From: Kangiella sp.
GTDB taxonomy: Bacteria; Pseudomonadota; Gammaproteobacteria; Enterobacterales; Kangiellaceae
Assembly: GCF_014762745.1 (NCBI RefSeq)
Contig: NZ_JABURJ010000058.1
Location: 1-52,256 of the forward strand
DNA: 52,256 bases
Direction: 5' to 3'
The notes below the pieces were generated by a model that saw only the letters and a list, made by a program, of their open reading frames with translations, did no database searches and was not told the DNA's origin. Position 1 is the stretch's first letter. Every line of letters begins with the position of its first letter. Below, in pieces: positions 1-52,256 of the stretch. The translations under genes and the position numbers were made by a program.

Positions 1-25
1 AAAAAAAGAGCCTCAATTGAGGCTC
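1..25 (-). terminator. Rho-independent terminator of the TonB receptor gene
   Basis: A perfect 18-base palindrome (positions 8-25, arms GAGCCTCAA/TTGAGGCTC) is followed on the minus strand by seven T. It lies 37 bases past the stop of the leftward TonB-dependent receptor gene, so it should end that transcript. Confidence 0.85.
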
Positions 26-61
26 TAAGTTTAGGTGTATTTATTGCTGAAAAGCAAATAG

Positions 62-2371
62 TTAAAAGGTCCAGCGGAATCCTGCGGTCAATGAGCGGCC
101 AGCACGTGGGGCTCGATCCTTCAGGAATGAAGAGTGATCGCGGATTTCTTCATCAGCCAGATTTTGTCCGCGTAAAAACAGGAACAGCTCTGAGTCATCG
201 AAAAAGACGTTATAACCGAGATCAAGATTGATCAAAGTATAACCATCGGTTGGCAATTCATCTTCTGCCAAATGGTCTTGGTCAAAGACTTTAGTTGCGG
301 ACAAATTACTGGTGAACATATCGTAATCAAGGCCGATTGAGCCGCCAAGGCGTTTGGCTGGAGTGCGTGGCAGATAAGGACCACTCTTGAGCTCAGCATT
401 GGTATAGTCACCAAATAAACCAGTTTTCCAGACTGCGAGCCCATCACTGGCAAAAGTCCAGTTGATTTCAGCCTCAGCCCCTTCAAACACAGCATCGGCC
501 TGACTGTAAACGAACACTGGGAATTCTTCATGTTCGTGCACTTCTCCCGGAGCCGGCTCGTGTTCCTGATGAGCGAGGTAGATGTAGTCGTCAATACGGT
601 TATGGAATACCGAAACCGAAGCACTCACACCATCAGAATTGTAGCGAATACCAATGTCGATATTGTTGGCGGTTTCTTTACCCAGATTAGGATTACCCAC
701 TTCGATGCTGGCTGTTGCCAGATGCGGAACATAGGTTTCTTCGGTATTGCCTGCATTGGAATAGAGTTCTTCGACTGCAGCCAGTCTTTGGGCACGAGTG
801 ATGTTGATGGGCAAAGTCCAATGTTCATCGAGGTGCCACAGATTGCCGAAGGCGACACTGAAGGCATTATCATCTCGTTGGCCGAAAAGGTCGGTGGTAA
901 TGGTCTGTTTGTCATAACGTGCGCCAAGTTCGGTATGCCAGTGGCCTATTTCGTATTCCTCTAGCCAGAATAAACCAAGCTTTTCAGTGTTGGAGGCCGG
1001 AATATAGGCTTCATCACCGATGGTCACAAAATCGCTGTCCGAATATTGCAAACCAAAAGCACCCTGCCAGCCACTCCAGGAATCGTGAACAAGCTCTAAT
1101 CGAGTTTCTTGGGCATCATTTAAGAAAGTTGTGCCAATTTCGGTACCTTCAATTTCCTGGTGCTTATAATCAGTGCTGGCAAATTGCAGATTTAAGCTTC
1201 TAAAACCGTCAAATGGATCATTCCAACGACCTTTCATATCCCAGCGCTGTTGGCGAAGATCTAAACGTATAGCTTCCTCGGCATGCACCTCTTCGGTTTC
1301 ACCTTCGTCATGATGTTCGGCATGCCCTGGCAGTCCATAATTGCGCTCATAATCTGAATAAGACATGCCCCAATAGCCTGCATCCGAAATATAGGAGAAG
1401 CCAACACTACCGCCCCTGCTGTCGGTGTCACTATTTTCAAGGACACCTGACGCTTCTTCGTCATGTCCTGCTTCGCCTTCTGCTTCTTCAAGTTCGCGCA
1501 GGTAATAAGACTCGGCAAAACCAGGAATTTTCAGCTCATCAGTTTCTGATTTGAAAGCATCAATGTTAAAGGCCAGGCCACCGTTGGCGGTTGAAAAAGT
1601 GCCTACGGTACTGCGCTCACCTGTCGCAGAATCGCCGAGGCGAACTTCAACGCCACCTTCAATACCGTCCGGTAATTGAGTTGGGATACGGTTATCCACT
1701 ACATTGACCGCACCGCCAACCGCACCGCCGCCATAAAGCAGAGTTGCTGGTCCTTTTAGAATTTCGACGCGTTTTGCAAGTAATGGCTCGGCTGCTATCC
1801 AGTGGTCGGGACTGGCGTTGGATGCATCCTGAGTCGAGCTATTATTGCTGAGTACGGTGACACGGTTGCCCTGTTGACCGCGAATAACTGGGCGGCCAGC
1901 ACCCGCGCCAAAGCTGGATAGGTTGACACCAGGAACTTCGGCCAGAGTTTCGCCGATATTGCTGCCACGTTTCTGAGTCAGCTCATCACCGCTGATAATG
2001 ACCGCCGGCGCAGCCATCTCAAGAACGGTATGCTCCAGGGGATTACCAGTGACAACAAGAGTTTGCACGTCATCATAATCGATGGTTACGGTAAGGCTTT
2101 CACCGGTATGCTGGATGGCTTTGTTGAAGTGGCCTTGTTTGCCACCTTTAATATCAAGAATATAGCGGCCAGTTTCCAGATCAGTAAACTCGAATCGACC
2201 ATTTTCGTCGGTGGTGACTGACTGGTTGGTAGATGAGATAAAAATTTCAACATTGGAGACAGGGTTTCCTTCGTTATCCTGAAGGACGCCAGAAAGTGTT
2301 GAGTTGTCAGCAGCTTGGGCCTGTTGGCTTAATGCTGCGGATAGCAGTAATGCGATAGCAGAATATTTCAT
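62..2371 (-). CDS. TonB-dependent outer membrane receptor, His-rich, probably for zinc or another metal
   Basis: This is an outer membrane beta-barrel receptor that would import a ligand using TonB energy. A signal peptide (about residues 1-20) is followed by a carboxypeptidase-regulatory-like beta domain (about 24-100), a TonB-box-like stretch (QTLVVTG near 104), a plug domain (about 115-230) and a barrel ending in the expected terminal aromatic Phe. The 769-residue length is normal. Loops contain His/Glu/Asp-rich runs (EAGHDEE, HAEHHDEGETEEVHAEE, HQEHEPAPGEVHEHEE), as in ZnuD-type zinc receptors, so a divalent metal is the likely ligand. That is inferred from composition. A small Cys/His protein gene lies just upstream on the same strand, and the pair is probably one transcript. 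A siderophore or heme ligand is less likely but not excluded. Confidence 0.85.
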   Translation of the reverse strand: MKYSAIALLLSAALSQQAQAADNSTLSGVLQDNEGNPVSNVEIFISSTNQSVTTDENGRFEFTDLETGRYILDIKGGKQGHFNKAIQHTGESLTVTIDYDDVQTLVVTGNPLEHTVLEMAAPAVIISGDELTQKRGSNIGETLAEVPGVNLSSFGAGAGRPVIRGQQGNRVTVLSNNSSTQDASNASPDHWIAAEPLLAKRVEILKGPATLLYGGGAVGGAVNVVDNRIPTQLPDGIEGGVEVRLGDSATGERSTVGTFSTANGGLAFNIDAFKSETDELKIPGFAESYYLRELEEAEGEAGHDEEASGVLENSDTDSRGGSVGFSYISDAGYWGMSYSDYERNYGLPGHAEHHDEGETEEVHAEEAIRLDLRQQRWDMKGRWNDPFDGFRSLNLQFASTDYKHQEIEGTEIGTTFLNDAQETRLELVHDSWSGWQGAFGLQYSDSDFVTIGDEAYIPASNTEKLGLFWLEEYEIGHWHTELGARYDKQTITTDLFGQRDDNAFSVAFGNLWHLDEHWTLPINITRAQRLAAVEELYSNAGNTEETYVPHLATASIEVGNPNLGKETANNIDIGIRYNSDGVSASVSVFHNRIDDYIYLAHQEHEPAPGEVHEHEEFPVFVYSQADAVFEGAEAEINWTFASDGLAVWKTGLFGDYTNAELKSGPYLPRTPAKRLGGSIGLDYDMFTSNLSATKVFDQDHLAEDELPTDGYTLINLDLGYNVFFDDSELFLFLRGQNLADEEIRDHSSFLKDRAPRAGRSLTAGFRWTF

Positions 2372-2446
2372 GCTTATGATTCCTCATGCAAATAGACCTT
2401 TGTCTATTCAGTTAATAAACAAATAAAAAACGAAAAAATTGAGAAA

Positions 2447-2719
2447 TTAAGCTGAAACGGGAGGGGCACGGCCAAGGTAACCCGTTCGTGGAATGGATTG
2501 TACAACAGGTGTTGGCCAGGCTAAGGATTGCTCCGCAATCAGGGAAGGAGACGGCACGAAAAGTTGTGGCGAACTGCTGTGACTGTCTTTAAAAGTCTGA
2601 TGGAGACAGATCGCACAATCGCTGGTCTCATGATCGGGAGCTTTAGCATGAGCAACACCTACCAGCGCCATGCCAAGCAGGGCGACAATCAGTAGTATGT
2701 GTTTAATGGATTTGCTCAT
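2447..2719 (-). CDS. Small exported Cys/His protein, DUF2946-like, next to metal receptor
   Basis: A 90-residue protein starts with a hydrophobic segment ending in AHA (about residues 8-25), which looks like a signal peptide. The mature part has a short HETSDCAICLHQTF motif with two Cys (CxxC) and two His, then a Ser/Pro-rich tail ending in RAPPVSA. The Cys/His cluster and the RAPP ending resemble DUF2946-type proteins, which often sit beside TonB-dependent copper or zinc receptors. I cannot assign a reaction. It probably binds a metal in the periplasm. A good AGAGGAG ribosome site lies 9 bases before the ATG. The TonB receptor gene starts 75 bases downstream on the same strand. Confidence 0.6.
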   Translation of the reverse strand: MSKSIKHILLIVALLGMALVGVAHAKAPDHETSDCAICLHQTFKDSHSSSPQLFVPSPSLIAEQSLAWPTPVVQSIPRTGYLGRAPPVSA

Positions 2720-2749
2720 GTGTTTTGACTCCTCTTACAGAGGGTATAT

Positions 2750-2778
2750 ATCCTAAAGACCTTATAACTTATAGGCAA
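2750..2778 (-). promoter_or_regulatory. Candidate sigma70 promoter for the Cys/His protein and TonB receptor
   Basis: On the minus strand TTGCCT (2773-2778) and TAGGAT (2750-2755) are separated by exactly 17 bases, and about 30 bases later comes the start codon with a strong ribosome site. The spacer holds an AT-rich near-repeat (TATAA-GT-TATAA) that could be an operator. No regulator is assigned. Confidence 0.35.
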
Positions 2779-2881
2779 TACAAGAATAACCGATTAATGT
2801 TACAAATAGTGATCAAAAACAGGTAGCATTGAAGCATTAGGCCGTGCTCAGCATCCGTTTGTAACCAAGAAGAATGACCCT

Positions 2882-4192
2882 ATGAGTGACAAGTTAACCG
2901 AGCAAATTCCAGAGTCCATTGCCGAGCGTCGGCTGGATAAAGTACCTCATTTTCCGAATCGTCATGAGCCGGTGGGGTTTATGTTGCGTCTGGTCAAAGC
3001 CTTACATACCTACGGCGTGCCCAGCTATGAACTGGAGCGCTTGCTGACCAACGTGGCAGAACAGCTGGGTTATGGCTTGCAATGTATTGCCGTCCCCACC
3101 AGCATTACCATGACCTTTATGCTGGAAGAAGATAAGCCGCAGACTTATGTGATCCGCTCCAATGCAGGAGAGGTGGACGTCGATAAATTGAGCCGAACCA
3201 TGGAAGTGGCCTATGCGGTGATCAATGATGACATGACTACCGAAGAAGGCGCCAACCAGCTCAACGAAATCACCAAGTCCCGGCCGCTGCATAATCGTTA
3301 CTGGACCATTATCTGTTTTATGTTGGTGTCAGCTTCGATTGCCAGGATTTTCAATGGAGGTTTGTTGGAAGTCATTACAGGAGCAGCGATTGGTCTGTCG
3401 GTGGGCTTGCTGGTCAATATTGGTGGCACTCGTTCGGAAACGGTTGCTAATTTGATGCCGGCACTATGTGCCTTTATGGCTTCTGTTATTTCTGTGGGTT
3501 TTAATAAGTGGCTGGGGCTGGGTTCGACTTATATTCCCATCGTCGCCGGCATTATTATTTTAGTGCCTGGCATGATGCTGACGATTGCCATGGCCGAACT
3601 GGCAACCCAGAACCTGGTGTCAGGCACGGCTCGGTTATTAGGCGCTGGCGTTATTTTCATCCAGATGACCTTTGGCGTAGCGATTGGAAGTCAGCTCGGT
3701 CAATACCTTTTCCCAACGGATGTGACCACTGCGTTGGAGGTGCTACCGACCTGGACCATCTGGATTGCCATTCTGGCCACTTCGTTTTCATTTGTGGTTC
3801 TGTTCCAGACCCGCTGGACTCACTTTCCGTGGATCATTGCTGCGGTCTGTGTCGCCTACTTTGTGTCGCGCTGGGGGGTAAAATTGATGGATCCGGCCAG
3901 TGGCGCCTTTGTTGGCGCATTGTCAGTCGGACTGTTTGCCAACCTCGCCTATCGTATTAAACAGGTGCCAACGGCAACCATTATGATGCCTGGCTTCATT
4001 ATTCTGGTTCCCGGCAGTATTGGCTTTAAAAGCCTGACTGCACTGTTGGAGCACGACATCATTGGCGGTTTGGATACGGCCTTTAATATGATTATTATTG
4101 GTATATCATTAGTAACGGGCCTGCTGATTTCATCGATTGCTACTTTGCCAAAACCAAAAACAAAAGCAAAACTGGGTAAGCCCTTGAGTTAA
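2882..4192 (+). CDS. ThrE-family threonine/serine exporter, fused two-domain form
   Basis: An inner membrane transporter of the ThrE (DUF1212) family, whose characterised members export threonine and serine using the proton gradient. The N-terminal soluble part (about residues 1-135) carries the family sequence around HTYGVPSYELERLL and TSITMTFM. It is followed by about ten membrane segments to residue 425. At 436 residues it holds both halves (ThrE and ThrE_2), which are separate proteins in some bacteria such as those with YjjP/YjjB. It is transcribed away from the TonB unit and 54 bases ahead of the nuclease gene. Substrate is inferred from the family only. Confidence 0.85.
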   Translation: MSDKLTEQIPESIAERRLDKVPHFPNRHEPVGFMLRLVKALHTYGVPSYELERLLTNVAEQLGYGLQCIAVPTSITMTFMLEEDKPQTYVIRSNAGEVDVDKLSRTMEVAYAVINDDMTTEEGANQLNEITKSRPLHNRYWTIICFMLVSASIARIFNGGLLEVITGAAIGLSVGLLVNIGGTRSETVANLMPALCAFMASVISVGFNKWLGLGSTYIPIVAGIIILVPGMMLTIAMAELATQNLVSGTARLLGAGVIFIQMTFGVAIGSQLGQYLFPTDVTTALEVLPTWTIWIAILATSFSFVVLFQTRWTHFPWIIAAVCVAYFVSRWGVKLMDPASGAFVGALSVGLFANLAYRIKQVPTATIMMPGFIILVPGSIGFKSLTALLEHDIIGGLDTAFNMIIIGISLVTGLLISSIATLPKPKTKAKLGKPLS

Positions 4193-4246
4193 TTGGCTGG
4201 CCATAAGATCTATTCGGCGTATTGATATAAGGTTTGGGGGAGTAAA

Positions 4247-4726
4247 ATGATCAAGCGATTGCAATGTTTGATACTGGTATTGCTACTGACGGGCTGTGAG
4301 TCTGTTGACGCAGATTACCGGGTCAAGTTCGTACAGGATGGTGATAGTATGATTGTCTGTTGCGAACGGAATAACAGCTTTACCATTCGACTGAAGGATA
4401 TTGATGCACCAGAGCGTGAACAGCCCTTTGCCAAGAAATCGCGGGAATTTATGCAGGAGCTGGTGATGAATAAACCGATCAGGTTGATCGGTGATAAGCG
4501 TGATCAGTATGGACGCATGCTGGTGGATCTGGTGGTTGATGGTCAGTCGGTCAATGAGCTTATGGTCAGCGAAGGCATGGCCTGGCGCTGGCGCTACAGC
4601 AAAAGCAAGAAACTGAAAGAGTTGGAAGAGTCGGCTAGAGAAGCCAGAAAAGGGTTGTGGGCCTTGCCAGAGAGTCAGCGTGTCGAACCCTGGGAATGGC
4701 GTAAACAGCAAAAGAGGAAAGACTAA
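4247..4726 (+). CDS. Staphylococcal-nuclease-like thermonuclease, predicted lipoprotein
   Basis: This is a calcium-dependent phosphodiesterase fold (SNase/TNase family) of 159 residues. A hydrophobic leader ends in a lipobox LLTGC, so Cys17 would be lipidated and the enzyme held on a membrane facing the periplasm or outside. The catalytic set is visible: Arg48 in TIRLKDIDAPE, the Asp/Glu residues of DIDAPE (51-56), and Arg90 in DQYGRMLVDL. These match Arg35, Asp40/Glu43 and Arg87 of the staphylococcal enzyme. The stop overlaps the start of the next gene by one base (TAATG), so the two are translationally coupled. The role is probably scavenging or degradation of external nucleic acid, which is inference. 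Confidence 0.85.
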   Translation: MIKRLQCLILVLLLTGCESVDADYRVKFVQDGDSMIVCCERNNSFTIRLKDIDAPEREQPFAKKSREFMQELVMNKPIRLIGDKRDQYGRMLVDLVVDGQSVNELMVSEGMAWRWRYSKSKKLKELEESAREARKGLWALPESQRVEPWEWRKQQKRKD

Positions 4727-5607
4727 TGGAAAGGGAAATAGTCAATAAAGTAGCCATAGTTGGCGGGACTCATGGTAATGAGTACACCGGAATTTACCTG
4801 CTGGAAAAGTATCATGAATATCCTCATTTGTTGCAGCCGAAAACTTTTGAGGTGGAATATCTGCTGGCCAATCCTGAAGCTTTTAAGCAAAACCGCCGCT
4901 ATCTGGATCGGGATCTAAACCGCAGTTTTAGATTGGCGGATATTAAAGATCCGCTGTTGGTCGGTTATGAAAATGCACGGGCAAAGGAAATTAATGATCA
5001 GGTCGGCCCAAAAGGCGATGCCCGTGTGGATATGATTATTGATCTACATACCTCAACCGCCCCGATGGGCGTGAATCTGGTGCTGACTAAAACCGACACC
5101 TTTCATCTGATGCTGGTCGATTATGTGCAGCAGCGCATGGATGATGTCACCGTGACTCTGGAGCAACAGGAAGACCATCATTTCTTGATGACCGTTGCTG
5201 ATAGACATGTATTAGTTGAAGTCGGCCCTGTGCCACAAGGTCAGCTCAAACATGAAGTGTTTGAAAAAACAGAACAGGCGGTGCAGTTAATTGCAGAATT
5301 TATCGAACACTATAATCAGCACAGTCTACCTCAGCCTTCGGAATCGATAGATATCTATGAATACTTTGGAGTCATGTACCTGCCGACCGATCCGCTGGGT
5401 AATATTTGTGGCATGGTGCATAAAAATATTCAGGACCGCGACTTTCAGACATTGCAATCGGGTGAACCTATCTTTCATTTGTTTAATGGGGAAGATGAGT
5501 GCTATGAAGGGGAAAACTGCACCATCAGTTTCATTAATGAAGCCGCTTATTATGATGAAAAGAAAGCCTTTTCAATGTCGAAAAGGCGTACCTTTCACAT
5601 TGGATAG
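4726..5607 (+). CDS. Aspartoacylase-like zinc hydrolase (AspA/AstE family)
   Basis: A zinc-dependent deacylase of the aspartoacylase/succinylglutamate desuccinylase family. Members cleave N-acyl amino acids such as N-acetylaspartate. Zinc ligands are visible as GGTHGNEYTG (His16, Glu19) and DLHTSTA (His108), and the family segment NRRYLDRDLNRSF binds the substrate carboxylate. At 293 residues it is close to vertebrate aspartoacylase length and has its C-terminal beta domain. It overlaps the nuclease stop by one base and has an AGAGGAAAG ribosome site inside that gene. Its end runs nearly into the convergent kinase gene, with 6 bases between. The exact substrate is not evident. Confidence 0.8.
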   Translation: MEREIVNKVAIVGGTHGNEYTGIYLLEKYHEYPHLLQPKTFEVEYLLANPEAFKQNRRYLDRDLNRSFRLADIKDPLLVGYENARAKEINDQVGPKGDARVDMIIDLHTSTAPMGVNLVLTKTDTFHLMLVDYVQQRMDDVTVTLEQQEDHHFLMTVADRHVLVEVGPVPQGQLKHEVFEKTEQAVQLIAEFIEHYNQHSLPQPSESIDIYEYFGVMYLPTDPLGNICGMVHKNIQDRDFQTLQSGEPIFHLFNGEDECYEGENCTISFINEAAYYDEKKAFSMSKRRTFHIG

Positions 5608-5613
5608 TTCATC

Positions 5614-7698
5614 CTAACTTTGATCAGATGCAACCTGATTCATGTCATTAAGAATTTGCCTGCCTCGACTTAGTGCCTTGGCACCAGCACGGTAACTGCG
5701 GCTGGCATTGAGTTCATCTGCTCGCTTAAAATAGGCATTGGCCAGTGTATTCTGCAAATCCTGAGACAATGCAAAGTCACTGGGTAACGTCGTTACCAGA
5801 GCAAACACTTCTTCATCGACCTGCTCAAGTTCACGAGTATTAGAAGCCTCTTCGATTTTGGCCTTAAGTTTATTAATCGGCTGTTGATAGAAAACTGTGG
5901 CCGCTTTTGTCGGAAATGGCGTATCTGGCTGCTCAATAACCTGTTTGTTGTACTGGTCAATCTGTTTGGCTGCAAACAGAAATGCTTCGCTTTGCTGTTT
6001 TAGTGCCCGATACTCCTGGTTATCCACAAAAATCACATCACCTACTTGCTGGTAGCGGTTAAGCTCAGCCACATTGTGCTCGGCTAGTGCCTGCTTAATG
6101 CCCGTCAAAAAGAGTGATTGAGATTGTTCCGAAATTTTAGGAGTATGCTCAGGAGCGATAGTGAGCAGGGTCTGTTGTAATGAATATACGTCATCGCCAG
6201 TGTCACGTTTTTTGTAATCCTGCTGTTCCAGTAACTGGTTAAACTTTTGCTCTAGTGTCGAAACCAGCTGATTCTGTGCATCCAGTACCTGTTGCTTAAA
6301 GCTGGAAAGCTGCTGGGAGTCCTTGAGAAACTGCTCTGCCTCAGCAAGGGTTTGCAGGGCGTTTGGATAGTCAGCATAGCCAGTATCGGTAGGGCGTAGA
6401 AATTGTTCTGACTGAGCTGAAAAGTGTTGAACGATATCATCATTCAAAATGTTGAGCAGCGAAGTTCGATGAAGGTCTGGCAATTGGTTAATGCTCTCAA
6501 GGGTTGCCTCAAGATCGGTTTCAGCCAGCGCCAGCAGTTGTTGGTATTGGGCTTCCTGCTGCTGGTAATGAGCTAATTGTGCCTGAGTCTCAGTTATGAT
6601 CTGACTGGAGCTTTGCCACAGAGTGATCGCCACCACAGAAAGAATTAAAACCGATGCGGCAAGAGCTACCGGCTTGAACAGTGTGCGCGTTAAGTCCTGA
6701 TAAAACTGCTGTACAGATTCGGTGCGCTGATGGTGTTCCAGTTGCAAGCCTTTTACCAGGCCTTTCCAGTTAAACAAAGCTAGCTTGGACACTTTATCAG
6801 GATTCATTTTTTCAGCAAAAGCCTTGTTCGCCGGCTTGCGTGCATAAGGATGCTTGCTGGTAAACATTTCATAGGTGATGCAGGCCAGACCGTAAATATC
6901 ATCTTTAACATCATGGGGTTGCTGATTCAGCATGTTGAGGCTGGCATAGGCAGGAGTATAGCCGCCAACTTCATATTCGGGTTCATTGGAGTGTAGCTGG
7001 ACTGCGTATTCATCCACTTTCTGCTTGAGGCCGCGAGAGACCCCGAAATCGAAAATCTTTACCCTTTGCTGCTGAGTGATGAAAATATTGCTGGGCTTGA
7101 GATCGCTGTGCAAAATGCCCTGCTGATGAGCAAACTCAAGCGCCGAAGTGATTTGCTTGAGAATGTTAAGAACGCCATTTTGGGGAAGACCATTGGGTTT
7201 GCTGCGTTTAATGATTTGATCGAGCGTTTCGCCTTGCAGATACTCCATGACGATGTAACAGAGGGAGTCATCCAGCACAAAATCATGAATCTGAACAATG
7301 TTTGGGTGAGCCAGCAGACGCGTTTTCTTGGCTTCGCGTTGCATGATGGTGACTGCATCCGGGTGAGTGGAAAACTCGGAACTCAGTATTTTTACCGCAA
7401 CATAAGGTTCACTATCGCCAGCTTTCTCGGCAAAAGTATCAATGGCTTTATAGACATAGCTCATGCCGCCGGTACCGATCAGCTCAACCAGTCGGTAGCG
7501 ATCACTGAGCAGATCCCCCAGTTTGGGCTGGTCAACAACGGAATCGTTACTGGTATTGGTGCTAAAGTCCTGTACTACCGTTTTGTCGTTGTCTTCGGCT
7601 AGCGACTCGCTGCTTGGCCCTTCGTTTGGGCTGGTTTCTGGTGAATGGCTGTCAGCCTGATTCTGCTCTTTGTGCTGGTCGTCCTGTGAGTGTTCCAT
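5614..7698 (-). CDS. Membrane Ser/Thr protein kinase of the type VI locus (PpkA/Stk-like)
   Basis: A Hanks-type kinase that probably controls assembly of the neighbouring type VI machine by phosphorylating its FHA protein. An acidic, low-complexity N-terminus (1-60) precedes the kinase domain (about 67-335), which has the glycine loop GTGGMSY (75-81), AVK Lys103, the catalytic-loop Asp199 and DFG (217-219). One membrane helix follows (about 343-362), then a long Gln-rich, helical, presumably periplasmic part to residue 694. The catalytic loop reads H-S-D rather than H-R-D, so this is a non-RD kinase. It is transcribed opposite to the type VI operon across a 340-base gap. The matching PP2C phosphatase is in that operon. 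Confidence 0.85.
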   Translation of the reverse strand: MEHSQDDQHKEQNQADSHSPETSPNEGPSSESLAEDNDKTVVQDFSTNTSNDSVVDQPKLGDLLSDRYRLVELIGTGGMSYVYKAIDTFAEKAGDSEPYVAVKILSSEFSTHPDAVTIMQREAKKTRLLAHPNIVQIHDFVLDDSLCYIVMEYLQGETLDQIIKRSKPNGLPQNGVLNILKQITSALEFAHQQGILHSDLKPSNIFITQQQRVKIFDFGVSRGLKQKVDEYAVQLHSNEPEYEVGGYTPAYASLNMLNQQPHDVKDDIYGLACITYEMFTSKHPYARKPANKAFAEKMNPDKVSKLALFNWKGLVKGLQLEHHQRTESVQQFYQDLTRTLFKPVALAASVLILSVVAITLWQSSSQIITETQAQLAHYQQQEAQYQQLLALAETDLEATLESINQLPDLHRTSLLNILNDDIVQHFSAQSEQFLRPTDTGYADYPNALQTLAEAEQFLKDSQQLSSFKQQVLDAQNQLVSTLEQKFNQLLEQQDYKKRDTGDDVYSLQQTLLTIAPEHTPKISEQSQSLFLTGIKQALAEHNVAELNRYQQVGDVIFVDNQEYRALKQQSEAFLFAAKQIDQYNKQVIEQPDTPFPTKAATVFYQQPINKLKAKIEEASNTRELEQVDEEVFALVTTLPSDFALSQDLQNTLANAYFKRADELNASRSYRAGAKALSRGRQILNDMNQVASDQS

Positions 7699-8038
7699 GC
7701 AAATCTAACTCTGATCCAATCAATTTCAAGCGCGCTAATCTACCCCATTTGGAAGCAGGTTTCAATTCTTTAATATATCTGAGAAGTATTTATCAAATAT
7801 TCCAAAAGTAGTTTAATTTATCTACAAAATCCACTATCATCGGCTCCTGATTTTTCATTCCTGCCCTGCAAAGGCGGTACAACAAGCTCGCTCGGGCAGA
7901 AAAACTAGTTATAACTTATTGTTATATATGGAATATTAATTTGGCTTAAGTAAGGCATTGATACCCTGCGCTGAATCAAGGGCGCGCAGTCAGGGTGCAT
8001 CAGGAAGTCACAAGGGATAAGAACAAAGGTCATTGAGG
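7699..8038. promoter_or_regulatory. Divergent control region between the kinase and the type VI operon
   Basis: This 340-base gap drives both directions. It is AT-rich around 7905-7945 (TTATAACTTATTG, TATATGGAATATTAAT), fitting promoter elements, but no single site stands out. A stem CCCTGCGC/GCGCGCAG..GGG lies at about 7964-7995 in the presumed leader of the type VI operon. A weak sigma54-like pattern (TTGGC at 7941, GCA at 7955, GG-to-GC spacing 10) is present. No tandem repeats seen. Confidence 0.4.
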
Positions 8039-9481
8039 ATGAAGCAATTAACACTACGTATAACCAGTTTTCACCGTTTAGCACCTGATCAGGTTGCGAC
8101 AAAAACTTTCGACCGCATTGGTGGTGTCATTGGCCGCTCGGCAGATGCTGACTGGGTATTGCCGGATCCGGAGAAAATCGTATCGAGCACCCATGCCGTC
8201 ATCAGTTTTGAAGCGGGCAGCTATTCAATCACTGACTATTCTACCAATGGACTTTTCATCAATCGAGGAGTTGAGCCATTAGGTAAAGGTCAGACTCGGA
8301 TGTTACAGGATGGAGATTATTTGCAGGTTGGTGAATATGAAATCGAAGTCACCTTAGAGGATAACCAGGTAACCGGTCATGACTCGTCGCTGAGTCGTGA
8401 TCAGCAGCCAGTGGCATCACCTGTTGGGAGTTCAAGCCCGCTGGAACCAGAGCCTGTATACACCGGAGCAGCTGGTTTTGAGCATCAGCAGATGACGAAC
8501 CCGCTTAATGAAAGTTACAGCGCACCCAGCCTGAAGCAAGCTCAACCGGAAGTAGTTCCGTCTGAAGTTAGTGCTGCTACAGCCCAAGCCGCGGCTCAGC
8601 AAATTCCAGATGATTGGGATCCCGGCCTGGTCAGTATACAAAGCAAGGGACAGCAGTCAGCTGAAGTACAAAACCAGCAACAGCAAGTAGTGGAACATTC
8701 GCAGGTGAGTCAGCAAACGACAACACAGCTGGCAGCGAATGCTGATACTGCGCAAGCGGTGCAGCCGCATTTACAAACTCAACCTCAATCTCAATCCCAG
8801 TCTCAAGTTCAGGCACAACCTCAACCACAGACTCAGCCTCAAGCACAGGCGGGATTAACGAATAGCCAGCCGATTACTGCTGGTGCTGGTGCAGAAGTTT
8901 GCTTGAATGAATTGCTAAAAGGACTTGGGCTAAGTGCCGAAGAAATTCAGTTGAATAATCAACCTGAATTTTATCATCGGTTAGGTGCGGCCTTACGACT
9001 GTCGTTACAGGGCATGCTCGATATTTTACGCGCCAGAGCGAGCATGAAAAGTGAATTCAGAGTTATGCAAACTACCATTCGTACTCAGGAAAATAACCCT
9101 TTGAAGTTTTCGATCAATGTGGATGAGGCGATCAGAAATTTATTTGCGCGAAGGATTCCTGGGTTTTTAAGTTGGGATCAGGCCATTCAGGAGTGCTTTA
9201 AAGATATGAGCAGTCACGAGCTGGCATTGATGGCTGGAACGGAAGGAGCCGTGAATGCAGTGTTATCGCAGCTTAACCCGGATCACTTTGTCAGCGATGA
9301 ACAGCAGAGTAACAGTATTGAAAAATGGATTCCGGTAGCTAAAAAAGCAAAGAGCTGGGACAAGTACAAAGAACAATACAAGAAAGTAAATGAGGAACTT
9401 GGCCAGGGTTCTGGAAAACGGTTTTCTGAAGAATTTGCCGAGGCTTATGAAGCTCAATTAACCGCATTAGGTGTGCGATAG
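8039..9481 (+). CDS. tagH: FHA-domain protein of the type VI secretion system (TagH/Fha-like)
   Basis: A phosphothreonine-binding scaffold that passes the kinase/phosphatase signal to type VI assembly. The FHA domain covers about residues 25-105, with the conserved GRS (32-34), SSTHA (49-53) and STNG (68-71) that contact phosphopeptide. A central disordered Gln/Ser/Ala/Pro-rich linker (about 130-285) contains a QPQ/QSQ/QAQ run. The C-terminal part (about 290-480, from CLNELLKGLGL) is the conserved TagH/ImpI C-terminal domain. I chose the ATG at 8039, with AAAGG 9 bases upstream, over a TTG six bases earlier. It is the first gene of the operon, 9 bases before tssJ. Confidence 0.85.
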   Translation: MKQLTLRITSFHRLAPDQVATKTFDRIGGVIGRSADADWVLPDPEKIVSSTHAVISFEAGSYSITDYSTNGLFINRGVEPLGKGQTRMLQDGDYLQVGEYEIEVTLEDNQVTGHDSSLSRDQQPVASPVGSSSPLEPEPVYTGAAGFEHQQMTNPLNESYSAPSLKQAQPEVVPSEVSAATAQAAAQQIPDDWDPGLVSIQSKGQQSAEVQNQQQQVVEHSQVSQQTTTQLAANADTAQAVQPHLQTQPQSQSQSQVQAQPQPQTQPQAQAGLTNSQPITAGAGAEVCLNELLKGLGLSAEEIQLNNQPEFYHRLGAALRLSLQGMLDILRARASMKSEFRVMQTTIRTQENNPLKFSINVDEAIRNLFARRIPGFLSWDQAIQECFKDMSSHELALMAGTEGAVNAVLSQLNPDHFVSDEQQSNSIEKWIPVAKKAKSWDKYKEQYKKVNEELGQGSGKRFSEEFAEAYEAQLTALGVR

Positions 9482-9490
9482 GGGATACGA

Positions 9491-9952
9491 ATGAAACAAT
9501 TAACGATCATTAAAAGATTATTGGTAGCAACCATATTACTGGTCAATGTCAGTGCTTGCGCTTTACTGAAAGGGAATAAGGGTGAGGAAGTTGATTTGAT
9601 CATTAGTGTTGCTGAGCAGGTCAATCAGGATGAATTAGGGCGCTCATCGCCAATTGTACTTCGTCTGTATGAGCTGAAAAAAGAAGTGGCTGTAGAAGGT
9701 ATGGATTTTTTCAGTATTTATGACCAAACCGAACCGGATTTCAAGACCGCTGTATCCAGCATGAAAGAATTCCAGGTCAATCCGGGTCAAAAGCTGGAAC
9801 AGTTGCTGGTTACTGACGCGACCACCAAATATTTGATGCTGGTAGCGGCTTTTAAAGATATTGATAACAGCCAGTGGAAAGTTGTGCATAACATCGAGCA
9901 GTCGGATGAGTTAGCGCTGTTTATTGAAGGTAAAGCAATCGTCAAGCAATAG
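9491..9952 (+). CDS. tssJ: TssJ, outer membrane lipoprotein of the type VI membrane complex
   Basis: TssJ anchors the TssL-TssM trans-envelope complex to the outer membrane. The leader ends in VSAC, making Cys23 the lipidated residue. The mature part (about 130 residues) has the TssJ/VasD beta-sandwich pattern, with PIVLRLYELKK (about residues 56-66), DFFSIYDQ (about 74-81) and a C-terminal strand region. Length 153 is usual. It sits between the FHA gene and tssK with gaps of 9 bases on each side, typical of an operon. Confidence 0.9.
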   Translation: MKQLTIIKRLLVATILLVNVSACALLKGNKGEEVDLIISVAEQVNQDELGRSSPIVLRLYELKKEVAVEGMDFFSIYDQTEPDFKTAVSSMKEFQVNPGQKLEQLLVTDATTKYLMLVAAFKDIDNSQWKVVHNIEQSDELALFIEGKAIVKQ

Positions 9953-9961
9953 GGATATTGA

Positions 9962-11302
9962 ATGAGCAACAAGGTTGTCTGGTCACAAGGTTTATTCCTG
10001 ACGCCAGAACATTTTCAGCAGCAGGATCGATATAACGATTATCAGATTAAAAGGCTGACTCAGGCGCTGACACCACATGGCTTTGGCTTTAGTCAGTTAA
10101 AGTTAAATCAAGAGGGTCTGTTGCAGGGAAAAATTGGGATCAAAACAGCCAGCGGTATTTTGCAGGATGGCACCTATTTCAGCATGCCAGAAACGCACAG
10201 GCTTCCCGCCATGCTGGATCTGTCGGAAGTGGACGGAATTAATGACAAGCGGATCATGCTGGCTATTGCAGAAAATACCGATCACTCAAAGCAGGTAGCG
10301 CAGGAATTTGCCAGTCAATCCAGCAAACGTTATCGCAAGGAGCTGAAGCAGGTAAGCAGCATTAATGAAGGGGAAGATAGTGATGCCACTCTAGAAATTG
10401 CAGAGGAAAACTTTTGCTTAATTGTTGAGGGGAAAAGTCAGCAAGGCTATGAGTGTTTACCGATAGCTCGAATCAAAGAACAAAAACAGGATGGCAGCAT
10501 TGAGTTGGAGGAAGATTTTGTACCCGTTGTTTTAAATATTCAGGCCAGTGAGGTATTACGCAGTAGACAGCTTAGCCTGATCAGCTTGCTTGAACATAGA
10601 AGAGAAAAGTTGGCAGCAAAGGTTCTGGGTGTTGATAACAGCACCACCAGTAGCATTCATAACTACCTGATCCTGCAATTGCTGAATAAAAACCTGGCCA
10701 GATTACATCAGTTGATGGAGCAGGAGCAGGTGATGCCCTATGAAGTCTATATGGAACTGGTCAATCTGGAAGCTGAGCTGGCAACCTTCTATGGGCAGGG
10801 CCGAAAGCCAGCAAAGCAGCTGCCCTATACGCATAAAAATGTCGATCAATGCTTTAGTCGTGTAGAGATCACGATTAAACAATATCTAAGTCATGTGCTG
10901 GATGAAAGTGCCCATGAAATCAACCTCGAAGAAAAAGGCTACGGTATCAAAGTTGCAAATATTGATCAGGTTGAGCTGTTTAAGCAGGCCAGCTTTGTGC
11001 TGGCAGCGAGAGCTGAAATGGCTACTCGTGAATTAAAAGAGCAGTTACCACGGCAAATAAAAATAGGCAGCCTGAGCAATATCAGACAATTGGTAAACGC
11101 ACAGCTCCCAGGTATTAACTTGTCAGAATTATCAGTAGCACCGCGTGAAGTTCCGGTAAAAAAAGAATATAGCTATTTTGCCATTGATCAGCGTTCGCCA
11201 CTGTGGGCAGAAAATACCAATTCAAGAAGTATTGCTTTTCACGTATCGGGAGATTTCCCGGGGCTGGATGTGGAGCTTTGGGCAATTAAAAATGAAGCAT
11301 AA
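9962..11302 (+). CDS. tssK: TssK, type VI baseplate-to-membrane-complex connector
   Basis: TssK (VasE/ImpJ) is a cytoplasmic trimer that links the baseplate to TssL/TssM. The N-terminal signature VVWSQGLFLTPEHFQQQDRY is the hallmark of the family. The C-terminal region ends with the expected FHVSGDFPGLDVELWAIK strand-rich piece. Length 446 matches the family. Its place between tssJ and tssL is the common J-K-L order. Confidence 0.95.
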   Translation: MSNKVVWSQGLFLTPEHFQQQDRYNDYQIKRLTQALTPHGFGFSQLKLNQEGLLQGKIGIKTASGILQDGTYFSMPETHRLPAMLDLSEVDGINDKRIMLAIAENTDHSKQVAQEFASQSSKRYRKELKQVSSINEGEDSDATLEIAEENFCLIVEGKSQQGYECLPIARIKEQKQDGSIELEEDFVPVVLNIQASEVLRSRQLSLISLLEHRREKLAAKVLGVDNSTTSSIHNYLILQLLNKNLARLHQLMEQEQVMPYEVYMELVNLEAELATFYGQGRKPAKQLPYTHKNVDQCFSRVEITIKQYLSHVLDESAHEINLEEKGYGIKVANIDQVELFKQASFVLAARAEMATRELKEQLPRQIKIGSLSNIRQLVNAQLPGINLSELSVAPREVPVKKEYSYFAIDQRSPLWAENTNSRSIAFHVSGDFPGLDVELWAIKNEA

Positions 11303-11335
11303 CCATAGATAACAAGGGATTAACAAAAGAGAAAG

Positions 11336-12655
11336 ATGAAAAATATGGATAGAACAATTCTGGTACCAAGGCCGGGAGGGATACAGCGACCAATCGACAG
11401 TAATGAGCAGACACTGGAGCCAGATTTAAACCGTGGACACAAGATTCCGTTAGCTGCTTTCAAGATTGGGGTAAATCCAATTATCGATGCCGCCACAACC
11501 TTACTCAGTCTTGCCATAGAGTTAAAGCAGGCGACCCAGATCAGTAACATCAATATGCTGCACAAACAGTGTATGGCACACATAAAAGAATTTGAGCAGC
11601 AGCTACGTCAGGATGAAACTGATGCAGACACCATTGCTGAAGTGCGTTATGCGATCTGTTCCTTGCTGGATGAAATTGTCTTGAATGCCCCCTGGGGCGC
11701 AAACAGTATCTGGAGTACTAAAAGTCTGCTCAGTGTGTTCTATAAGCAAACCTGGGGTGGAGAACAATTTTTTAAGATTATCGATGAGAGAGTCAAGAAT
11801 CCGCTTAACAACCAATATCTACTAGAGTTGCTCTTCTTGTGTTTACAACTGGGGTTTAAAGGCAAGTATCGGGTGCAGGAGAATGGATTTGAAAGGCTGG
11901 AAGTGGAAAAAGAAAGGTTGTTTGCTGTTCTGAAGAAAGTACAACCGGAACATAGCAAGGAGCTGTCACCCCATTGGCGTTCAAATGTTACAGATCTGAT
12001 AGAGAATCAGCGACGAATTCCACTGTGGGCGGTTGCTGTTTTGAGTGTGGCTATTCTACTTGGGGTTTATCTAAATTACAGCTATCAGCTAAGTCGACAG
12101 GCTGAGCCAGTGTACAACAACATTGCCGGATTGGTCCCTGACGCACCTGTGAATCAGGAGACAAGTAAAACCGTCATCAATTATGCGGAGCGGTTAAGAC
12201 AGCTGTTAAATACGGAAATAGAGCGTGGGGTATTGCAGGTAGTGGAAGATCTGGATCATGTGGCAATCATTATGACCAGTAATCAGATGTATTCCTCTGC
12301 GAGCGCGCAACTGAATGAAAACAGTATCGCCATCATTGAAAAAATTGGTCAGATTGCGACCAGCACACCTGGCCACATTCAGGTAGTCGGACATAGTGAT
12401 GATCAAAAAATATTCACGGCTAAATACCATTCTAACTGGGAACTGTCATTAGCAAGAGCAAACTCGGTGGTACGTATTTTAAGTCAGAACCAAAATCTGG
12501 CTGGTCGAGTAAGTGCAGAAGGTCGTGGTGCTGCGGAACCCAGAGTGCCAAACGATAGCGATCAGAACAGAGCACTGAACCGACGTGTGGAAATTTTGTT
12601 ATGGGTCAAAAATGGATTGGATGAACAGGCAACAATGGAAGTGAGCGAGCGTTAG
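11336..12655 (+). CDS. tssL: TssL with C-terminal OmpA/Pal-like domain
   Basis: An inner membrane protein of the type VI membrane complex (DotU/IcmH family). The N-terminal cytoplasmic DotU domain spans about residues 45-220, with the family stretch YAICSLLDEIVLNAPWG. One membrane helix follows (about 222-245). The periplasmic part ends in an OmpA-like peptidoglycan-binding domain (about 325-430; HSDDQK, NWELSLARA, NRRVEILL). This is the extended form of TssL that carries its own cell wall anchor, so no separate TagL is needed. The gap to tssM is one base (TAGTATG). Confidence 0.93.
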   Translation: MKNMDRTILVPRPGGIQRPIDSNEQTLEPDLNRGHKIPLAAFKIGVNPIIDAATTLLSLAIELKQATQISNINMLHKQCMAHIKEFEQQLRQDETDADTIAEVRYAICSLLDEIVLNAPWGANSIWSTKSLLSVFYKQTWGGEQFFKIIDERVKNPLNNQYLLELLFLCLQLGFKGKYRVQENGFERLEVEKERLFAVLKKVQPEHSKELSPHWRSNVTDLIENQRRIPLWAVAVLSVAILLGVYLNYSYQLSRQAEPVYNNIAGLVPDAPVNQETSKTVINYAERLRQLLNTEIERGVLQVVEDLDHVAIIMTSNQMYSSASAQLNENSIAIIEKIGQIATSTPGHIQVVGHSDDQKIFTAKYHSNWELSLARANSVVRILSQNQNLAGRVSAEGRGAAEPRVPNDSDQNRALNRRVEILLWVKNGLDEQATMEVSER

Positions 12656-12656
12656 T

Positions 12657-15600
12657 ATGGCTGGAATAATAAAAAAGTTTGGTAGGGTAATAACCCACAA
12701 AATGACATTGATAAGTCTTGTGATCCTCGCTGTTATAGCCGTAGTCTGGTTCGGTGGTCCATTAATCAGTATTGGTGGTTATGAGGTATTGAGCAGCGTA
12801 GCGGCAAGACTTAGTCTGTTGCTGATAATTGCCTGTGTCTGGCTGACAGTCAAAATGTGGAGGTTACAGCAGGCGGGCCGAAAAAATAAAAAACTAATGC
12901 AGCACATTTCAAAAGAGGATCAGGAACAGCTGGATATAGAGGAGTCTTCCGGTGATGAAATTGCAGTGCTAGAGAATAGAATGTCAGATGCATTGCAGTA
13001 TCTGAAAAAAAGTGATTTTAAAGGCAAGAACCTCTATCAACTACCCTGGTACCTACTAATTGGTCCTCCTGGAGCCGGGAAAACGACTAGCATCATTAAT
13101 TCTGGATTGAACCTGCCACTGGCAGACGAGTTTGGCGCTAGTCCGATTAAAGGAGTTGGCGGTACGCGCAACTGTGACTGGTGGTTCACCGATGATGCAA
13201 TATTGCTGGACACAGCTGGACGTTATACCACGCAGGATAGTTATCAGGAAGTTGACTCCAGAGCATGGCATGGTTTTTTAAATCTGCTGAAAAAAACTCG
13301 ACCTATGCGACCTGTTAATGGTGCCATAGTCACCATCAGCATTGCTGAGTTACTACAGCAATCTCAGTCAGAGTTAAACGAGTTGGCCGGAACCATCCGT
13401 AAAAGAGTTCAGGAATTGAAGATGCAGCTGGGGATTAATATCCCAGTATACCTGGTGTTAAGTAAGGGTGACTTGTTGGCTGGGTTTAATGAACTGTTTG
13501 AGGATATTTCTCGTGAGGAACGGGAAGAGGTATTAGGTTTAACCTTTGAAGTAGGAGAAGATTTTTCCCACCATAAAGCGGTTGATAAATTTAATAAATA
13601 TTTTGTAGAGCTGATACAAAATATTGAACGAAAGTTATTAAAGAAACTGCAGCAGGAAAAAAGCGAACAAAGACGAGCACTAATCTATAGCTTCCCGCGT
13701 CAGTTACGTCTGGCCCAGAAAAATATTGATGACTTTATCAAGATTGCCTTTAGTCAAAATCGCTACGAAGAGCCAATTCTGTTAAGAGGTGTTTATCTAA
13801 CCAGTGCGACACAAGAAGGTACGCCGATCAACCGCATCGGGCGAGATATTTCAAACACCTTTGGCTTCAAACCGGAAAGAGTCAGTACCTGTAACGGGGA
13901 AGGTAAAGGTTATTTTATCAAACGTTTATTGAAAGATGTCATCTTCAAAGAAGATAAGCTGGTAGGCGTTAATATTGCCTATCAGAAACGTCAGCGCCTG
14001 ATCCAACGAATTGGCTACGGGGTGGCGGGATTTTGTCTGGTCACCTTCAGTTATCTATGGTCATACAGTTATGCGAATAACAAGCAGTTAATCACTAGCA
14101 CTTCATCCCTGGTCACAGAATATAACCTGGCAAGCAGCGGTGGTATTACCGACAAATCGAACCTGTTGGAATTGAATGGTGGCCTGAATGTGTTAAAAAA
14201 ATTCACCAACCAGATTATCGAAAATAAAAATGCATTAAGCGAAGGCTTTGGGTTATATCAGGGTGATAAATTTAGTGGTGTTACCCAGCAAGTTTATAAC
14301 AAAGGTTTGGCCAATTACTTTGGACCTTATCTGAAAAGCAGCCTGGAAAAGGAAATGCTTCAGGCTAAGCAACATAATGACTATTTGTATGAGCTACTAC
14401 GAATTTACCTGATGTTCTATCTGCCTCAGCATAAAGAAGAAAAGGATATCGCGTCTTTATTTGAGCATTTATGGCGTCGGGATTATCCTGGTGAGATCAA
14501 TGAGGAGTTGCGCAATGATCTAAGAGCTCATTTAGGCTACTTCCTGAGCGAGCAGATGAGCTTGCCTGAGCAGGATCGCAAGCTGGTTAACTTTGCACAG
14601 GAAAAGTTAAGCCAGGTGTCGTTAGTTGACCGTGTTTACAACAGCATTCTCGATAACTACCTCAATGCAATGCCGGAGTTTAAGCCAAGCGATTATTTGT
14701 CGCAGCAGGTGGAAAATTACTTCTATAGAAAAAGTGGTAAATCATTGCGTGAAGGCGTGCCGGGTCTGTATACGCAGGCTGGCTATCATGCTGTCTTCAA
14801 GCGTGAGAGCAAAAAAATCAGTGAGATTCTTTCAAAAGACTCCTGGGTGTTACCGACGGATAATGCCGGCAGTCTGGATAAACTGTCGATACTTGATATC
14901 CAGGATCAGGTGCGTGAGAAGTATTTCAATGATTACATCTTTTACTGGAAAGAATTGATCAATGATCTGGCGGTAAGAGAGTTCTCAACACCGGAAGAAG
15001 GCGCTTTGATGCTACAGGAGCTGACCGGTGTCAAGGCCCCGATTGAACGGTTGTACTCGGCAGTGCGTGATAACGTCATGCTGGCCCGTCCCAAAGATAA
15101 AGGCATCAACATGGATGCGGCAAAAGACATAGCTGAAACCGCGGCTCCCTCCCGTGTCGCCAATAATGCCAACCGATTTGAGCGATTGATCCCTGATAGT
15201 GCTGATATTGATGCAGCACCAGAGCAGGTCGTGAATGATGCATTTTACGACATTATTCAGTATGTAGGAGAGCCAAACGGTAACAGCCCTTTAAAGCAGA
15301 GCCTGGGCGCACTTAAAAATATGCAGGTGTTTCTTGAGTCAATCAGTAACGCCAATAATGCTGAAGAAAAAACCTACGAAGTAACCAGTAGTCCACAGGC
15401 TGCCAGCATTATCAGTGAGCTGGAGAAAGAAGCCAGCGTGACACCTCAACCAATGAGCGAATGGTTGGGCAAGGTTGAGAACAGCGGTAAAACGCTAACC
15501 AATACGGGAACCTATTCTTACCTCAATAACTTATGGAAAACAGAGGTGCTATCAGAATGTCGACGCGCGATTGAAGGAAGATACCCGGTCAATAAGCGCA

Positions 15601-16208
15601 GCAGAAAAGACATTACTCTGGATGATTTCAGAAGCTTCTTCTCCTATGGCGGAACCATTGATCGCTTCTTTAACCAACATCTAAGTGTATTTGTTGACAC
15701 CTCGCGTGGCCGCTGGCGACTGCATAAAGATATTGGTATCAGTAATTACACCTTAAGACAGCTGGAAAAAGCAAAAGCCATCAGAGAAAGCTTTTTTGTC
15801 AGAAATGGGACGGATATTGCGGTGAACTTTACCTTAAAGCCATCCAGTCTTAGCGTTAACGCGGGACAGGTACTGGTTGATATTGAAGGCCAGATTTTGT
15901 CTTACCGCCATGGTCCATTACGCGCCTATCCCACCCGCTGGCCAGGACCTAAACCGCAGGTTGCAACTTCGATTGCTTTTACCCCAACTGATGGTGGACA
16001 AACTGAAACCGTAAGGACTACCGGTTTCTGGAGTTTGTTCCGACTGCTGGATAGAGCAAAACTAAAAAAAACACTGGCATACGATAAGTTTTTGTTGGAG
16101 TTCAAGCATGGCGAATTTGATGCAAGCTTCGAACTACAGGCGCATAGTGTTAACAACCCATTCTTTGGTTCAGATTTGGAGGGGTTCAACTGCCCGACAG
16201 ATTTATGA
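12657..16208 (+). CDS. tssM: TssM (IcmF), large inner membrane protein of type VI secretion
   Basis: TssM bridges the inner membrane complex to TssJ at the outer membrane. Two N-terminal membrane segments (about 13-33 and 40-62) are followed by a cytoplasmic GTPase-like domain with an intact Walker A, GPPGAGKT (136-143), and a LLDTAGRY segment acting as Walker B/switch. A third helix lies at about 447-466. The rest, to residue 1183, is the periplasmic IcmF-related and C-terminal beta domain that contacts TssJ. Full length and uninterrupted. It overlaps tagF by four bases (ATGA). Confidence 0.95.
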   Translation: MAGIIKKFGRVITHKMTLISLVILAVIAVVWFGGPLISIGGYEVLSSVAARLSLLLIIACVWLTVKMWRLQQAGRKNKKLMQHISKEDQEQLDIEESSGDEIAVLENRMSDALQYLKKSDFKGKNLYQLPWYLLIGPPGAGKTTSIINSGLNLPLADEFGASPIKGVGGTRNCDWWFTDDAILLDTAGRYTTQDSYQEVDSRAWHGFLNLLKKTRPMRPVNGAIVTISIAELLQQSQSELNELAGTIRKRVQELKMQLGINIPVYLVLSKGDLLAGFNELFEDISREEREEVLGLTFEVGEDFSHHKAVDKFNKYFVELIQNIERKLLKKLQQEKSEQRRALIYSFPRQLRLAQKNIDDFIKIAFSQNRYEEPILLRGVYLTSATQEGTPINRIGRDISNTFGFKPERVSTCNGEGKGYFIKRLLKDVIFKEDKLVGVNIAYQKRQRLIQRIGYGVAGFCLVTFSYLWSYSYANNKQLITSTSSLVTEYNLASSGGITDKSNLLELNGGLNVLKKFTNQIIENKNALSEGFGLYQGDKFSGVTQQVYNKGLANYFGPYLKSSLEKEMLQAKQHNDYLYELLRIYLMFYLPQHKEEKDIASLFEHLWRRDYPGEINEELRNDLRAHLGYFLSEQMSLPEQDRKLVNFAQEKLSQVSLVDRVYNSILDNYLNAMPEFKPSDYLSQQVENYFYRKSGKSLREGVPGLYTQAGYHAVFKRESKKISEILSKDSWVLPTDNAGSLDKLSILDIQDQVREKYFNDYIFYWKELINDLAVREFSTPEEGALMLQELTGVKAPIERLYSAVRDNVMLARPKDKGINMDAAKDIAETAAPSRVANNANRFERLIPDSADIDAAPEQVVNDAFYDIIQYVGEPNGNSPLKQSLGALKNMQVFLESISNANNAEEKTYEVTSSPQAASIISELEKEASVTPQPMSEWLGKVENSGKTLTNTGTYSYLNNLWKTEVLSECRRAIEGRYPVNKRSRKDITLDDFRSFFSYGGTIDRFFNQHLSVFVDTSRGRWRLHKDIGISNYTLRQLEKAKAIRESFFVRNGTDIAVNFTLKPSSLSVNAGQVLVDIEGQILSYRHGPLRAYPTRWPGPKPQVATSIAFTPTDGGQTETVRTTGFWSLFRLLDRAKLKKTLAYDKFLLEFKHGEFDASFELQAHSVNNPFFGSDLEGFNCPTDL

Positions 16209-16996
16209 TGAATAAGAATGTGGCTCGATTCGGATGTTTCGGAAAAATGAGAAGTTGTGGTGATTTTGTTAGTCGCCACATTCCTTATTCGATTCAGGAT
16301 CGATTTGATCAGTGGTTAGAAGAAGGCCTTGCCGAGACTCGAGAAAGGTTCAAGCAGCAGTGGCTTGACTACTACCTTACCAGCCCTATCTGGCGTTTTA
16401 TAATAAAAGATTCCCTATCTGATGCAACGCTGTTTGGCAGCATGATGCCAAGTCTGGATAAAGTTGGTCGTTATTATCCACTGGTGATCATTAGCACACT
16501 TGAAAAAGGGGCCTTATTGGATATGGCGCAGTGTGAGGCTATTGAAGAGCTGATGCTTGATACGCTGACCAACTCACTGGAGATTAATGAATTGGATGAG
16601 CGGCTACAGACTTTAAGTCAAAGCTCCTTTGCCGGCGGAAAAGTTTCAGTCGCAGATCTGGTTGAGAACAGCGGGAAAGAACTAGAGCAGCGAGCTCAGG
16701 AGATTGCCAATAGACTCTGTTCAGACTTTTTCAGTTATGAAGATGAAATTATCTCCCCGGATGTTTTCTATCATGAAACTGAGGCTGACCGGGACTATAC
16801 CAGTATCTGGTGGACAAAAGGTTCTGAGCACATGGGGCCAACTATTCTGCTGTGCCATGACCTACCTCCAATTTGTGGAATTCATGCAACCCTGGATGGC
16901 AATTGGCAAGCCTCGGGGTGGCGGTCATTTGATGACAAACAAAGTCAATTAATAACTGAAGATGCAAAATTATCAATGGAAGAGTGCTGTGATTGA
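16205..16996 (+). CDS. tagF: TagF, type VI post-translational repressor
   Basis: TagF proteins hold the type VI machine inactive until signals relieve them, in some systems by binding the FHA protein. The N-terminal FGCFGKMRSCGDFVSR (about residues 8-23) matches the family pattern G-x-x-GK-x-P-x-x-GDF. The proline is replaced by Met here. The middle motif GRYYPLVI and the C-terminal TSIWWTKGS are also typical. Length 263 is normal for the N-terminal-domain form. It overlaps tssM by four bases and the phosphatase gene by up to 35 bases. Confidence 0.88.
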   Translation: MMNKNVARFGCFGKMRSCGDFVSRHIPYSIQDRFDQWLEEGLAETRERFKQQWLDYYLTSPIWRFIIKDSLSDATLFGSMMPSLDKVGRYYPLVIISTLEKGALLDMAQCEAIEELMLDTLTNSLEINELDERLQTLSQSSFAGGKVSVADLVENSGKELEQRAQEIANRLCSDFFSYEDEIISPDVFYHETEADRDYTSIWWTKGSEHMGPTILLCHDLPPICGIHATLDGNWQASGWRSFDDKQSQLITEDAKLSMEECCD

Positions 16997-17816
16997 AGCT
17001 GAGCAGGATAAAACAACAATTGATTACCGTTGGCTATCGGCAGCAACAACGCATGTTGGTGCTGTACGAGAAGTAAATGAAGATAATCAGATAGAAAAGC
17101 CTGAGATTGGATTATGGGTCGTTGCCGATGGTATGGGGGGACATAGTGCCGGTGATGTTGCCAGCGGTATGGTTGTCGATGAACTTTCCACTGTAAGAAG
17201 AACCGGCAACAACGAAGAATTTATCGAGCGCGTGATAGAAGTCTTAAGTATTACCAATCAGAAATTAAGACAGCTGGCGTTCCAGAAATTTGACAAGCAG
17301 GCGGTAATGGGCACTACCGTTGTGGTTTTAATCATTCATGAAAACCGCTTCACCATATTGTGGGCAGGGGATAGCCGCGTCTATCGATATCGAAACCACA
17401 CATTACAACAGTTAACCCGTGATCATAGTCAGGTAAACGATATGCTTGATTCAGGTTTGCTGGCAGAAGATGAGGTGGAAGATCACCCTTTGGCGAATGT
17501 CATTACGCGAGCGATAGGAGCTTCTCAAACACTGAACCTGGATCGAATTGACGGTGAAATTCAGCATGGTGATATTTTTATGCTGTGCAGTGATGGACTA
17601 AATAAGGAACTTTCTGATCAGGAAATTTCAGCCTTTTTCAGTTCTGGAGATGTGGATGAAATCAATAAAGCACTCATTCATTCCGCTTTAGTGCGTGGAG
17701 CGCAGGATAACATCACCGCAATTTCTGTGCGGGTGGAAGGGACTGTGGCAAATGATCAAACCATACCTGCGCTAAGTGGGCAAACTGGCGAAGAGAGTAC
17801 CATCAATGGATATTGA
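16962..17816 (+). CDS. pppA: PP2C-type Ser/Thr phosphatase of the type VI locus (PppA-like)
   Basis: A metal-dependent phosphatase that would reverse the kinase encoded at 5614-7698. PP2C motifs appear in order: REVNEDN (about 36-42), VADGMGGHSAGD (54-65), GTTVVVLI, WAGDSRVYRYR, LTRDHSQV, CSDGLNKEL and GAQDNITAISV. All metal-binding Asp residues look present. The ATG at 16962 overlaps tagF by 35 bases and has a weak ribosome site. A GTG at 16989 (VIEAEQDK) has GGAAGAG four bases upstream and may be the true start. The end overlaps tssA by 11 bases. Confidence 0.9.
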   Translation: MQNYQWKSAVIEAEQDKTTIDYRWLSAATTHVGAVREVNEDNQIEKPEIGLWVVADGMGGHSAGDVASGMVVDELSTVRRTGNNEEFIERVIEVLSITNQKLRQLAFQKFDKQAVMGTTVVVLIIHENRFTILWAGDSRVYRYRNHTLQQLTRDHSQVNDMLDSGLLAEDEVEDHPLANVITRAIGASQTLNLDRIDGEIQHGDIFMLCSDGLNKELSDQEISAFFSSGDVDEINKALIHSALVRGAQDNITAISVRVEGTVANDQTIPALSGQTGEESTINGY

Positions 17817-18882
17817 AGCTTACATCGAACCGATTAGTGAGGAACAACCTTGTGGTCGTGATCTGCGCAATGATACCAGTGTTGAATCGATTTATTACAA
17901 GTTAAGAGATGCCCGTAATTCTGCGCGTAAAGCAGAAAGAATTGCCGTAGCAGATGTTGATGAAGCTGGAGCCGTTGATGGAAACTGGTATCAGCTTAAA
18001 GAGTTGTCTTTAGATGCTTTAAAGAATGAAACCAAAGATCTTGAGGTAGTAGCCTGGTTTATTGAGGCTACTACACGTATTGACGGCATCAAAGGTTTTA
18101 TTCGTGGCTATCAACTGGCAAGCGAATTAATCTGTCGATTCTGGGACGATGGAATTTATCCGGCTATAGATGAGGATGGCATCGAAACCCGGGTTTCTCC
18201 CTTGTCAGGTCTCAATGGCTTTGATGGCGCTGGAACCCTGATAACGCCCATTAAATCAGTGCTACTGACCCAAAATGATGACTACCTGCCGGCGTGTGTC
18301 TGGCAGTATGAGCAGGCCATACTGCTGGAGCGATTGGATGCGGAGAAAAAACAGAGCCGTATCGATAATGGCGCTATCCCTCTGGAGTCGATTAAAAAAT
18401 CCGTAGTGCTAACTCCTGATAGTTTCTACCAGGAACTGGTCAGTGATCTGCAGACTGCACTTGAAACCTATGAAGCATTTACTCAAGAATTTGATCGCGT
18501 CTGTGAGTCATTGCCCCAACCTACTTCTAATATCAGAAATGCACTAAGAGAGTGCTTGCAGGCTGTTGAATACTTGGCTAAAGACAAGCTGGCAGTAACT
18601 GAAGACACTGTTAGTCAGAAGCACGATGAAAGCGGCGCAGAAACAGCAAGTTATCAGATAGAAGGGATTAATCGACGCGAACAGGCAGTAAATACTTTGC
18701 GTCAGGTAGCCGAATATTTCCGAAAAACCGAACCTCACTCACCTATTTCCTATCTGTTGGAACAGAGTATTCGTTGGAGCGATTTATCGCTTCCAGAACT
18801 GTTGCAGCAATTAATTCCAGAAGAAGGTGCGCGTGAGCAATATTTTAAACTAACAGGGATCGATGTGGGTAGTAACCAGTAA
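17806..18882 (+). CDS. tssA: TssA, type VI baseplate/sheath priming protein
   Basis: TssA (ImpA/VasJ family) primes baseplate and tail assembly. The N-terminal ImpA_N domain is recognisable from YIEPISEEQPCGRDLRND and the segment DLEVVAWFIEA..GFIRGYQL..FWDDGIYP. The C-terminal part is helical and ends in PHSPISYLLEQSIRWSDLSLPELL, as in short TssA proteins. I chose the ATG at 17806, giving 358 residues and the family N-terminus, over a GTG at 17776. It overlaps pppA by 11 bases and is followed 30 bases later by tssB. Confidence 0.9.
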   Translation: MDIEAYIEPISEEQPCGRDLRNDTSVESIYYKLRDARNSARKAERIAVADVDEAGAVDGNWYQLKELSLDALKNETKDLEVVAWFIEATTRIDGIKGFIRGYQLASELICRFWDDGIYPAIDEDGIETRVSPLSGLNGFDGAGTLITPIKSVLLTQNDDYLPACVWQYEQAILLERLDAEKKQSRIDNGAIPLESIKKSVVLTPDSFYQELVSDLQTALETYEAFTQEFDRVCESLPQPTSNIRNALRECLQAVEYLAKDKLAVTEDTVSQKHDESGAETASYQIEGINRREQAVNTLRQVAEYFRKTEPHSPISYLLEQSIRWSDLSLPELLQQLIPEEGAREQYFKLTGIDVGSNQ

Positions 18883-18912
18883 ATTTGAACCCTAAAGCTA
18901 AAGGAGAACCAC

Positions 18913-19428
18913 ATGGCGAGTATACATGACCGTTTGAAAAAAGTGCGTAAACCACGAGTCCATATTACCTATGATGTCGAAACTGACGGTGCAGTACTGG
19001 AAAAAGAACTGCCTTTTGTTGTTGGTGTGATGGGTGACTTTAGTGCTGACTCAACCAAGCCAGTGAAGCCGCTAAAAGAGCGTCGCTTTATCCAAATTGA
19101 TAAAGACAATATCAATGAGGTGATGCGCAATATGGCCCCGGGTCTTAATATCAAAGTGGAAAACACTTTACAGAATGATGGTTCAGAGATGGCCGTCGAT
19201 CTGAAGTTTGATTCGATGGATGATTTTGAGCCTGCAGCAATCGTTGAGCAGGTAGAACCGTTGAAAAAGTTGATGGACACGCGTAACAAGCTACGTGACC
19301 TGATGACTAAAATTGATCGCTCAGAAGAGCTTGAAGGTTTAATGGAAAAGGTATTGCAAAACAGCGATGACCTTAATGCTCTGGCCGAAGCACTTGGGCA
19401 AATTGAAGACAAGGGAGGTAATGAATAA
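18913..19428 (+). CDS. tssB: TssB, small sheath subunit of type VI secretion
   Basis: TssB (VipA/ImpB) forms the contractile sheath with TssC. The N-terminus [26 protein letters not shown] and the [11 protein letters not shown] stretch are diagnostic. The C-terminal helix (about 105-165) carries the TssC- and ClpV-contacting region. Length 171 is usual. An excellent AAAGGAGA ribosome site precedes the ATG. The stop shares one base with the tssC start. Confidence 0.96.
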
Positions 19429-20918
19429 TGACTGAAATGGAAAAAATTTCCTCCAGGGAACAGATAGTCGAACAGAGCCAGGACATACTAAGCCAGGCGA
19501 TCGCAGCGACCAAACAAACTGAAGCCAGTCGTGCTGAAGAGTTGTTAAGAGCTTTAACTTCAGAAGCGATGAAGGGGACTGTCACCTGGAACAAAAACCT
19601 GACGGTAACTTTCAAAGAAGCTATCGATAAGATTGATGAAGCGCTGTCAGCACAGTTATCAAAAATTATGCACAATGAGCGTTTCCAGAAGCTGGAAGGC
19701 TCATGGCGTGGTTTGCAGTATTTGGTGCAAAATACTGATACTTCAGTGTCCATGAAGCTAAAAGTCATTAACCTGCCAAAGCGCGAATTATTTAAAGATT
19801 TAAGTAAAGCGGTAGAGTTTGATCAAAGCCAGCTGTTCAAGAAAATTTATGAGAGTGAGTTCGGTACTGCTGGTGGTGAGCCGTTTGGTGCCTTGATTGG
19901 TGATTATGAATTTACTAATCACCCAGAAGATATAGAGACATTGGAGCTGACTTCGAATGTGGCTGCTGCAGCATTTGCTCCTTTCATCTCGGCCTCATCA
20001 CCTGAGATGTTCGGCTTTAATGATTGGACAGAATTATCAAAACCGCGCGATCTTGAGAAAATTTTTGACTCACTGGAATATGCCCGCTGGCGTGGCTTCC
20101 GTGACTCGGAAGACTCACGTTTTGTAACCCTTACTGCACCACGTGTGCTGGCACGACTTCCGTATGGTGAACAAACCCGCCCGATTGAAGAGTTTGCCTT
20201 CGAAGAATTGCCAGTTGATAGTGACACTAAAGTAGCCAACAGCGTGGATAATAAAGATTATTGCTGGATGAATGCATCTTATGTTCTGGGCAGCAAGTTG
20301 ACTCAGGCATTCACCGAGCATGGCTGGTGTACCGCCATTCGCGGTGCGGAAGGTGGCGGTAAAGTCACTTCATTGCCCATGCACAACTTCCTGAGTGATG
20401 ATGGTGATATGGATATGCAATGTCCGACGGAAGTTGGTATTACTGACCGTCGTGAAGCTGAACTAAGCAAACTGGGCTTCTTGCCATTGTGCCATTATAA
20501 GAATACAGACTATGCGGTGTTCTTTGGCTCCAATACCACTCAGCGACCAAAGCGCTATGATAGCCCTGATGCAACTGCCAACGCCGATATTTCATCACGT
20601 TTGCCTTATATCATGGCGACTTCTCGTTTTGCTCATTACTTAAAAGTATTGGCCCGCGACAAGATCGGTTCTTTCATGGAGCCGGAAGATTGTGAGGCAT
20701 GGTTAAACCGCTGGATCCTGAACTATGTCAATGCTGATGAGGCGGCTGGTCAGGAATCTCGTGCCAAATACCCATTGGCTGAGGCTAAGGTGGAAGTAGA
20801 AGAAGTGCCAGGCAGTCCTGGTGTTTATCATGCCAAAGCCTGGTTAAAGCCATGGCTACAGCTGGAAGAGTTGAGCACGTCATTGCGTTTGGTAGCCAAA
20901 ATTCCAGAAAGTAAGTAA
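19428..20918 (+). CDS. tssC: TssC, large sheath subunit of type VI secretion
   Basis: TssC (VipB/ImpC) is the major sheath protein. Diagnostic pieces include [37 protein letters not shown], the [15 protein letters not shown] stretch and the C-terminal [28 protein letters not shown]. Length 496 is normal. It is the last gene of the operon: a strong terminator follows 13 bases after the stop and polA comes next. The usual downstream genes (hcp, tssE, tssF, tssG, tssH) are not here. Confidence 0.96.
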
Positions 20919-20931
20919 TGATACTGAACAG

Positions 20932-20957
20932 GGCCGCAATTGCGGCCTTTGTTTTTT
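20932..20957 (+). terminator. Rho-independent terminator after tssC
   Basis: A perfect 16-base palindrome GGCCGCAATTGCGGCC (20932-20947) is followed by TTTGTTTTTT. It closes the type VI operon before polA. Confidence 0.9.
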
Positions 20958-21007
20958 CCTTAATAGTTAATCCTGCAAAGACCATGCGAGATAGTGATAT
21001 TTTTTGC

Positions 21008-21013
21008 TACACT
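21008..21013 (+). promoter_or_regulatory. Candidate extended -10 box for polA
   Basis: TACACT preceded by TG at one-base spacing (TGCTACACT) lies about 31 bases before the polA start, in an AT-rich stretch. No convincing -35 was seen, as expected for extended -10 promoters. Confidence 0.35.
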
Positions 21014-21044
21014 AGGCAAATCTAACCTTAATCGTTAAATCTCA

Positions 21045-23783
21045 ATGTCTGAAAAAAAATCACCATTTATCCTAGTTGACGGATCTTCCTACCTGTTCCG
21101 CGCCTATCATGTACCGCAATTACAACGAATGACAAACTCCAAGGGCATGATGACAGGTGCCGTGTTTGGTGTTATCAATATGCTGAAGAGTCTGATTAAA
21201 GAGTATCAGCCAGAATATATGGCGGTGGTGTTTGATGCTAAGGGTAAGACATTCCGCAATGATCTCTACCCGGAATACAAAGCCAACCGTCCACCCATGC
21301 CCGAAGACTTACGCCAACAGATTGAACCTATTCATGAAATTGTAAAAGCAATGGGGCTACCTCTACTAGTGATCGATGGCGTTGAAGCTGATGATGTGAT
21401 TGGCACATTGGCCAAGCAAGCCTGTAAAGAAGGTCGCGAAACTCTGATATCCACAGGTGACAAGGATATGGCTCAGCTGGTCAGCGATCATGTCACTTTG
21501 ATCAATACCATGGATAAAAACAATCCGATTACCGATAAAGACCGAGTGGTTGAAAAGTTTGGTGTCAGGCCAGAGCAGATAATCGACTATCTGGCATTGG
21601 TAGGCGATAAAGTCGATAACATCCCCGGGGTCGATAAGTGCGGGCCAAAAACCGCAGTTAAATGGTTGGAGCAATACGATAGCTTGCAGGGTGTGATTGA
21701 ACATGCTGATGAAATTGGTGGCAAGATTGGTGAGAACCTGCGTGATGCAATTGAGAGACTGCCGCTTTCTTATGAGCTCGCAACGATAAAGTTAGATTGT
21801 GATTTAGAGTTTCAGCCTGAAGATTTAACTATTGATAGTCCGGATTTAAAAGCACTAAAAGAGCTTTACGGCGAAATGGAGTTTAAACGTTGGCTAACGG
21901 ATGTATTAAAAGAGCTGGGCGAGCCTGGTTCGATAGACGCAAGCGATGAAGACGGTGCATCCATCGCTCTGGTTGATCGTTCAAAATATGAAACTATCCT
22001 TGAGCAAAAAGAACTGGACAAATGGATAGAAAAATTAAGCGAAGCAGACCTGTTTGCCTTTGATACCGAAACTACCAGCCTGAATTATATTGAAGCAGAG
22101 CTGGTAGGGATGTCATTTGCGCTGGACACTGGTGAGGCAGCCTACTTGCCTGTAGCGCATGCTTATATGGGTGCGCCAACACAGCTGGACCGGGATGAGG
22201 TTTTAAAGCAGCTAAAGGGTCTTCTGGAATCAGAAAAGCATAAAAAGGTCGGGCAGAATTTGAAGTACGATATGAGCGTGCTGGCAAACTATGGAATAGA
22301 ACTAGGTGGCATAGAGTTCGATACCATGCTTGAGTCCTACTGTCTGAATAGCGTTGCCAGTCGTCATGATATGGATACGCTTGCATTGCATCATCTAAAT
22401 CACGTTAACATTAAGTTTGAAGAAATCGCGGGCAAAGGCAAAAATCAACTAACGTTCGATCAAATTGAAATTGAAAAAGCAGCACCATATGCAGCCGAAG
22501 ATGCTGACATTACCATGCGTTTGCATAAAAAATTATGGCCTGAACTGAAAGAAAATGATGGACCGACTCAGGTTTTCAAGCACATTGAGATGCCACTTTT
22601 AAGAGTCTTATCCAAAGTTGAGCGTAATGGTGTTCTGGTTGATGGTAAACTGCTGCTGGAAAAAAGTCATTTATTTGAGAAACGTTTAAAGGAGCTTGAA
22701 AAAGAAGCATTTGAAATAGCGGGTAAAGAGTTTAATCTAGGCTCACCCAAGCAATTACAGACTATTTTTTATGAAGAGCTGGGTCTGCCGATTTTGAAGA
22801 AAACGCCAAAAGGCCAGCCATCAACTGCAGAAGAAGTATTGCAGGAATTAGCGTTAGATTATCCGCTGCCAAAGTTAATTCTGGAACACAGAAGTTTAAG
22901 CAAATTGAAATCGACTTATACCGATAAGCTACCGCAAATGATTAATGATAAGACCGGTCGCGTTCATACCTCTTATCATCAGGCTGTGGCAGCGACAGGA
23001 AGACTGTCATCAACTGATCCAAATCTACAGAATATTCCGATCAAGACAGAAGAAGGACGCAGTATTCGCACCGCATTTATTGCGCCAAAAGGATGCAAAA
23101 TTTTAGCGGCGGATTATTCACAAATTGAGCTTCGTATCATGGCACACCTGTCGCAAGACAAAGGTTTGCTTAAAGCATTTGAAGAAGGACTGGATGTTCA
23201 CTCGGCGACCGCTGCAGAAGTATTTGATGTGCCATTGGAAGAAGTGACTTCCAATCAACGTCGTAACGCCAAGGCGATCAATTTTGGTCTGATTTACGGT
23301 ATGTCAGCTTTTGGTTTGGCCAAACAAATCGATACCGACAGAAACACGGCACAAGATTACATCAACACTTATTTTGCCCGTTATCCAGGTGTAGAGACCT
23401 ATATGGAGTCAACTCGACAGAAAGCCGCAGATTTAGGCTATGTGGAAACGCTTTATGGTCGCCGCTTATATTTACCGGAGATTCATTCAAAAAACGGCAT
23501 GCGCAGAAAAGCAGCCGAACGCACCGCGATTAATGCGCCAATGCAAGGCAGTGCTGCAGATATTATCAAGCTGGCCATGCTGGAGGTGGATAAATGGCTT
23601 AAGGACGTGAAAGGCATCAAGATGATCATGCAGGTGCACGATGAACTGGTTTTTGAAGTTGAAGAAAGCCAGTTAAAATTGGCTCAAAAGAAGATCCCAG
23701 AATTAATGGAGAGTGTTGCTGAATTATCAGTTCCCTTGATTGCCGATGTGGGCGTGGGCGACAACTGGGACGAAGCACACTAA
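21045..23783 (+). CDS. polA: DNA polymerase I
   Basis: Repair and primer-removal DNA polymerase. All three domains are present. The 5'-3' exonuclease covers about 1-290 (LVDGSSYLFRAYH, VVFDAKGKTFRNDLYPEYKANR, GVEADDVIGTLA). The 3'-5' exonuclease covers about 320-515 with the intact motif FDTETTS (Asp and Glu kept), so proofreading should work. The polymerase covers about 530-912 with motif A (AADYSQIELRIMAHLS), motif B (RRNAKAINFGLIYGMS) and motif C (MQVHDELVFEV). Length 912 is normal. Its downstream neighbours, a small RNA and then engB, keep the gammaproteobacterial polA-engB order with extra genes in between. Confidence 0.98.
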   Translation: MSEKKSPFILVDGSSYLFRAYHVPQLQRMTNSKGMMTGAVFGVINMLKSLIKEYQPEYMAVVFDAKGKTFRNDLYPEYKANRPPMPEDLRQQIEPIHEIVKAMGLPLLVIDGVEADDVIGTLAKQACKEGRETLISTGDKDMAQLVSDHVTLINTMDKNNPITDKDRVVEKFGVRPEQIIDYLALVGDKVDNIPGVDKCGPKTAVKWLEQYDSLQGVIEHADEIGGKIGENLRDAIERLPLSYELATIKLDCDLEFQPEDLTIDSPDLKALKELYGEMEFKRWLTDVLKELGEPGSIDASDEDGASIALVDRSKYETILEQKELDKWIEKLSEADLFAFDTETTSLNYIEAELVGMSFALDTGEAAYLPVAHAYMGAPTQLDRDEVLKQLKGLLESEKHKKVGQNLKYDMSVLANYGIELGGIEFDTMLESYCLNSVASRHDMDTLALHHLNHVNIKFEEIAGKGKNQLTFDQIEIEKAAPYAAEDADITMRLHKKLWPELKENDGPTQVFKHIEMPLLRVLSKVERNGVLVDGKLLLEKSHLFEKRLKELEKEAFEIAGKEFNLGSPKQLQTIFYEELGLPILKKTPKGQPSTAEEVLQELALDYPLPKLILEHRSLSKLKSTYTDKLPQMINDKTGRVHTSYHQAVAATGRLSSTDPNLQNIPIKTEEGRSIRTAFIAPKGCKILAADYSQIELRIMAHLSQDKGLLKAFEEGLDVHSATAAEVFDVPLEEVTSNQRRNAKAINFGLIYGMSAFGLAKQIDTDRNTAQDYINTYFARYPGVETYMESTRQKAADLGYVETLYGRRLYLPEIHSKNGMRRKAAERTAINAPMQGSAADIIKLAMLEVDKWLKDVKGIKMIMQVHDELVFEVEESQLKLAQKKIPELMESVAELSVPLIADVGVGDNWDEAH

Positions 23784-23816
23784 AGTTTATTGCGAGAAAT
23801 CGCTGTAAAACAATCA

Positions 23817-23896
23817 AGAAATGTGAACCGCTCGCGGTAGCTTCTGTGAGTTACTTTTAAGCAAAAGACGGCTATCGTTAGCCTGTTCACATTTCT
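23817..23896. repeat. 80-base nested inverted-repeat element downstream of polA
   Basis: Perfect 12-base arms AGAAATGTGAAC (23817-23828) and GTTCACATTTCT (23885-23896) enclose a second stem CGGTAGC/GCTATCG (23835-23841 with 23871-23877, one G-T pair) and an inner hairpin CTTTT-AAGC-AAAAG (23854-23867). There is no T run after it, so it is not an ordinary terminator. A third GTTCACATTT occurs at 24164-24173, beyond the small RNA. Confidence 0.7.
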
Positions 23897-23962
23897 AACC
23901 ACTCTTTACAAAAGCTGACACTTTTCTTGCAACAAACACCTTAAACCAATGTCTATTGTATT

Positions 23963-24082
23963 GAGCGCAACGAATGCGCTCCCCGCGACTCCCTCCTTCC
24001 AGCGGGACTTGCAGTTCGGCCTCCCCAAGCCGGATTGCGTATTTGGGGTGGTGCCTTGTTCCCTCAGGCCACCCCTTTTTTT
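23963..24082 (+). ncRNA. Small RNA between polA and engB with C-rich loops (Spot 42/ErsA position)
   Basis: About 120 bases fold by eye into four consecutive hairpins. H1 is GAGCGCA-ACGAA-TGCGCTC (23963-23981). H2 is CCCGC..GCGGG (23982-24006) with a 15-base loop containing CTCCCTCCTTCC. H3 is a 10-pair stem (24011-24038) with loop CTCCCCAA. The terminator is GGGGTGG..CCACCCC (24045-24075) with TTCCCTC in its loop and seven T. A TATTGT box (23954-23959) sits just before the predicted 5' end. The location downstream of polA is that of Spot 42 in enterics and ErsA in Pseudomonas. Three exposed UCCC motifs suggest pairing with ribosome binding sites of target mRNAs, which is inference. Confidence 0.8.
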
Positions 24083-24290
24083 ATGCCGGAATGCTTCTTA
24101 AAAGGCGTTAAAATTTATAGATTAAGGTAGCAAGGTGTCTTCATAAAAAGATAAGCCCGGCTAAGTTCACATTTTTCAAATTTGCATTGGCAATTGGTTT
24201 GCGCTGCTCAATGCGCTGATATAGTTTTTATTGGTCATCGTCTGATGACGGTGATTACAGTTAATGAAATTTAACGATAGGAGAAAATAG

Positions 24291-24797
24291 ATGAAAAAAA
24301 TAATGGCTACATTGCTTGTTTTTCTTGGTCTGGCGAATATGGCTGGAGCGGTAGAAAAGAAAGATCAAAGAGGCCAGGCAGCAAATAATGACGTTGCAGC
24401 AGTGGATTTAGCCTGGGAATTGGCACCAGTGAAAAGTTATAACGAACTCATCAATATGGCTGCGAAAGAGTCTCCCTTGGATGCATTAAGCCCAGCTGCC
24501 AAACAACGTTTTATTGATAGCGTTGTGTTTACAGAAGAAGGTGTTGCAGGATTTTACTATAAAGACTTAGAACTTGAGCTAACGCCTAGTGAAATTCATA
24601 AGATACTGAGTTTGATTGGGGCACAACATATGACGTCAGCTTTTAAGAAAGCCAGAGTGGAAACAAAAGCTGATTATTCGATCTTATATAGTAAAGATCC
24701 AAAATCTCCAGATGGAAACTTTTTACTGGATTATTATTGCTACCAAAGGGCCTCCTGTGAAGAGAGTACGGGTAAAGCTTGTACAAAAAACTGTTGA
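24291..24797 (+). CDS. Exported protein of unknown function with Cys-rich C-terminus
   Basis: I do not recognise a family. The 168-residue product starts with a clear signal peptide (MKK, hydrophobic core, cleavage likely after AGA at residue 20). The mature part is mostly helical and charged. The last 21 residues carry four Cys in the pattern C-x5-C-x7-C-x3-C, the only Cys in the protein, which suggests two disulfides or a metal site outside the cytoplasm. An AGGAGA ribosome site lies 7 bases before the ATG. The next gene, 55 bases on, encodes a thioredoxin-like exported protein, so the pair may act together. Confidence 0.7.
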   Translation: MKKIMATLLVFLGLANMAGAVEKKDQRGQAANNDVAAVDLAWELAPVKSYNELINMAAKESPLDALSPAAKQRFIDSVVFTEEGVAGFYYKDLELELTPSEIHKILSLIGAQHMTSAFKKARVETKADYSILYSKDPKSPDGNFLLDYYCYQRASCEESTGKACTKNC

Positions 24798-24852
24798 TTT
24801 AAGTTAAAAATAGGGAGGTGGGTGCTCAGTATTTGAGTGCCCTGCTTATGCC

Positions 24853-25800
24853 ATGAGGATGTTTATTCTAATTCTTGCTATGTTTACTCTTTTTCCGACA
24901 GCACTGTTGGCGACAGAGTGTGACATAAATCTGAAAAGGGATATTACTGATTTAAATATCGAGATCGAAAAAATATTAGAAGAAGAAAGCAAGCAAAGGC
25001 AAAGCCAATCAGATAGATTGACGGATACACGCGGCCTTAGACTCAGAAAGTTTTATGATCAATGTTTGTTGGCGGCTGTCAATGCTACGCCGGTTGCAGA
25101 TTTATCTGTTGCGCAGATAACGGAGCTCTTCAATATAGTCAACGTCATCCACTTTTATGCAGGCGAGAAAGAGCAGGTTGGGTTAGCCAAAAAACTGGTT
25201 GAGGAGCTTGTTGCCCGAAAGGGGGAGCATCAAGTAGTACCAAGATTGTTTGAACTAAGTCAAATGATGGTTCAGTCAAGGTTGTTTGATGAATACAACG
25301 AGCTCGAACTCGACCATCAAGAGCTGTCATTTCCTGCTTTGCCTAAGATCAGTAAATTAGAGAAGACCGAACTCGATGGAAGGCCTATCCTGCAGGTTAC
25401 AGATGAAGGATTGAGCATAATTTCGCATAGATTTCCTTCGGCAGGCTACGTTATTGTGGTTGGTCACCCCTTGTGCCATTTCTCACAAAATGCTCGAAGG
25501 GACATCGCCAGCGATGCAGTTTTATCTAACATCATGCGGCACAAGTCATCTTGGTTAATACCTCCTGGAAGAAGGCTCTACTTTGCCGAAACCTTAGAGG
25601 CAAATCAGGCTAGTAACTTGAGCCCGTTTGCGTACGCTCATGCAAAAAGTGACTGGCCGGAGATTGGTTACTGGGGAACGCCCACGTTTTACTTTTATTA
25701 CAATGGTCAGTTGCGACATCAACTAGTCGGATGGCCAGGAGAAGCTAATATCGCTGAATTAAAGAAAGGTTTGGTCATGATAGGTCTTCTTGAGCGTTAG
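24853..25800 (+). CDS. Exported protein with C-terminal thioredoxin-like fold
   Basis: A 315-residue product with a signal peptide (cleavage probably after LLA, residue 20). The middle (25-170) is helical and unrecognised. The C-terminal part (about 190-315) looks like a thioredoxin fold: strand AGYVIVVGHP, then CHFSQNARRDI as a CxxS-type active site, and later GTPTFYFYYNGQLRHQLVGWP, where the Thr-Pro would be the cis-proline and the segment matches the final strands of thioredoxins. Only one Cys remains at the active site, so it would act as an isomerase- or glutathione-type enzyme or be non-redox. Another ATG lies six bases later. It follows the Cys-rich exported protein and may share its transcript. 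Confidence 0.65.
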   Translation: MRMFILILAMFTLFPTALLATECDINLKRDITDLNIEIEKILEEESKQRQSQSDRLTDTRGLRLRKFYDQCLLAAVNATPVADLSVAQITELFNIVNVIHFYAGEKEQVGLAKKLVEELVARKGEHQVVPRLFELSQMMVQSRLFDEYNELELDHQELSFPALPKISKLEKTELDGRPILQVTDEGLSIISHRFPSAGYVIVVGHPLCHFSQNARRDIASDAVLSNIMRHKSSWLIPPGRRLYFAETLEANQASNLSPFAYAHAKSDWPEIGYWGTPTFYFYYNGQLRHQLVGWPGEANIAELKKGLVMIGLLER

Positions 25801-26092
25801 TGTGGAGACAAGTCGGCTAAATTTGCAAAGAAAGCCGACTAGCATTGGTTTAGTTCTGGAGTAGCAGGGCGATAATTGAGGCTTACAATAACTCCTGAAC
25901 CGCCCGCTATTTTTAGCAAGGTGAAAAGTATATACGGTTGCTCAGGCATGTAGCTCTATAAGCGCTTGTTTGTATTACATTACTGCTTTAAATTGGTTTT
26001 TTGCTTGAGTGAGTATGTCGGCTTAGTTACATAGGCTCTTGACTGTACGGCTAAATTTGGTAGCGAACATCAGCATGTATTGATCACTACCA
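25801..26092. other. Intergenic region between convergent genes
   Basis: A stem AGTCGGCT/AGCCGACT (25811-25840, 14-base loop) lies just after the thioredoxin-like gene and may slow transcription, but it has no T run. I see no gene, promoter or repeat of note in the rest. Confidence 0.4.
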
Positions 26093-26950
26093 TTAAGCAA
26101 GCAAATCCTTAAACTCTTCCAGTTCGTGTAGGCTTTCAAACGCTGGCTCGCGTTCAATTTCTTCTGCCAGTTTCGGCGCCTTTTCCACTGCGATTTTGAT
26201 ATCCTGAATAGCATCTTGCACAGCGCCATTGGCGGCATTGGCACAAGCTCTTTGCCAATAGGCCAGGCCATAATCTTCATCCTGATCGATAGCCCGATTC
26301 GCCAAACTAAATGCCCATTCATACTCACCCAGTTCAAAAGCGGCATCGGCTTTATAGATCAGGGCTTCGATATCGGTTGGGTTAATTGCCAGTAGTTCAT
26401 CGTAAAGCTTTATCTTCTGGTGGATGTTGGTTTCGAGGCCAGCGCGCATCCAGATCGAATGAATTTCATTAGCTTTGGAGATGTCTTCCTGAGCTTCAAT
26501 GATTTCTTGCGAGCGACGTTTGAGTTTGTCTTCCAGATCCTTTAGCCGTTCTTCATATTTGCTGGTCAGTTCGGTGATTTTTGTTTCGACCACTTCGTTG
26601 AGCTTGCTGCGAACATCGCGAAGCGAACGCCAGCCCATGAGTACCAGTAGCGATGCGGCGGTGGTAATAATGATAAAAACATTGTTAAGGGTATCGGTGG
26701 TGTAGCGGATAGCTCGGTCTGATGCGTCAAGGCGTGCATGAGCAACTTTTTGTTCGACTTCAGCTCTGAAGGCCTGTTGGTCCTGACGAATGCTTTTCAG
26801 CTCATCAAGAATGTATCGCTCGATTAAAGGTGGATACTGAGCAGGCGTTGCGTTGGTTTTTGGCGGTTGCTCTTTTTCTGGTTGTTGATCTGCGGCTATG
26901 GCATTGGAGCTTATTACCAATAAAAGAATAGCGATAATACGGCTGATCAT
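26093..26950 (-). CDS. Membrane-anchored coiled-coil/TPR-like protein of unknown function
   Basis: A 285-residue protein with a signal-like hydrophobic N-terminus (residues 1-20, ending NAIAA), a Gln/Pro-rich stretch, a second hydrophobic helix (about 86-105, VFIIITTAASLLVLMGW), a charged coiled coil (about 108-160, RSKLNEVVETKITELTSKYEERLKDLEDKL) and a C-terminal TPR-like helical repeat region (about 165-285; IWMRAGLE, YDELLAINPTDIEALIYKADAAFELGEYEWAFSLANRAID). The TPR part would face a partner protein. I chose the ATG at 26950, with GAGGAAG a few bases upstream, rather than one 24 bases earlier. No operon partner is evident. Confidence 0.7.
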   Translation of the reverse strand: MISRIIAILLLVISSNAIAADQQPEKEQPPKTNATPAQYPPLIERYILDELKSIRQDQQAFRAEVEQKVAHARLDASDRAIRYTTDTLNNVFIIITTAASLLVLMGWRSLRDVRSKLNEVVETKITELTSKYEERLKDLEDKLKRRSQEIIEAQEDISKANEIHSIWMRAGLETNIHQKIKLYDELLAINPTDIEALIYKADAAFELGEYEWAFSLANRAIDQDEDYGLAYWQRACANAANGAVQDAIQDIKIAVEKAPKLAEEIEREPAFESLHELEEFKDLLA

Positions 26951-27133
26951 GGGCTTCCTCGCTAGAATAAACAAAGGCTTAGTGGTTTGATCCTAGCGGA
27001 GGCGGTGGTGCTTTGCAAAATAAAGCAGATATAACTTACAGCAATATGAGAAAAGTGCTCTATTAAAATGATTAATCCAATCAATAGAATGCATGGTGGG
27101 CAGGAAGCCTAATTAACTTATAAGGAGTTTAAA

Positions 27134-27715
27134 ATGAAAATCAGTAAGAAAATATATTTACCCACCTTTATAGCAACACTCATATTAGCCGGTTGTGAAA
27201 CCGTGAGTTTACCTGACGCCGGCGAACATAGCCCTCCATCAATAAAAGTATCAATGCCGTCAACCGATCTAAGTGCAGCGTATGGCACAACGGTTAATGT
27301 TGATTTCCTTCGAGAAGGGGAAACAGCTGAGTTTCGAGGTGTTAATCCCAACACCAGATATACGTTTCTGGCAACTGCCGAGGATCTGCAGTCAGGGGTG
27401 AAGAATGTGACAGTGCAGGTTAATGTGAAATTTAAGTGCCGTGTAAGAACGTATGATTCGGATGGCAATGAGCGCGAGTACGGCTTTATTGAGTTAGGTG
27501 AGAATCTGGATCGTCGTTATCCGCTACCAGGATCTGGTGATGAAGTGCCAAGAGTAAAGGCGGTTAGTACAACTATAATCTTAAAGGAGGCAAATGAAGT
27601 ATGCGCCAGACTCGGTGGAGCAGGTGGTATCATGCGTGCAAAAGTCACTGCGTCAGCTACTAATTACTTCGATTTAAGTGCCAGAAAAGAGTTTGATTTA
27701 ACCTTTAGGTTCTAA
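27134..27715 (+). CDS. Predicted lipoprotein of unknown function
   Basis: A 193-residue protein with a lipobox LILAGC, so about Cys21 would be lipidated and the protein held on a membrane. The mature part is rich in beta strands and charged residues, with no motif I recognise. Two further Cys (in KFKCRV and EVCARL) could form a disulfide. A TAAGGAG ribosome site precedes the ATG and a terminator follows, so it is a single-gene unit. Confidence 0.7.
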   Translation: MKISKKIYLPTFIATLILAGCETVSLPDAGEHSPPSIKVSMPSTDLSAAYGTTVNVDFLREGETAEFRGVNPNTRYTFLATAEDLQSGVKNVTVQVNVKFKCRVRTYDSDGNEREYGFIELGENLDRRYPLPGSGDEVPRVKAVSTTIILKEANEVCARLGGAGGIMRAKVTASATNYFDLSARKEFDLTFRF

Positions 27716-27740
27716 TGACTCTAATCCGACCAATGAGAAA

Positions 27741-27767
27741 GGGGCTATCGAGCCCCTTTTATTTTTT
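27741..27767 (+). terminator. Terminator after the lipoprotein gene, possibly bidirectional
   Basis: GGGGCT-ATCG-AGCCCC (27741-27756) is preceded by AAA and followed by TTTTATTTTTT. It lies between the lipoprotein gene and the convergent end of engB. Confidence 0.85.
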
Positions 27768-27791
27768 ATACTGCAACCTGCTGATTTAGGC

Positions 27792-28409
27792 TTATTGAGA
27801 CTGTTCCTCGGACTCTTCAGATGGTTGATACCACTCATCAAGGATTTTGTAGAGTTGATCTAGACCCTCACGCTTAAGCGAAGAAAAGGCTTGTACGGTT
27901 GCTGTTGGGTGTAGTTCCTTAACGGCTTTCTTACACTGCAGGACAGCCTTAGATTTTGCGCCTTGCTTGAGTTTATCGGCTTTACTGAGCAGGCAGTGTA
28001 CGGGCAGTCCCACTTCAGAGGCCCAGGCCAGCATGTCCTGATCGCTATCCTTAAGGAAATGACGAATATCCATTAATAGCACCAATCCTCGCAGGCACTT
28101 ACGTTGCTGCAGATAACGTGATAGCTCTTCCTGCCATTGTAGCTTCATGGCCTCGGGAACCTTGGCATAACCGTAACCCGGCAGGTCAATCAGGCGTCGA
28201 TCTTCGTCGAGAGTAAAGACATTAATCAGTTGAGTGCGGCCCGGCGTTTTACTGGTTCGGGCGAGGCTTTTCTGTTGGGTCAGAGTGTTTAGCGCACTGG
28301 ACTTGCCAGCGTTAGAACGGCCAGCAAAAGCCACCTCAATCCCTTCGTCGGGCGGCAGTTGGGCGAGTTTGGCAGCGCCAAGTAGATATTTAGCAGTCTG
28401 ATAGTTCAT
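27792..28409 (-). CDS. engB: Ribosome biogenesis GTPase EngB (YihA/YsxC)
   Basis: An essential GTPase of large-subunit assembly. G1 [10 protein letters not shown] (about residues 29-38), the G2 Thr in [13 protein letters not shown]3 DLPGYG, G4 SKADKL and G5 SSLKREG are all present. Length 205 is usual. It lies opposite to polA and to the cytochrome c4 gene, as in many gammaproteobacteria, but several genes have come between it and polA. Confidence 0.96.
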
Positions 28410-28539
28410 AAAGGCGTATTTTTTATAAGAGATATTGGCATTTTACTGGTTAGTTCCCTATAATTCATCGAACTTTTTTCGAATTCTCCGTCATTGCACA
28501 TGCGCGATGACTATTTAACAGAACTATACGGGTAACCTG

Positions 28540-29157
28540 ATGAAAAAGTTAGTGATTGTTGCATTATTCTTATTTGGTGCCACTGCTTCTGCGCAGGAAG
28601 GTGATGCCGCCAAAGGTGCGGAACTGGCTACTACATGTGCCGCTTGTCACGGTAAAGATGGTAATAGTGCCAATGCAATTTGGCCAAAATTGGCAGGTCA
28701 AAATGCAAAGTACCTTGAAAAGCAGATTAAAGACTTTCAGGCTGGTGCAAAAGACCAGTCACAAGGTCGTTATGATCCGTCAATGGCACCAATGGTTGCT
28801 AACTTGAGCGACCAGGATATTGCAGACTTGGCGGCTTATTATGCCAGTCAGGAAACTCAGCTTGGTGCTGTAAAAAAAGAATTCCTGGAGTTAGGAAAGA
28901 AAATCTATTTCCAGGGCGATGCAGAGCGTGGTGTTGCAGCCTGTGCCGCTTGTCATGGAGCAACTGGCCAAGGTCTTGACTTAGCTGGCTATCCAGCAGT
29001 TTCTGGCCAACACCCAGAATATACTATCAAGCAATTGAAAGATTTCAGTTGGGCAAAACGCGCTAATGATGATAATGCTGTTATGCGTGATATCGCAAAC
29101 CGCATGTCTGAACAACAAATTGAAGCAGTTGCACACTTTATGTTGGGTCTTCACTAA
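28540..29157 (+). CDS. Cytochrome c4, diheme periplasmic electron carrier
   Basis: A signal peptide (cleavage after ASA, residue 18) precedes two similar class I cytochrome domains, each with CAACH (near residues 32 and 132) for covalent heme. Axial Met candidates are in PSMAPM and AVMRDIANRM. The 205-residue length and two-fold repeat are typical of c4. These proteins donate electrons to terminal oxidases, especially cbb3 types. It is followed by a DsbA-like gene, a conserved pairing, and has its own terminator. Confidence 0.93.
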   Translation: MKKLVIVALFLFGATASAQEGDAAKGAELATTCAACHGKDGNSANAIWPKLAGQNAKYLEKQIKDFQAGAKDQSQGRYDPSMAPMVANLSDQDIADLAAYYASQETQLGAVKKEFLELGKKIYFQGDAERGVAACAACHGATGQGLDLAGYPAVSGQHPEYTIKQLKDFSWAKRANDDNAVMRDIANRMSEQQIEAVAHFMLGLH

Positions 29158-29200
29158 TTTGACCGCTTAAAGTTGCAAACACCTGTTGAATCAGGGTAAA

Positions 29201-29226
29201 AAAGGCGACATCAGTCGCCTTTTTTT
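29201..29226 (+). terminator. Terminator after cytochrome c4
   Basis: AAAGGCGAC-ATCA-GTCGCCTTT (29201-29222) followed by more T. It separates the cytochrome gene from the downstream DsbA-like gene. Confidence 0.9.
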
Positions 29227-29300
29227 ATGGCGTCTGGAGTAGCACTAGCTGCTTGAGCTGTTGTCTATGAGTTGAACCAATATCTATCCAGAGAATGTTT

Positions 29301-29891
29301 ATGAAATATTTATTATCGGTTTTTGCACTAAGTATAGCTTCTGCTGCCAGTATCCCAGGCGCCGCTGCAATTGAGCAGGGGCAGGATTACTGGCGGATTG
29401 AGTTACCAGATTCAAAGCAGTTAAACACAGAGGATAATCTCTATTTCAGTTGGCTAGGTTGTAGCTCTTGTCGAGCGCTTGAGCGGGAACTTTCCGCTGA
29501 GCTGGAAGAGCTTGAGTATGTGCCGCTAATTGCGCGCCCTGAATGGCGAGCAGCGGCAAAATTGCACTATACCATGCAATTGCTGGAGCTCAGTGAGCAG
29601 CAGAAAGCGGACATGATCGCTAAAATTGATAGTGGCGACATAGACGTAACTGACTTCAACGCCATGCAGGAAGAGTTATTGGTCATGGGTGTTGATGAGG
29701 AAGTCTTAACGGAATTACTTGAAAATAAAGAGCTTTATCAACAAGTTCAAAGAGCTGAACGACTCGCTGCCAAGTATCAGATTCAATATGCACCAACAGT
29801 CGTCATCAAAGGGCAGTTTGCCACCGACGCCAATCACACCATGAAAGTAGACCGTTTTGCAGAAGTGTTACGTTATCTGAAATCTTTGTAG
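29301..29891 (+). CDS. DsbA-like periplasmic thiol-disulfide protein with CSSC active site
   Basis: It resembles DsbA by position (after cytochrome c4) and fold. A signal peptide (cleavage near residue 23) is followed by a strand and active site FSWLGCSSC (Cys54-Cys57), a helical insert (about 75-140), and a cis-Pro strand IQYAPTVVIKGQF near 163-175. DsbA usually has CPHC. CSSC and the short length (197) make it divergent, so its redox potential and substrates may differ. I chose the ATG at 29301 because AGAG lies at better spacing than for the ATG at 29295. It could instead be called a DsbA/DsbL-family protein. Confidence 0.75.
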   Translation: MKYLLSVFALSIASAASIPGAAAIEQGQDYWRIELPDSKQLNTEDNLYFSWLGCSSCRALERELSAELEELEYVPLIARPEWRAAAKLHYTMQLLELSEQQKADMIAKIDSGDIDVTDFNAMQEELLVMGVDEEVLTELLENKELYQQVQRAERLAAKYQIQYAPTVVIKGQFATDANHTMKVDRFAEVLRYLKSL

Positions 29892-29914
29892 TAAGGTACG
29901 AGAACTGTCGTCTG

Positions 29915-29937
29915 TAGGGGCGAACTGCGTTCGCCTA
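29915..29937. repeat. Short palindromic repeat GGCGAAC-TGC-GTTCGCC
   Basis: A perfect 7-base stem with 3-base loop (29919-29935), flanked by TAGG and TA. This TAGGGGCGAAC-type palindrome looks like the small dispersed repeats common between genes of proteobacteria. Confidence 0.6.
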
Positions 29938-29990
29938 ATTAAATGTTGGAATGCACCAACTCTTTAAATTCATTCAGTTAAACCTAAATA

Positions 29991-30080
29991 TCGTCATCCC
30001 GTGGCTTGACCGCGGGATCCAGTGATTTACTAAAGAGCGTTAAAAGATCTGGATTCCCCAGTCAGGCTGGGGAATGACGA
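29991..30080. repeat. 90-base palindromic interspersed repeat (REP/MITE-like)
   Basis: The ends TCGTCAT and ATGACGA are inverted. Inside are two hairpins, CCCGTGG-CTTGA-CCGCGGG (29998-30016) and TTCCCCAG-TCAGG-CTGGGGAA (30054-30074), and a matching GGATCCAG/CTGGATTCC pair linking the halves. The sequence around GGCTTGACCGCGGGATCCAG resembles repeats scattered in many proteobacterial genomes. No transposase is nearby. Confidence 0.75.
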
Positions 30081-30148
30081 AGCAAATATTTAGTATTGCT
30101 CTTAATTGATTGGTGTTAGTAAATCCTTTTTTTCCAGTCTACGTGTGC

Positions 30149-30203
30149 AATTCAAAACTTCCTGTTTTGAATTGCTATATCTTAGCTACTACTCAGCTCA
30201 ATC
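30149..30203. repeat. Structured repeat, copy A (hairpin plus conserved 35-base tail)
   Basis: AATTCAAAAC-TTCCT-GTTTTGAATT forms a perfect 10-base stem. The segment 30169-30203 matches 49985-50019 at about 31 of 35 positions, including CTACTACTCAGCTCAATC. Only the end of the longer element at 49801-50030 is present here. Confidence 0.7.
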
Positions 30204-30247
30204 AAAAAGGGGTTGTTAGTGCATGTCTGAGCAGGAGTTAGTACAAA

Positions 30248-30976
30248 TCACCCCCAATAATCCGGTAAGGTTTTTTCATTGCTATGATGGCTGGCGTTAT
30301 AGAGTGCGTCGAGGGTTGCTGAGCGACACTCGCGTCGATAGAGAACAAGTACGACGATGCTTGAACAGAGGATAAAAATCCAGGAATTGAAGAACCAGCC
30401 GAGCACAGCGATGGCGAATGTGTAGGCACGCAGTCCATAGTTAAAGGAATTGGAGGCGCGGCTTAGTAGCCAGTTAGTATGTTTGATGAAAAGCTTATGC
30501 TCTTCCGGATCACCGGATTGATCGGGCGCTGCGCCAAACAGAACCACTGCAAAGTTGTACTGGCGCATTGACCAGGTGAATTTGAAAAATGCATAAGCAA
30601 AACAAATCACCAGCAAAATAATTTTAACTTCCCATGCCGCACGTGAGGCGATTTCTATCCAGGGCAGGGCGGATAACAGGTTGATAGCCTGCTGGGTTGA
30701 GCCGAGAACCGTTAACAAACCTGCGATAATAAATATAGTGGTGGATGCAAAGAAAGTAACATTACGCTGAAGTATGCCAAGTCCGGTCATATCGGAAATT
30801 TTCACGTCGCGTTTCAGCATCTTTTCAATCCATTGCTCCCGATTGGCAGCCAGTTGGTTGGCAATGGTTGGCCGTTTGCCATGTTGTATTCTAGCGTATT
30901 GCGTGTAGCCGACCCAGCAAACTAAAAACCAGACCAGCGCAATCCAGTCGAGTAACGGCAAAAAAGATAAGGCCAT
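30248..30976 (-). CDS. DUF599 family integral membrane protein
   Basis: A 242-residue inner membrane protein of unknown function matching DUF599. It has about five hydrophobic helices: near residues 8-26, 75-95, 115-132, and two close to 185-220. The loop QHGKRPTIANQLAANREQWIEKMLKRDVKISD is typical of the family. A GAGGA ribosome site lies 6 bases before the ATG. It is divergent from the YyaL-like gene, with about 100 bases between. Confidence 0.75.
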   Translation of the reverse strand: MALSFLPLLDWIALVWFLVCWVGYTQYARIQHGKRPTIANQLAANREQWIEKMLKRDVKISDMTGLGILQRNVTFFASTTIFIIAGLLTVLGSTQQAINLLSALPWIEIASRAAWEVKIILLVICFAYAFFKFTWSMRQYNFAVVLFGAAPDQSGDPEEHKLFIKHTNWLLSRASNSFNYGLRAYTFAIAVLGWFFNSWIFILCSSIVVLVLYRRECRSATLDALYNASHHSNEKTLPDYWG

Positions 30977-31080
30977 GAGAAATCCTCAAACTTAGGCATA
31001 AGTGGTTGCAGGAGTGTGGTTAAAAGTGACATGCTTTGAAGTTCAGTTCAAGCAACTTTATGATATGGCTGCATAACTTT

Positions 31081-33159
31081 ATGACACAGCAGACAGAGCT
31101 TAAGAATAATCTACAGGATGCCAGTAGTCCTTATTTACAGCAGCATCAGGATAACCCTGTGCACTGGCAGCAATGGACAGCAGAAACACTGGAGCTTGCA
31201 CGGCAGCTGGATAAGCCGATTCTATTGTCGGTGGGCTATTCATCCTGTCATTGGTGTCATGTCATGGCTCATGAGTCATTTGAGGATGATGCAACTGCTG
31301 CAGTCATGAATGAGCTTTTTATTAACATCAAGCTGGATCGCGAAGAGCGCCCGGATCTGGATAAGACCTATCAATTGGCTCACCAGCTTCTCAATCGTCA
31401 GGCTGGCGGTTGGCCACTAACCACTTTTCTTGACCCACATACTCTAACGCCCTTTTTCAGCGGCACCTATTTTCCGAAACAGCCCAAATACGGTATGCCG
31501 GCATTCACCGACTTATTGAAGAATATTGCCCATGTCTTTGCGCAAAAGCGCGAAGAAATCAGGCAACAGAATGGCCAATTGCAGGAAGCGTTGCAGTTTG
31601 TCTCTGGCTCAATCAGTCGCTCGCAGGCGTCGTCTGAGGTAACGGCTGATGAGTTGAGCACTGCCTTTATTGATGAGGTATTGAAACGCGCCGATAAGGA
31701 TTTTGGTGGCTTTCAGGGCGCGCCCAAGTTTCCGCAGGCAGCAATCTGGCAAACTGTGTTTGAGCTGGTATTGAATGAGAAAAGCCAACACAAAGCATTA
31801 AGCGACCAGCTGCAGAAAACCCTCGGCGCCTTTGCAGACTATGGTCTCTACGATCATCTGGGCGGTGGTTTTTTCCGCTACTGCGTGGATGAAGGCTGGG
31901 ATATTCCGCACTTCGAAAAAATGCTCTATGACAATGGGCAGCTGATCAGGCTGATGTCTGAAGCGGGTCATTATTATGCTTGCGGCGACTGGATGCAGTG
32001 CGTTAAGCAAAGCATCAGCTGGTTATCGGAACAGATGCAGAGCGAACAGGCGACCTATTACTCGGCGCTGGATGCCGACAGTTTGAATGAAGATGGGCAT
32101 AGCGAAGAAGGAGCCTATTACGTCTGGGCGCAAGATGATTTACAGGGTTTGAGTAGTGATGAACAGGCGGTTGCCAGACACTATTATGGCATGGATGACA
32201 AAGCCAATTTCGAAGGAAAGTGGCATCTGATCTGTCGCAGCTCATTGACTGAAGTGTCAGAAAAAACAGGGGTTCATCCTAAACAGTTGCCACTGGTCAT
32301 TGAGTCTGTGCGCCAACAACTTAAAAGTCAGCGTGATGCGCGACCCTTACCCTTTCTCGACGATAAACAGTTGACCAGCTGGAATGGATTACTTCTGCAG
32401 GGGCTCTTCAGTGCGGCCCGTCAGCTGGGAAACGAAAATATTTTGCAACAGGCCAAAAATGCCCAGCAGGGACTAGAGCAAACAATATGGAACGATAAGC
32501 AGTTGATGGCATGCTATCGTGACGGTGTAGCTTATCAGCCGGGGTTTCTAGATGATTACGCCTATCTGGCCAAAGCATTATTGATGAGACTGACTTTTGA
32601 TTTTGATGAGGCTGGCTGGCAGTGGTTGCTGCAATTGTGCGATGGACTCTGGGTGCAATTCGCCGATAAGCAGAACGGCGGCTTTTTCTACACGGCCAAT
32701 GACGCTGAAACGGTCATCACACGTCATAAAAGCTGGAGCGATGATGCCATGCCTAATAGCGCCTGTCAGGCACTGGAAGTATTGTGGCTGGTTTCTGAGT
32801 TGACCGGCAAGCTGGACTGGCAGGAGTTTATTGAGAAGAGTTTAGCCGATGCCAGTCAGGAGGCTATCAAGGCGCCTTTGCAGTATCCATCGGTAGTGCG
32901 GCTGCTACAAGCTTTTGATAAAGGCTCCGAAATCTGGGTGTTACGCGGGAACCTGCATCAGACGGTTGCCTGGCAGGAGTATCTGACCACTGGTCAATAT
33001 GGCAATCGCTGGGTATTTAGCCTTAAAGCTGACAGTGATTTATTAACCGATAAATATCCGCTGCAAGAAAAGGCAGTCGCTTATTGTTGTCGCAATCGGC
33101 AGTGCTTCCCTGCACTGGAATCATTGGATGCAATACAAGAATTTTTGCAAACAAACTAA
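31081..33159 (+). CDS. YyaL/DUF255 thioredoxin-domain protein (SPATA20-like)
   Basis: A cytoplasmic protein with an N-terminal thioredoxin-like domain and a C-terminal (alpha/alpha)6-barrel like those of glycan epimerases. The start NNLQDASSPYLQQHQDNPVHWQQW and the SVGYSSCHWCHVMAHESFED motif (C-H-W-C) are the family hallmarks. Later family pieces include GGWPLTTFLDPHTLTPFFSGTYFPK, FEKMLYDNGQL, SALDADSLNEDGHSEEGAYYVW and LTSWNGLLLQGL. The ATG at 31081 (692 residues) places the family N-terminus correctly. A TTG at 31036 and an ATG at 31060 are alternatives. The biochemical role of the family is not settled. Confidence 0.85.
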   Translation: MTQQTELKNNLQDASSPYLQQHQDNPVHWQQWTAETLELARQLDKPILLSVGYSSCHWCHVMAHESFEDDATAAVMNELFINIKLDREERPDLDKTYQLAHQLLNRQAGGWPLTTFLDPHTLTPFFSGTYFPKQPKYGMPAFTDLLKNIAHVFAQKREEIRQQNGQLQEALQFVSGSISRSQASSEVTADELSTAFIDEVLKRADKDFGGFQGAPKFPQAAIWQTVFELVLNEKSQHKALSDQLQKTLGAFADYGLYDHLGGGFFRYCVDEGWDIPHFEKMLYDNGQLIRLMSEAGHYYACGDWMQCVKQSISWLSEQMQSEQATYYSALDADSLNEDGHSEEGAYYVWAQDDLQGLSSDEQAVARHYYGMDDKANFEGKWHLICRSSLTEVSEKTGVHPKQLPLVIESVRQQLKSQRDARPLPFLDDKQLTSWNGLLLQGLFSAARQLGNENILQQAKNAQQGLEQTIWNDKQLMACYRDGVAYQPGFLDDYAYLAKALLMRLTFDFDEAGWQWLLQLCDGLWVQFADKQNGGFFYTANDAETVITRHKSWSDDAMPNSACQALEVLWLVSELTGKLDWQEFIEKSLADASQEAIKAPLQYPSVVRLLQAFDKGSEIWVLRGNLHQTVAWQEYLTTGQYGNRWVFSLKADSDLLTDKYPLQEKAVAYCCRNRQCFPALESLDAIQEFLQTN

Positions 33160-33167
33160 GTTGCTGA

Positions 33168-33824
33168 TTATTTCAGCAGGCTAGCAAGTTTAGCGACCAG
33201 TTTACTGATTCCGCTGGCAGCTTCCGAGACACTTCCGGCTAGCATATAAGCGGGTGTCGACACCAGGTTGCGTTCTTCATCGTAGACAATATCTTCCACC
33301 GGACAGGCCATGTGCACGCCGCCCATGGCTTCGATGGCATTAGCCGTATCCTTGTCATTACCAATCGTCAGCTTGCTGCCTTCGCCATACAGTCTTGGGA
33401 TCATGGCTGGTGCAATGCAGATAAAGCCAACCGGTTTTTTGGCTGCGGCCATGGCTTTGATAAATCGCTCCACGTCAGAATTTACTGTGCAATCACTACC
33501 TTTAACCGCAAAATCGCAGAGGTTCTTGGCTGCACCAAAACCACCAGGCAGCACAGCAGCATCAAAGTCGGATTCTTTGGCTTCTGCCAGGTCCTTGATA
33601 TTGCCGCGTGCAATGCGCGCAGCTTCAACCAGCACATTGCGTGACTCGCCCTCGGCAACATCGCCGGTCAGATGATTAATGACATGCATCTGCTCAATAT
33701 TTGGCGCGAAGCACTGGTAGTCGAGACCATTTTGTTCCAGCGCTAACAAGGTCAGCACGCTTTCATGGATTTCAGCGCCATCGTAGACGCCACAGCCGGA
33801 TAAAATCACTGCAATCTTTTTCAT
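33168..33824 (-). CDS. elbB: ElbB-like glyoxalase of the DJ-1/PfpI superfamily
   Basis: ElbB was linked to isoprenoid synthesis by early work, and the E. coli protein has glyoxalase activity. The 218-residue sequence matches well: ILSGCGVYDGAEIHESV at the N-terminus, AVLPGGFGAAKNLCDFA, and the nucleophile-elbow region GFICIAPAMIP with its Cys. Monocistronic, ending close to the convergent YyaL-like gene (8 bases). Confidence 0.92.
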   Translation of the reverse strand: MKKIAVILSGCGVYDGAEIHESVLTLLALEQNGLDYQCFAPNIEQMHVINHLTGDVAEGESRNVLVEAARIARGNIKDLAEAKESDFDAAVLPGGFGAAKNLCDFAVKGSDCTVNSDVERFIKAMAAAKKPVGFICIAPAMIPRLYGEGSKLTIGNDKDTANAIEAMGGVHMACPVEDIVYDEERNLVSTPAYMLAGSVSEAASGISKLVAKLASLLK

Positions 33825-33911
33825 AATTCTCCCTGCTTGGTTCAGTCGAATGAAGTTAAAACTCCATCATAATATAAGCAAAATTAGCTGTCAGGCGTAA
33901 GAATTTTGATT

Positions 33912-33986
33912 TTTGCGACGTTTTAACCGAAACTAGAGGACAGCCTGCCGGGTAGGAATGCACAAAGGCGAAAATAACGTCGCAAA
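33912..33986. promoter_or_regulatory. Inverted repeat overlapping the ribosome site of the c-di-GMP sensor gene
   Basis: TTTGCGACGTT (33912-33922) and AACGTCGCAAA (33976-33986) are perfect 11-base inverted arms 53 bases apart. The right arm overlaps the AAAGGG ribosome site (33984-33989) of the ATG at 33996. In RNA the stem would cover that site. In DNA it could be a bipartite operator. Confidence 0.6.
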
Positions 33987-33995
33987 GGGCCATGA

Positions 33996-36900
33996 ATGGT
34001 GACACGATTTCTTTTTCTTTTCTGTTTAATTGGGACAATTTTTTTAAGCCAACAGTCACAAGCTAACCAACAGCTTGTGGATGCTATTGGCGTTGAGGAC
34101 CAGTTATCACAAAGCGTGATCACTGCAGTTGTGGAAGACGAGCAGGGTTTTTTATGGATTGGAACCGAAGATGGCCTTAACCGTTATGACGGCTACCAGA
34201 TTAAAGTCTTTCAGAAACAGAACAGCAATCTTTCCCACCCGACCATTCATGATCTGCTGGTGGCTGATGATGGCGATATCTGGATTGCTACTGAGAATGG
34301 TCTGAATATTTTTCGGCAGCAGACCGGCAAGATTATTAACTTTCACCACAATCCGCTGGAGCCTTTCACATTAGCCAATGATTTTGTAACCAGCCTGGCT
34401 AAAGATGATAAGGGCGGTATCTGGGTGGCGACCTATAATGGCCCTTCTTATTACGACCCTGCTATTGAAGGCTTTAAAACCTACCCTATCATGTTGAGCC
34501 GTCGAGTAACGGCAACGGTCAGTGAACTTCGTAAAATTTATGTGGACAGTCAGCAGCGGGTGTGGGCAGTCACTACTCGCGGAGAGTTGGCGCAGTTTAA
34601 TCCGAATAGTGAACAGTTCTTTATCATCAACTCCACCACCGGCGGTCAGCTGGGAGGCATCGGTGATATTGAAGAAACTCCAGAGGGCAATATCTGGCTG
34701 GTCTCCTACCAGCAGGGTATCATCGAATATCGCCCTGATGATAATTCCTTTACCCCAATCCTGTATTCAGATCTTGGGCTACGAGATGCCAATCTACAGG
34801 CCAGCACCGTCTTTTTTGATCAAAACGACAACCTCTGGCTCGGCACGGTAAAAGAGGGGCTTTATTCAATTAATCGTCAAACTGGCCGTTCTAATCATTA
34901 TCGTTATGGCCGCCCAGGCTCGATCGGCAGTAATACCATTAACTCCTTATATGAGGACAGCAACGGAATTCTGTGGGTCGGTACCTCTGCTTATCTGAAT
35001 AAAATCAACCCGAATGCAATTTTATTCAATCATAATTATTTTCAGCCGGATTCATTCGATTCGCTGGCAGCAGACTTTACTTTTGCTCTTCACGTCACCG
35101 CAGACGACCAGCTGCTGATAGGCAGCGATGGGCACGGAATTACCTTGATGGATGCTCGTGATCCACTCGATCTGAAAAAAATTACCATTATTGATCCGCC
35201 TGAACTGAAAGATAAAACCATTAACTATATTGGCTCCGCCAGTGCAGGCAAGGCCTGGGTGATGACATTTGATGCAGTCTGGTTGCTGAATATCAAAAAC
35301 CAGGAGTTGCGGCAGGTATTCGAGAATGAAAGCTATACGGCTGAGTTACTGACTGCACATTATCAAGATGGCGACTTATGGATAGGAACAACCGAGGGGC
35401 TGTGGCGACTTGATCAGAATTTCAAGGTCAATCGCTATCGTGTGATCGATGCTGACTTTCACCGCAACAACCGGATTAACACGATAATTGCCAGTGATGA
35501 TGGTCGCCATCTATGGATCGGGACTGAAAGCGGCGTTCATCTTTTTGATATTGAAAATACCAGCTTTAAGAACCTTAACCAGTTAATAAAAGAGGTGCCG
35601 GAAGAAGCGAATGACGTTGTACTAAGCCTGGGGCTGGATCAGTTTCAGCGTTTATGGATTGGTACTTTCGGTAATGGACTGGTGGTCGTTGATCTGACTC
35701 GTCAGATCGCTACTACCATTAATAGCACCAGTTCAGGTATCCATGACAGTATTTACAGCATGGAGCTGGATACTAACAAGTATGTTTGGGTTGGTACCGG
35801 GCGAGGCCTGTTTCGGGTTTCACCCACTGATTTTAGTCTGACTCAGTTCACGCTGGCAGAAGATCAGCCAATCCTCGAATTTAATACCGGCGCCAGCACC
35901 CATGATCAAGATGGCAATCTCTATTTTGGTGGTATCAATGGCATCATCAACTTCCGCGCCGAGGCTTATCAGGCAGATGAAATTCCTCCCACGCCAGTGA
36001 TCACCGAAATATTAATCAATAATAATCCGGTACTGGTGGCCGATGAGCATAAAGCTCGCCTGAACAAACCAGCGAATCTCGCCAGCGAAGTGACATTCTT
36101 TCCCGAGGATACCAGCATCAGTTTTGAGTTTTCTGGACTGAATTACGCTGACCCAAAAAATAACCGCTATCGCTTTATGCTCGAAGGCTACGATAAGGAA
36201 TGGATTGAAACTGATGCCAAGGGACGCCGTGCCACCTACACTAACCTGCAGCCCGGCGATTATCGTTTTCTGGTCAAAGCATCAAACAAAGATGGTGTCT
36301 GGAGTGAAACTCCGGTGGAGCTAAAAGTGAAGGTAAAAACCTCAGGCTGGCTGAGTCCTTCGGCTTTCACCCTGTATGGGTTTATGCTGGGCTTGATTAT
36401 TTTGGCCTTCTCTTATCTGATCTGGGCGCGGGTGCGTGAGCGAAGAACTGCAGCTCTACAACTGACGCAAAGTGAGGAGCGTCTCAAGCTATCACTATGG
36501 GGGAGTGGTGATGAGCTGTGGGATTGGCAAATACCATCAGGCGCTTTACACCTTTCCAATGAATGGCCTTATGACTTTCCGCGAGATGGAGTCCGAAGCG
36601 GGTATTCAATGGCAAATTCGAATATCCACCCAAATGACCTGCCCTATGTTCGACAGGCTTTAAATGCGCATCTGTCCGATAAGTCCATGCACTATGAAAG
36701 CACCTACCGTATCAGCGATGAACAGGGTGGTTGGATCTGGGTGCTGGATCGCGGCAAGGTGGTGAGCCGCGATGCTAACCAGAAGCCATTGCGGATGGCG
36801 GGCACCCTGAAGAATATAACCGAGCTGAAAAACACTGAGCAGCAGCTTAGTATGATCGTGAAGTCGTTCGATAACATTTCGGATGGTGTCTGGATTCTGG

Positions 36901-38546
36901 ATGAGAACTTTCACTATATCGCTGTCAATAAGGCTTTCACCAAAATTACCGGTTTCGAAGAGTCGGAAGTACTGGGCAAGCTGATGAACGTCAGCGCCTT
37001 ACATGAGATCACTGATGAAGAGTTTATGGAGTTACGTCAGGAACTGGCCGATGAGGGCTGCTGGTACGGTGAGCTGGTAGCAAAGCGAAAAGATAATACT
37101 ACCTATCCGATTGAAATTAATATCGATGTAGTGCGCGATAATGATGGCAATGTGATCAATTATGTCGGCGTTTTCTCGGACATTACCTTCCGCAAGCAGG
37201 CGGAAAGAGAACTGCGCCGGTTAGCTACGGTCGATCAACTGACCGATCTAAAAAATCGCACCAGCTTCAGAAATCATTTTCAGCATCTGATCGCGCACTC
37301 TGAGCGTGGCGATCAACATGCATTATTATTTATTGACCTTGATAACTTTAAGCGAATCAATGATTCTTTAGGCCATGGCATTGGCGACGAGCTACTGATT
37401 TATGTGGCAAAAATCCTGCAGGAAATAATCAGCGAACAGCACGGCGTGGTGGCGCGTCTGGGTGGTGACGAGTTTACTGTGCTGTTGCAGGAAGTAGATA
37501 CCTGGAACAAGCCCGCCAAGATCGCTCAGGCGATCCTGGATGAGTTTGCCAAACCACTGCCGCTGTCTACAGCGGAAGTGGTGGTGTCGCCCAGTATTGG
37601 TATTGTGATGTATCCGGAAAATGGCCTGACTGCCGAGGAGCTGCTCAAAAATGCCGACACCGCCATGTATTACGCCAAGAAGAAAGGCAAGAACACCTAT
37701 CAGTTCTATACCCGCCAGATGAATGAACAGGCTAAACTGCGGATTACCTTAGAGGGCGAGCTGCGCCAGGCGATTGAGAAAGATGAGTTTGTCATGTTCT
37801 ACCAGCCCAAGGTCAGCCTGCAAACCGGCAAGATTACCGGAATGGAAGCGCTGGTACGCTGGCGTAACCCACGTCGCGGTCTGGTGCTGCCGAACGAGTT
37901 CATTCCTCTGGCTGAGGAAGCGGGTTTTATTATTCCGATCAGCCAAAGAGTTATTGAGAAAACCTGTCTGCAGATTCGTGACTGGCAAAATCGTGGCATT
38001 TTCCATGGCAAGGTTGCGGTTAACCTGTCCGCAGTTCAGTTCTACCATGAAAATCTGTGGGAAACGGTTAAGAATGCACTACATCTGGCTAAAATTGAAC
38101 CTGATGCGCTGGAGTTTGAAATCACCGAAGGCATGGTGATGGAAGATTTGACCCAGTCAATCCAACAGATGCGCACCTTGCGTGAGATGGGTATCAGTCT
38201 GGCACTGGATGACTTTGGGGTGGGTTACTCATCGTTAGGTAACCTCAAGGACTTTCCTATTGATACCTTGAAAGTTGATCGGACATTCGTCTGGGATCTT
38301 GAGGACTCTGAGCGCGATCGTAATCTTGTCGCTTCAATTGTGACTCTGGCTCATAACCTGGACATTAAGGTCGTAGCCGAAGGGGTGGAAAACCGTAATC
38401 AGGTGGAGGCTCTTCGCGAAATGGGCTGTGAAGAAATTCAGGGTTTCATCTTCAGTCGCCCGGTTCCGCCCTGGGATATTGAGACCATGCTCAATATTAA
38501 AGACTTTGATCTGGACGAGTTTATTACCCAGAATGAATCGGACTAA
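33996..38546 (+). CDS. Hybrid sensor: periplasmic propeller, PAS domains, GGDEF and EAL c-di-GMP enzyme
   Basis: A 1516-residue inner membrane protein. The signal peptide (1-24) is followed by many beta-propeller repeats (about 30-690; recurrent LWIGTEDGL/IWVATYNG units), a Y_Y_Y domain (about 700-780) and one membrane helix (786-812). In the cytoplasm are two PAS domains (about 825-945, 950-1070), a GGDEF domain with intact GGDEF (1156-1160) and an EAL domain with EALVRW (1284-1289), DDFGVGYSSL and VVAEGVEN. Both enzyme motifs are intact, so it could make and break c-di-GMP. The RxxD inhibitory site before GGDEF is absent. The propeller architecture suggests sensing of sugars or other envelope ligands, which is inference. 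Confidence 0.9.
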   Translation: MVTRFLFLFCLIGTIFLSQQSQANQQLVDAIGVEDQLSQSVITAVVEDEQGFLWIGTEDGLNRYDGYQIKVFQKQNSNLSHPTIHDLLVADDGDIWIATENGLNIFRQQTGKIINFHHNPLEPFTLANDFVTSLAKDDKGGIWVATYNGPSYYDPAIEGFKTYPIMLSRRVTATVSELRKIYVDSQQRVWAVTTRGELAQFNPNSEQFFIINSTTGGQLGGIGDIEETPEGNIWLVSYQQGIIEYRPDDNSFTPILYSDLGLRDANLQASTVFFDQNDNLWLGTVKEGLYSINRQTGRSNHYRYGRPGSIGSNTINSLYEDSNGILWVGTSAYLNKINPNAILFNHNYFQPDSFDSLAADFTFALHVTADDQLLIGSDGHGITLMDARDPLDLKKITIIDPPELKDKTINYIGSASAGKAWVMTFDAVWLLNIKNQELRQVFENESYTAELLTAHYQDGDLWIGTTEGLWRLDQNFKVNRYRVIDADFHRNNRINTIIASDDGRHLWIGTESGVHLFDIENTSFKNLNQLIKEVPEEANDVVLSLGLDQFQRLWIGTFGNGLVVVDLTRQIATTINSTSSGIHDSIYSMELDTNKYVWVGTGRGLFRVSPTDFSLTQFTLAEDQPILEFNTGASTHDQDGNLYFGGINGIINFRAEAYQADEIPPTPVITEILINNNPVLVADEHKARLNKPANLASEVTFFPEDTSISFEFSGLNYADPKNNRYRFMLEGYDKEWIETDAKGRRATYTNLQPGDYRFLVKASNKDGVWSETPVELKVKVKTSGWLSPSAFTLYGFMLGLIILAFSYLIWARVRERRTAALQLTQSEERLKLSLWGSGDELWDWQIPSGALHLSNEWPYDFPRDGVRSGYSMANSNIHPNDLPYVRQALNAHLSDKSMHYESTYRISDEQGGWIWVLDRGKVVSRDANQKPLRMAGTLKNITELKNTEQQLSMIVKSFDNISDGVWILDENFHYIAVNKAFTKITGFEESEVLGKLMNVSALHEITDEEFMELRQELADEGCWYGELVAKRKDNTTYPIEINIDVVRDNDGNVINYVGVFSDITFRKQAERELRRLATVDQLTDLKNRTSFRNHFQHLIAHSERGDQHALLFIDLDNFKRINDSLGHGIGDELLIYVAKILQEIISEQHGVVARLGGDEFTVLLQEVDTWNKPAKIAQAILDEFAKPLPLSTAEVVVSPSIGIVMYPENGLTAEELLKNADTAMYYAKKKGKNTYQFYTRQMNEQAKLRITLEGELRQAIEKDEFVMFYQPKVSLQTGKITGMEALVRWRNPRRGLVLPNEFIPLAEEAGFIIPISQRVIEKTCLQIRDWQNRGIFHGKVAVNLSAVQFYHENLWETVKNALHLAKIEPDALEFEITEGMVMEDLTQSIQQMRTLREMGISLALDDFGVGYSSLGNLKDFPIDTLKVDRTFVWDLEDSERDRNLVASIVTLAHNLDIKVVAEGVENRNQVEALREMGCEEIQGFIFSRPVPPWDIETMLNIKDFDLDEFITQNESD

Positions 38547-38645
38547 TTCTACTAATGCATAACTCGGATTTGCATTAATTTAGCCACAAAGCCCGAATTT
38601 ATTGCCTTCTAGAGGAAAAAACTGAGTAAAAAACAGGCAAATCAT

Positions 38646-38674
38646 TTGATTGGTCAGGGCGGGTCTGCGACAAT
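38646..38674 (+). promoter_or_regulatory. Candidate sigma70 promoter for tkt
   Basis: TTGATT (38646-38651) and GACAAT (38669-38674) are 17 bases apart. Transcription would start near 38681, about 30 bases before the ATG, with GAGGAGA as ribosome site. Confidence 0.5.
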
Positions 38675-38711
38675 ATGCGGCCTAAAAAATGCTGCCTTTT
38701 GAGGAGACCTC

Positions 38712-40730
38712 ATGTCACTGTCAGGTAACGACATGCTTACCCGTTTTCAACTTGCTAACGCAATCCGCGCATTGAGTATGGATGCTGTCCAGAAAGCCAA
38801 ATCCGGCCACCCCGGAGCGCCCATGGGCATGGCTGATATCGCTGAAGTCCTCTGGAACGACTATCTGGTTCATAATCCTGCAAACCCTGACTGGGTCAAT
38901 CGTGACCGCTTTGTGATGTCGAATGGCCATGGTTCCATGCTGGTTTATTCGCTGCTACACCTCACCGGCTATGACATTTCAATTGATGATCTGAAGAACT
39001 TCCGTCAACTGCATTCTAAAACTCCTGGCCATCCAGAATATGGCTACACTCCTGGCGTAGAAACTACCACTGGTCCATTAGGCCAAGGCATTGCCAATGC
39101 GGTTGGCTTTGCGATTGCAGAAAAGAAACTGGCAGCAGAGTTTAATAAACCCGAGCATAACATCATTGATCACTACACCTATGTATTCATGGGGGATGGT
39201 TGCATGATGGAAGGCATTTCGCATGAAGTCTGTTCATTGGCCGGCACCTTAGGTTTGGGCAAGTTGATCGCGTTTTATGACGACAACGGCATTTCGATTG
39301 ACGGTGAAGTAGATGGCTGGTTCTCTGACGATACGCCAAAACGTTTTGAAGCCTATGGCTGGCAGGTCATTCCTGCGGTTGATGGACATGATCCGGAAGC
39401 CATCAAGGCAGCGATTGAAGAAGCGCGTGCTAACACTGAACGACCAACCCTGATTTGCTGCAAAACCATTATTGGTTTCGGCTCACCGAACAAACAAGGC
39501 AAAGAAGAATGTCATGGTGCACCACTGGGTGATGATGAAATTGAGCTGGCACGTAAGCAGCTCAATTGGCCGCATGCCGCATTTGAAGTACCTGAAATCA
39601 TTCAGCAGGAATGGAGTGCGCGTGAAGTTGGTCAACAGCAGGAAGCTGCCTGGAACAAAAAATTTGTTGCTTATAAAGAAGCTTACCCAGAGCTGGCCAA
39701 TGAGCTGGAGCGTCGTTTAAGCCGTCGCCTGCCAGTAGATTTTGCTGAACAGGCGCAATCCTATATTGCTAAGTTACAGGAAGAAGGCCCGGTGGTCGCT
39801 TCACGTAAAGCCTCGCAAATGGCAATCAACGCTTATGCACCATTGTTACCTGAGTTAGTTGGTGGTTCGGCTGACCTGGCAGGTTCAAACCTGACCATTC
39901 ACAGCCACTCTAAAGGCATCGAAGCCAAAGACGCCAACGGTAACTATGTGTATTACGGTGTCCGTGAATTTGGTATGTGCGCCATCATGAATGGCATGGC
40001 GCTACATGGCGGTTTGATGCCTTATGGCGGCACCTTCCTGATTTTTATGGAATACGCGCGCAATGCTCTTCGTATGGCAGCGCTTATGAAGCAGCAGGCG
40101 ATTTACGTCTTCACGCACGATTCAATCGGTCTGGGCGAAGATGGCCCTACGCACCAGCCAATCGAGCAATTAGCGAATTTACGCACTACGCCGAACATGT
40201 CGGTTTGGCGTCCATGCGATGCGGTAGAAACCGCAGTGGCCTGGAAAGCAGCAATTGAACGTCGTAATGGCCCAACAGCATTGAGTCTGAGCCGTCAAAA
40301 TCTTGAGCATCAGCAGCGTGATAGCGAGCAATTAGCTAATGTTGAACGCGGTGGTTATGTGTTGGTGGATTGTGTTGACAAACCAGAATTGATTTTCATC
40401 GCTACCGGTTCCGAAGTTGAGCTGGCGGTGCAGGCAGCAAAAGCATTAAGCGAAAAAGGTAAGCAGGTTCGTGTGGTTTCGATGCCATCGACCGATGTCT
40501 TTGAAGCACAGGATGCCAGCTATAAAGAAGCGGTACTGCCAAGTGATGTACCGAGCCGTGTGGCTATTGAAGCGGGTATTGCAGACTACTGGTACAAATA
40601 CGTTGGCCTTGATGGTCGCATCGTTGGCATGACCAGCTTTGGCGAGTCTGCGCCAGCTGGTGACCTGTTCAAACATTTTGGGTTTACAGTAGACAATGTG
40701 GTTGCTGTAGCCGAAGAACTTTTAGATTAA
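38712..40730 (+). CDS. tkt: Transketolase
   Basis: A thiamine-diphosphate enzyme of the pentose phosphate and (in some bacteria) Calvin pathways, moving two-carbon units between sugar phosphates. N-terminal [19 protein letters not shown], the ThDP motif from [13 protein letters not shown] to DDNGISIDG, and the pyrimidine-domain stretch [21 protein letters not shown] are intact. 672 residues is normal. It starts a run with gap, pgk and fba, with gap only 27 bases downstream. This is the classic gammaproteobacterial central-carbon cluster. Confidence 0.97.
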
Positions 40731-40757
40731 ACGCCTGAGTAATTTCTGGAGATAAAG

Positions 40758-41759
40758 ATGACAGTTAAAGTTGCAATTAATGGTTATGGTCGTATCGGAC
40801 GTACCGCCCTTCGTGCGATTTATGAGCACGGTTACCGTGATCGCATTCAAGTGGTAGCGATCAACTCTTCACACCCAGCTGAAACTACCGTTCATTTGAC
40901 AAAGTATGATACTACTCACGGTCGTTTTAATGCCGACGTTACTACCGATGGCGAATACATGATCGTTAACGGCGATAAAATTAAGTTGTATGCCGAGCGT
41001 AACCCAGAGCTAATTCCTTGGGGCGAGCAGGACGTCGACGTAGTTTTTGAATGTACTGGCGTATTTAAAGATCAGGCTGGTGCATCAAAGCACTTCAAAG
41101 GTGGCGCAAAGAAAGTTCTTATCTCAGCACCAGGTGCGGCAGACGTTGATGCAACCGTTGTATTCGGTGTCAATGATGACATTCTTAAGCCAGAGCACCG
41201 CGTGGTATCAAACGCATCCTGTACCACTAACTGTTTGGCGCCATTGGCTAAAGTTCTTAACGACACAGTGGGCATCAACAAAGGTTTGGTTAACACTATT
41301 CATGCTTATACCAACGACCAGCGCTTGATTGATAACCAGCATTCAGACTTGCGTCGTGCGCGTGCCGCAGCACAAAGCATTATCCCAACTAAAACGGGTG
41401 CTGCTAAAGCAGTAGGTTTAGTGCTTCCGGAGTTGAATGGCAAGCTGGATGGTTTCGCTATGCGCGTACCAACCATCAACGTATCGTGTGTTGATTTAAC
41501 TTTCGAAGCCGGTCGTAATACTTCAGCCGAAGAAATTAATGAAATCGTTAAGAAAGCAGCAGACGGCCATGTATTGTGCTACAACGACGAGCCGCTGGTT
41601 TCTATCGACTTCAACCACAGCCCAGCATCATCAACTTTCGATGCCGGCCTGACTCGTGTACAGGAAGGCAACTTCGTGAAAGTAGTTACCTGGTACGATA
41701 ATGAGTGGGGTTTCTCGAACAGAATGTTAGACGTTGCCATCAAGATGATGTCTGTCTAG
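40758..41759 (+). CDS. gap: Type I glyceraldehyde-3-phosphate dehydrogenase, possibly NADP-preferring
   Basis: It oxidises glyceraldehyde 3-phosphate to 1,3-bisphosphoglycerate, or runs in reverse. The Rossmann motif is INGYGRIGR, the catalytic Cys155 is in SNASCTTNC, and the phosphate-site TKTGAAKAV and C-terminal [11 protein letters not shown] are intact. 333 residues. The NAD-specific Asp after the second strand (NDL in E. coli GapA) is replaced: it reads INSSHPAE (Asn36-Ser37-Ser38), close to the NADP-using GapB of Bacillus (INAS..AE). The gene sits where epd (erythrose-4-phosphate dehydrogenase) lies in some relatives, but the phosphate-binding loop is GAPDH-like, so GAPDH is preferred. 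It is followed by a long structured gap before pgk. Confidence 0.9.
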
Positions 41760-41764
41760 CAATC

Positions 41765-41866
41765 TTTTTCTTGTAATACTTTGTTATGGCTAATTTTTAT
41801 CAAGCTGGCGTATTTGAATACGCGTCGCTTTCAAAAAATTAGCCATGCCTCGTCTTACAAGAAAAA
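41765..41866. repeat. 102-base composite hairpin after gap
   Basis: Three perfect nested stems: TTTTTCTTGTAA/TTACAAGAAAAA (41765-41776 with 41855-41866), ATGGCTAATTTTT/AAAAATTAGCCAT (41786-41798 with 41834-41846), and GCGTATT-TG-AATACGC (41808-41823). They are separated by unpaired internal loops. It could end the gap transcript, act as a processing site, or be a small mobile palindrome. Confidence 0.75.
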
Positions 41867-42103
41867 TCTAAGCTATCCAGCGCATAACTTGGTTGAAGGT
41901 GTTGCCTAAAACCAAAAATCCTAGCTTAGATTAGCGGTCTACTTGCCGTATTGCTTACTAACCACTGTTTCATGTAAGTCCGAAGTATGCAGTGCGTCTT
42001 ACAAGAAAAACGACTGCCAGGGATGGCAGGAGTGCAGAAAATGCAGGAGCAATTTTCTGAGCTACACTATCCAGTTCGCTGTTTGACTGGAAATGTTTCG
42101 TAG

Positions 42104-42121
42104 GGTGCGTCATGACGCACC
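42104..42121. repeat. Perfect palindrome GGTGCGTCATGACGCACC
   Basis: An 18-base perfect palindrome inside TAGGGTGCGTCATGACGCACCG. This TAGGGTGCGT type is a common dispersed intergenic repeat in proteobacteria. It lies 66 bases before pgk. Confidence 0.65.
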
Positions 42122-42187
42122 GTTTGTGTTTTTAAAGGCTGGGAACCATTACCCAGATAACCAATTTACCATGAATGGTTTAAGACT

Positions 42188-43366
42188 ATGAATGTGTTGA
42201 AAATGTCTGATCTGGATCTTCAGGGAAAGCGTGTTTTAATTCGTGAAGATCTCAATGTGCCGGTGAAAGATGGCAAAATCACCAGTGATGTTCGTATTCA
42301 GGCGGCTTTGCCGACCATCAAGCTGGCTCTGGAAAAAGGTGCTAAGCTGATGGTGATGTCGCACCGTGGCCGTCCGACTGAAGGTGTGCTGACTAAAAAC
42401 GATTCCATGCAAATCGTGGCAGATTACTTAAACGAGGTTTTGGATGTTCCGGTACGTCTGGTTACTGAATATTTAAATGGCGTTGAGGTTAATGACGGCG
42501 AAGTGGTTTTATTCGAAAACGTTCGTTGTAACGTCGGCGAAAAAGCCAATGATGATCGTCTTTCTAAAATGTACGCCGATTTGTGCGATGTATTTGTGCA
42601 TGACGCTTTTGGAACCGCTCATCGCGCTCAGGCATCCACTCATGGAGTTGCTAAGTTTGCACCAGTTGCCTGCGCAGGCCCATTGTTAGCCGGTGAGTTG
42701 GAAGCTTTAGGCAAAGCACTGGATAATCCAGCCCGTCCTATGGTGGCGATTGTTGGTGGCTCAAAAGTTTCGACCAAGCTAACCGTACTGGACTCGCTAT
42801 CACGCATTGTTGATCAGTTGATTGTCGGCGGTGGTATTGCTAATACCTTTATCGCCGCAACAGGACATTCGGTTGGCAAGTCCTTGTATGAAAAAGATTT
42901 AATTCCAGAAGCAAAACGCCTAATCGAACAAGCGCAATCGAAAGGTGGCGACATTCCGGTGCCGGTCGACGTGGTAACCGGTAAAGAGTTCGCAGAATCG
43001 GCAGCCGCGGAAACTAAGTCGGTTAATGATGTGGCAGAAGATGATATGATTTTCGATATTGGCCCAAAGTCAGCCGAGCATCTTGCCAAGATCCTAAAAG
43101 AAGCGAAAACTATTGTCTGGAATGGCCCAGTTGGTGTTTTCGAATTTGATCAGTTTGGTCACGGCACAGAAGTGATTGCTAAAGCAATTGCTGACAGTGA
43201 TGCCTTTTCAATTGCAGGTGGTGGCGACACCATAGCTGCGGTCGATAAGTATGGTATTGCAGATAAGGTTTCATACATTTCAACTGGTGGTGGTGCTTTC
43301 CTGGAGTTCCTGGAAGGCAAAGAATTACCAGCAGTGGCAATCTTAGAAGAGCGAGCGAAAGGCTAG
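42188..43366 (+). CDS. pgk: Phosphoglycerate kinase
   Basis: It transfers phosphate from 1,3-bisphosphoglycerate to ADP in glycolysis. Key pieces are present: [19 protein letters not shown] at the N-terminus, MSHRGRP, the [11 protein letters not shown] phosphate-binding region, [10 protein letters not shown] at the hinge and nucleotide site, [10 protein letters not shown], and the C-terminal [13 protein letters not shown] with [14 protein letters not shown]. Length 392 is normal. It follows the structured leader and lies 45 bases before fba. Confidence 0.97.
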
Positions 43367-43411
43367 CTTTTAAAGACTGTCGAACAGGATACAAAGTTAA
43401 GGGGAAAGAAA

Positions 43412-44476
43412 ATGGCTCTAATTACATTACGTCAGTTACTCGATCATGCAGCAGAGCATGATTATGGTATTCCGGCATTTAACGTAAACAATCTTGAACA
43501 GATGCGTGCCGTTATGCAGGCAGCGGATGAAACTGACAGCCCAGTGATCATTCAGGCTTCTGCGGGTGCTCGCAAATACGCAGGTTCAAACTTCCTGCGT
43601 CACCTGATCTTGGCGGCAACCGAAGAATTCCCGCATATTCCAATCTGTATGCATCAGGATCATGGTTCATCGCCGGCAGTGTGTCAGCAATCAATTCAAC
43701 TGGGTTTCAGCTCAGTGATGATGGATGGCTCATTGGAAGAAGACATGAAAACACCAGCAAGCTATGAGTACAACGTTCGCGTAACCAAGCTGGCCACTGA
43801 GATGGCTCATGCCTGCGGTGTTTCTGTAGAAGGTGAGCTAGGTTGCTTGGGTTCACTTGAAACCGGCATGGCTGGTGAAGAAGATGGCTCAGGCGCAGAA
43901 GGTGTATTAAGCCATGACCAGTTGCTAACTGACCCAGAAGAAGCTGCTCAGTTCGTGAAAGATACCAAAGTGGATGCTTTGGCTATCGCTATCGGTACAT
44001 CGCACGGTGCTTACAAGTTCACACGCCCACCAACAGGTGATGTATTAGCGATTGACCGAATCAAAGAAATTCACGCCCGTATTCCTGACACACATCTTGT
44101 TATGCACGGCTCTTCATCAGTGCCGCAAGACTGGTTGGCGACCATCAATGAATACGGTGGTGACTTGGGTGAAACTTATGGTGTGCCGGTTGAAGAAATT
44201 CAGGAAGGCATCAAACACGGCGTTCGTAAGGTAAACATTGATACTGACTTACGTCTGGCTGCTACTGGTGCAGTGCGTAAATTCTTGAAGCACAACCCGA
44301 AAGAATTTGACCCACGCAAATATAACAAGGCAGCGCAAGATGCGATGCAGGCAATCTGTAAAGCACGTTATGAAGCCTTTGGTACTGCCGGAAACGCTGG
44401 CAAAATCAAGCCAATCAATATGGAGCAGATGGCGTTAGACTATAAAGCCGGTAAGCTTGACCCACGCGTTAAGTAA
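43412..44476 (+). CDS. fba: Fructose-bisphosphate aldolase, class II
   Basis: A zinc-dependent aldolase joining glyceraldehyde phosphate and dihydroxyacetone phosphate. Zinc-binding and active-site segments are visible: [10 protein letters not shown] (His, Asp), [24 protein letters not shown] (His) and [12 protein letters not shown] (His), then [21 protein letters not shown]. The length of 354 and these motifs fit the Calvin-cycle subtype of class II. An AAGGGGA ribosome site precedes the ATG. A clear terminator ends the pgk-fba unit. Confidence 0.95.
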
Positions 44477-44494
44477 TTCCATCGTAAATAAGAA

Positions 44495-44518
44495 GGCCAG
44501 CATTTGCTGGCCTTTTTT
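44495..44518 (+). terminator. Terminator after fba
   Basis: GGCCAGCA-TT-TGCTGGCC (44495-44512) followed by six T. It separates fba from the convergent serA. Confidence 0.9.
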
Positions 44519-44534
44519 ATGGTCAAAACTCAGA

Positions 44535-45764
44535 TCAATAGAGCACCCGTGCTCGAATAGTCCCTTCAATTTCGCGCATTTTCTCCAGTGCTATCTGGCT
44601 GGAGCTTTGATCAATATCGGTAACTACATAACCAATATCACCCTGGGTTTGTAGATACTGTGCCGAAATATTGATGTCGTTGTGCGACAGGATCTGATTG
44701 ATTTGCGACAGGATACCGGGTTTATTGTGGTGAATATGCAGAATCCGGTGAGTATTAACATGTTCCGGTAATGCCACCTGCGGGAAGTTGACTGCTGAGA
44801 CGGTGGAGCCGTTGTTGCTGTACTTGATCATCTTTTCAGTGACTTCGATGGCGATATTTTCCTGCGCTTCCAGCGTTGAGCCACCGATATGGGGCGTTAA
44901 TATTACATTGTCAAATTCGCGTAAGGGCGATTGAAACTCTTCGCTGTTTGATTTGGGTTCGGTCGGGAATACATCAATGGCTGCTCCCAGAATCTGCTCT
45001 GCTCTAAGTGCATCGGCCAGAGCGTCAATATCAACAACCGTACCGCGTGAAGCATTGATTAGGATGCTGCCGGATTTCATCGCCGCCAGTTCGGCTTTAC
45101 CCATCATGCCTTTGGTCTGTGGTGTTTCTGGAACATGTAAAGTCACCACATCGGATTCGGCTAACAGCTGATGTAAATCGGCAACTTGACTGGCGTTGCC
45201 AAGCGTTAACTTGGTTTCGATATCGTAGAACTTGACCTGCATGCCAATGCCTTCGGCCAGAATGCCAAGCTGTGTTCCGATATGCCCATATCCTATGATG
45301 CCTAAGGTCTTGCCACGTGCTTCATTCGAATTGCTGGCCGTTTTCAGCCACTGACCACGATGGGCAGCGGCATTCTTGGCTGGAATACCGCGTAACAGCA
45401 TAATAATTTCGCCAAGTACCAGCTCCGCTACACTGCGTGTATTGGAATAAGGGGCATTGAAAACCGGGATGCCTTTGTGTTGGGCGGCATTAAGGTTGAC
45501 CTGATTAGTGCCGATGCAGAAACAGCCAATGGCAACTAGCTTATTGGCCTCGGCCAGCACATCCGGAGTAATCTGTGAGCGCGAGCGAATACCCAGGAAA
45601 TGGCAGTCTTGCAGCGCACTTTTCAGCTCTGAGGCAGATAGGGCGGTTTTAAGACTCTCTACCTGATGGTAGCCATCTTGCCTGAACAGTTGTTCTGCTT
45701 TAGGGTGGACTCCTTCGAGGAGTAAAACTTTCAGTTGGTGTTTATCGAATGATGTGTTCGCCAT
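44535..45764 (-). CDS. serA: D-3-phosphoglycerate dehydrogenase
   Basis: First step of serine synthesis: oxidation of 3-phosphoglycerate. The NAD motif GIIGYGHIGTQLG, catalytic region NASRGTVVDIDALADAL, and LTPHIGGSTLEAQENIA with the catalytic His are intact. A C-terminal ACT domain (about 335-409; RILHIHHNKPGILSQINQIL) would bind serine for feedback inhibition, as in the E. coli enzyme of nearly the same length. It is divergent from the acyl carrier protein gene. In enterics serA lies beside rpiA. Here both run leftward but about 5.5 kb of other genes separate them. Confidence 0.96.
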   Translation of the reverse strand: MANTSFDKHQLKVLLLEGVHPKAEQLFRQDGYHQVESLKTALSASELKSALQDCHFLGIRSRSQITPDVLAEANKLVAIGCFCIGTNQVNLNAAQHKGIPVFNAPYSNTRSVAELVLGEIIMLLRGIPAKNAAAHRGQWLKTASNSNEARGKTLGIIGYGHIGTQLGILAEGIGMQVKFYDIETKLTLGNASQVADLHQLLAESDVVTLHVPETPQTKGMMGKAELAAMKSGSILINASRGTVVDIDALADALRAEQILGAAIDVFPTEPKSNSEEFQSPLREFDNVILTPHIGGSTLEAQENIAIEVTEKMIKYSNNGSTVSAVNFPQVALPEHVNTHRILHIHHNKPGILSQINQILSHNDINISAQYLQTQGDIGYVVTDIDQSSSQIALEKMREIEGTIRARVLY

Positions 45765-45994
45765 CTTGATGTGTTCAGCGGTAAATAGGCAACGAAAGTC
45801 TATTAAAACAGATCCGATCAGCTTGTAAAAGTAGCTAATAGTTATTCACTATAAATATCATGCACAGTTGCAAAATAGGTGTCTAAAAGGGGCATTTTTG
45901 CTACAATCTGCCGCCTTGCGTCGCAGAAGGTGCGGCACGAAGCGATACTGCGCCTGAAATGAGCGTCAGAGCATGACTTGAGGAGATTGGCCGA

Positions 45995-46258
45995 ATGGCA
46001 TACCAGACCAACATCGATAAAATGATAGCTTTGCTAAGCGATACGCTATCAATTGATGCCGATCAGCTGACGGCTGATACTTTGCTGCTGGGAAATTTGC
46101 CAGAGTTTGACTCAATGGCGATTGTCTCTATTCTGATGCAAATTGAAGAAAACTTCGGCATAGAAATATCTGATGATGAGCTGACCGGCGAAGTATTTGA
46201 GTCAGTGGCCACTCTGACCGAGTTTGTTGAAGTACAGCAGGCCGCGACTGCTATTTAA
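45995..46258 (+). CDS. Acyl carrier protein (specialised, not AcpP)
   Basis: An 87-residue carrier that would hold acyl chains on a phosphopantetheine arm. The attachment site is Ser40 in EFDSMAIVSIL, a variant of the usual DSL. Helices before and after fit the four-helix fold. It is more divergent than fatty-acid AcpP and stands alone beside prsK and prsR. Exosortase A (PEP-CTERM) gene clusters often encode such a carrier with an acyl-CoA ligase, so it probably belongs with that pathway. GAGGAG lies 9 bases before the ATG, and a terminator follows. Confidence 0.85.
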   Translation: MAYQTNIDKMIALLSDTLSIDADQLTADTLLLGNLPEFDSMAIVSILMQIEENFGIEISDDELTGEVFESVATLTEFVEVQQAATAI

Positions 46259-46283
46259 AACGCACCATAGATAATTGATTTTT

Positions 46284-46317
46284 AAGGCCGAAAAGTAGCT
46301 TTTTCGGCCTTTTTCTT
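46284..46317 (+). terminator. Terminator after the acyl carrier gene
   Basis: AAGGCCGAAAA-GTAGC-TTTTTCGGCCTT (46284-46311) followed by TTTC and T/A. It lies between the carrier gene and prsK. Confidence 0.85.
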
Positions 46318-46360
46318 TTATAACACCCATAGACTTCAAACAATTCAAGTAAGCAGAAAA

Positions 46361-48358
46361 ATGGCCGGATTTATCGCCTGTATCGTATTGGCAGGCTTGT
46401 TGTTCATGACGGTTCTATTGCGCTGGCGAGGCTCCAAGCTTGGCTGGCCTATTCTATTGCTGGCTATGACTTTTATTGGCTGGAGCGGTCTGGAACTGGT
46501 GGAGACCGGCCTTGATCTCAATAACTGGATGGTTGAGTGGGTTCGTTTATTTGGGATCTATGCCGCCTTAACCTTCTTTTTATTCTATTTTGCCAATCAC
46601 CATAAGCTGTTAAGTCTGGCTATTCTGGTCGCTTTTATTAGCTGGGGGAGTTTTATCATTCTCTATGAAGGTGATATGCAGCGAGTTATCAATCCAGCAA
46701 TAGCAGGCTTCATATTATTATTAATGATGCAGATGATGGAGCGGGCGGGTAATGAGTTTGCAGAAACCTTAAGAGCGGAAATCTCCACACTGGGCGGTGC
46801 GCTGGGCATTGTTCTGATCTGGGATCTGCTATCGATGCTGATATTGATGCTTAGCCTGAATGTTGATTCTGAAGCACTGGATGTGTCGCGGGCCATTATT
46901 GCCAGCATCGCCATGGCATTCAGTCTGGTCCATATTCAGCGCATTGACCAGTCGCGTCTGGATCTGGAAAACATTCAACAAACCTACCGTCCGCAAAGCA
47001 GCCTCAATATCTTTGCCATTTTGTGCTGGCTGGCGGTGGTTGGCTATATGTTGATAGGTGTGGCTTGGCAGCAGCCACTGATCGGAGCGGCAGTACTGGC
47101 CCTGGCGGTTATTGCCTTTGTCTGGCTGGCCTATAAGAAAAAACTGCTCAGTCAGCTTAAGATCATGATTACCAAGCTGTTCGCCAGCTATAAATATGAT
47201 TATCGTGAAAGCTGGCTGGGATTTAACCGTGCTCTGGATGAAGCTAATGTACAGGGCGATTTCTACCAACTATCGATTAAAGCACTGGCCAATATCATCA
47301 GCAGCCCTGCCGGAAAGCTATGGAGCCGTCGAGGCGATCTCTTTATTTATACCGACAACTGGCAGTCGCCACTGAACTCACCATTGAATAATGAGCTGGC
47401 TTATCAGTTGCCGACCGAACTGATTGATTTTATCGAGCGTACCAATTGGGTCGTGGATATCAAAGAGTATCAGAACAATCGAAATGTCTATCAGGGGCTC
47501 AAGCTCGATCATCACTCCCCGCTCTTTCAGCAGCATCAGATTTTTATCCCCTTACGTCGCGGCGAAGAATTGGTAGCGGTTGTTGGGCTGCGTAGTAGCT
47601 ACTCTAAACCGAGCCTGAACTGGGAAGATCATGACTTGCTCAAAGCTGCAGGTCAGCAGATGGCCAGTTATCTGGCGCTGTTTGAAGCGACCACGCAAAT
47701 TTATGAGCGCGAACAGTTTGATGCGTTTAATCGGTTATCGGCATTCGTGGTTCATGACCTGAAAAATGTGACCGCCCAGCTGGAGTTGATCACCCATAAT
47801 GCTCATCGCTACCGTGATAACCCTGAATTTGTCGATGACAGCTTTGAAACCGTCGCCAGCGCGACTCAGCGTTTGAATAAGATGCTGGAACAGCTGCAAC
47901 GTAAGCAATTACCGAAAAAAGAAGTCTTACAGGCTTATATTCCGGAGGTTTTTGCCAAATTTAAAGAAGCAGCAAGCCGCCTTAATCTGATAGGAGATAT
48001 TCCGGAAGTAGAGGTGTATGCTAATCAGGAGCAACTGCTTAATATCATTCAGCATCTACATCAGAATGCGATTGATGCCAGTAACGAGAGTGATAGAATT
48101 CACCACCGATTTGACCAGCTCGGTCAGGAGCTACACTGGCATATTGTCGATAAGGGCAAAGGCATGGATGCGGACTTTGTACGCAAGCAACTGTTTAAAC
48201 CATTTGCCACAACCAAGGGCAATGCAGGCATGGGCATTGGCGTTTATCAATGCCGCTATTTGCTCCAAAGCTTTGGTGGTGATTTAATAATACAAAGTGA
48301 ATTGGGGAAAGGAACACGTTGCATAGTCATTTTGCAGACGTTGACGCCCGGCGATTAG
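46361..48358 (+). CDS. prsK: PrsK, exosortase/PEP-CTERM-type membrane histidine kinase
   Basis: Sensor kinase that pairs with PrsR. The N-terminus has about nine membrane helices (1-265). Next come a GAF-like domain (about 300-450, including the PLRRGEELVAVVGLRS stretch), the phosphoacceptor His near 465 in FVVHDLKNVTAQLEL, and a HATPase domain (about 555-665; HQNAIDAS, DKGKGMDADFVRKQLFKPFATTKGNAGMGIGVYQC). The VVHDLKN H-box and the 665-residue layout match PrsK of exosortase A systems. It lies 17 bases before prsR. The signal is unknown. Confidence 0.88.
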   Translation: MAGFIACIVLAGLLFMTVLLRWRGSKLGWPILLLAMTFIGWSGLELVETGLDLNNWMVEWVRLFGIYAALTFFLFYFANHHKLLSLAILVAFISWGSFIILYEGDMQRVINPAIAGFILLLMMQMMERAGNEFAETLRAEISTLGGALGIVLIWDLLSMLILMLSLNVDSEALDVSRAIIASIAMAFSLVHIQRIDQSRLDLENIQQTYRPQSSLNIFAILCWLAVVGYMLIGVAWQQPLIGAAVLALAVIAFVWLAYKKKLLSQLKIMITKLFASYKYDYRESWLGFNRALDEANVQGDFYQLSIKALANIISSPAGKLWSRRGDLFIYTDNWQSPLNSPLNNELAYQLPTELIDFIERTNWVVDIKEYQNNRNVYQGLKLDHHSPLFQQHQIFIPLRRGEELVAVVGLRSSYSKPSLNWEDHDLLKAAGQQMASYLALFEATTQIYEREQFDAFNRLSAFVVHDLKNVTAQLELITHNAHRYRDNPEFVDDSFETVASATQRLNKMLEQLQRKQLPKKEVLQAYIPEVFAKFKEAASRLNLIGDIPEVEVYANQEQLLNIIQHLHQNAIDASNESDRIHHRFDQLGQELHWHIVDKGKGMDADFVRKQLFKPFATTKGNAGMGIGVYQCRYLLQSFGGDLIIQSELGKGTRCIVILQTLTPGD

Positions 48359-48375
48359 AAAATAAAGAGGACAGG

Positions 48376-49731
48376 ATGGCACAAACAAATAAACCCGACT
48401 TATTAATTATTGAGGATGACAAAGGGCTCCAGAAACAGCTCAAGTGGTCATTCGATCAATATAACGTAATTCTTGCAGAAGACCGCGACAGTGCTTTAGT
48501 AGAATTAAGGCGTTACCAGCCACAGGTCATAACCCTTGACCTTGGCTTACCGCCAGATCCTGCTAATGCCAGCGTAGGGCTTGAGCTTCTAGAAGAGATC
48601 CTGTCTTTATCACCGACCAGTAAAGTCATTGTGGTGACCGGTAATGACCAGCGTGAAATTGCCATGCAGGCGGTTAACGCCGGTGCTTATGATTATTATC
48701 AGAAACCGATTCAGCCGGAAGAATTGACGCTGATTATCAAGCGTGCATTTGAGCTTGCAAAGTTAGAAGATGACAATCGTCGTCACTTCCAACAACAGAA
48801 AGAAAGCTTTCATGGCATCATTGCCACCAGCCCGGAGATGATGGGCGTTTGCCAGAAAATTGAAAAAGTCGCTCCTACTGACGTAAGCGTTTTGTTACTG
48901 GGTGATAGCGGAACTGGCAAAGAATTACTGGCCAGAGCCATTCATGACATCAGCCCTCGCCGCAGCAAAAACATGGTAGCGATCAACTGTGCCGCTATCC
49001 CTGATAACCTGCTTGAAAGCGAGTTGTTTGGTTACGAAGCGGGAGCTTTCACAGGCGCTAACAAAACCACCATGGGTAAAATTGAATATGCCAATGGCGG
49101 TACTTTGTTCCTCGACGAAATTGGCGATATGCCAATGGCACTGCAGGCCAAGTTACTTCGCTTCCTACAGGAACGTGTGGTTGAAAGGGTGGGCGGGCGT
49201 GAATCGATCCCGGTAGACGTACGCATCATTGCAGCGACCCATCATACGCTTGAAGATCTGGTCAATGAAGGCAAATTCAGAGAAGATCTTTTCTATCGAC
49301 TCAGTGAGGTTGTACTCAATATTCCAGCGCTGGCAAAACGCAACGGTGATGTGGTGTTGATTGCCCGCTCGCTACTGGAAAAATTTAACCGCCAGTACTC
49401 ACGCAATATCAGAGGTTTCTCAAAAGATGCCGTTCAGGCCATGGAAGCCTACAGCTGGCCAGGCAATGTTCGCGAGCTGGAGAATAAAATCAAAAGTGCG
49501 GTGGTAATGTCAGACAGCAATCAAATTACCGCCAAAGACTTGCAGATTGACGAAGCTCAGTTACGCGAAATGCCATTGAACCTACGTCAGGTTCGAGAAG
49601 CCGCCGAAACCCGCGCCATTCAACGCGCCATCGTGCTATCTGACGGCAACATTTCCCAAGCCGCAAAACTGTTGGGCCTGACTCGACCAACCCTCTACAG
49701 CTTAATGGATAAATATAGTATTAGTAGTTAA
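48376..49731 (+). CDS. prsR: PrsR, sigma54-dependent response regulator of the exosortase system
   Basis: Transcription activator controlled by PrsK. The receiver domain (about 8-125) has the phosphorylation site Asp55 in ITLDLGLPP. The AAA+ sigma54-interacting domain has Walker A GDSGTGKE (about 176-183), GAFTGA (about 222-227), which contacts sigma54, and a Walker B stretch GTLFLDEIGDM. A Fis-type helix-turn-helix (about 430-450; ISQAAKLLGLTRPTLYSLM) ends the protein. All activator motifs are intact. I chose the ATG at 48376, preceded by AGAGGACAGG, over an in-frame start inside prsK. In known systems PrsR turns on exopolysaccharide and PEP-CTERM genes. Confidence 0.9.
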   Translation: MAQTNKPDLLIIEDDKGLQKQLKWSFDQYNVILAEDRDSALVELRRYQPQVITLDLGLPPDPANASVGLELLEEILSLSPTSKVIVVTGNDQREIAMQAVNAGAYDYYQKPIQPEELTLIIKRAFELAKLEDDNRRHFQQQKESFHGIIATSPEMMGVCQKIEKVAPTDVSVLLLGDSGTGKELLARAIHDISPRRSKNMVAINCAAIPDNLLESELFGYEAGAFTGANKTTMGKIEYANGGTLFLDEIGDMPMALQAKLLRFLQERVVERVGGRESIPVDVRIIAATHHTLEDLVNEGKFREDLFYRLSEVVLNIPALAKRNGDVVLIARSLLEKFNRQYSRNIRGFSKDAVQAMEAYSWPGNVRELENKIKSAVVMSDSNQITAKDLQIDEAQLREMPLNLRQVREAAETRAIQRAIVLSDGNISQAAKLLGLTRPTLYSLMDKYSISS

Positions 49732-49745
49732 GGGTTATGTGTTTG

Positions 49746-49781
49746 TAGGTCGGATAAATCGCCTGGCGACGCCATCCGACA
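49746..49781. repeat. Palindromic repeat TAGGTCGGAT..ATCCGACA, copy 1
   Basis: Arms GTCGGAT (49749-49755) and ATCCGAC (49774-49780) enclose AAATCGCCTGGCGACGCC. It resembles REP-type intergenic repeats with a TAGG(T/C)CGGAT start. A diverged copy is at 51054-51089. Confidence 0.7.
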
Positions 49782-49800
49782 CTTCAAACAATATCCAATA

Positions 49801-50030
49801 ATTTTTTTCGCTACTCAGCGAGTTCCTTTTCTTGCGTGGCCAAGAAAAGGAACCAAAAGAAGGCCACCCCGGAGATTGAGGTTTCGCAAGCGAAACTCCC
49901 TTCGTATCCGCCAAGCCACTTAACGCACCGTAAAATACGAGCCATCCTTGGCCCGAATTTTACTATTCAAATCATCCACGATTTGAATTGCTGTGTCTTG
50001 ACTACTACTCAGCTCAATCTAGGGGGATAA
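49801..50030. repeat. About 230-base structured interspersed repeat
   Basis: It contains three perfect hairpins: GTTCCTTTTCTTG-CGTGGC-CAAGAAAAGGAAC (49822-49853), GTTTCGC-AA-GCGAAAC (49881-49896) and TTCAAATC-ATCCAC-GATTTGAA (49966-49987). It ends with a tail (49985-50019) shared with 30169-30203. The GGCCAAGAAAAGGAACC block is familiar to me as a dispersed repeat in gammaproteobacteria. That is recollection, not a search. Confidence 0.7.
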
Positions 50031-50121
50031 GTGGTGCTCGTTTCAGCTATGGTCGTTTTGCAATGACTTTAGAGATAAATAACCTTGATTTCTAAAAGTA
50101 GGTCGCCGTAAGGCTCAAAAA

Positions 50122-50607
50122 CTAAGAAAAAACCAAGTGACTCACTAACTGACCAACACACCCAACTAACATCAATAACAAGCCAACCATTGCCAGAACT
50201 AATAACTGCTTCTGGCCAGATTCTGTAATGCCTCGAACTTCGCTATTCTGTTTTCGTAACTTTCTCAGATAATCCAGTCGCATGGCATTTTGAGCTGGTC
50301 GCTGCCGGTCTCGATTTTCGAAGACTTCGGCTAGATACACTTCATAACGTGAGCATTCTGTCAGCTTGTTAAATCCTTGAATTAATTTATAGGACAGCCA
50401 GATCAACATGCATAGGGCAAATACAATAACTACCAGAGAAAACACTGAAAGATTGGATAGTTGCAGCAATTCTTGCCAGCCAGCAACGGAACCTGCAAGA
50501 GCCCAAAGACAGCCGAACAGGTATAGCGGCAGGATTAAAAGCCAGAACCATGGTTTAAATTTAGATTGGGTCAGTTGCTGCGGGGGATTCTGAATATCGT
50601 CATACAT
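50122..50607 (-). CDS. Small membrane protein of unknown function
   Basis: A protein of about 161 residues with three hydrophobic helices: near residues 20-40, 50-72 and 137-158. A charged cytoplasmic-like loop lies between the second and third (KLTECSRYEVYLAEVFENRDRQRPAQNAMRLDYLRKLRKQ). No family recognised. I prefer the ATG at 50607. A TTG at 50631 is the other choice, and neither has a strong ribosome site. Confidence 0.55.
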   Translation of the reverse strand: MYDDIQNPPQQLTQSKFKPWFWLLILPLYLFGCLWALAGSVAGWQELLQLSNLSVFSLVVIVFALCMLIWLSYKLIQGFNKLTECSRYEVYLAEVFENRDRQRPAQNAMRLDYLRKLRKQNSEVRGITESGQKQLLVLAMVGLLLMLVGCVGQLVSHLVFS

Positions 50608-50768
50608 CAGGCGTATAAGGCAAAGTGACAAAGGAAGCGATCATACCCATAATGGAAATATGGTTCTGAGAGTTTATTCAAAGTTAGTGGTTAAATGATG
50701 GTAATCTCGTACGGCATAATTTGTGGCTGTCAAAAATTTTTAAATAATAGAAAAGATAGGACTAACAA

Positions 50769-51053
50769 ATGCTAGGCATATTTGAAGGTATTGTTGGGGG
50801 AGGGTTAGCTGTAATTTTAGTTAACAGCAAACTAGCCGAAACAAAACCAATATGGTTAAGGGCTATTTGTATCACTATTGTTTGGTTCATACTTTTTAGC
50901 TTGATTGAGCTTAGTTTTAGGCAAAGCTCAATAACTACCTTTTGGGAGACTATTTTAAAAGTTACTCTATGGATTTACTTACCACTAATTCTTTTTATGT
51001 ATTTTTTTAAGTGGGTGGATAAATTGCGAAAGGAGCACAAAGAAGATTTGTAG
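50769..51053 (+). CDS. Small membrane protein of unknown function
   Basis: A 94-residue protein with three hydrophobic segments (about 4-20, 29-48 and 62-82) and a short charged tail KWVDKLRKEHKEDL. ATAGGA lies a few bases before the ATG. Its base composition is more AT-rich than its neighbours, which may mark recent arrival. No family recognised. Confidence 0.5.
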   Translation: MLGIFEGIVGGGLAVILVNSKLAETKPIWLRAICITIVWFILFSLIELSFRQSSITTFWETILKVTLWIYLPLILFMYFFKWVDKLRKEHKEDL

Positions 51054-51089
51054 TGGGTTGGATTAGTCGTTTAGTAATGCCATCCAACA
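51054..51089. repeat. Palindromic repeat, diverged copy 2
   Basis: GTTGGAT (51057-51063) and ATCCAAC (51082-51088) match the arms of the repeat at 49746-49781 with one change on each side that preserves pairing. Confidence 0.6.
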
Positions 51090-51181
51090 ACCGACCTGTT
51101 TAAAAGGTTTGTACTTACTTGACTATAAACGACGGGAATATGCGATTGAGAGTTTATTAAAAATTATGAAGCTTTAGAGGA

Positions 51182-51214
51182 AATAAACAGCGTCCAAAGT
51201 AGACGCTGTTTATT
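51182..51214. terminator. Strong hairpin, probable terminator
   Basis: Perfect 13-base arms AATAAACAGCGTC and GACGCTGTTTATT with a 7-base loop. A/T-rich arm ends allow it to work for the rightward small gene and, from the other side, for leftward rpiA. Confidence 0.65.
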
Positions 51215-51247
51215 GTGGAATATAGGGATTTGGTAGAGAAAAGTAGG

Positions 51248-51261
51248 TCGCCTTAAGGCGA
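51248..51261. repeat. Short palindrome TCGCCTTAAGGCGA
   Basis: A 14-base perfect palindrome preceded by GTAGG. A near copy GTAGGTCGCCGTAAGGC lies at 50098-50114. It is just after the rpiA stop but lacks a T run in that direction. Confidence 0.5.
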
Positions 51262-51271
51262 AAAAAATACC

Positions 51272-51931
51272 CTAACGCGTAATTGTTTCCACTTTACCGT
51301 CTTTACCAAGCAACAACACATCGGCTGCTCTTTCAGCAAATAAACCATTGGTTACAACACCGACGATGTTATTCAATATGCGCTCAAGTTTAATTGGCTC
51401 ATTAATGATTAGCCCATGCACATCAAGAATGACGTTGCCGTTATCGGTGACAAAGCCTGTGCGGTAAACCGGGTCACCACCAAGCTTGACAATTTGTCGA
51501 GCCACATAACTGCGTGCCATCGGAATAACTTCAACGGGCAGTGGGAATTCACCCAAGCGACGAACCAGCTTAGATTCATCAGCAATACAGATGAACTGAT
51601 CGGCAACTGCGGCAATAATTTTTTCGCGGGTTAAGGCGCCGCCACCGCCTTTGATGAGTTCCAGTAGATGGTTTGATTCATCCGCACCATCAATATAGAC
51701 CGGAATTTTATCCACTTCATTGAGTTCAAAGACTTCGATGCCATGTTGCTTGAGTCGCTCGGTTGAGGCTTCTGAGCTGGACACAGCGCCTTTGATTTTA
51801 TGTTTCATGGTGGCCAGTGCATCAATAAAGTAATTGACGGTTGAGCCCGTACCGACGCCAACAATGGAATCTTCGACGACATATTCCAGCGCGGCTTCAC
51901 CCACTAATTTTTTTAATTCATCCTGTGTCAT
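51272..51931 (-). CDS. rpiA: Ribose-5-phosphate isomerase A
   Basis: It interconverts ribose 5-phosphate and ribulose 5-phosphate in the pentose phosphate pathway. [16 protein letters not shown] (phosphate binding), [14 protein letters not shown] (catalytic Asp/Glu) and [12 protein letters not shown] are intact. Length 219 is the same as in E. coli. It lies 8 bases after the EVE-domain gene and is probably co-transcribed. Confidence 0.97.
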
Positions 51932-51939
51932 AGAGGCTC

Positions 51940-52256
51940 CTATTGTTTTTCAATACTTAAAATAAAGTCCCATTCTTCCTTGGTGACCGGCATTATTGAA
52001 AGTCTGTTACCTTTTTGTACTAGCTTCATGTCAGCAAGTTCTGGGTACTGTTTTAACTCATCCAATGGAATTTCCCGCTTCAAATCACGAACGTGTTTTA
52101 CGTCAACCATGTACCAGCGAGGATTATCAGGATTACTTTTGGGGTCGTAATACTTTTGGTCGGGGTCGAAAGCGGTATGGTCAACATAACCTTCTTTGAC
52201 GACTTCCATGATGCCTACGATTGCTGGAGGTTTGCAGTTTGAGTGGTAGAAGAAAA
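51940..52256 (-). CDS. EVE-domain protein, partial (start outside window)
   Basis: The C-terminal about 105 residues of an EVE (PUA-like) protein. Reading in from the window edge gives [30 protein letters not shown], which is the core EVE signature. [24 protein letters not shown] and [16 protein letters not shown] follow. Whole members are about 150 residues, so some 45 are missing. The fold binds modified bases in DNA or RNA. The role of the stand-alone bacterial protein is not known. It is followed closely by rpiA. Confidence 0.88.

Follow-up and report, generated by a model that had tools for sequence, protein, structure and literature searches.

A candidate sigmaE-controlled small RNA beside polA in Kangiella and its apparent place in a widespread RNA family

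Introduction

Are the small RNAs that lie beside polA in different bacteria relatives, or has the same locus given rise to similar regulators more than once? The polA position common to sX13, Spot 42 and the alpha-r7 RNAs was already noted in the 2013 paper on sX13, which, in the passages available, posed the question (PMC3771888). Here we take it up for a draft genome of the marine bacterium Kangiella sp. (2.79 Mb in 146 contigs). An initial annotation, made from the letters of one stretch of 52,256 nt (the window, throughout this text), had proposed that a small RNA, unannotated and with its C-rich loops exposed, lies after polA, and had left it as either a relative of the RNAs at this locus or a convergent regulator.

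Results

The candidate RNA occupies 23963–24082 on the plus strand. Its start, placed at about 23960–23963 from the promoter and the first hairpin, lies 179 nt past the stop of polA at 23783. The upstream neighbour polA (21045–23783, plus strand) encodes DNA polymerase I with Pfam DNA_pol_A and exonuclease domains. On the other side, a same-strand ORF begins 208 nt past the RNA, and ORFs at 24291, 24853, 26093 (minus strand) and 27134 separate the RNA from a convergent gene 3.7 kb downstream (27792–28409, minus strand; Pfam MMR_HSR1), which we take to be engB, following the initial annotation. The place first given for the RNA, between polA and engB, was thus accurate on the polA side and loose on the other, where several ORFs intervene. 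Within the 1.5-kb flank, engB is present and convergent in eight of the nine loci examined from Kangiella and genome G020 (L008 and L015–L021; not L003). The ORFs at 24291 and 24853 had no Pfam match; by eye, two ORFs within 24291–25800, between the RNA and engB, have signal-peptide-like starts. Elsewhere in the window, ORFs at 8033–20918 presumably represent a type VI secretion cluster, judged from their translations, that ends just before polA, and a TwoAYGGAY RNA (RF01731, 57.4 bits) lies at 49918–49993 on the minus strand.

The initial reading of 23963–24082 as four tandem hairpins with a strong terminator was confirmed by folding. The minimum free energy was −53.4 kcal/mol, compared with a mean of −36.8 (s.d. 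3.4) for 200 dinucleotide shuffles, none of which was as low (z = −4.83). Hairpin H1 (23963–23981) is followed by H2 (23982–24006), with ACUCCCUCCUUCC in its loop, by H3 (24011–24038), with the loop CUCCCCAA, and by an intrinsic terminator (24045–24082) that consists of a stem-loop at 24045–24075 with a UUCCCU loop and a T7 tail reaching 24082, all on the plus strand. The probability of being unpaired in the ensemble averaged 0.98 for ACUCCCUCCUUCC and was 0.95–1.0 for the UCCCC of H3 and 0.96–1.0 for the UUCCCU of the terminator loop. The CCUCCUU in the H2 loop is the sequence with which the 3′ end of 16S rRNA recognises Shine–Dalgarno sequences. An Rfam search, proposed as a check by the initial annotation, returned no family for the window RNA at the gathering score and none at the right place at E ≤ 10, so a direct Rfam assignment was dropped. 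The initial proposal, a putative small RNA at the polA locus that lacks annotation and exposes C-rich loops, is supported. A small protein was considered and set aside: frames of 33–41 codons run past the end of the RNA in many loci, their starts and stops vary, and single-base indels fall within the RNA (by inspection).

The strongest functional clue, which the initial annotation missed, is a sigmaE-type promoter. A −35 element of ECF/sigmaE type, TTGCAAC (23927–23933, plus strand; identity 0.89), is joined by a poorly conserved spacer of 17 nt (identity 0.58) to the −10 core GTC (23951–23953, plus strand; identity 1.0 over 20 loci). Promoters of ECF sigma factors follow the consensus TGxAAC-N16-GTC, and TTGCAAC-N17-GTC is, as a sequence pattern, the footprint of an ECF/sigmaE-type promoter. 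The form TG[ACG]AAC-N16-18-GTC was found in 31 of the 33 Kangiellaceae loci scored (shuffles: mean 0.19, maximum 2), and the remaining two read GGAAAC or AGAAAC at −35. In looser form the motif is not uncommon: the 52-kb window has 8 matches on its two strands, including the one of the small RNA itself, and 3.5 kb at the rpoE locus has 3 further places on the rpoE strand and 1 on the other. The genome encodes RpoE itself (323 bits; cut-off 236) as well as Hfq (97.9 bits; cut-off 61.7). Its rpoE is preceded, at a distance of about 230 nt, by GGAACTTTTGTACCCTTAAGCGAGTC; the −35 element of the small RNA (TGCAAC) is unlike the GGAAC found there.

Could the RNA be driven instead by sigma70, by another ECF sigma factor or by a response regulator acting through YTTAC repeats, and so respond to another signal? 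Eight further matches to the RpoE model in the same genome, all below the cut-off, mean that several sigma factors could read the TGxAAC/GTC pair, and 32 of the 33 Kangiellaceae loci scored carry YTTAC upstream of the −35 element, compared with a shuffle mean of 8.0 (maximum 14). In the window the repeats form a putative direct-repeat box upstream of the −35 element, CTAAC-N5-TTTAC-N5-CTGAC with 10-bp spacing (23895–23919, plus strand). Paired half-sites 5–6 nt apart were counted, without a shuffle baseline, in 26 of the 33 loci, and the stretch 23899–23926 has an identity of 0.775. The box resembles those of the OmpR/CpxR type, and our guess is that 23895–23919 is a response-regulator site of that type. 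Against a promoter other than sigmaE, the GGAAC/GTC spacing of distant members fits the sigmaE consensus and the reported sigma22 dependence of ErsA. A consensus scan of 23700–24400 found no sigma70 site, and the conserved pair has ECF-type spacing; a sigma70 promoter was therefore rejected. Overall we judge a promoter other than sigmaE to be unlikely and keep the sigmaE reading.

We next looked at how far the RNA is conserved. When 99 genomes were searched at the DNA level, 34 had a match at E ≤ 0.1, many of these matches being short and due to chance. The RNA was matched in 19 of the 20 sampled Kangiella genomes, and the exception, G002, is 55% complete. Across a set of 20 loci (19 from Kangiella and one from a second genus), CCCGCGACTCCCTCCTT is present without mismatch in all, and the stem of H2 and CGACTCCCTCCTT are invariant. 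Column identity was 0.82 for H1, 0.96 for H2, 0.85 for H3, 0.98 for the H3 loop and 0.75 for the terminator. The terminator loop reads UUCCCUC in 13 of the 20 loci (L002–L014) and CACCCUC in L019, and has no C run in six (L015–L018, L020 and L021). The initial claim of a UCCC in each of three loops therefore describes the window RNA, in which all are exposed, but is too broad for the terminator loop, where UCCC is missing from 7 of 20 loci.

Covariation supports two of the hairpins, H1 and H3. Of the 18 pairs in the genus-level alignment A1, which has 18 distinct rows, 8 show changes on both sides (shuffle mean 5.1; 10 of 500 as high), and 27 cells are changed on both sides compared with 9.5 in shuffles (0 of 500 as high); structures slid along the alignment reached at most 5 such cells. 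For H1 these are 3 of 6 pairs in A1 and 6 of 6 in alignment A2, and for H3, 5 of 7 counted pairs. The stem of H2 never varies and is thus neither supported nor contradicted by covariation. In A2 (27 rows), 14 of 18 pairs change on both sides, a count that leans towards the structure because A2 was fitted to the model R1. The initial annotation had tied its proposal to hairpins conserved across related genomes, and this is what was found: a match in 19 of 20 Kangiella genomes, with stems changing on both sides while the flanks drift (identity 0.48 upstream and 0.47 downstream over the 20 loci).

To follow the RNA across the family we used R1, a model of 20 sequences. Of 40 family genomes, 37 matched at E ≤ 1, 33 of them at E ≤ 1e-7. 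Genomes G035 and G038 had E values of 0.004 and 0.04 and scored 33.8 and 31.7 bits with R2, a second model introduced below; two other weak matches (E 0.64 and 0.67) may be chance. In the source genome R1 has a second match, on C78 (24 bits, E 5e-4), which recurs in G013. It runs from the end of one gene into the start of another, lacks the hairpin order by eye and has no R2 match, and was taken as chance. The RNA adjoins polA in L124, L125, L130 and L135. In nine genomes of other genera, 15–20 kb around the RNA was inspected. In eight, polA and engB are both absent from this interval (one of the eight has cyc4, the usual neighbour of engB, near its end); in the ninth, polA lies at a distance of about 4 kb. 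At L138–L146, in other genera of the family that we take to be Aliikangiella-like, the RNA and its promoter are not beside polA. Promoter and RNA are thus kept whether or not polA is near, so that the gene looks autonomous, and from these comparisons the small RNA is probably a free-standing gene. The hairpins might otherwise be part of a neighbouring transcript, as the 3′ UTR or terminator of polA or the leader of the next gene, and the distances of 179 nt and 208 nt to the flanking genes suit such a cis element. We regard this as very improbable: the RNA has a promoter footprint of its own, both are kept in the nine genomes just described, and engB, where it is the next gene, is usually convergent.

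Relatives of the RNA were also detected outside the family. Over 80 named polA loci (3 from Kangiella), R1 gave three further matches at E < 0.01, in the Thiotrichales MAG L026 (7.6e-7), the Thiogranum MAG L048 (8e-4) and the MAG L097 (6e-3), all after polA on its strand and with promoters of GGAAC or TGAAC type. Weaker matches in L059 (inside polA) and L055 (on the other strand) were rejected as chance. The motif count over the 80 loci is soft: 20 carry the motif, compared with 6 when the reverse strand is scored and with a shuffle mean of 7.6 (s.d. 2.5, maximum 17; 200 rounds), and in several cases it sits far from polA, inside neighbouring genes. Six polA loci of Methylococcaceae type (L040, L044, L050, L068, L081 and L096) carry a sigmaE-like motif, 14–16 nt past the polA stop in five of them, and after it C-rich-loop hairpins, in an abbreviated form of the same design.

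When 20 polA loci were scanned with Rfam, anti-hemB (RF02837) fell on the same bases of L026 as R1 (50.7 bits; cut-off 49.5). The same polA–engB gap of L026 holds a c-di-GMP-I riboswitch (2405–2489, 77.9 bits). At a lax threshold RF02837 scored 37.5 bits on L126, 32.6 on L133, 24.9 on L019 and 23.3 on L048, and L048 also matched Pseudomon-1/ErsA weakly (26.8 bits, E 0.41). The C-rich alphaproteobacterial family ar14 scored on L019 as well (31.3 bits, E 0.055).

In a class sample of 229 genomes, RF02837 matched 132 at E ≤ 0.01, only 11 of them above the cut-off, and its weak matches include noise, as 5 of 14 control genomes also match. RF01719 matched 19 genomes (1 above cut-off) and RF02232, the accession of sX13 (PMC12189769, in the part available), matched 10 (2 above cut-off). 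Among the best 30 RF02837 loci, polA was upstream on the same strand in 16, engB convergent in 19 and either in 24. The 19 RF01719 loci, several of which are the same places, had polA upstream in 11, engB convergent in 12 and either in 14. A strict sigmaE-like motif stood 24–32 nt before the match in 20 of the best 30 RF02837 loci, compared with 1 of 30 downstream controls and 0.39 in shuffles (maximum 3 of 30 in 300 rounds); it was missing in the other 10, some of which have a near match by eye. Several places were matched by two of the three families anti-hemB, ErsA and sX13, for example G180:C1, G235:C11, G162:C130, G253:C11 and G153:C31. At L187 (G268:C33:13148–13908), four complete tandem copies lie between polA and engB, each with a GGAAC..GGTC promoter; the anti-hemB model matches all four, the ErsA model one and the sX13 model the other three. 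Close pairs of R2 matches were seen in G204, G245, G247 and G170. At L254 (G112:C26:14602–14731), in a genome that supplied an R2 training locus, the RNA is on the strand opposite to polA, as if the small RNA gene alone had been inverted.

R2 was trained on 11 class loci that RF02837 and RF01719 had detected, with no Kangiellaceae among them. These loci were chosen by eye for the order H1, H2, H3 and terminator, so that R2 leans towards Kangiella-like members, and the structure was drawn by hand on alignment A4, where H1 is for the most part missing from two rows as given, L203 and L195. A MAFFT alignment of 22 loci (A3), in which H1 and H3 were misaligned, was not used. R2 found a single match in the window at E ≤ 10, at 23955–24083 (48 bits, E 7.3e-13), and this was also its sole match in the whole genome at E ≤ 0.001 and at E ≤ 1e-5. 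It recovered all 24 Kangiellaceae loci given (31.7–57.6 bits). The two sX13 loci above the Rfam cut-off scored 32.1 and 33.6 bits, the ErsA locus above cut-off (L186) 24.0 and Spot 42 loci 16–20; the score of L026 is not independent of training row L165. As for noise, a search of 201 kb with R2 returned, apart from nine true matches, one of 17.7 bits. In 278 kb it scored 26.4 bits on the minus strand and 24.4 bits at a place remote from Spot 42, and in 197 genomes of the order it had seven matches of 23–29 bits without polA or engB nearby. With noise reaching 29 bits, only scores above 30 were trusted, which leaves ErsA and Spot 42 undecided by R2; their membership by this route (16–24 bits) was not claimed. 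The window RNA has the traits by which we delimit the set, namely an R2 score of at least 30 bits, a place after polA on the same strand or convergent to engB, and a putative sigmaE-type promoter, which at a fixed distance is a trait of many members and not all.

Across the order, R2 matched 24 genomes at E ≤ 0.001, comprising 13 Kangiellaceae, four strong others (48–72 bits, all beside polA) and the seven in the noise range; the Kangiella genome G015, found by R1, was missed under the stricter filters of this search. In the class it matched 122 of 229 genomes at E ≤ 1e-5, or 111 of 218 once the 11 training genomes are excluded. The 19 non-training loci among its 30 best had polA beside them in 11, engB in 11 and either in 15. 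In the reverse test, R1 was run on 44 loci from class and order; 27 had a match where expected (E ≤ 1), and 15 of these scored at least 25 bits. It missed the ErsA locus L186 and the two sX13 loci above the Rfam cut-off. Elsewhere in the source genome, one candidate (L275, G000:C117:10646–10713) has a hairpin with a CCUCCUU loop and then a strong terminator; the anti-hemB model gives it 32.9 bits and R2 no match, and it is possibly another anti-ribosome-site small RNA.

These searches bear on whether the RNA is a relative of its counterparts or a product of convergence, in which the polA–engB gap favours the birth of small RNAs and the Kangiella RNA works like ErsA or sX13 without a common ancestor. 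Convergence would account for the failure of Rfam to assign the window RNA, for the score of ar14 on L019, since C/U loops are of low complexity, and for the noise-level 24 bits that R2 gives L186; R1 misses that locus and two of sX13, and the R2 training loci were picked for layout. Yet the order of parts is the same, the promoter stands at similar spacing in many loci, the side of engB is mostly the same, all 24 Kangiellaceae loci given are recovered by R2 and 27 of 44 in class and order by R1, and places exist that match two of the three Rfam families, with all three inside one tandem array. We therefore consider convergence rather unlikely. A model from unrelated polA/engB-locus RNAs has the RNA as its single match in the window, which favours a relative over pure convergence. 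The choice first offered is thereby tipped towards kinship, without membership in the Rfam families Spot 42, ErsA, sX13 or anti-hemB as now drawn.

Discussion

We think it probable that the Kangiella RNA is an envelope-stress-induced antisense RNA under sigmaE control that masks ribosome binding sites with its C-rich loops, and a Kangiella member of an ErsA/sX13-like family. Comparison of sequences supports its parts: a promoter footprint, covarying stems, unpaired and conserved C-rich loops, a terminator and a match to a model built outside the Kangiellaceae, on RNAs that mostly sit at polA/engB. Under envelope stress, released RpoE would transcribe the RNA; the H2 loop CUCCCUCCUU and the H3 loop CUCCCCAA would pair with G-rich Shine–Dalgarno regions of selected mRNAs and block their translation, and Hfq, binding at the U-tail, would probably assist the pairing. 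A genome-wide search for exact anti-loop sites (AAGGAGGG-N3-10-ATG) found 6, one in an exported cytochrome-like ORF, compared with 1 for the reversed control. No envelope regulon was evident among these 6 exact sites, which are too weak to use as a target list.

The Kangiella RNA seems to be one member of an RNA family that is widespread and for the most part without annotation. We lean, by a little, towards a single origin for ErsA, sX13, anti-hemB and the Kangiella RNA in one ancestral small RNA gene of the polA–engB gap, often driven by sigmaE, that would act as a general anti-Shine–Dalgarno arm of the envelope stress response. Such a gene would be present in about half of the sampled class genomes, in few of them above an Rfam cut-off, with tandem copies in some (four in one); it would have moved away from polA in some Kangiellaceae and is undetected in most other sampled genomes of the order. 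Homology of ErsA to the remaining RNAs is likely. In the open-access literature we found neither this unification of three Rfam families nor the breadth of the set, and no paper naming both ErsA and sX13 or both Pseudomon-1 and anti-hemB. The Kangiella member is new and the apparent unification seems to be so; the mechanism is not.

Among the known systems, Spot 42 (RF00021) shares the polA–engB position. Its model does not match the window RNA, and the same library finds Spot 42 in L062, L074 and L082. Its regulation differs, with repression by cAMP-CRP according to the title of a cited paper. The alpha-r7 RNAs of alphaproteobacteria, likened here by description only, are reported to lie at the polA locus and to have three stem-loops with C-rich motifs (PMC3771888, passages available).

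Anti-hemB (Burkholderia RNA 7, RF02837) has a first hairpin, UCCCCGCuUCuCCUCCCUGaGCGGG, that closely resembles Kangiella H2. Its model starts at H2 and is without H1; at E ≤ 10 it does not hit the window RNA, and the Kangiellaceae loci L126, L133 and L019 stay below its cut-off of 49.5. The idea that anti-hemB sits beside engB or hemB in betaproteobacteria was abandoned: at the best RF02837 locus (L156), polA and engB are both absent for 1.5 kb around the match, and a UPF0093 gene is close by. In Burkholderia cenocepacia, the accessible part of one study describes anti-hemB as the expressed small RNA ncS04, and CU-rich unpaired stretches of several small RNAs as predicted to cover ribosome binding sites (PMC5688073).

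ErsA of Pseudomonas (RF01719, Pseudomon-1) resembles the Kangiella RNA in lying downstream of polA and in having a CCCC hairpin loop, a C-rich terminator loop and a U-tail, and its locus L186 (121 bits) likewise has a promoter of sigmaE/sigma22 type, TGAACTTCGGGCCAAACAGGCGAGTC. RF01719 does not match the window RNA and has no match in the source genome at E ≤ 0.01. In ErsA, SL1 and SL2 are separated by an unstructured, U-rich domain (PMC8575079, as far as available), where Kangiella has the CUCCCUCCUU hairpin. The available parts of three papers place ErsA in the polA–engB gap and describe it as controlled by sigma22/AlgU and dependent on Hfq (PMC7565897, PMC8575079, PMC7264166).

In Xanthomonadaceae, sX13 (RF02232) similarly lies downstream of polA with C-rich-loop hairpins and a terminator; its three hairpins with C-rich loops have their counterpart in the window RNA, and its locus L235 carries CCUCCCCAA, as does Kangiella H3. 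RF02232 has no match in the source genome at E ≤ 0.01, and the strict sigmaE motif was not found upstream of L235 and L236, the two sX13 loci above the Rfam cut-off. In the passages available, sX13 is reported to be independent of Hfq, and the action of its C-rich loops on G-rich motifs near start codons is shown experimentally (PMC3771888). The link to sigmaE is thus not universal. By analogy, ErsA would be the model for sigma22 control and the use of Hfq, and sX13 the model at the level of the loops. ErsA of Pseudomonas, sX13 of Xanthomonas and anti-hemB of Burkholderia, which have been studied separately, may be one old family, and the prediction that follows is of a widely shared RNA under envelope-stress control, with C-rich loops directed against ribosome binding sites.
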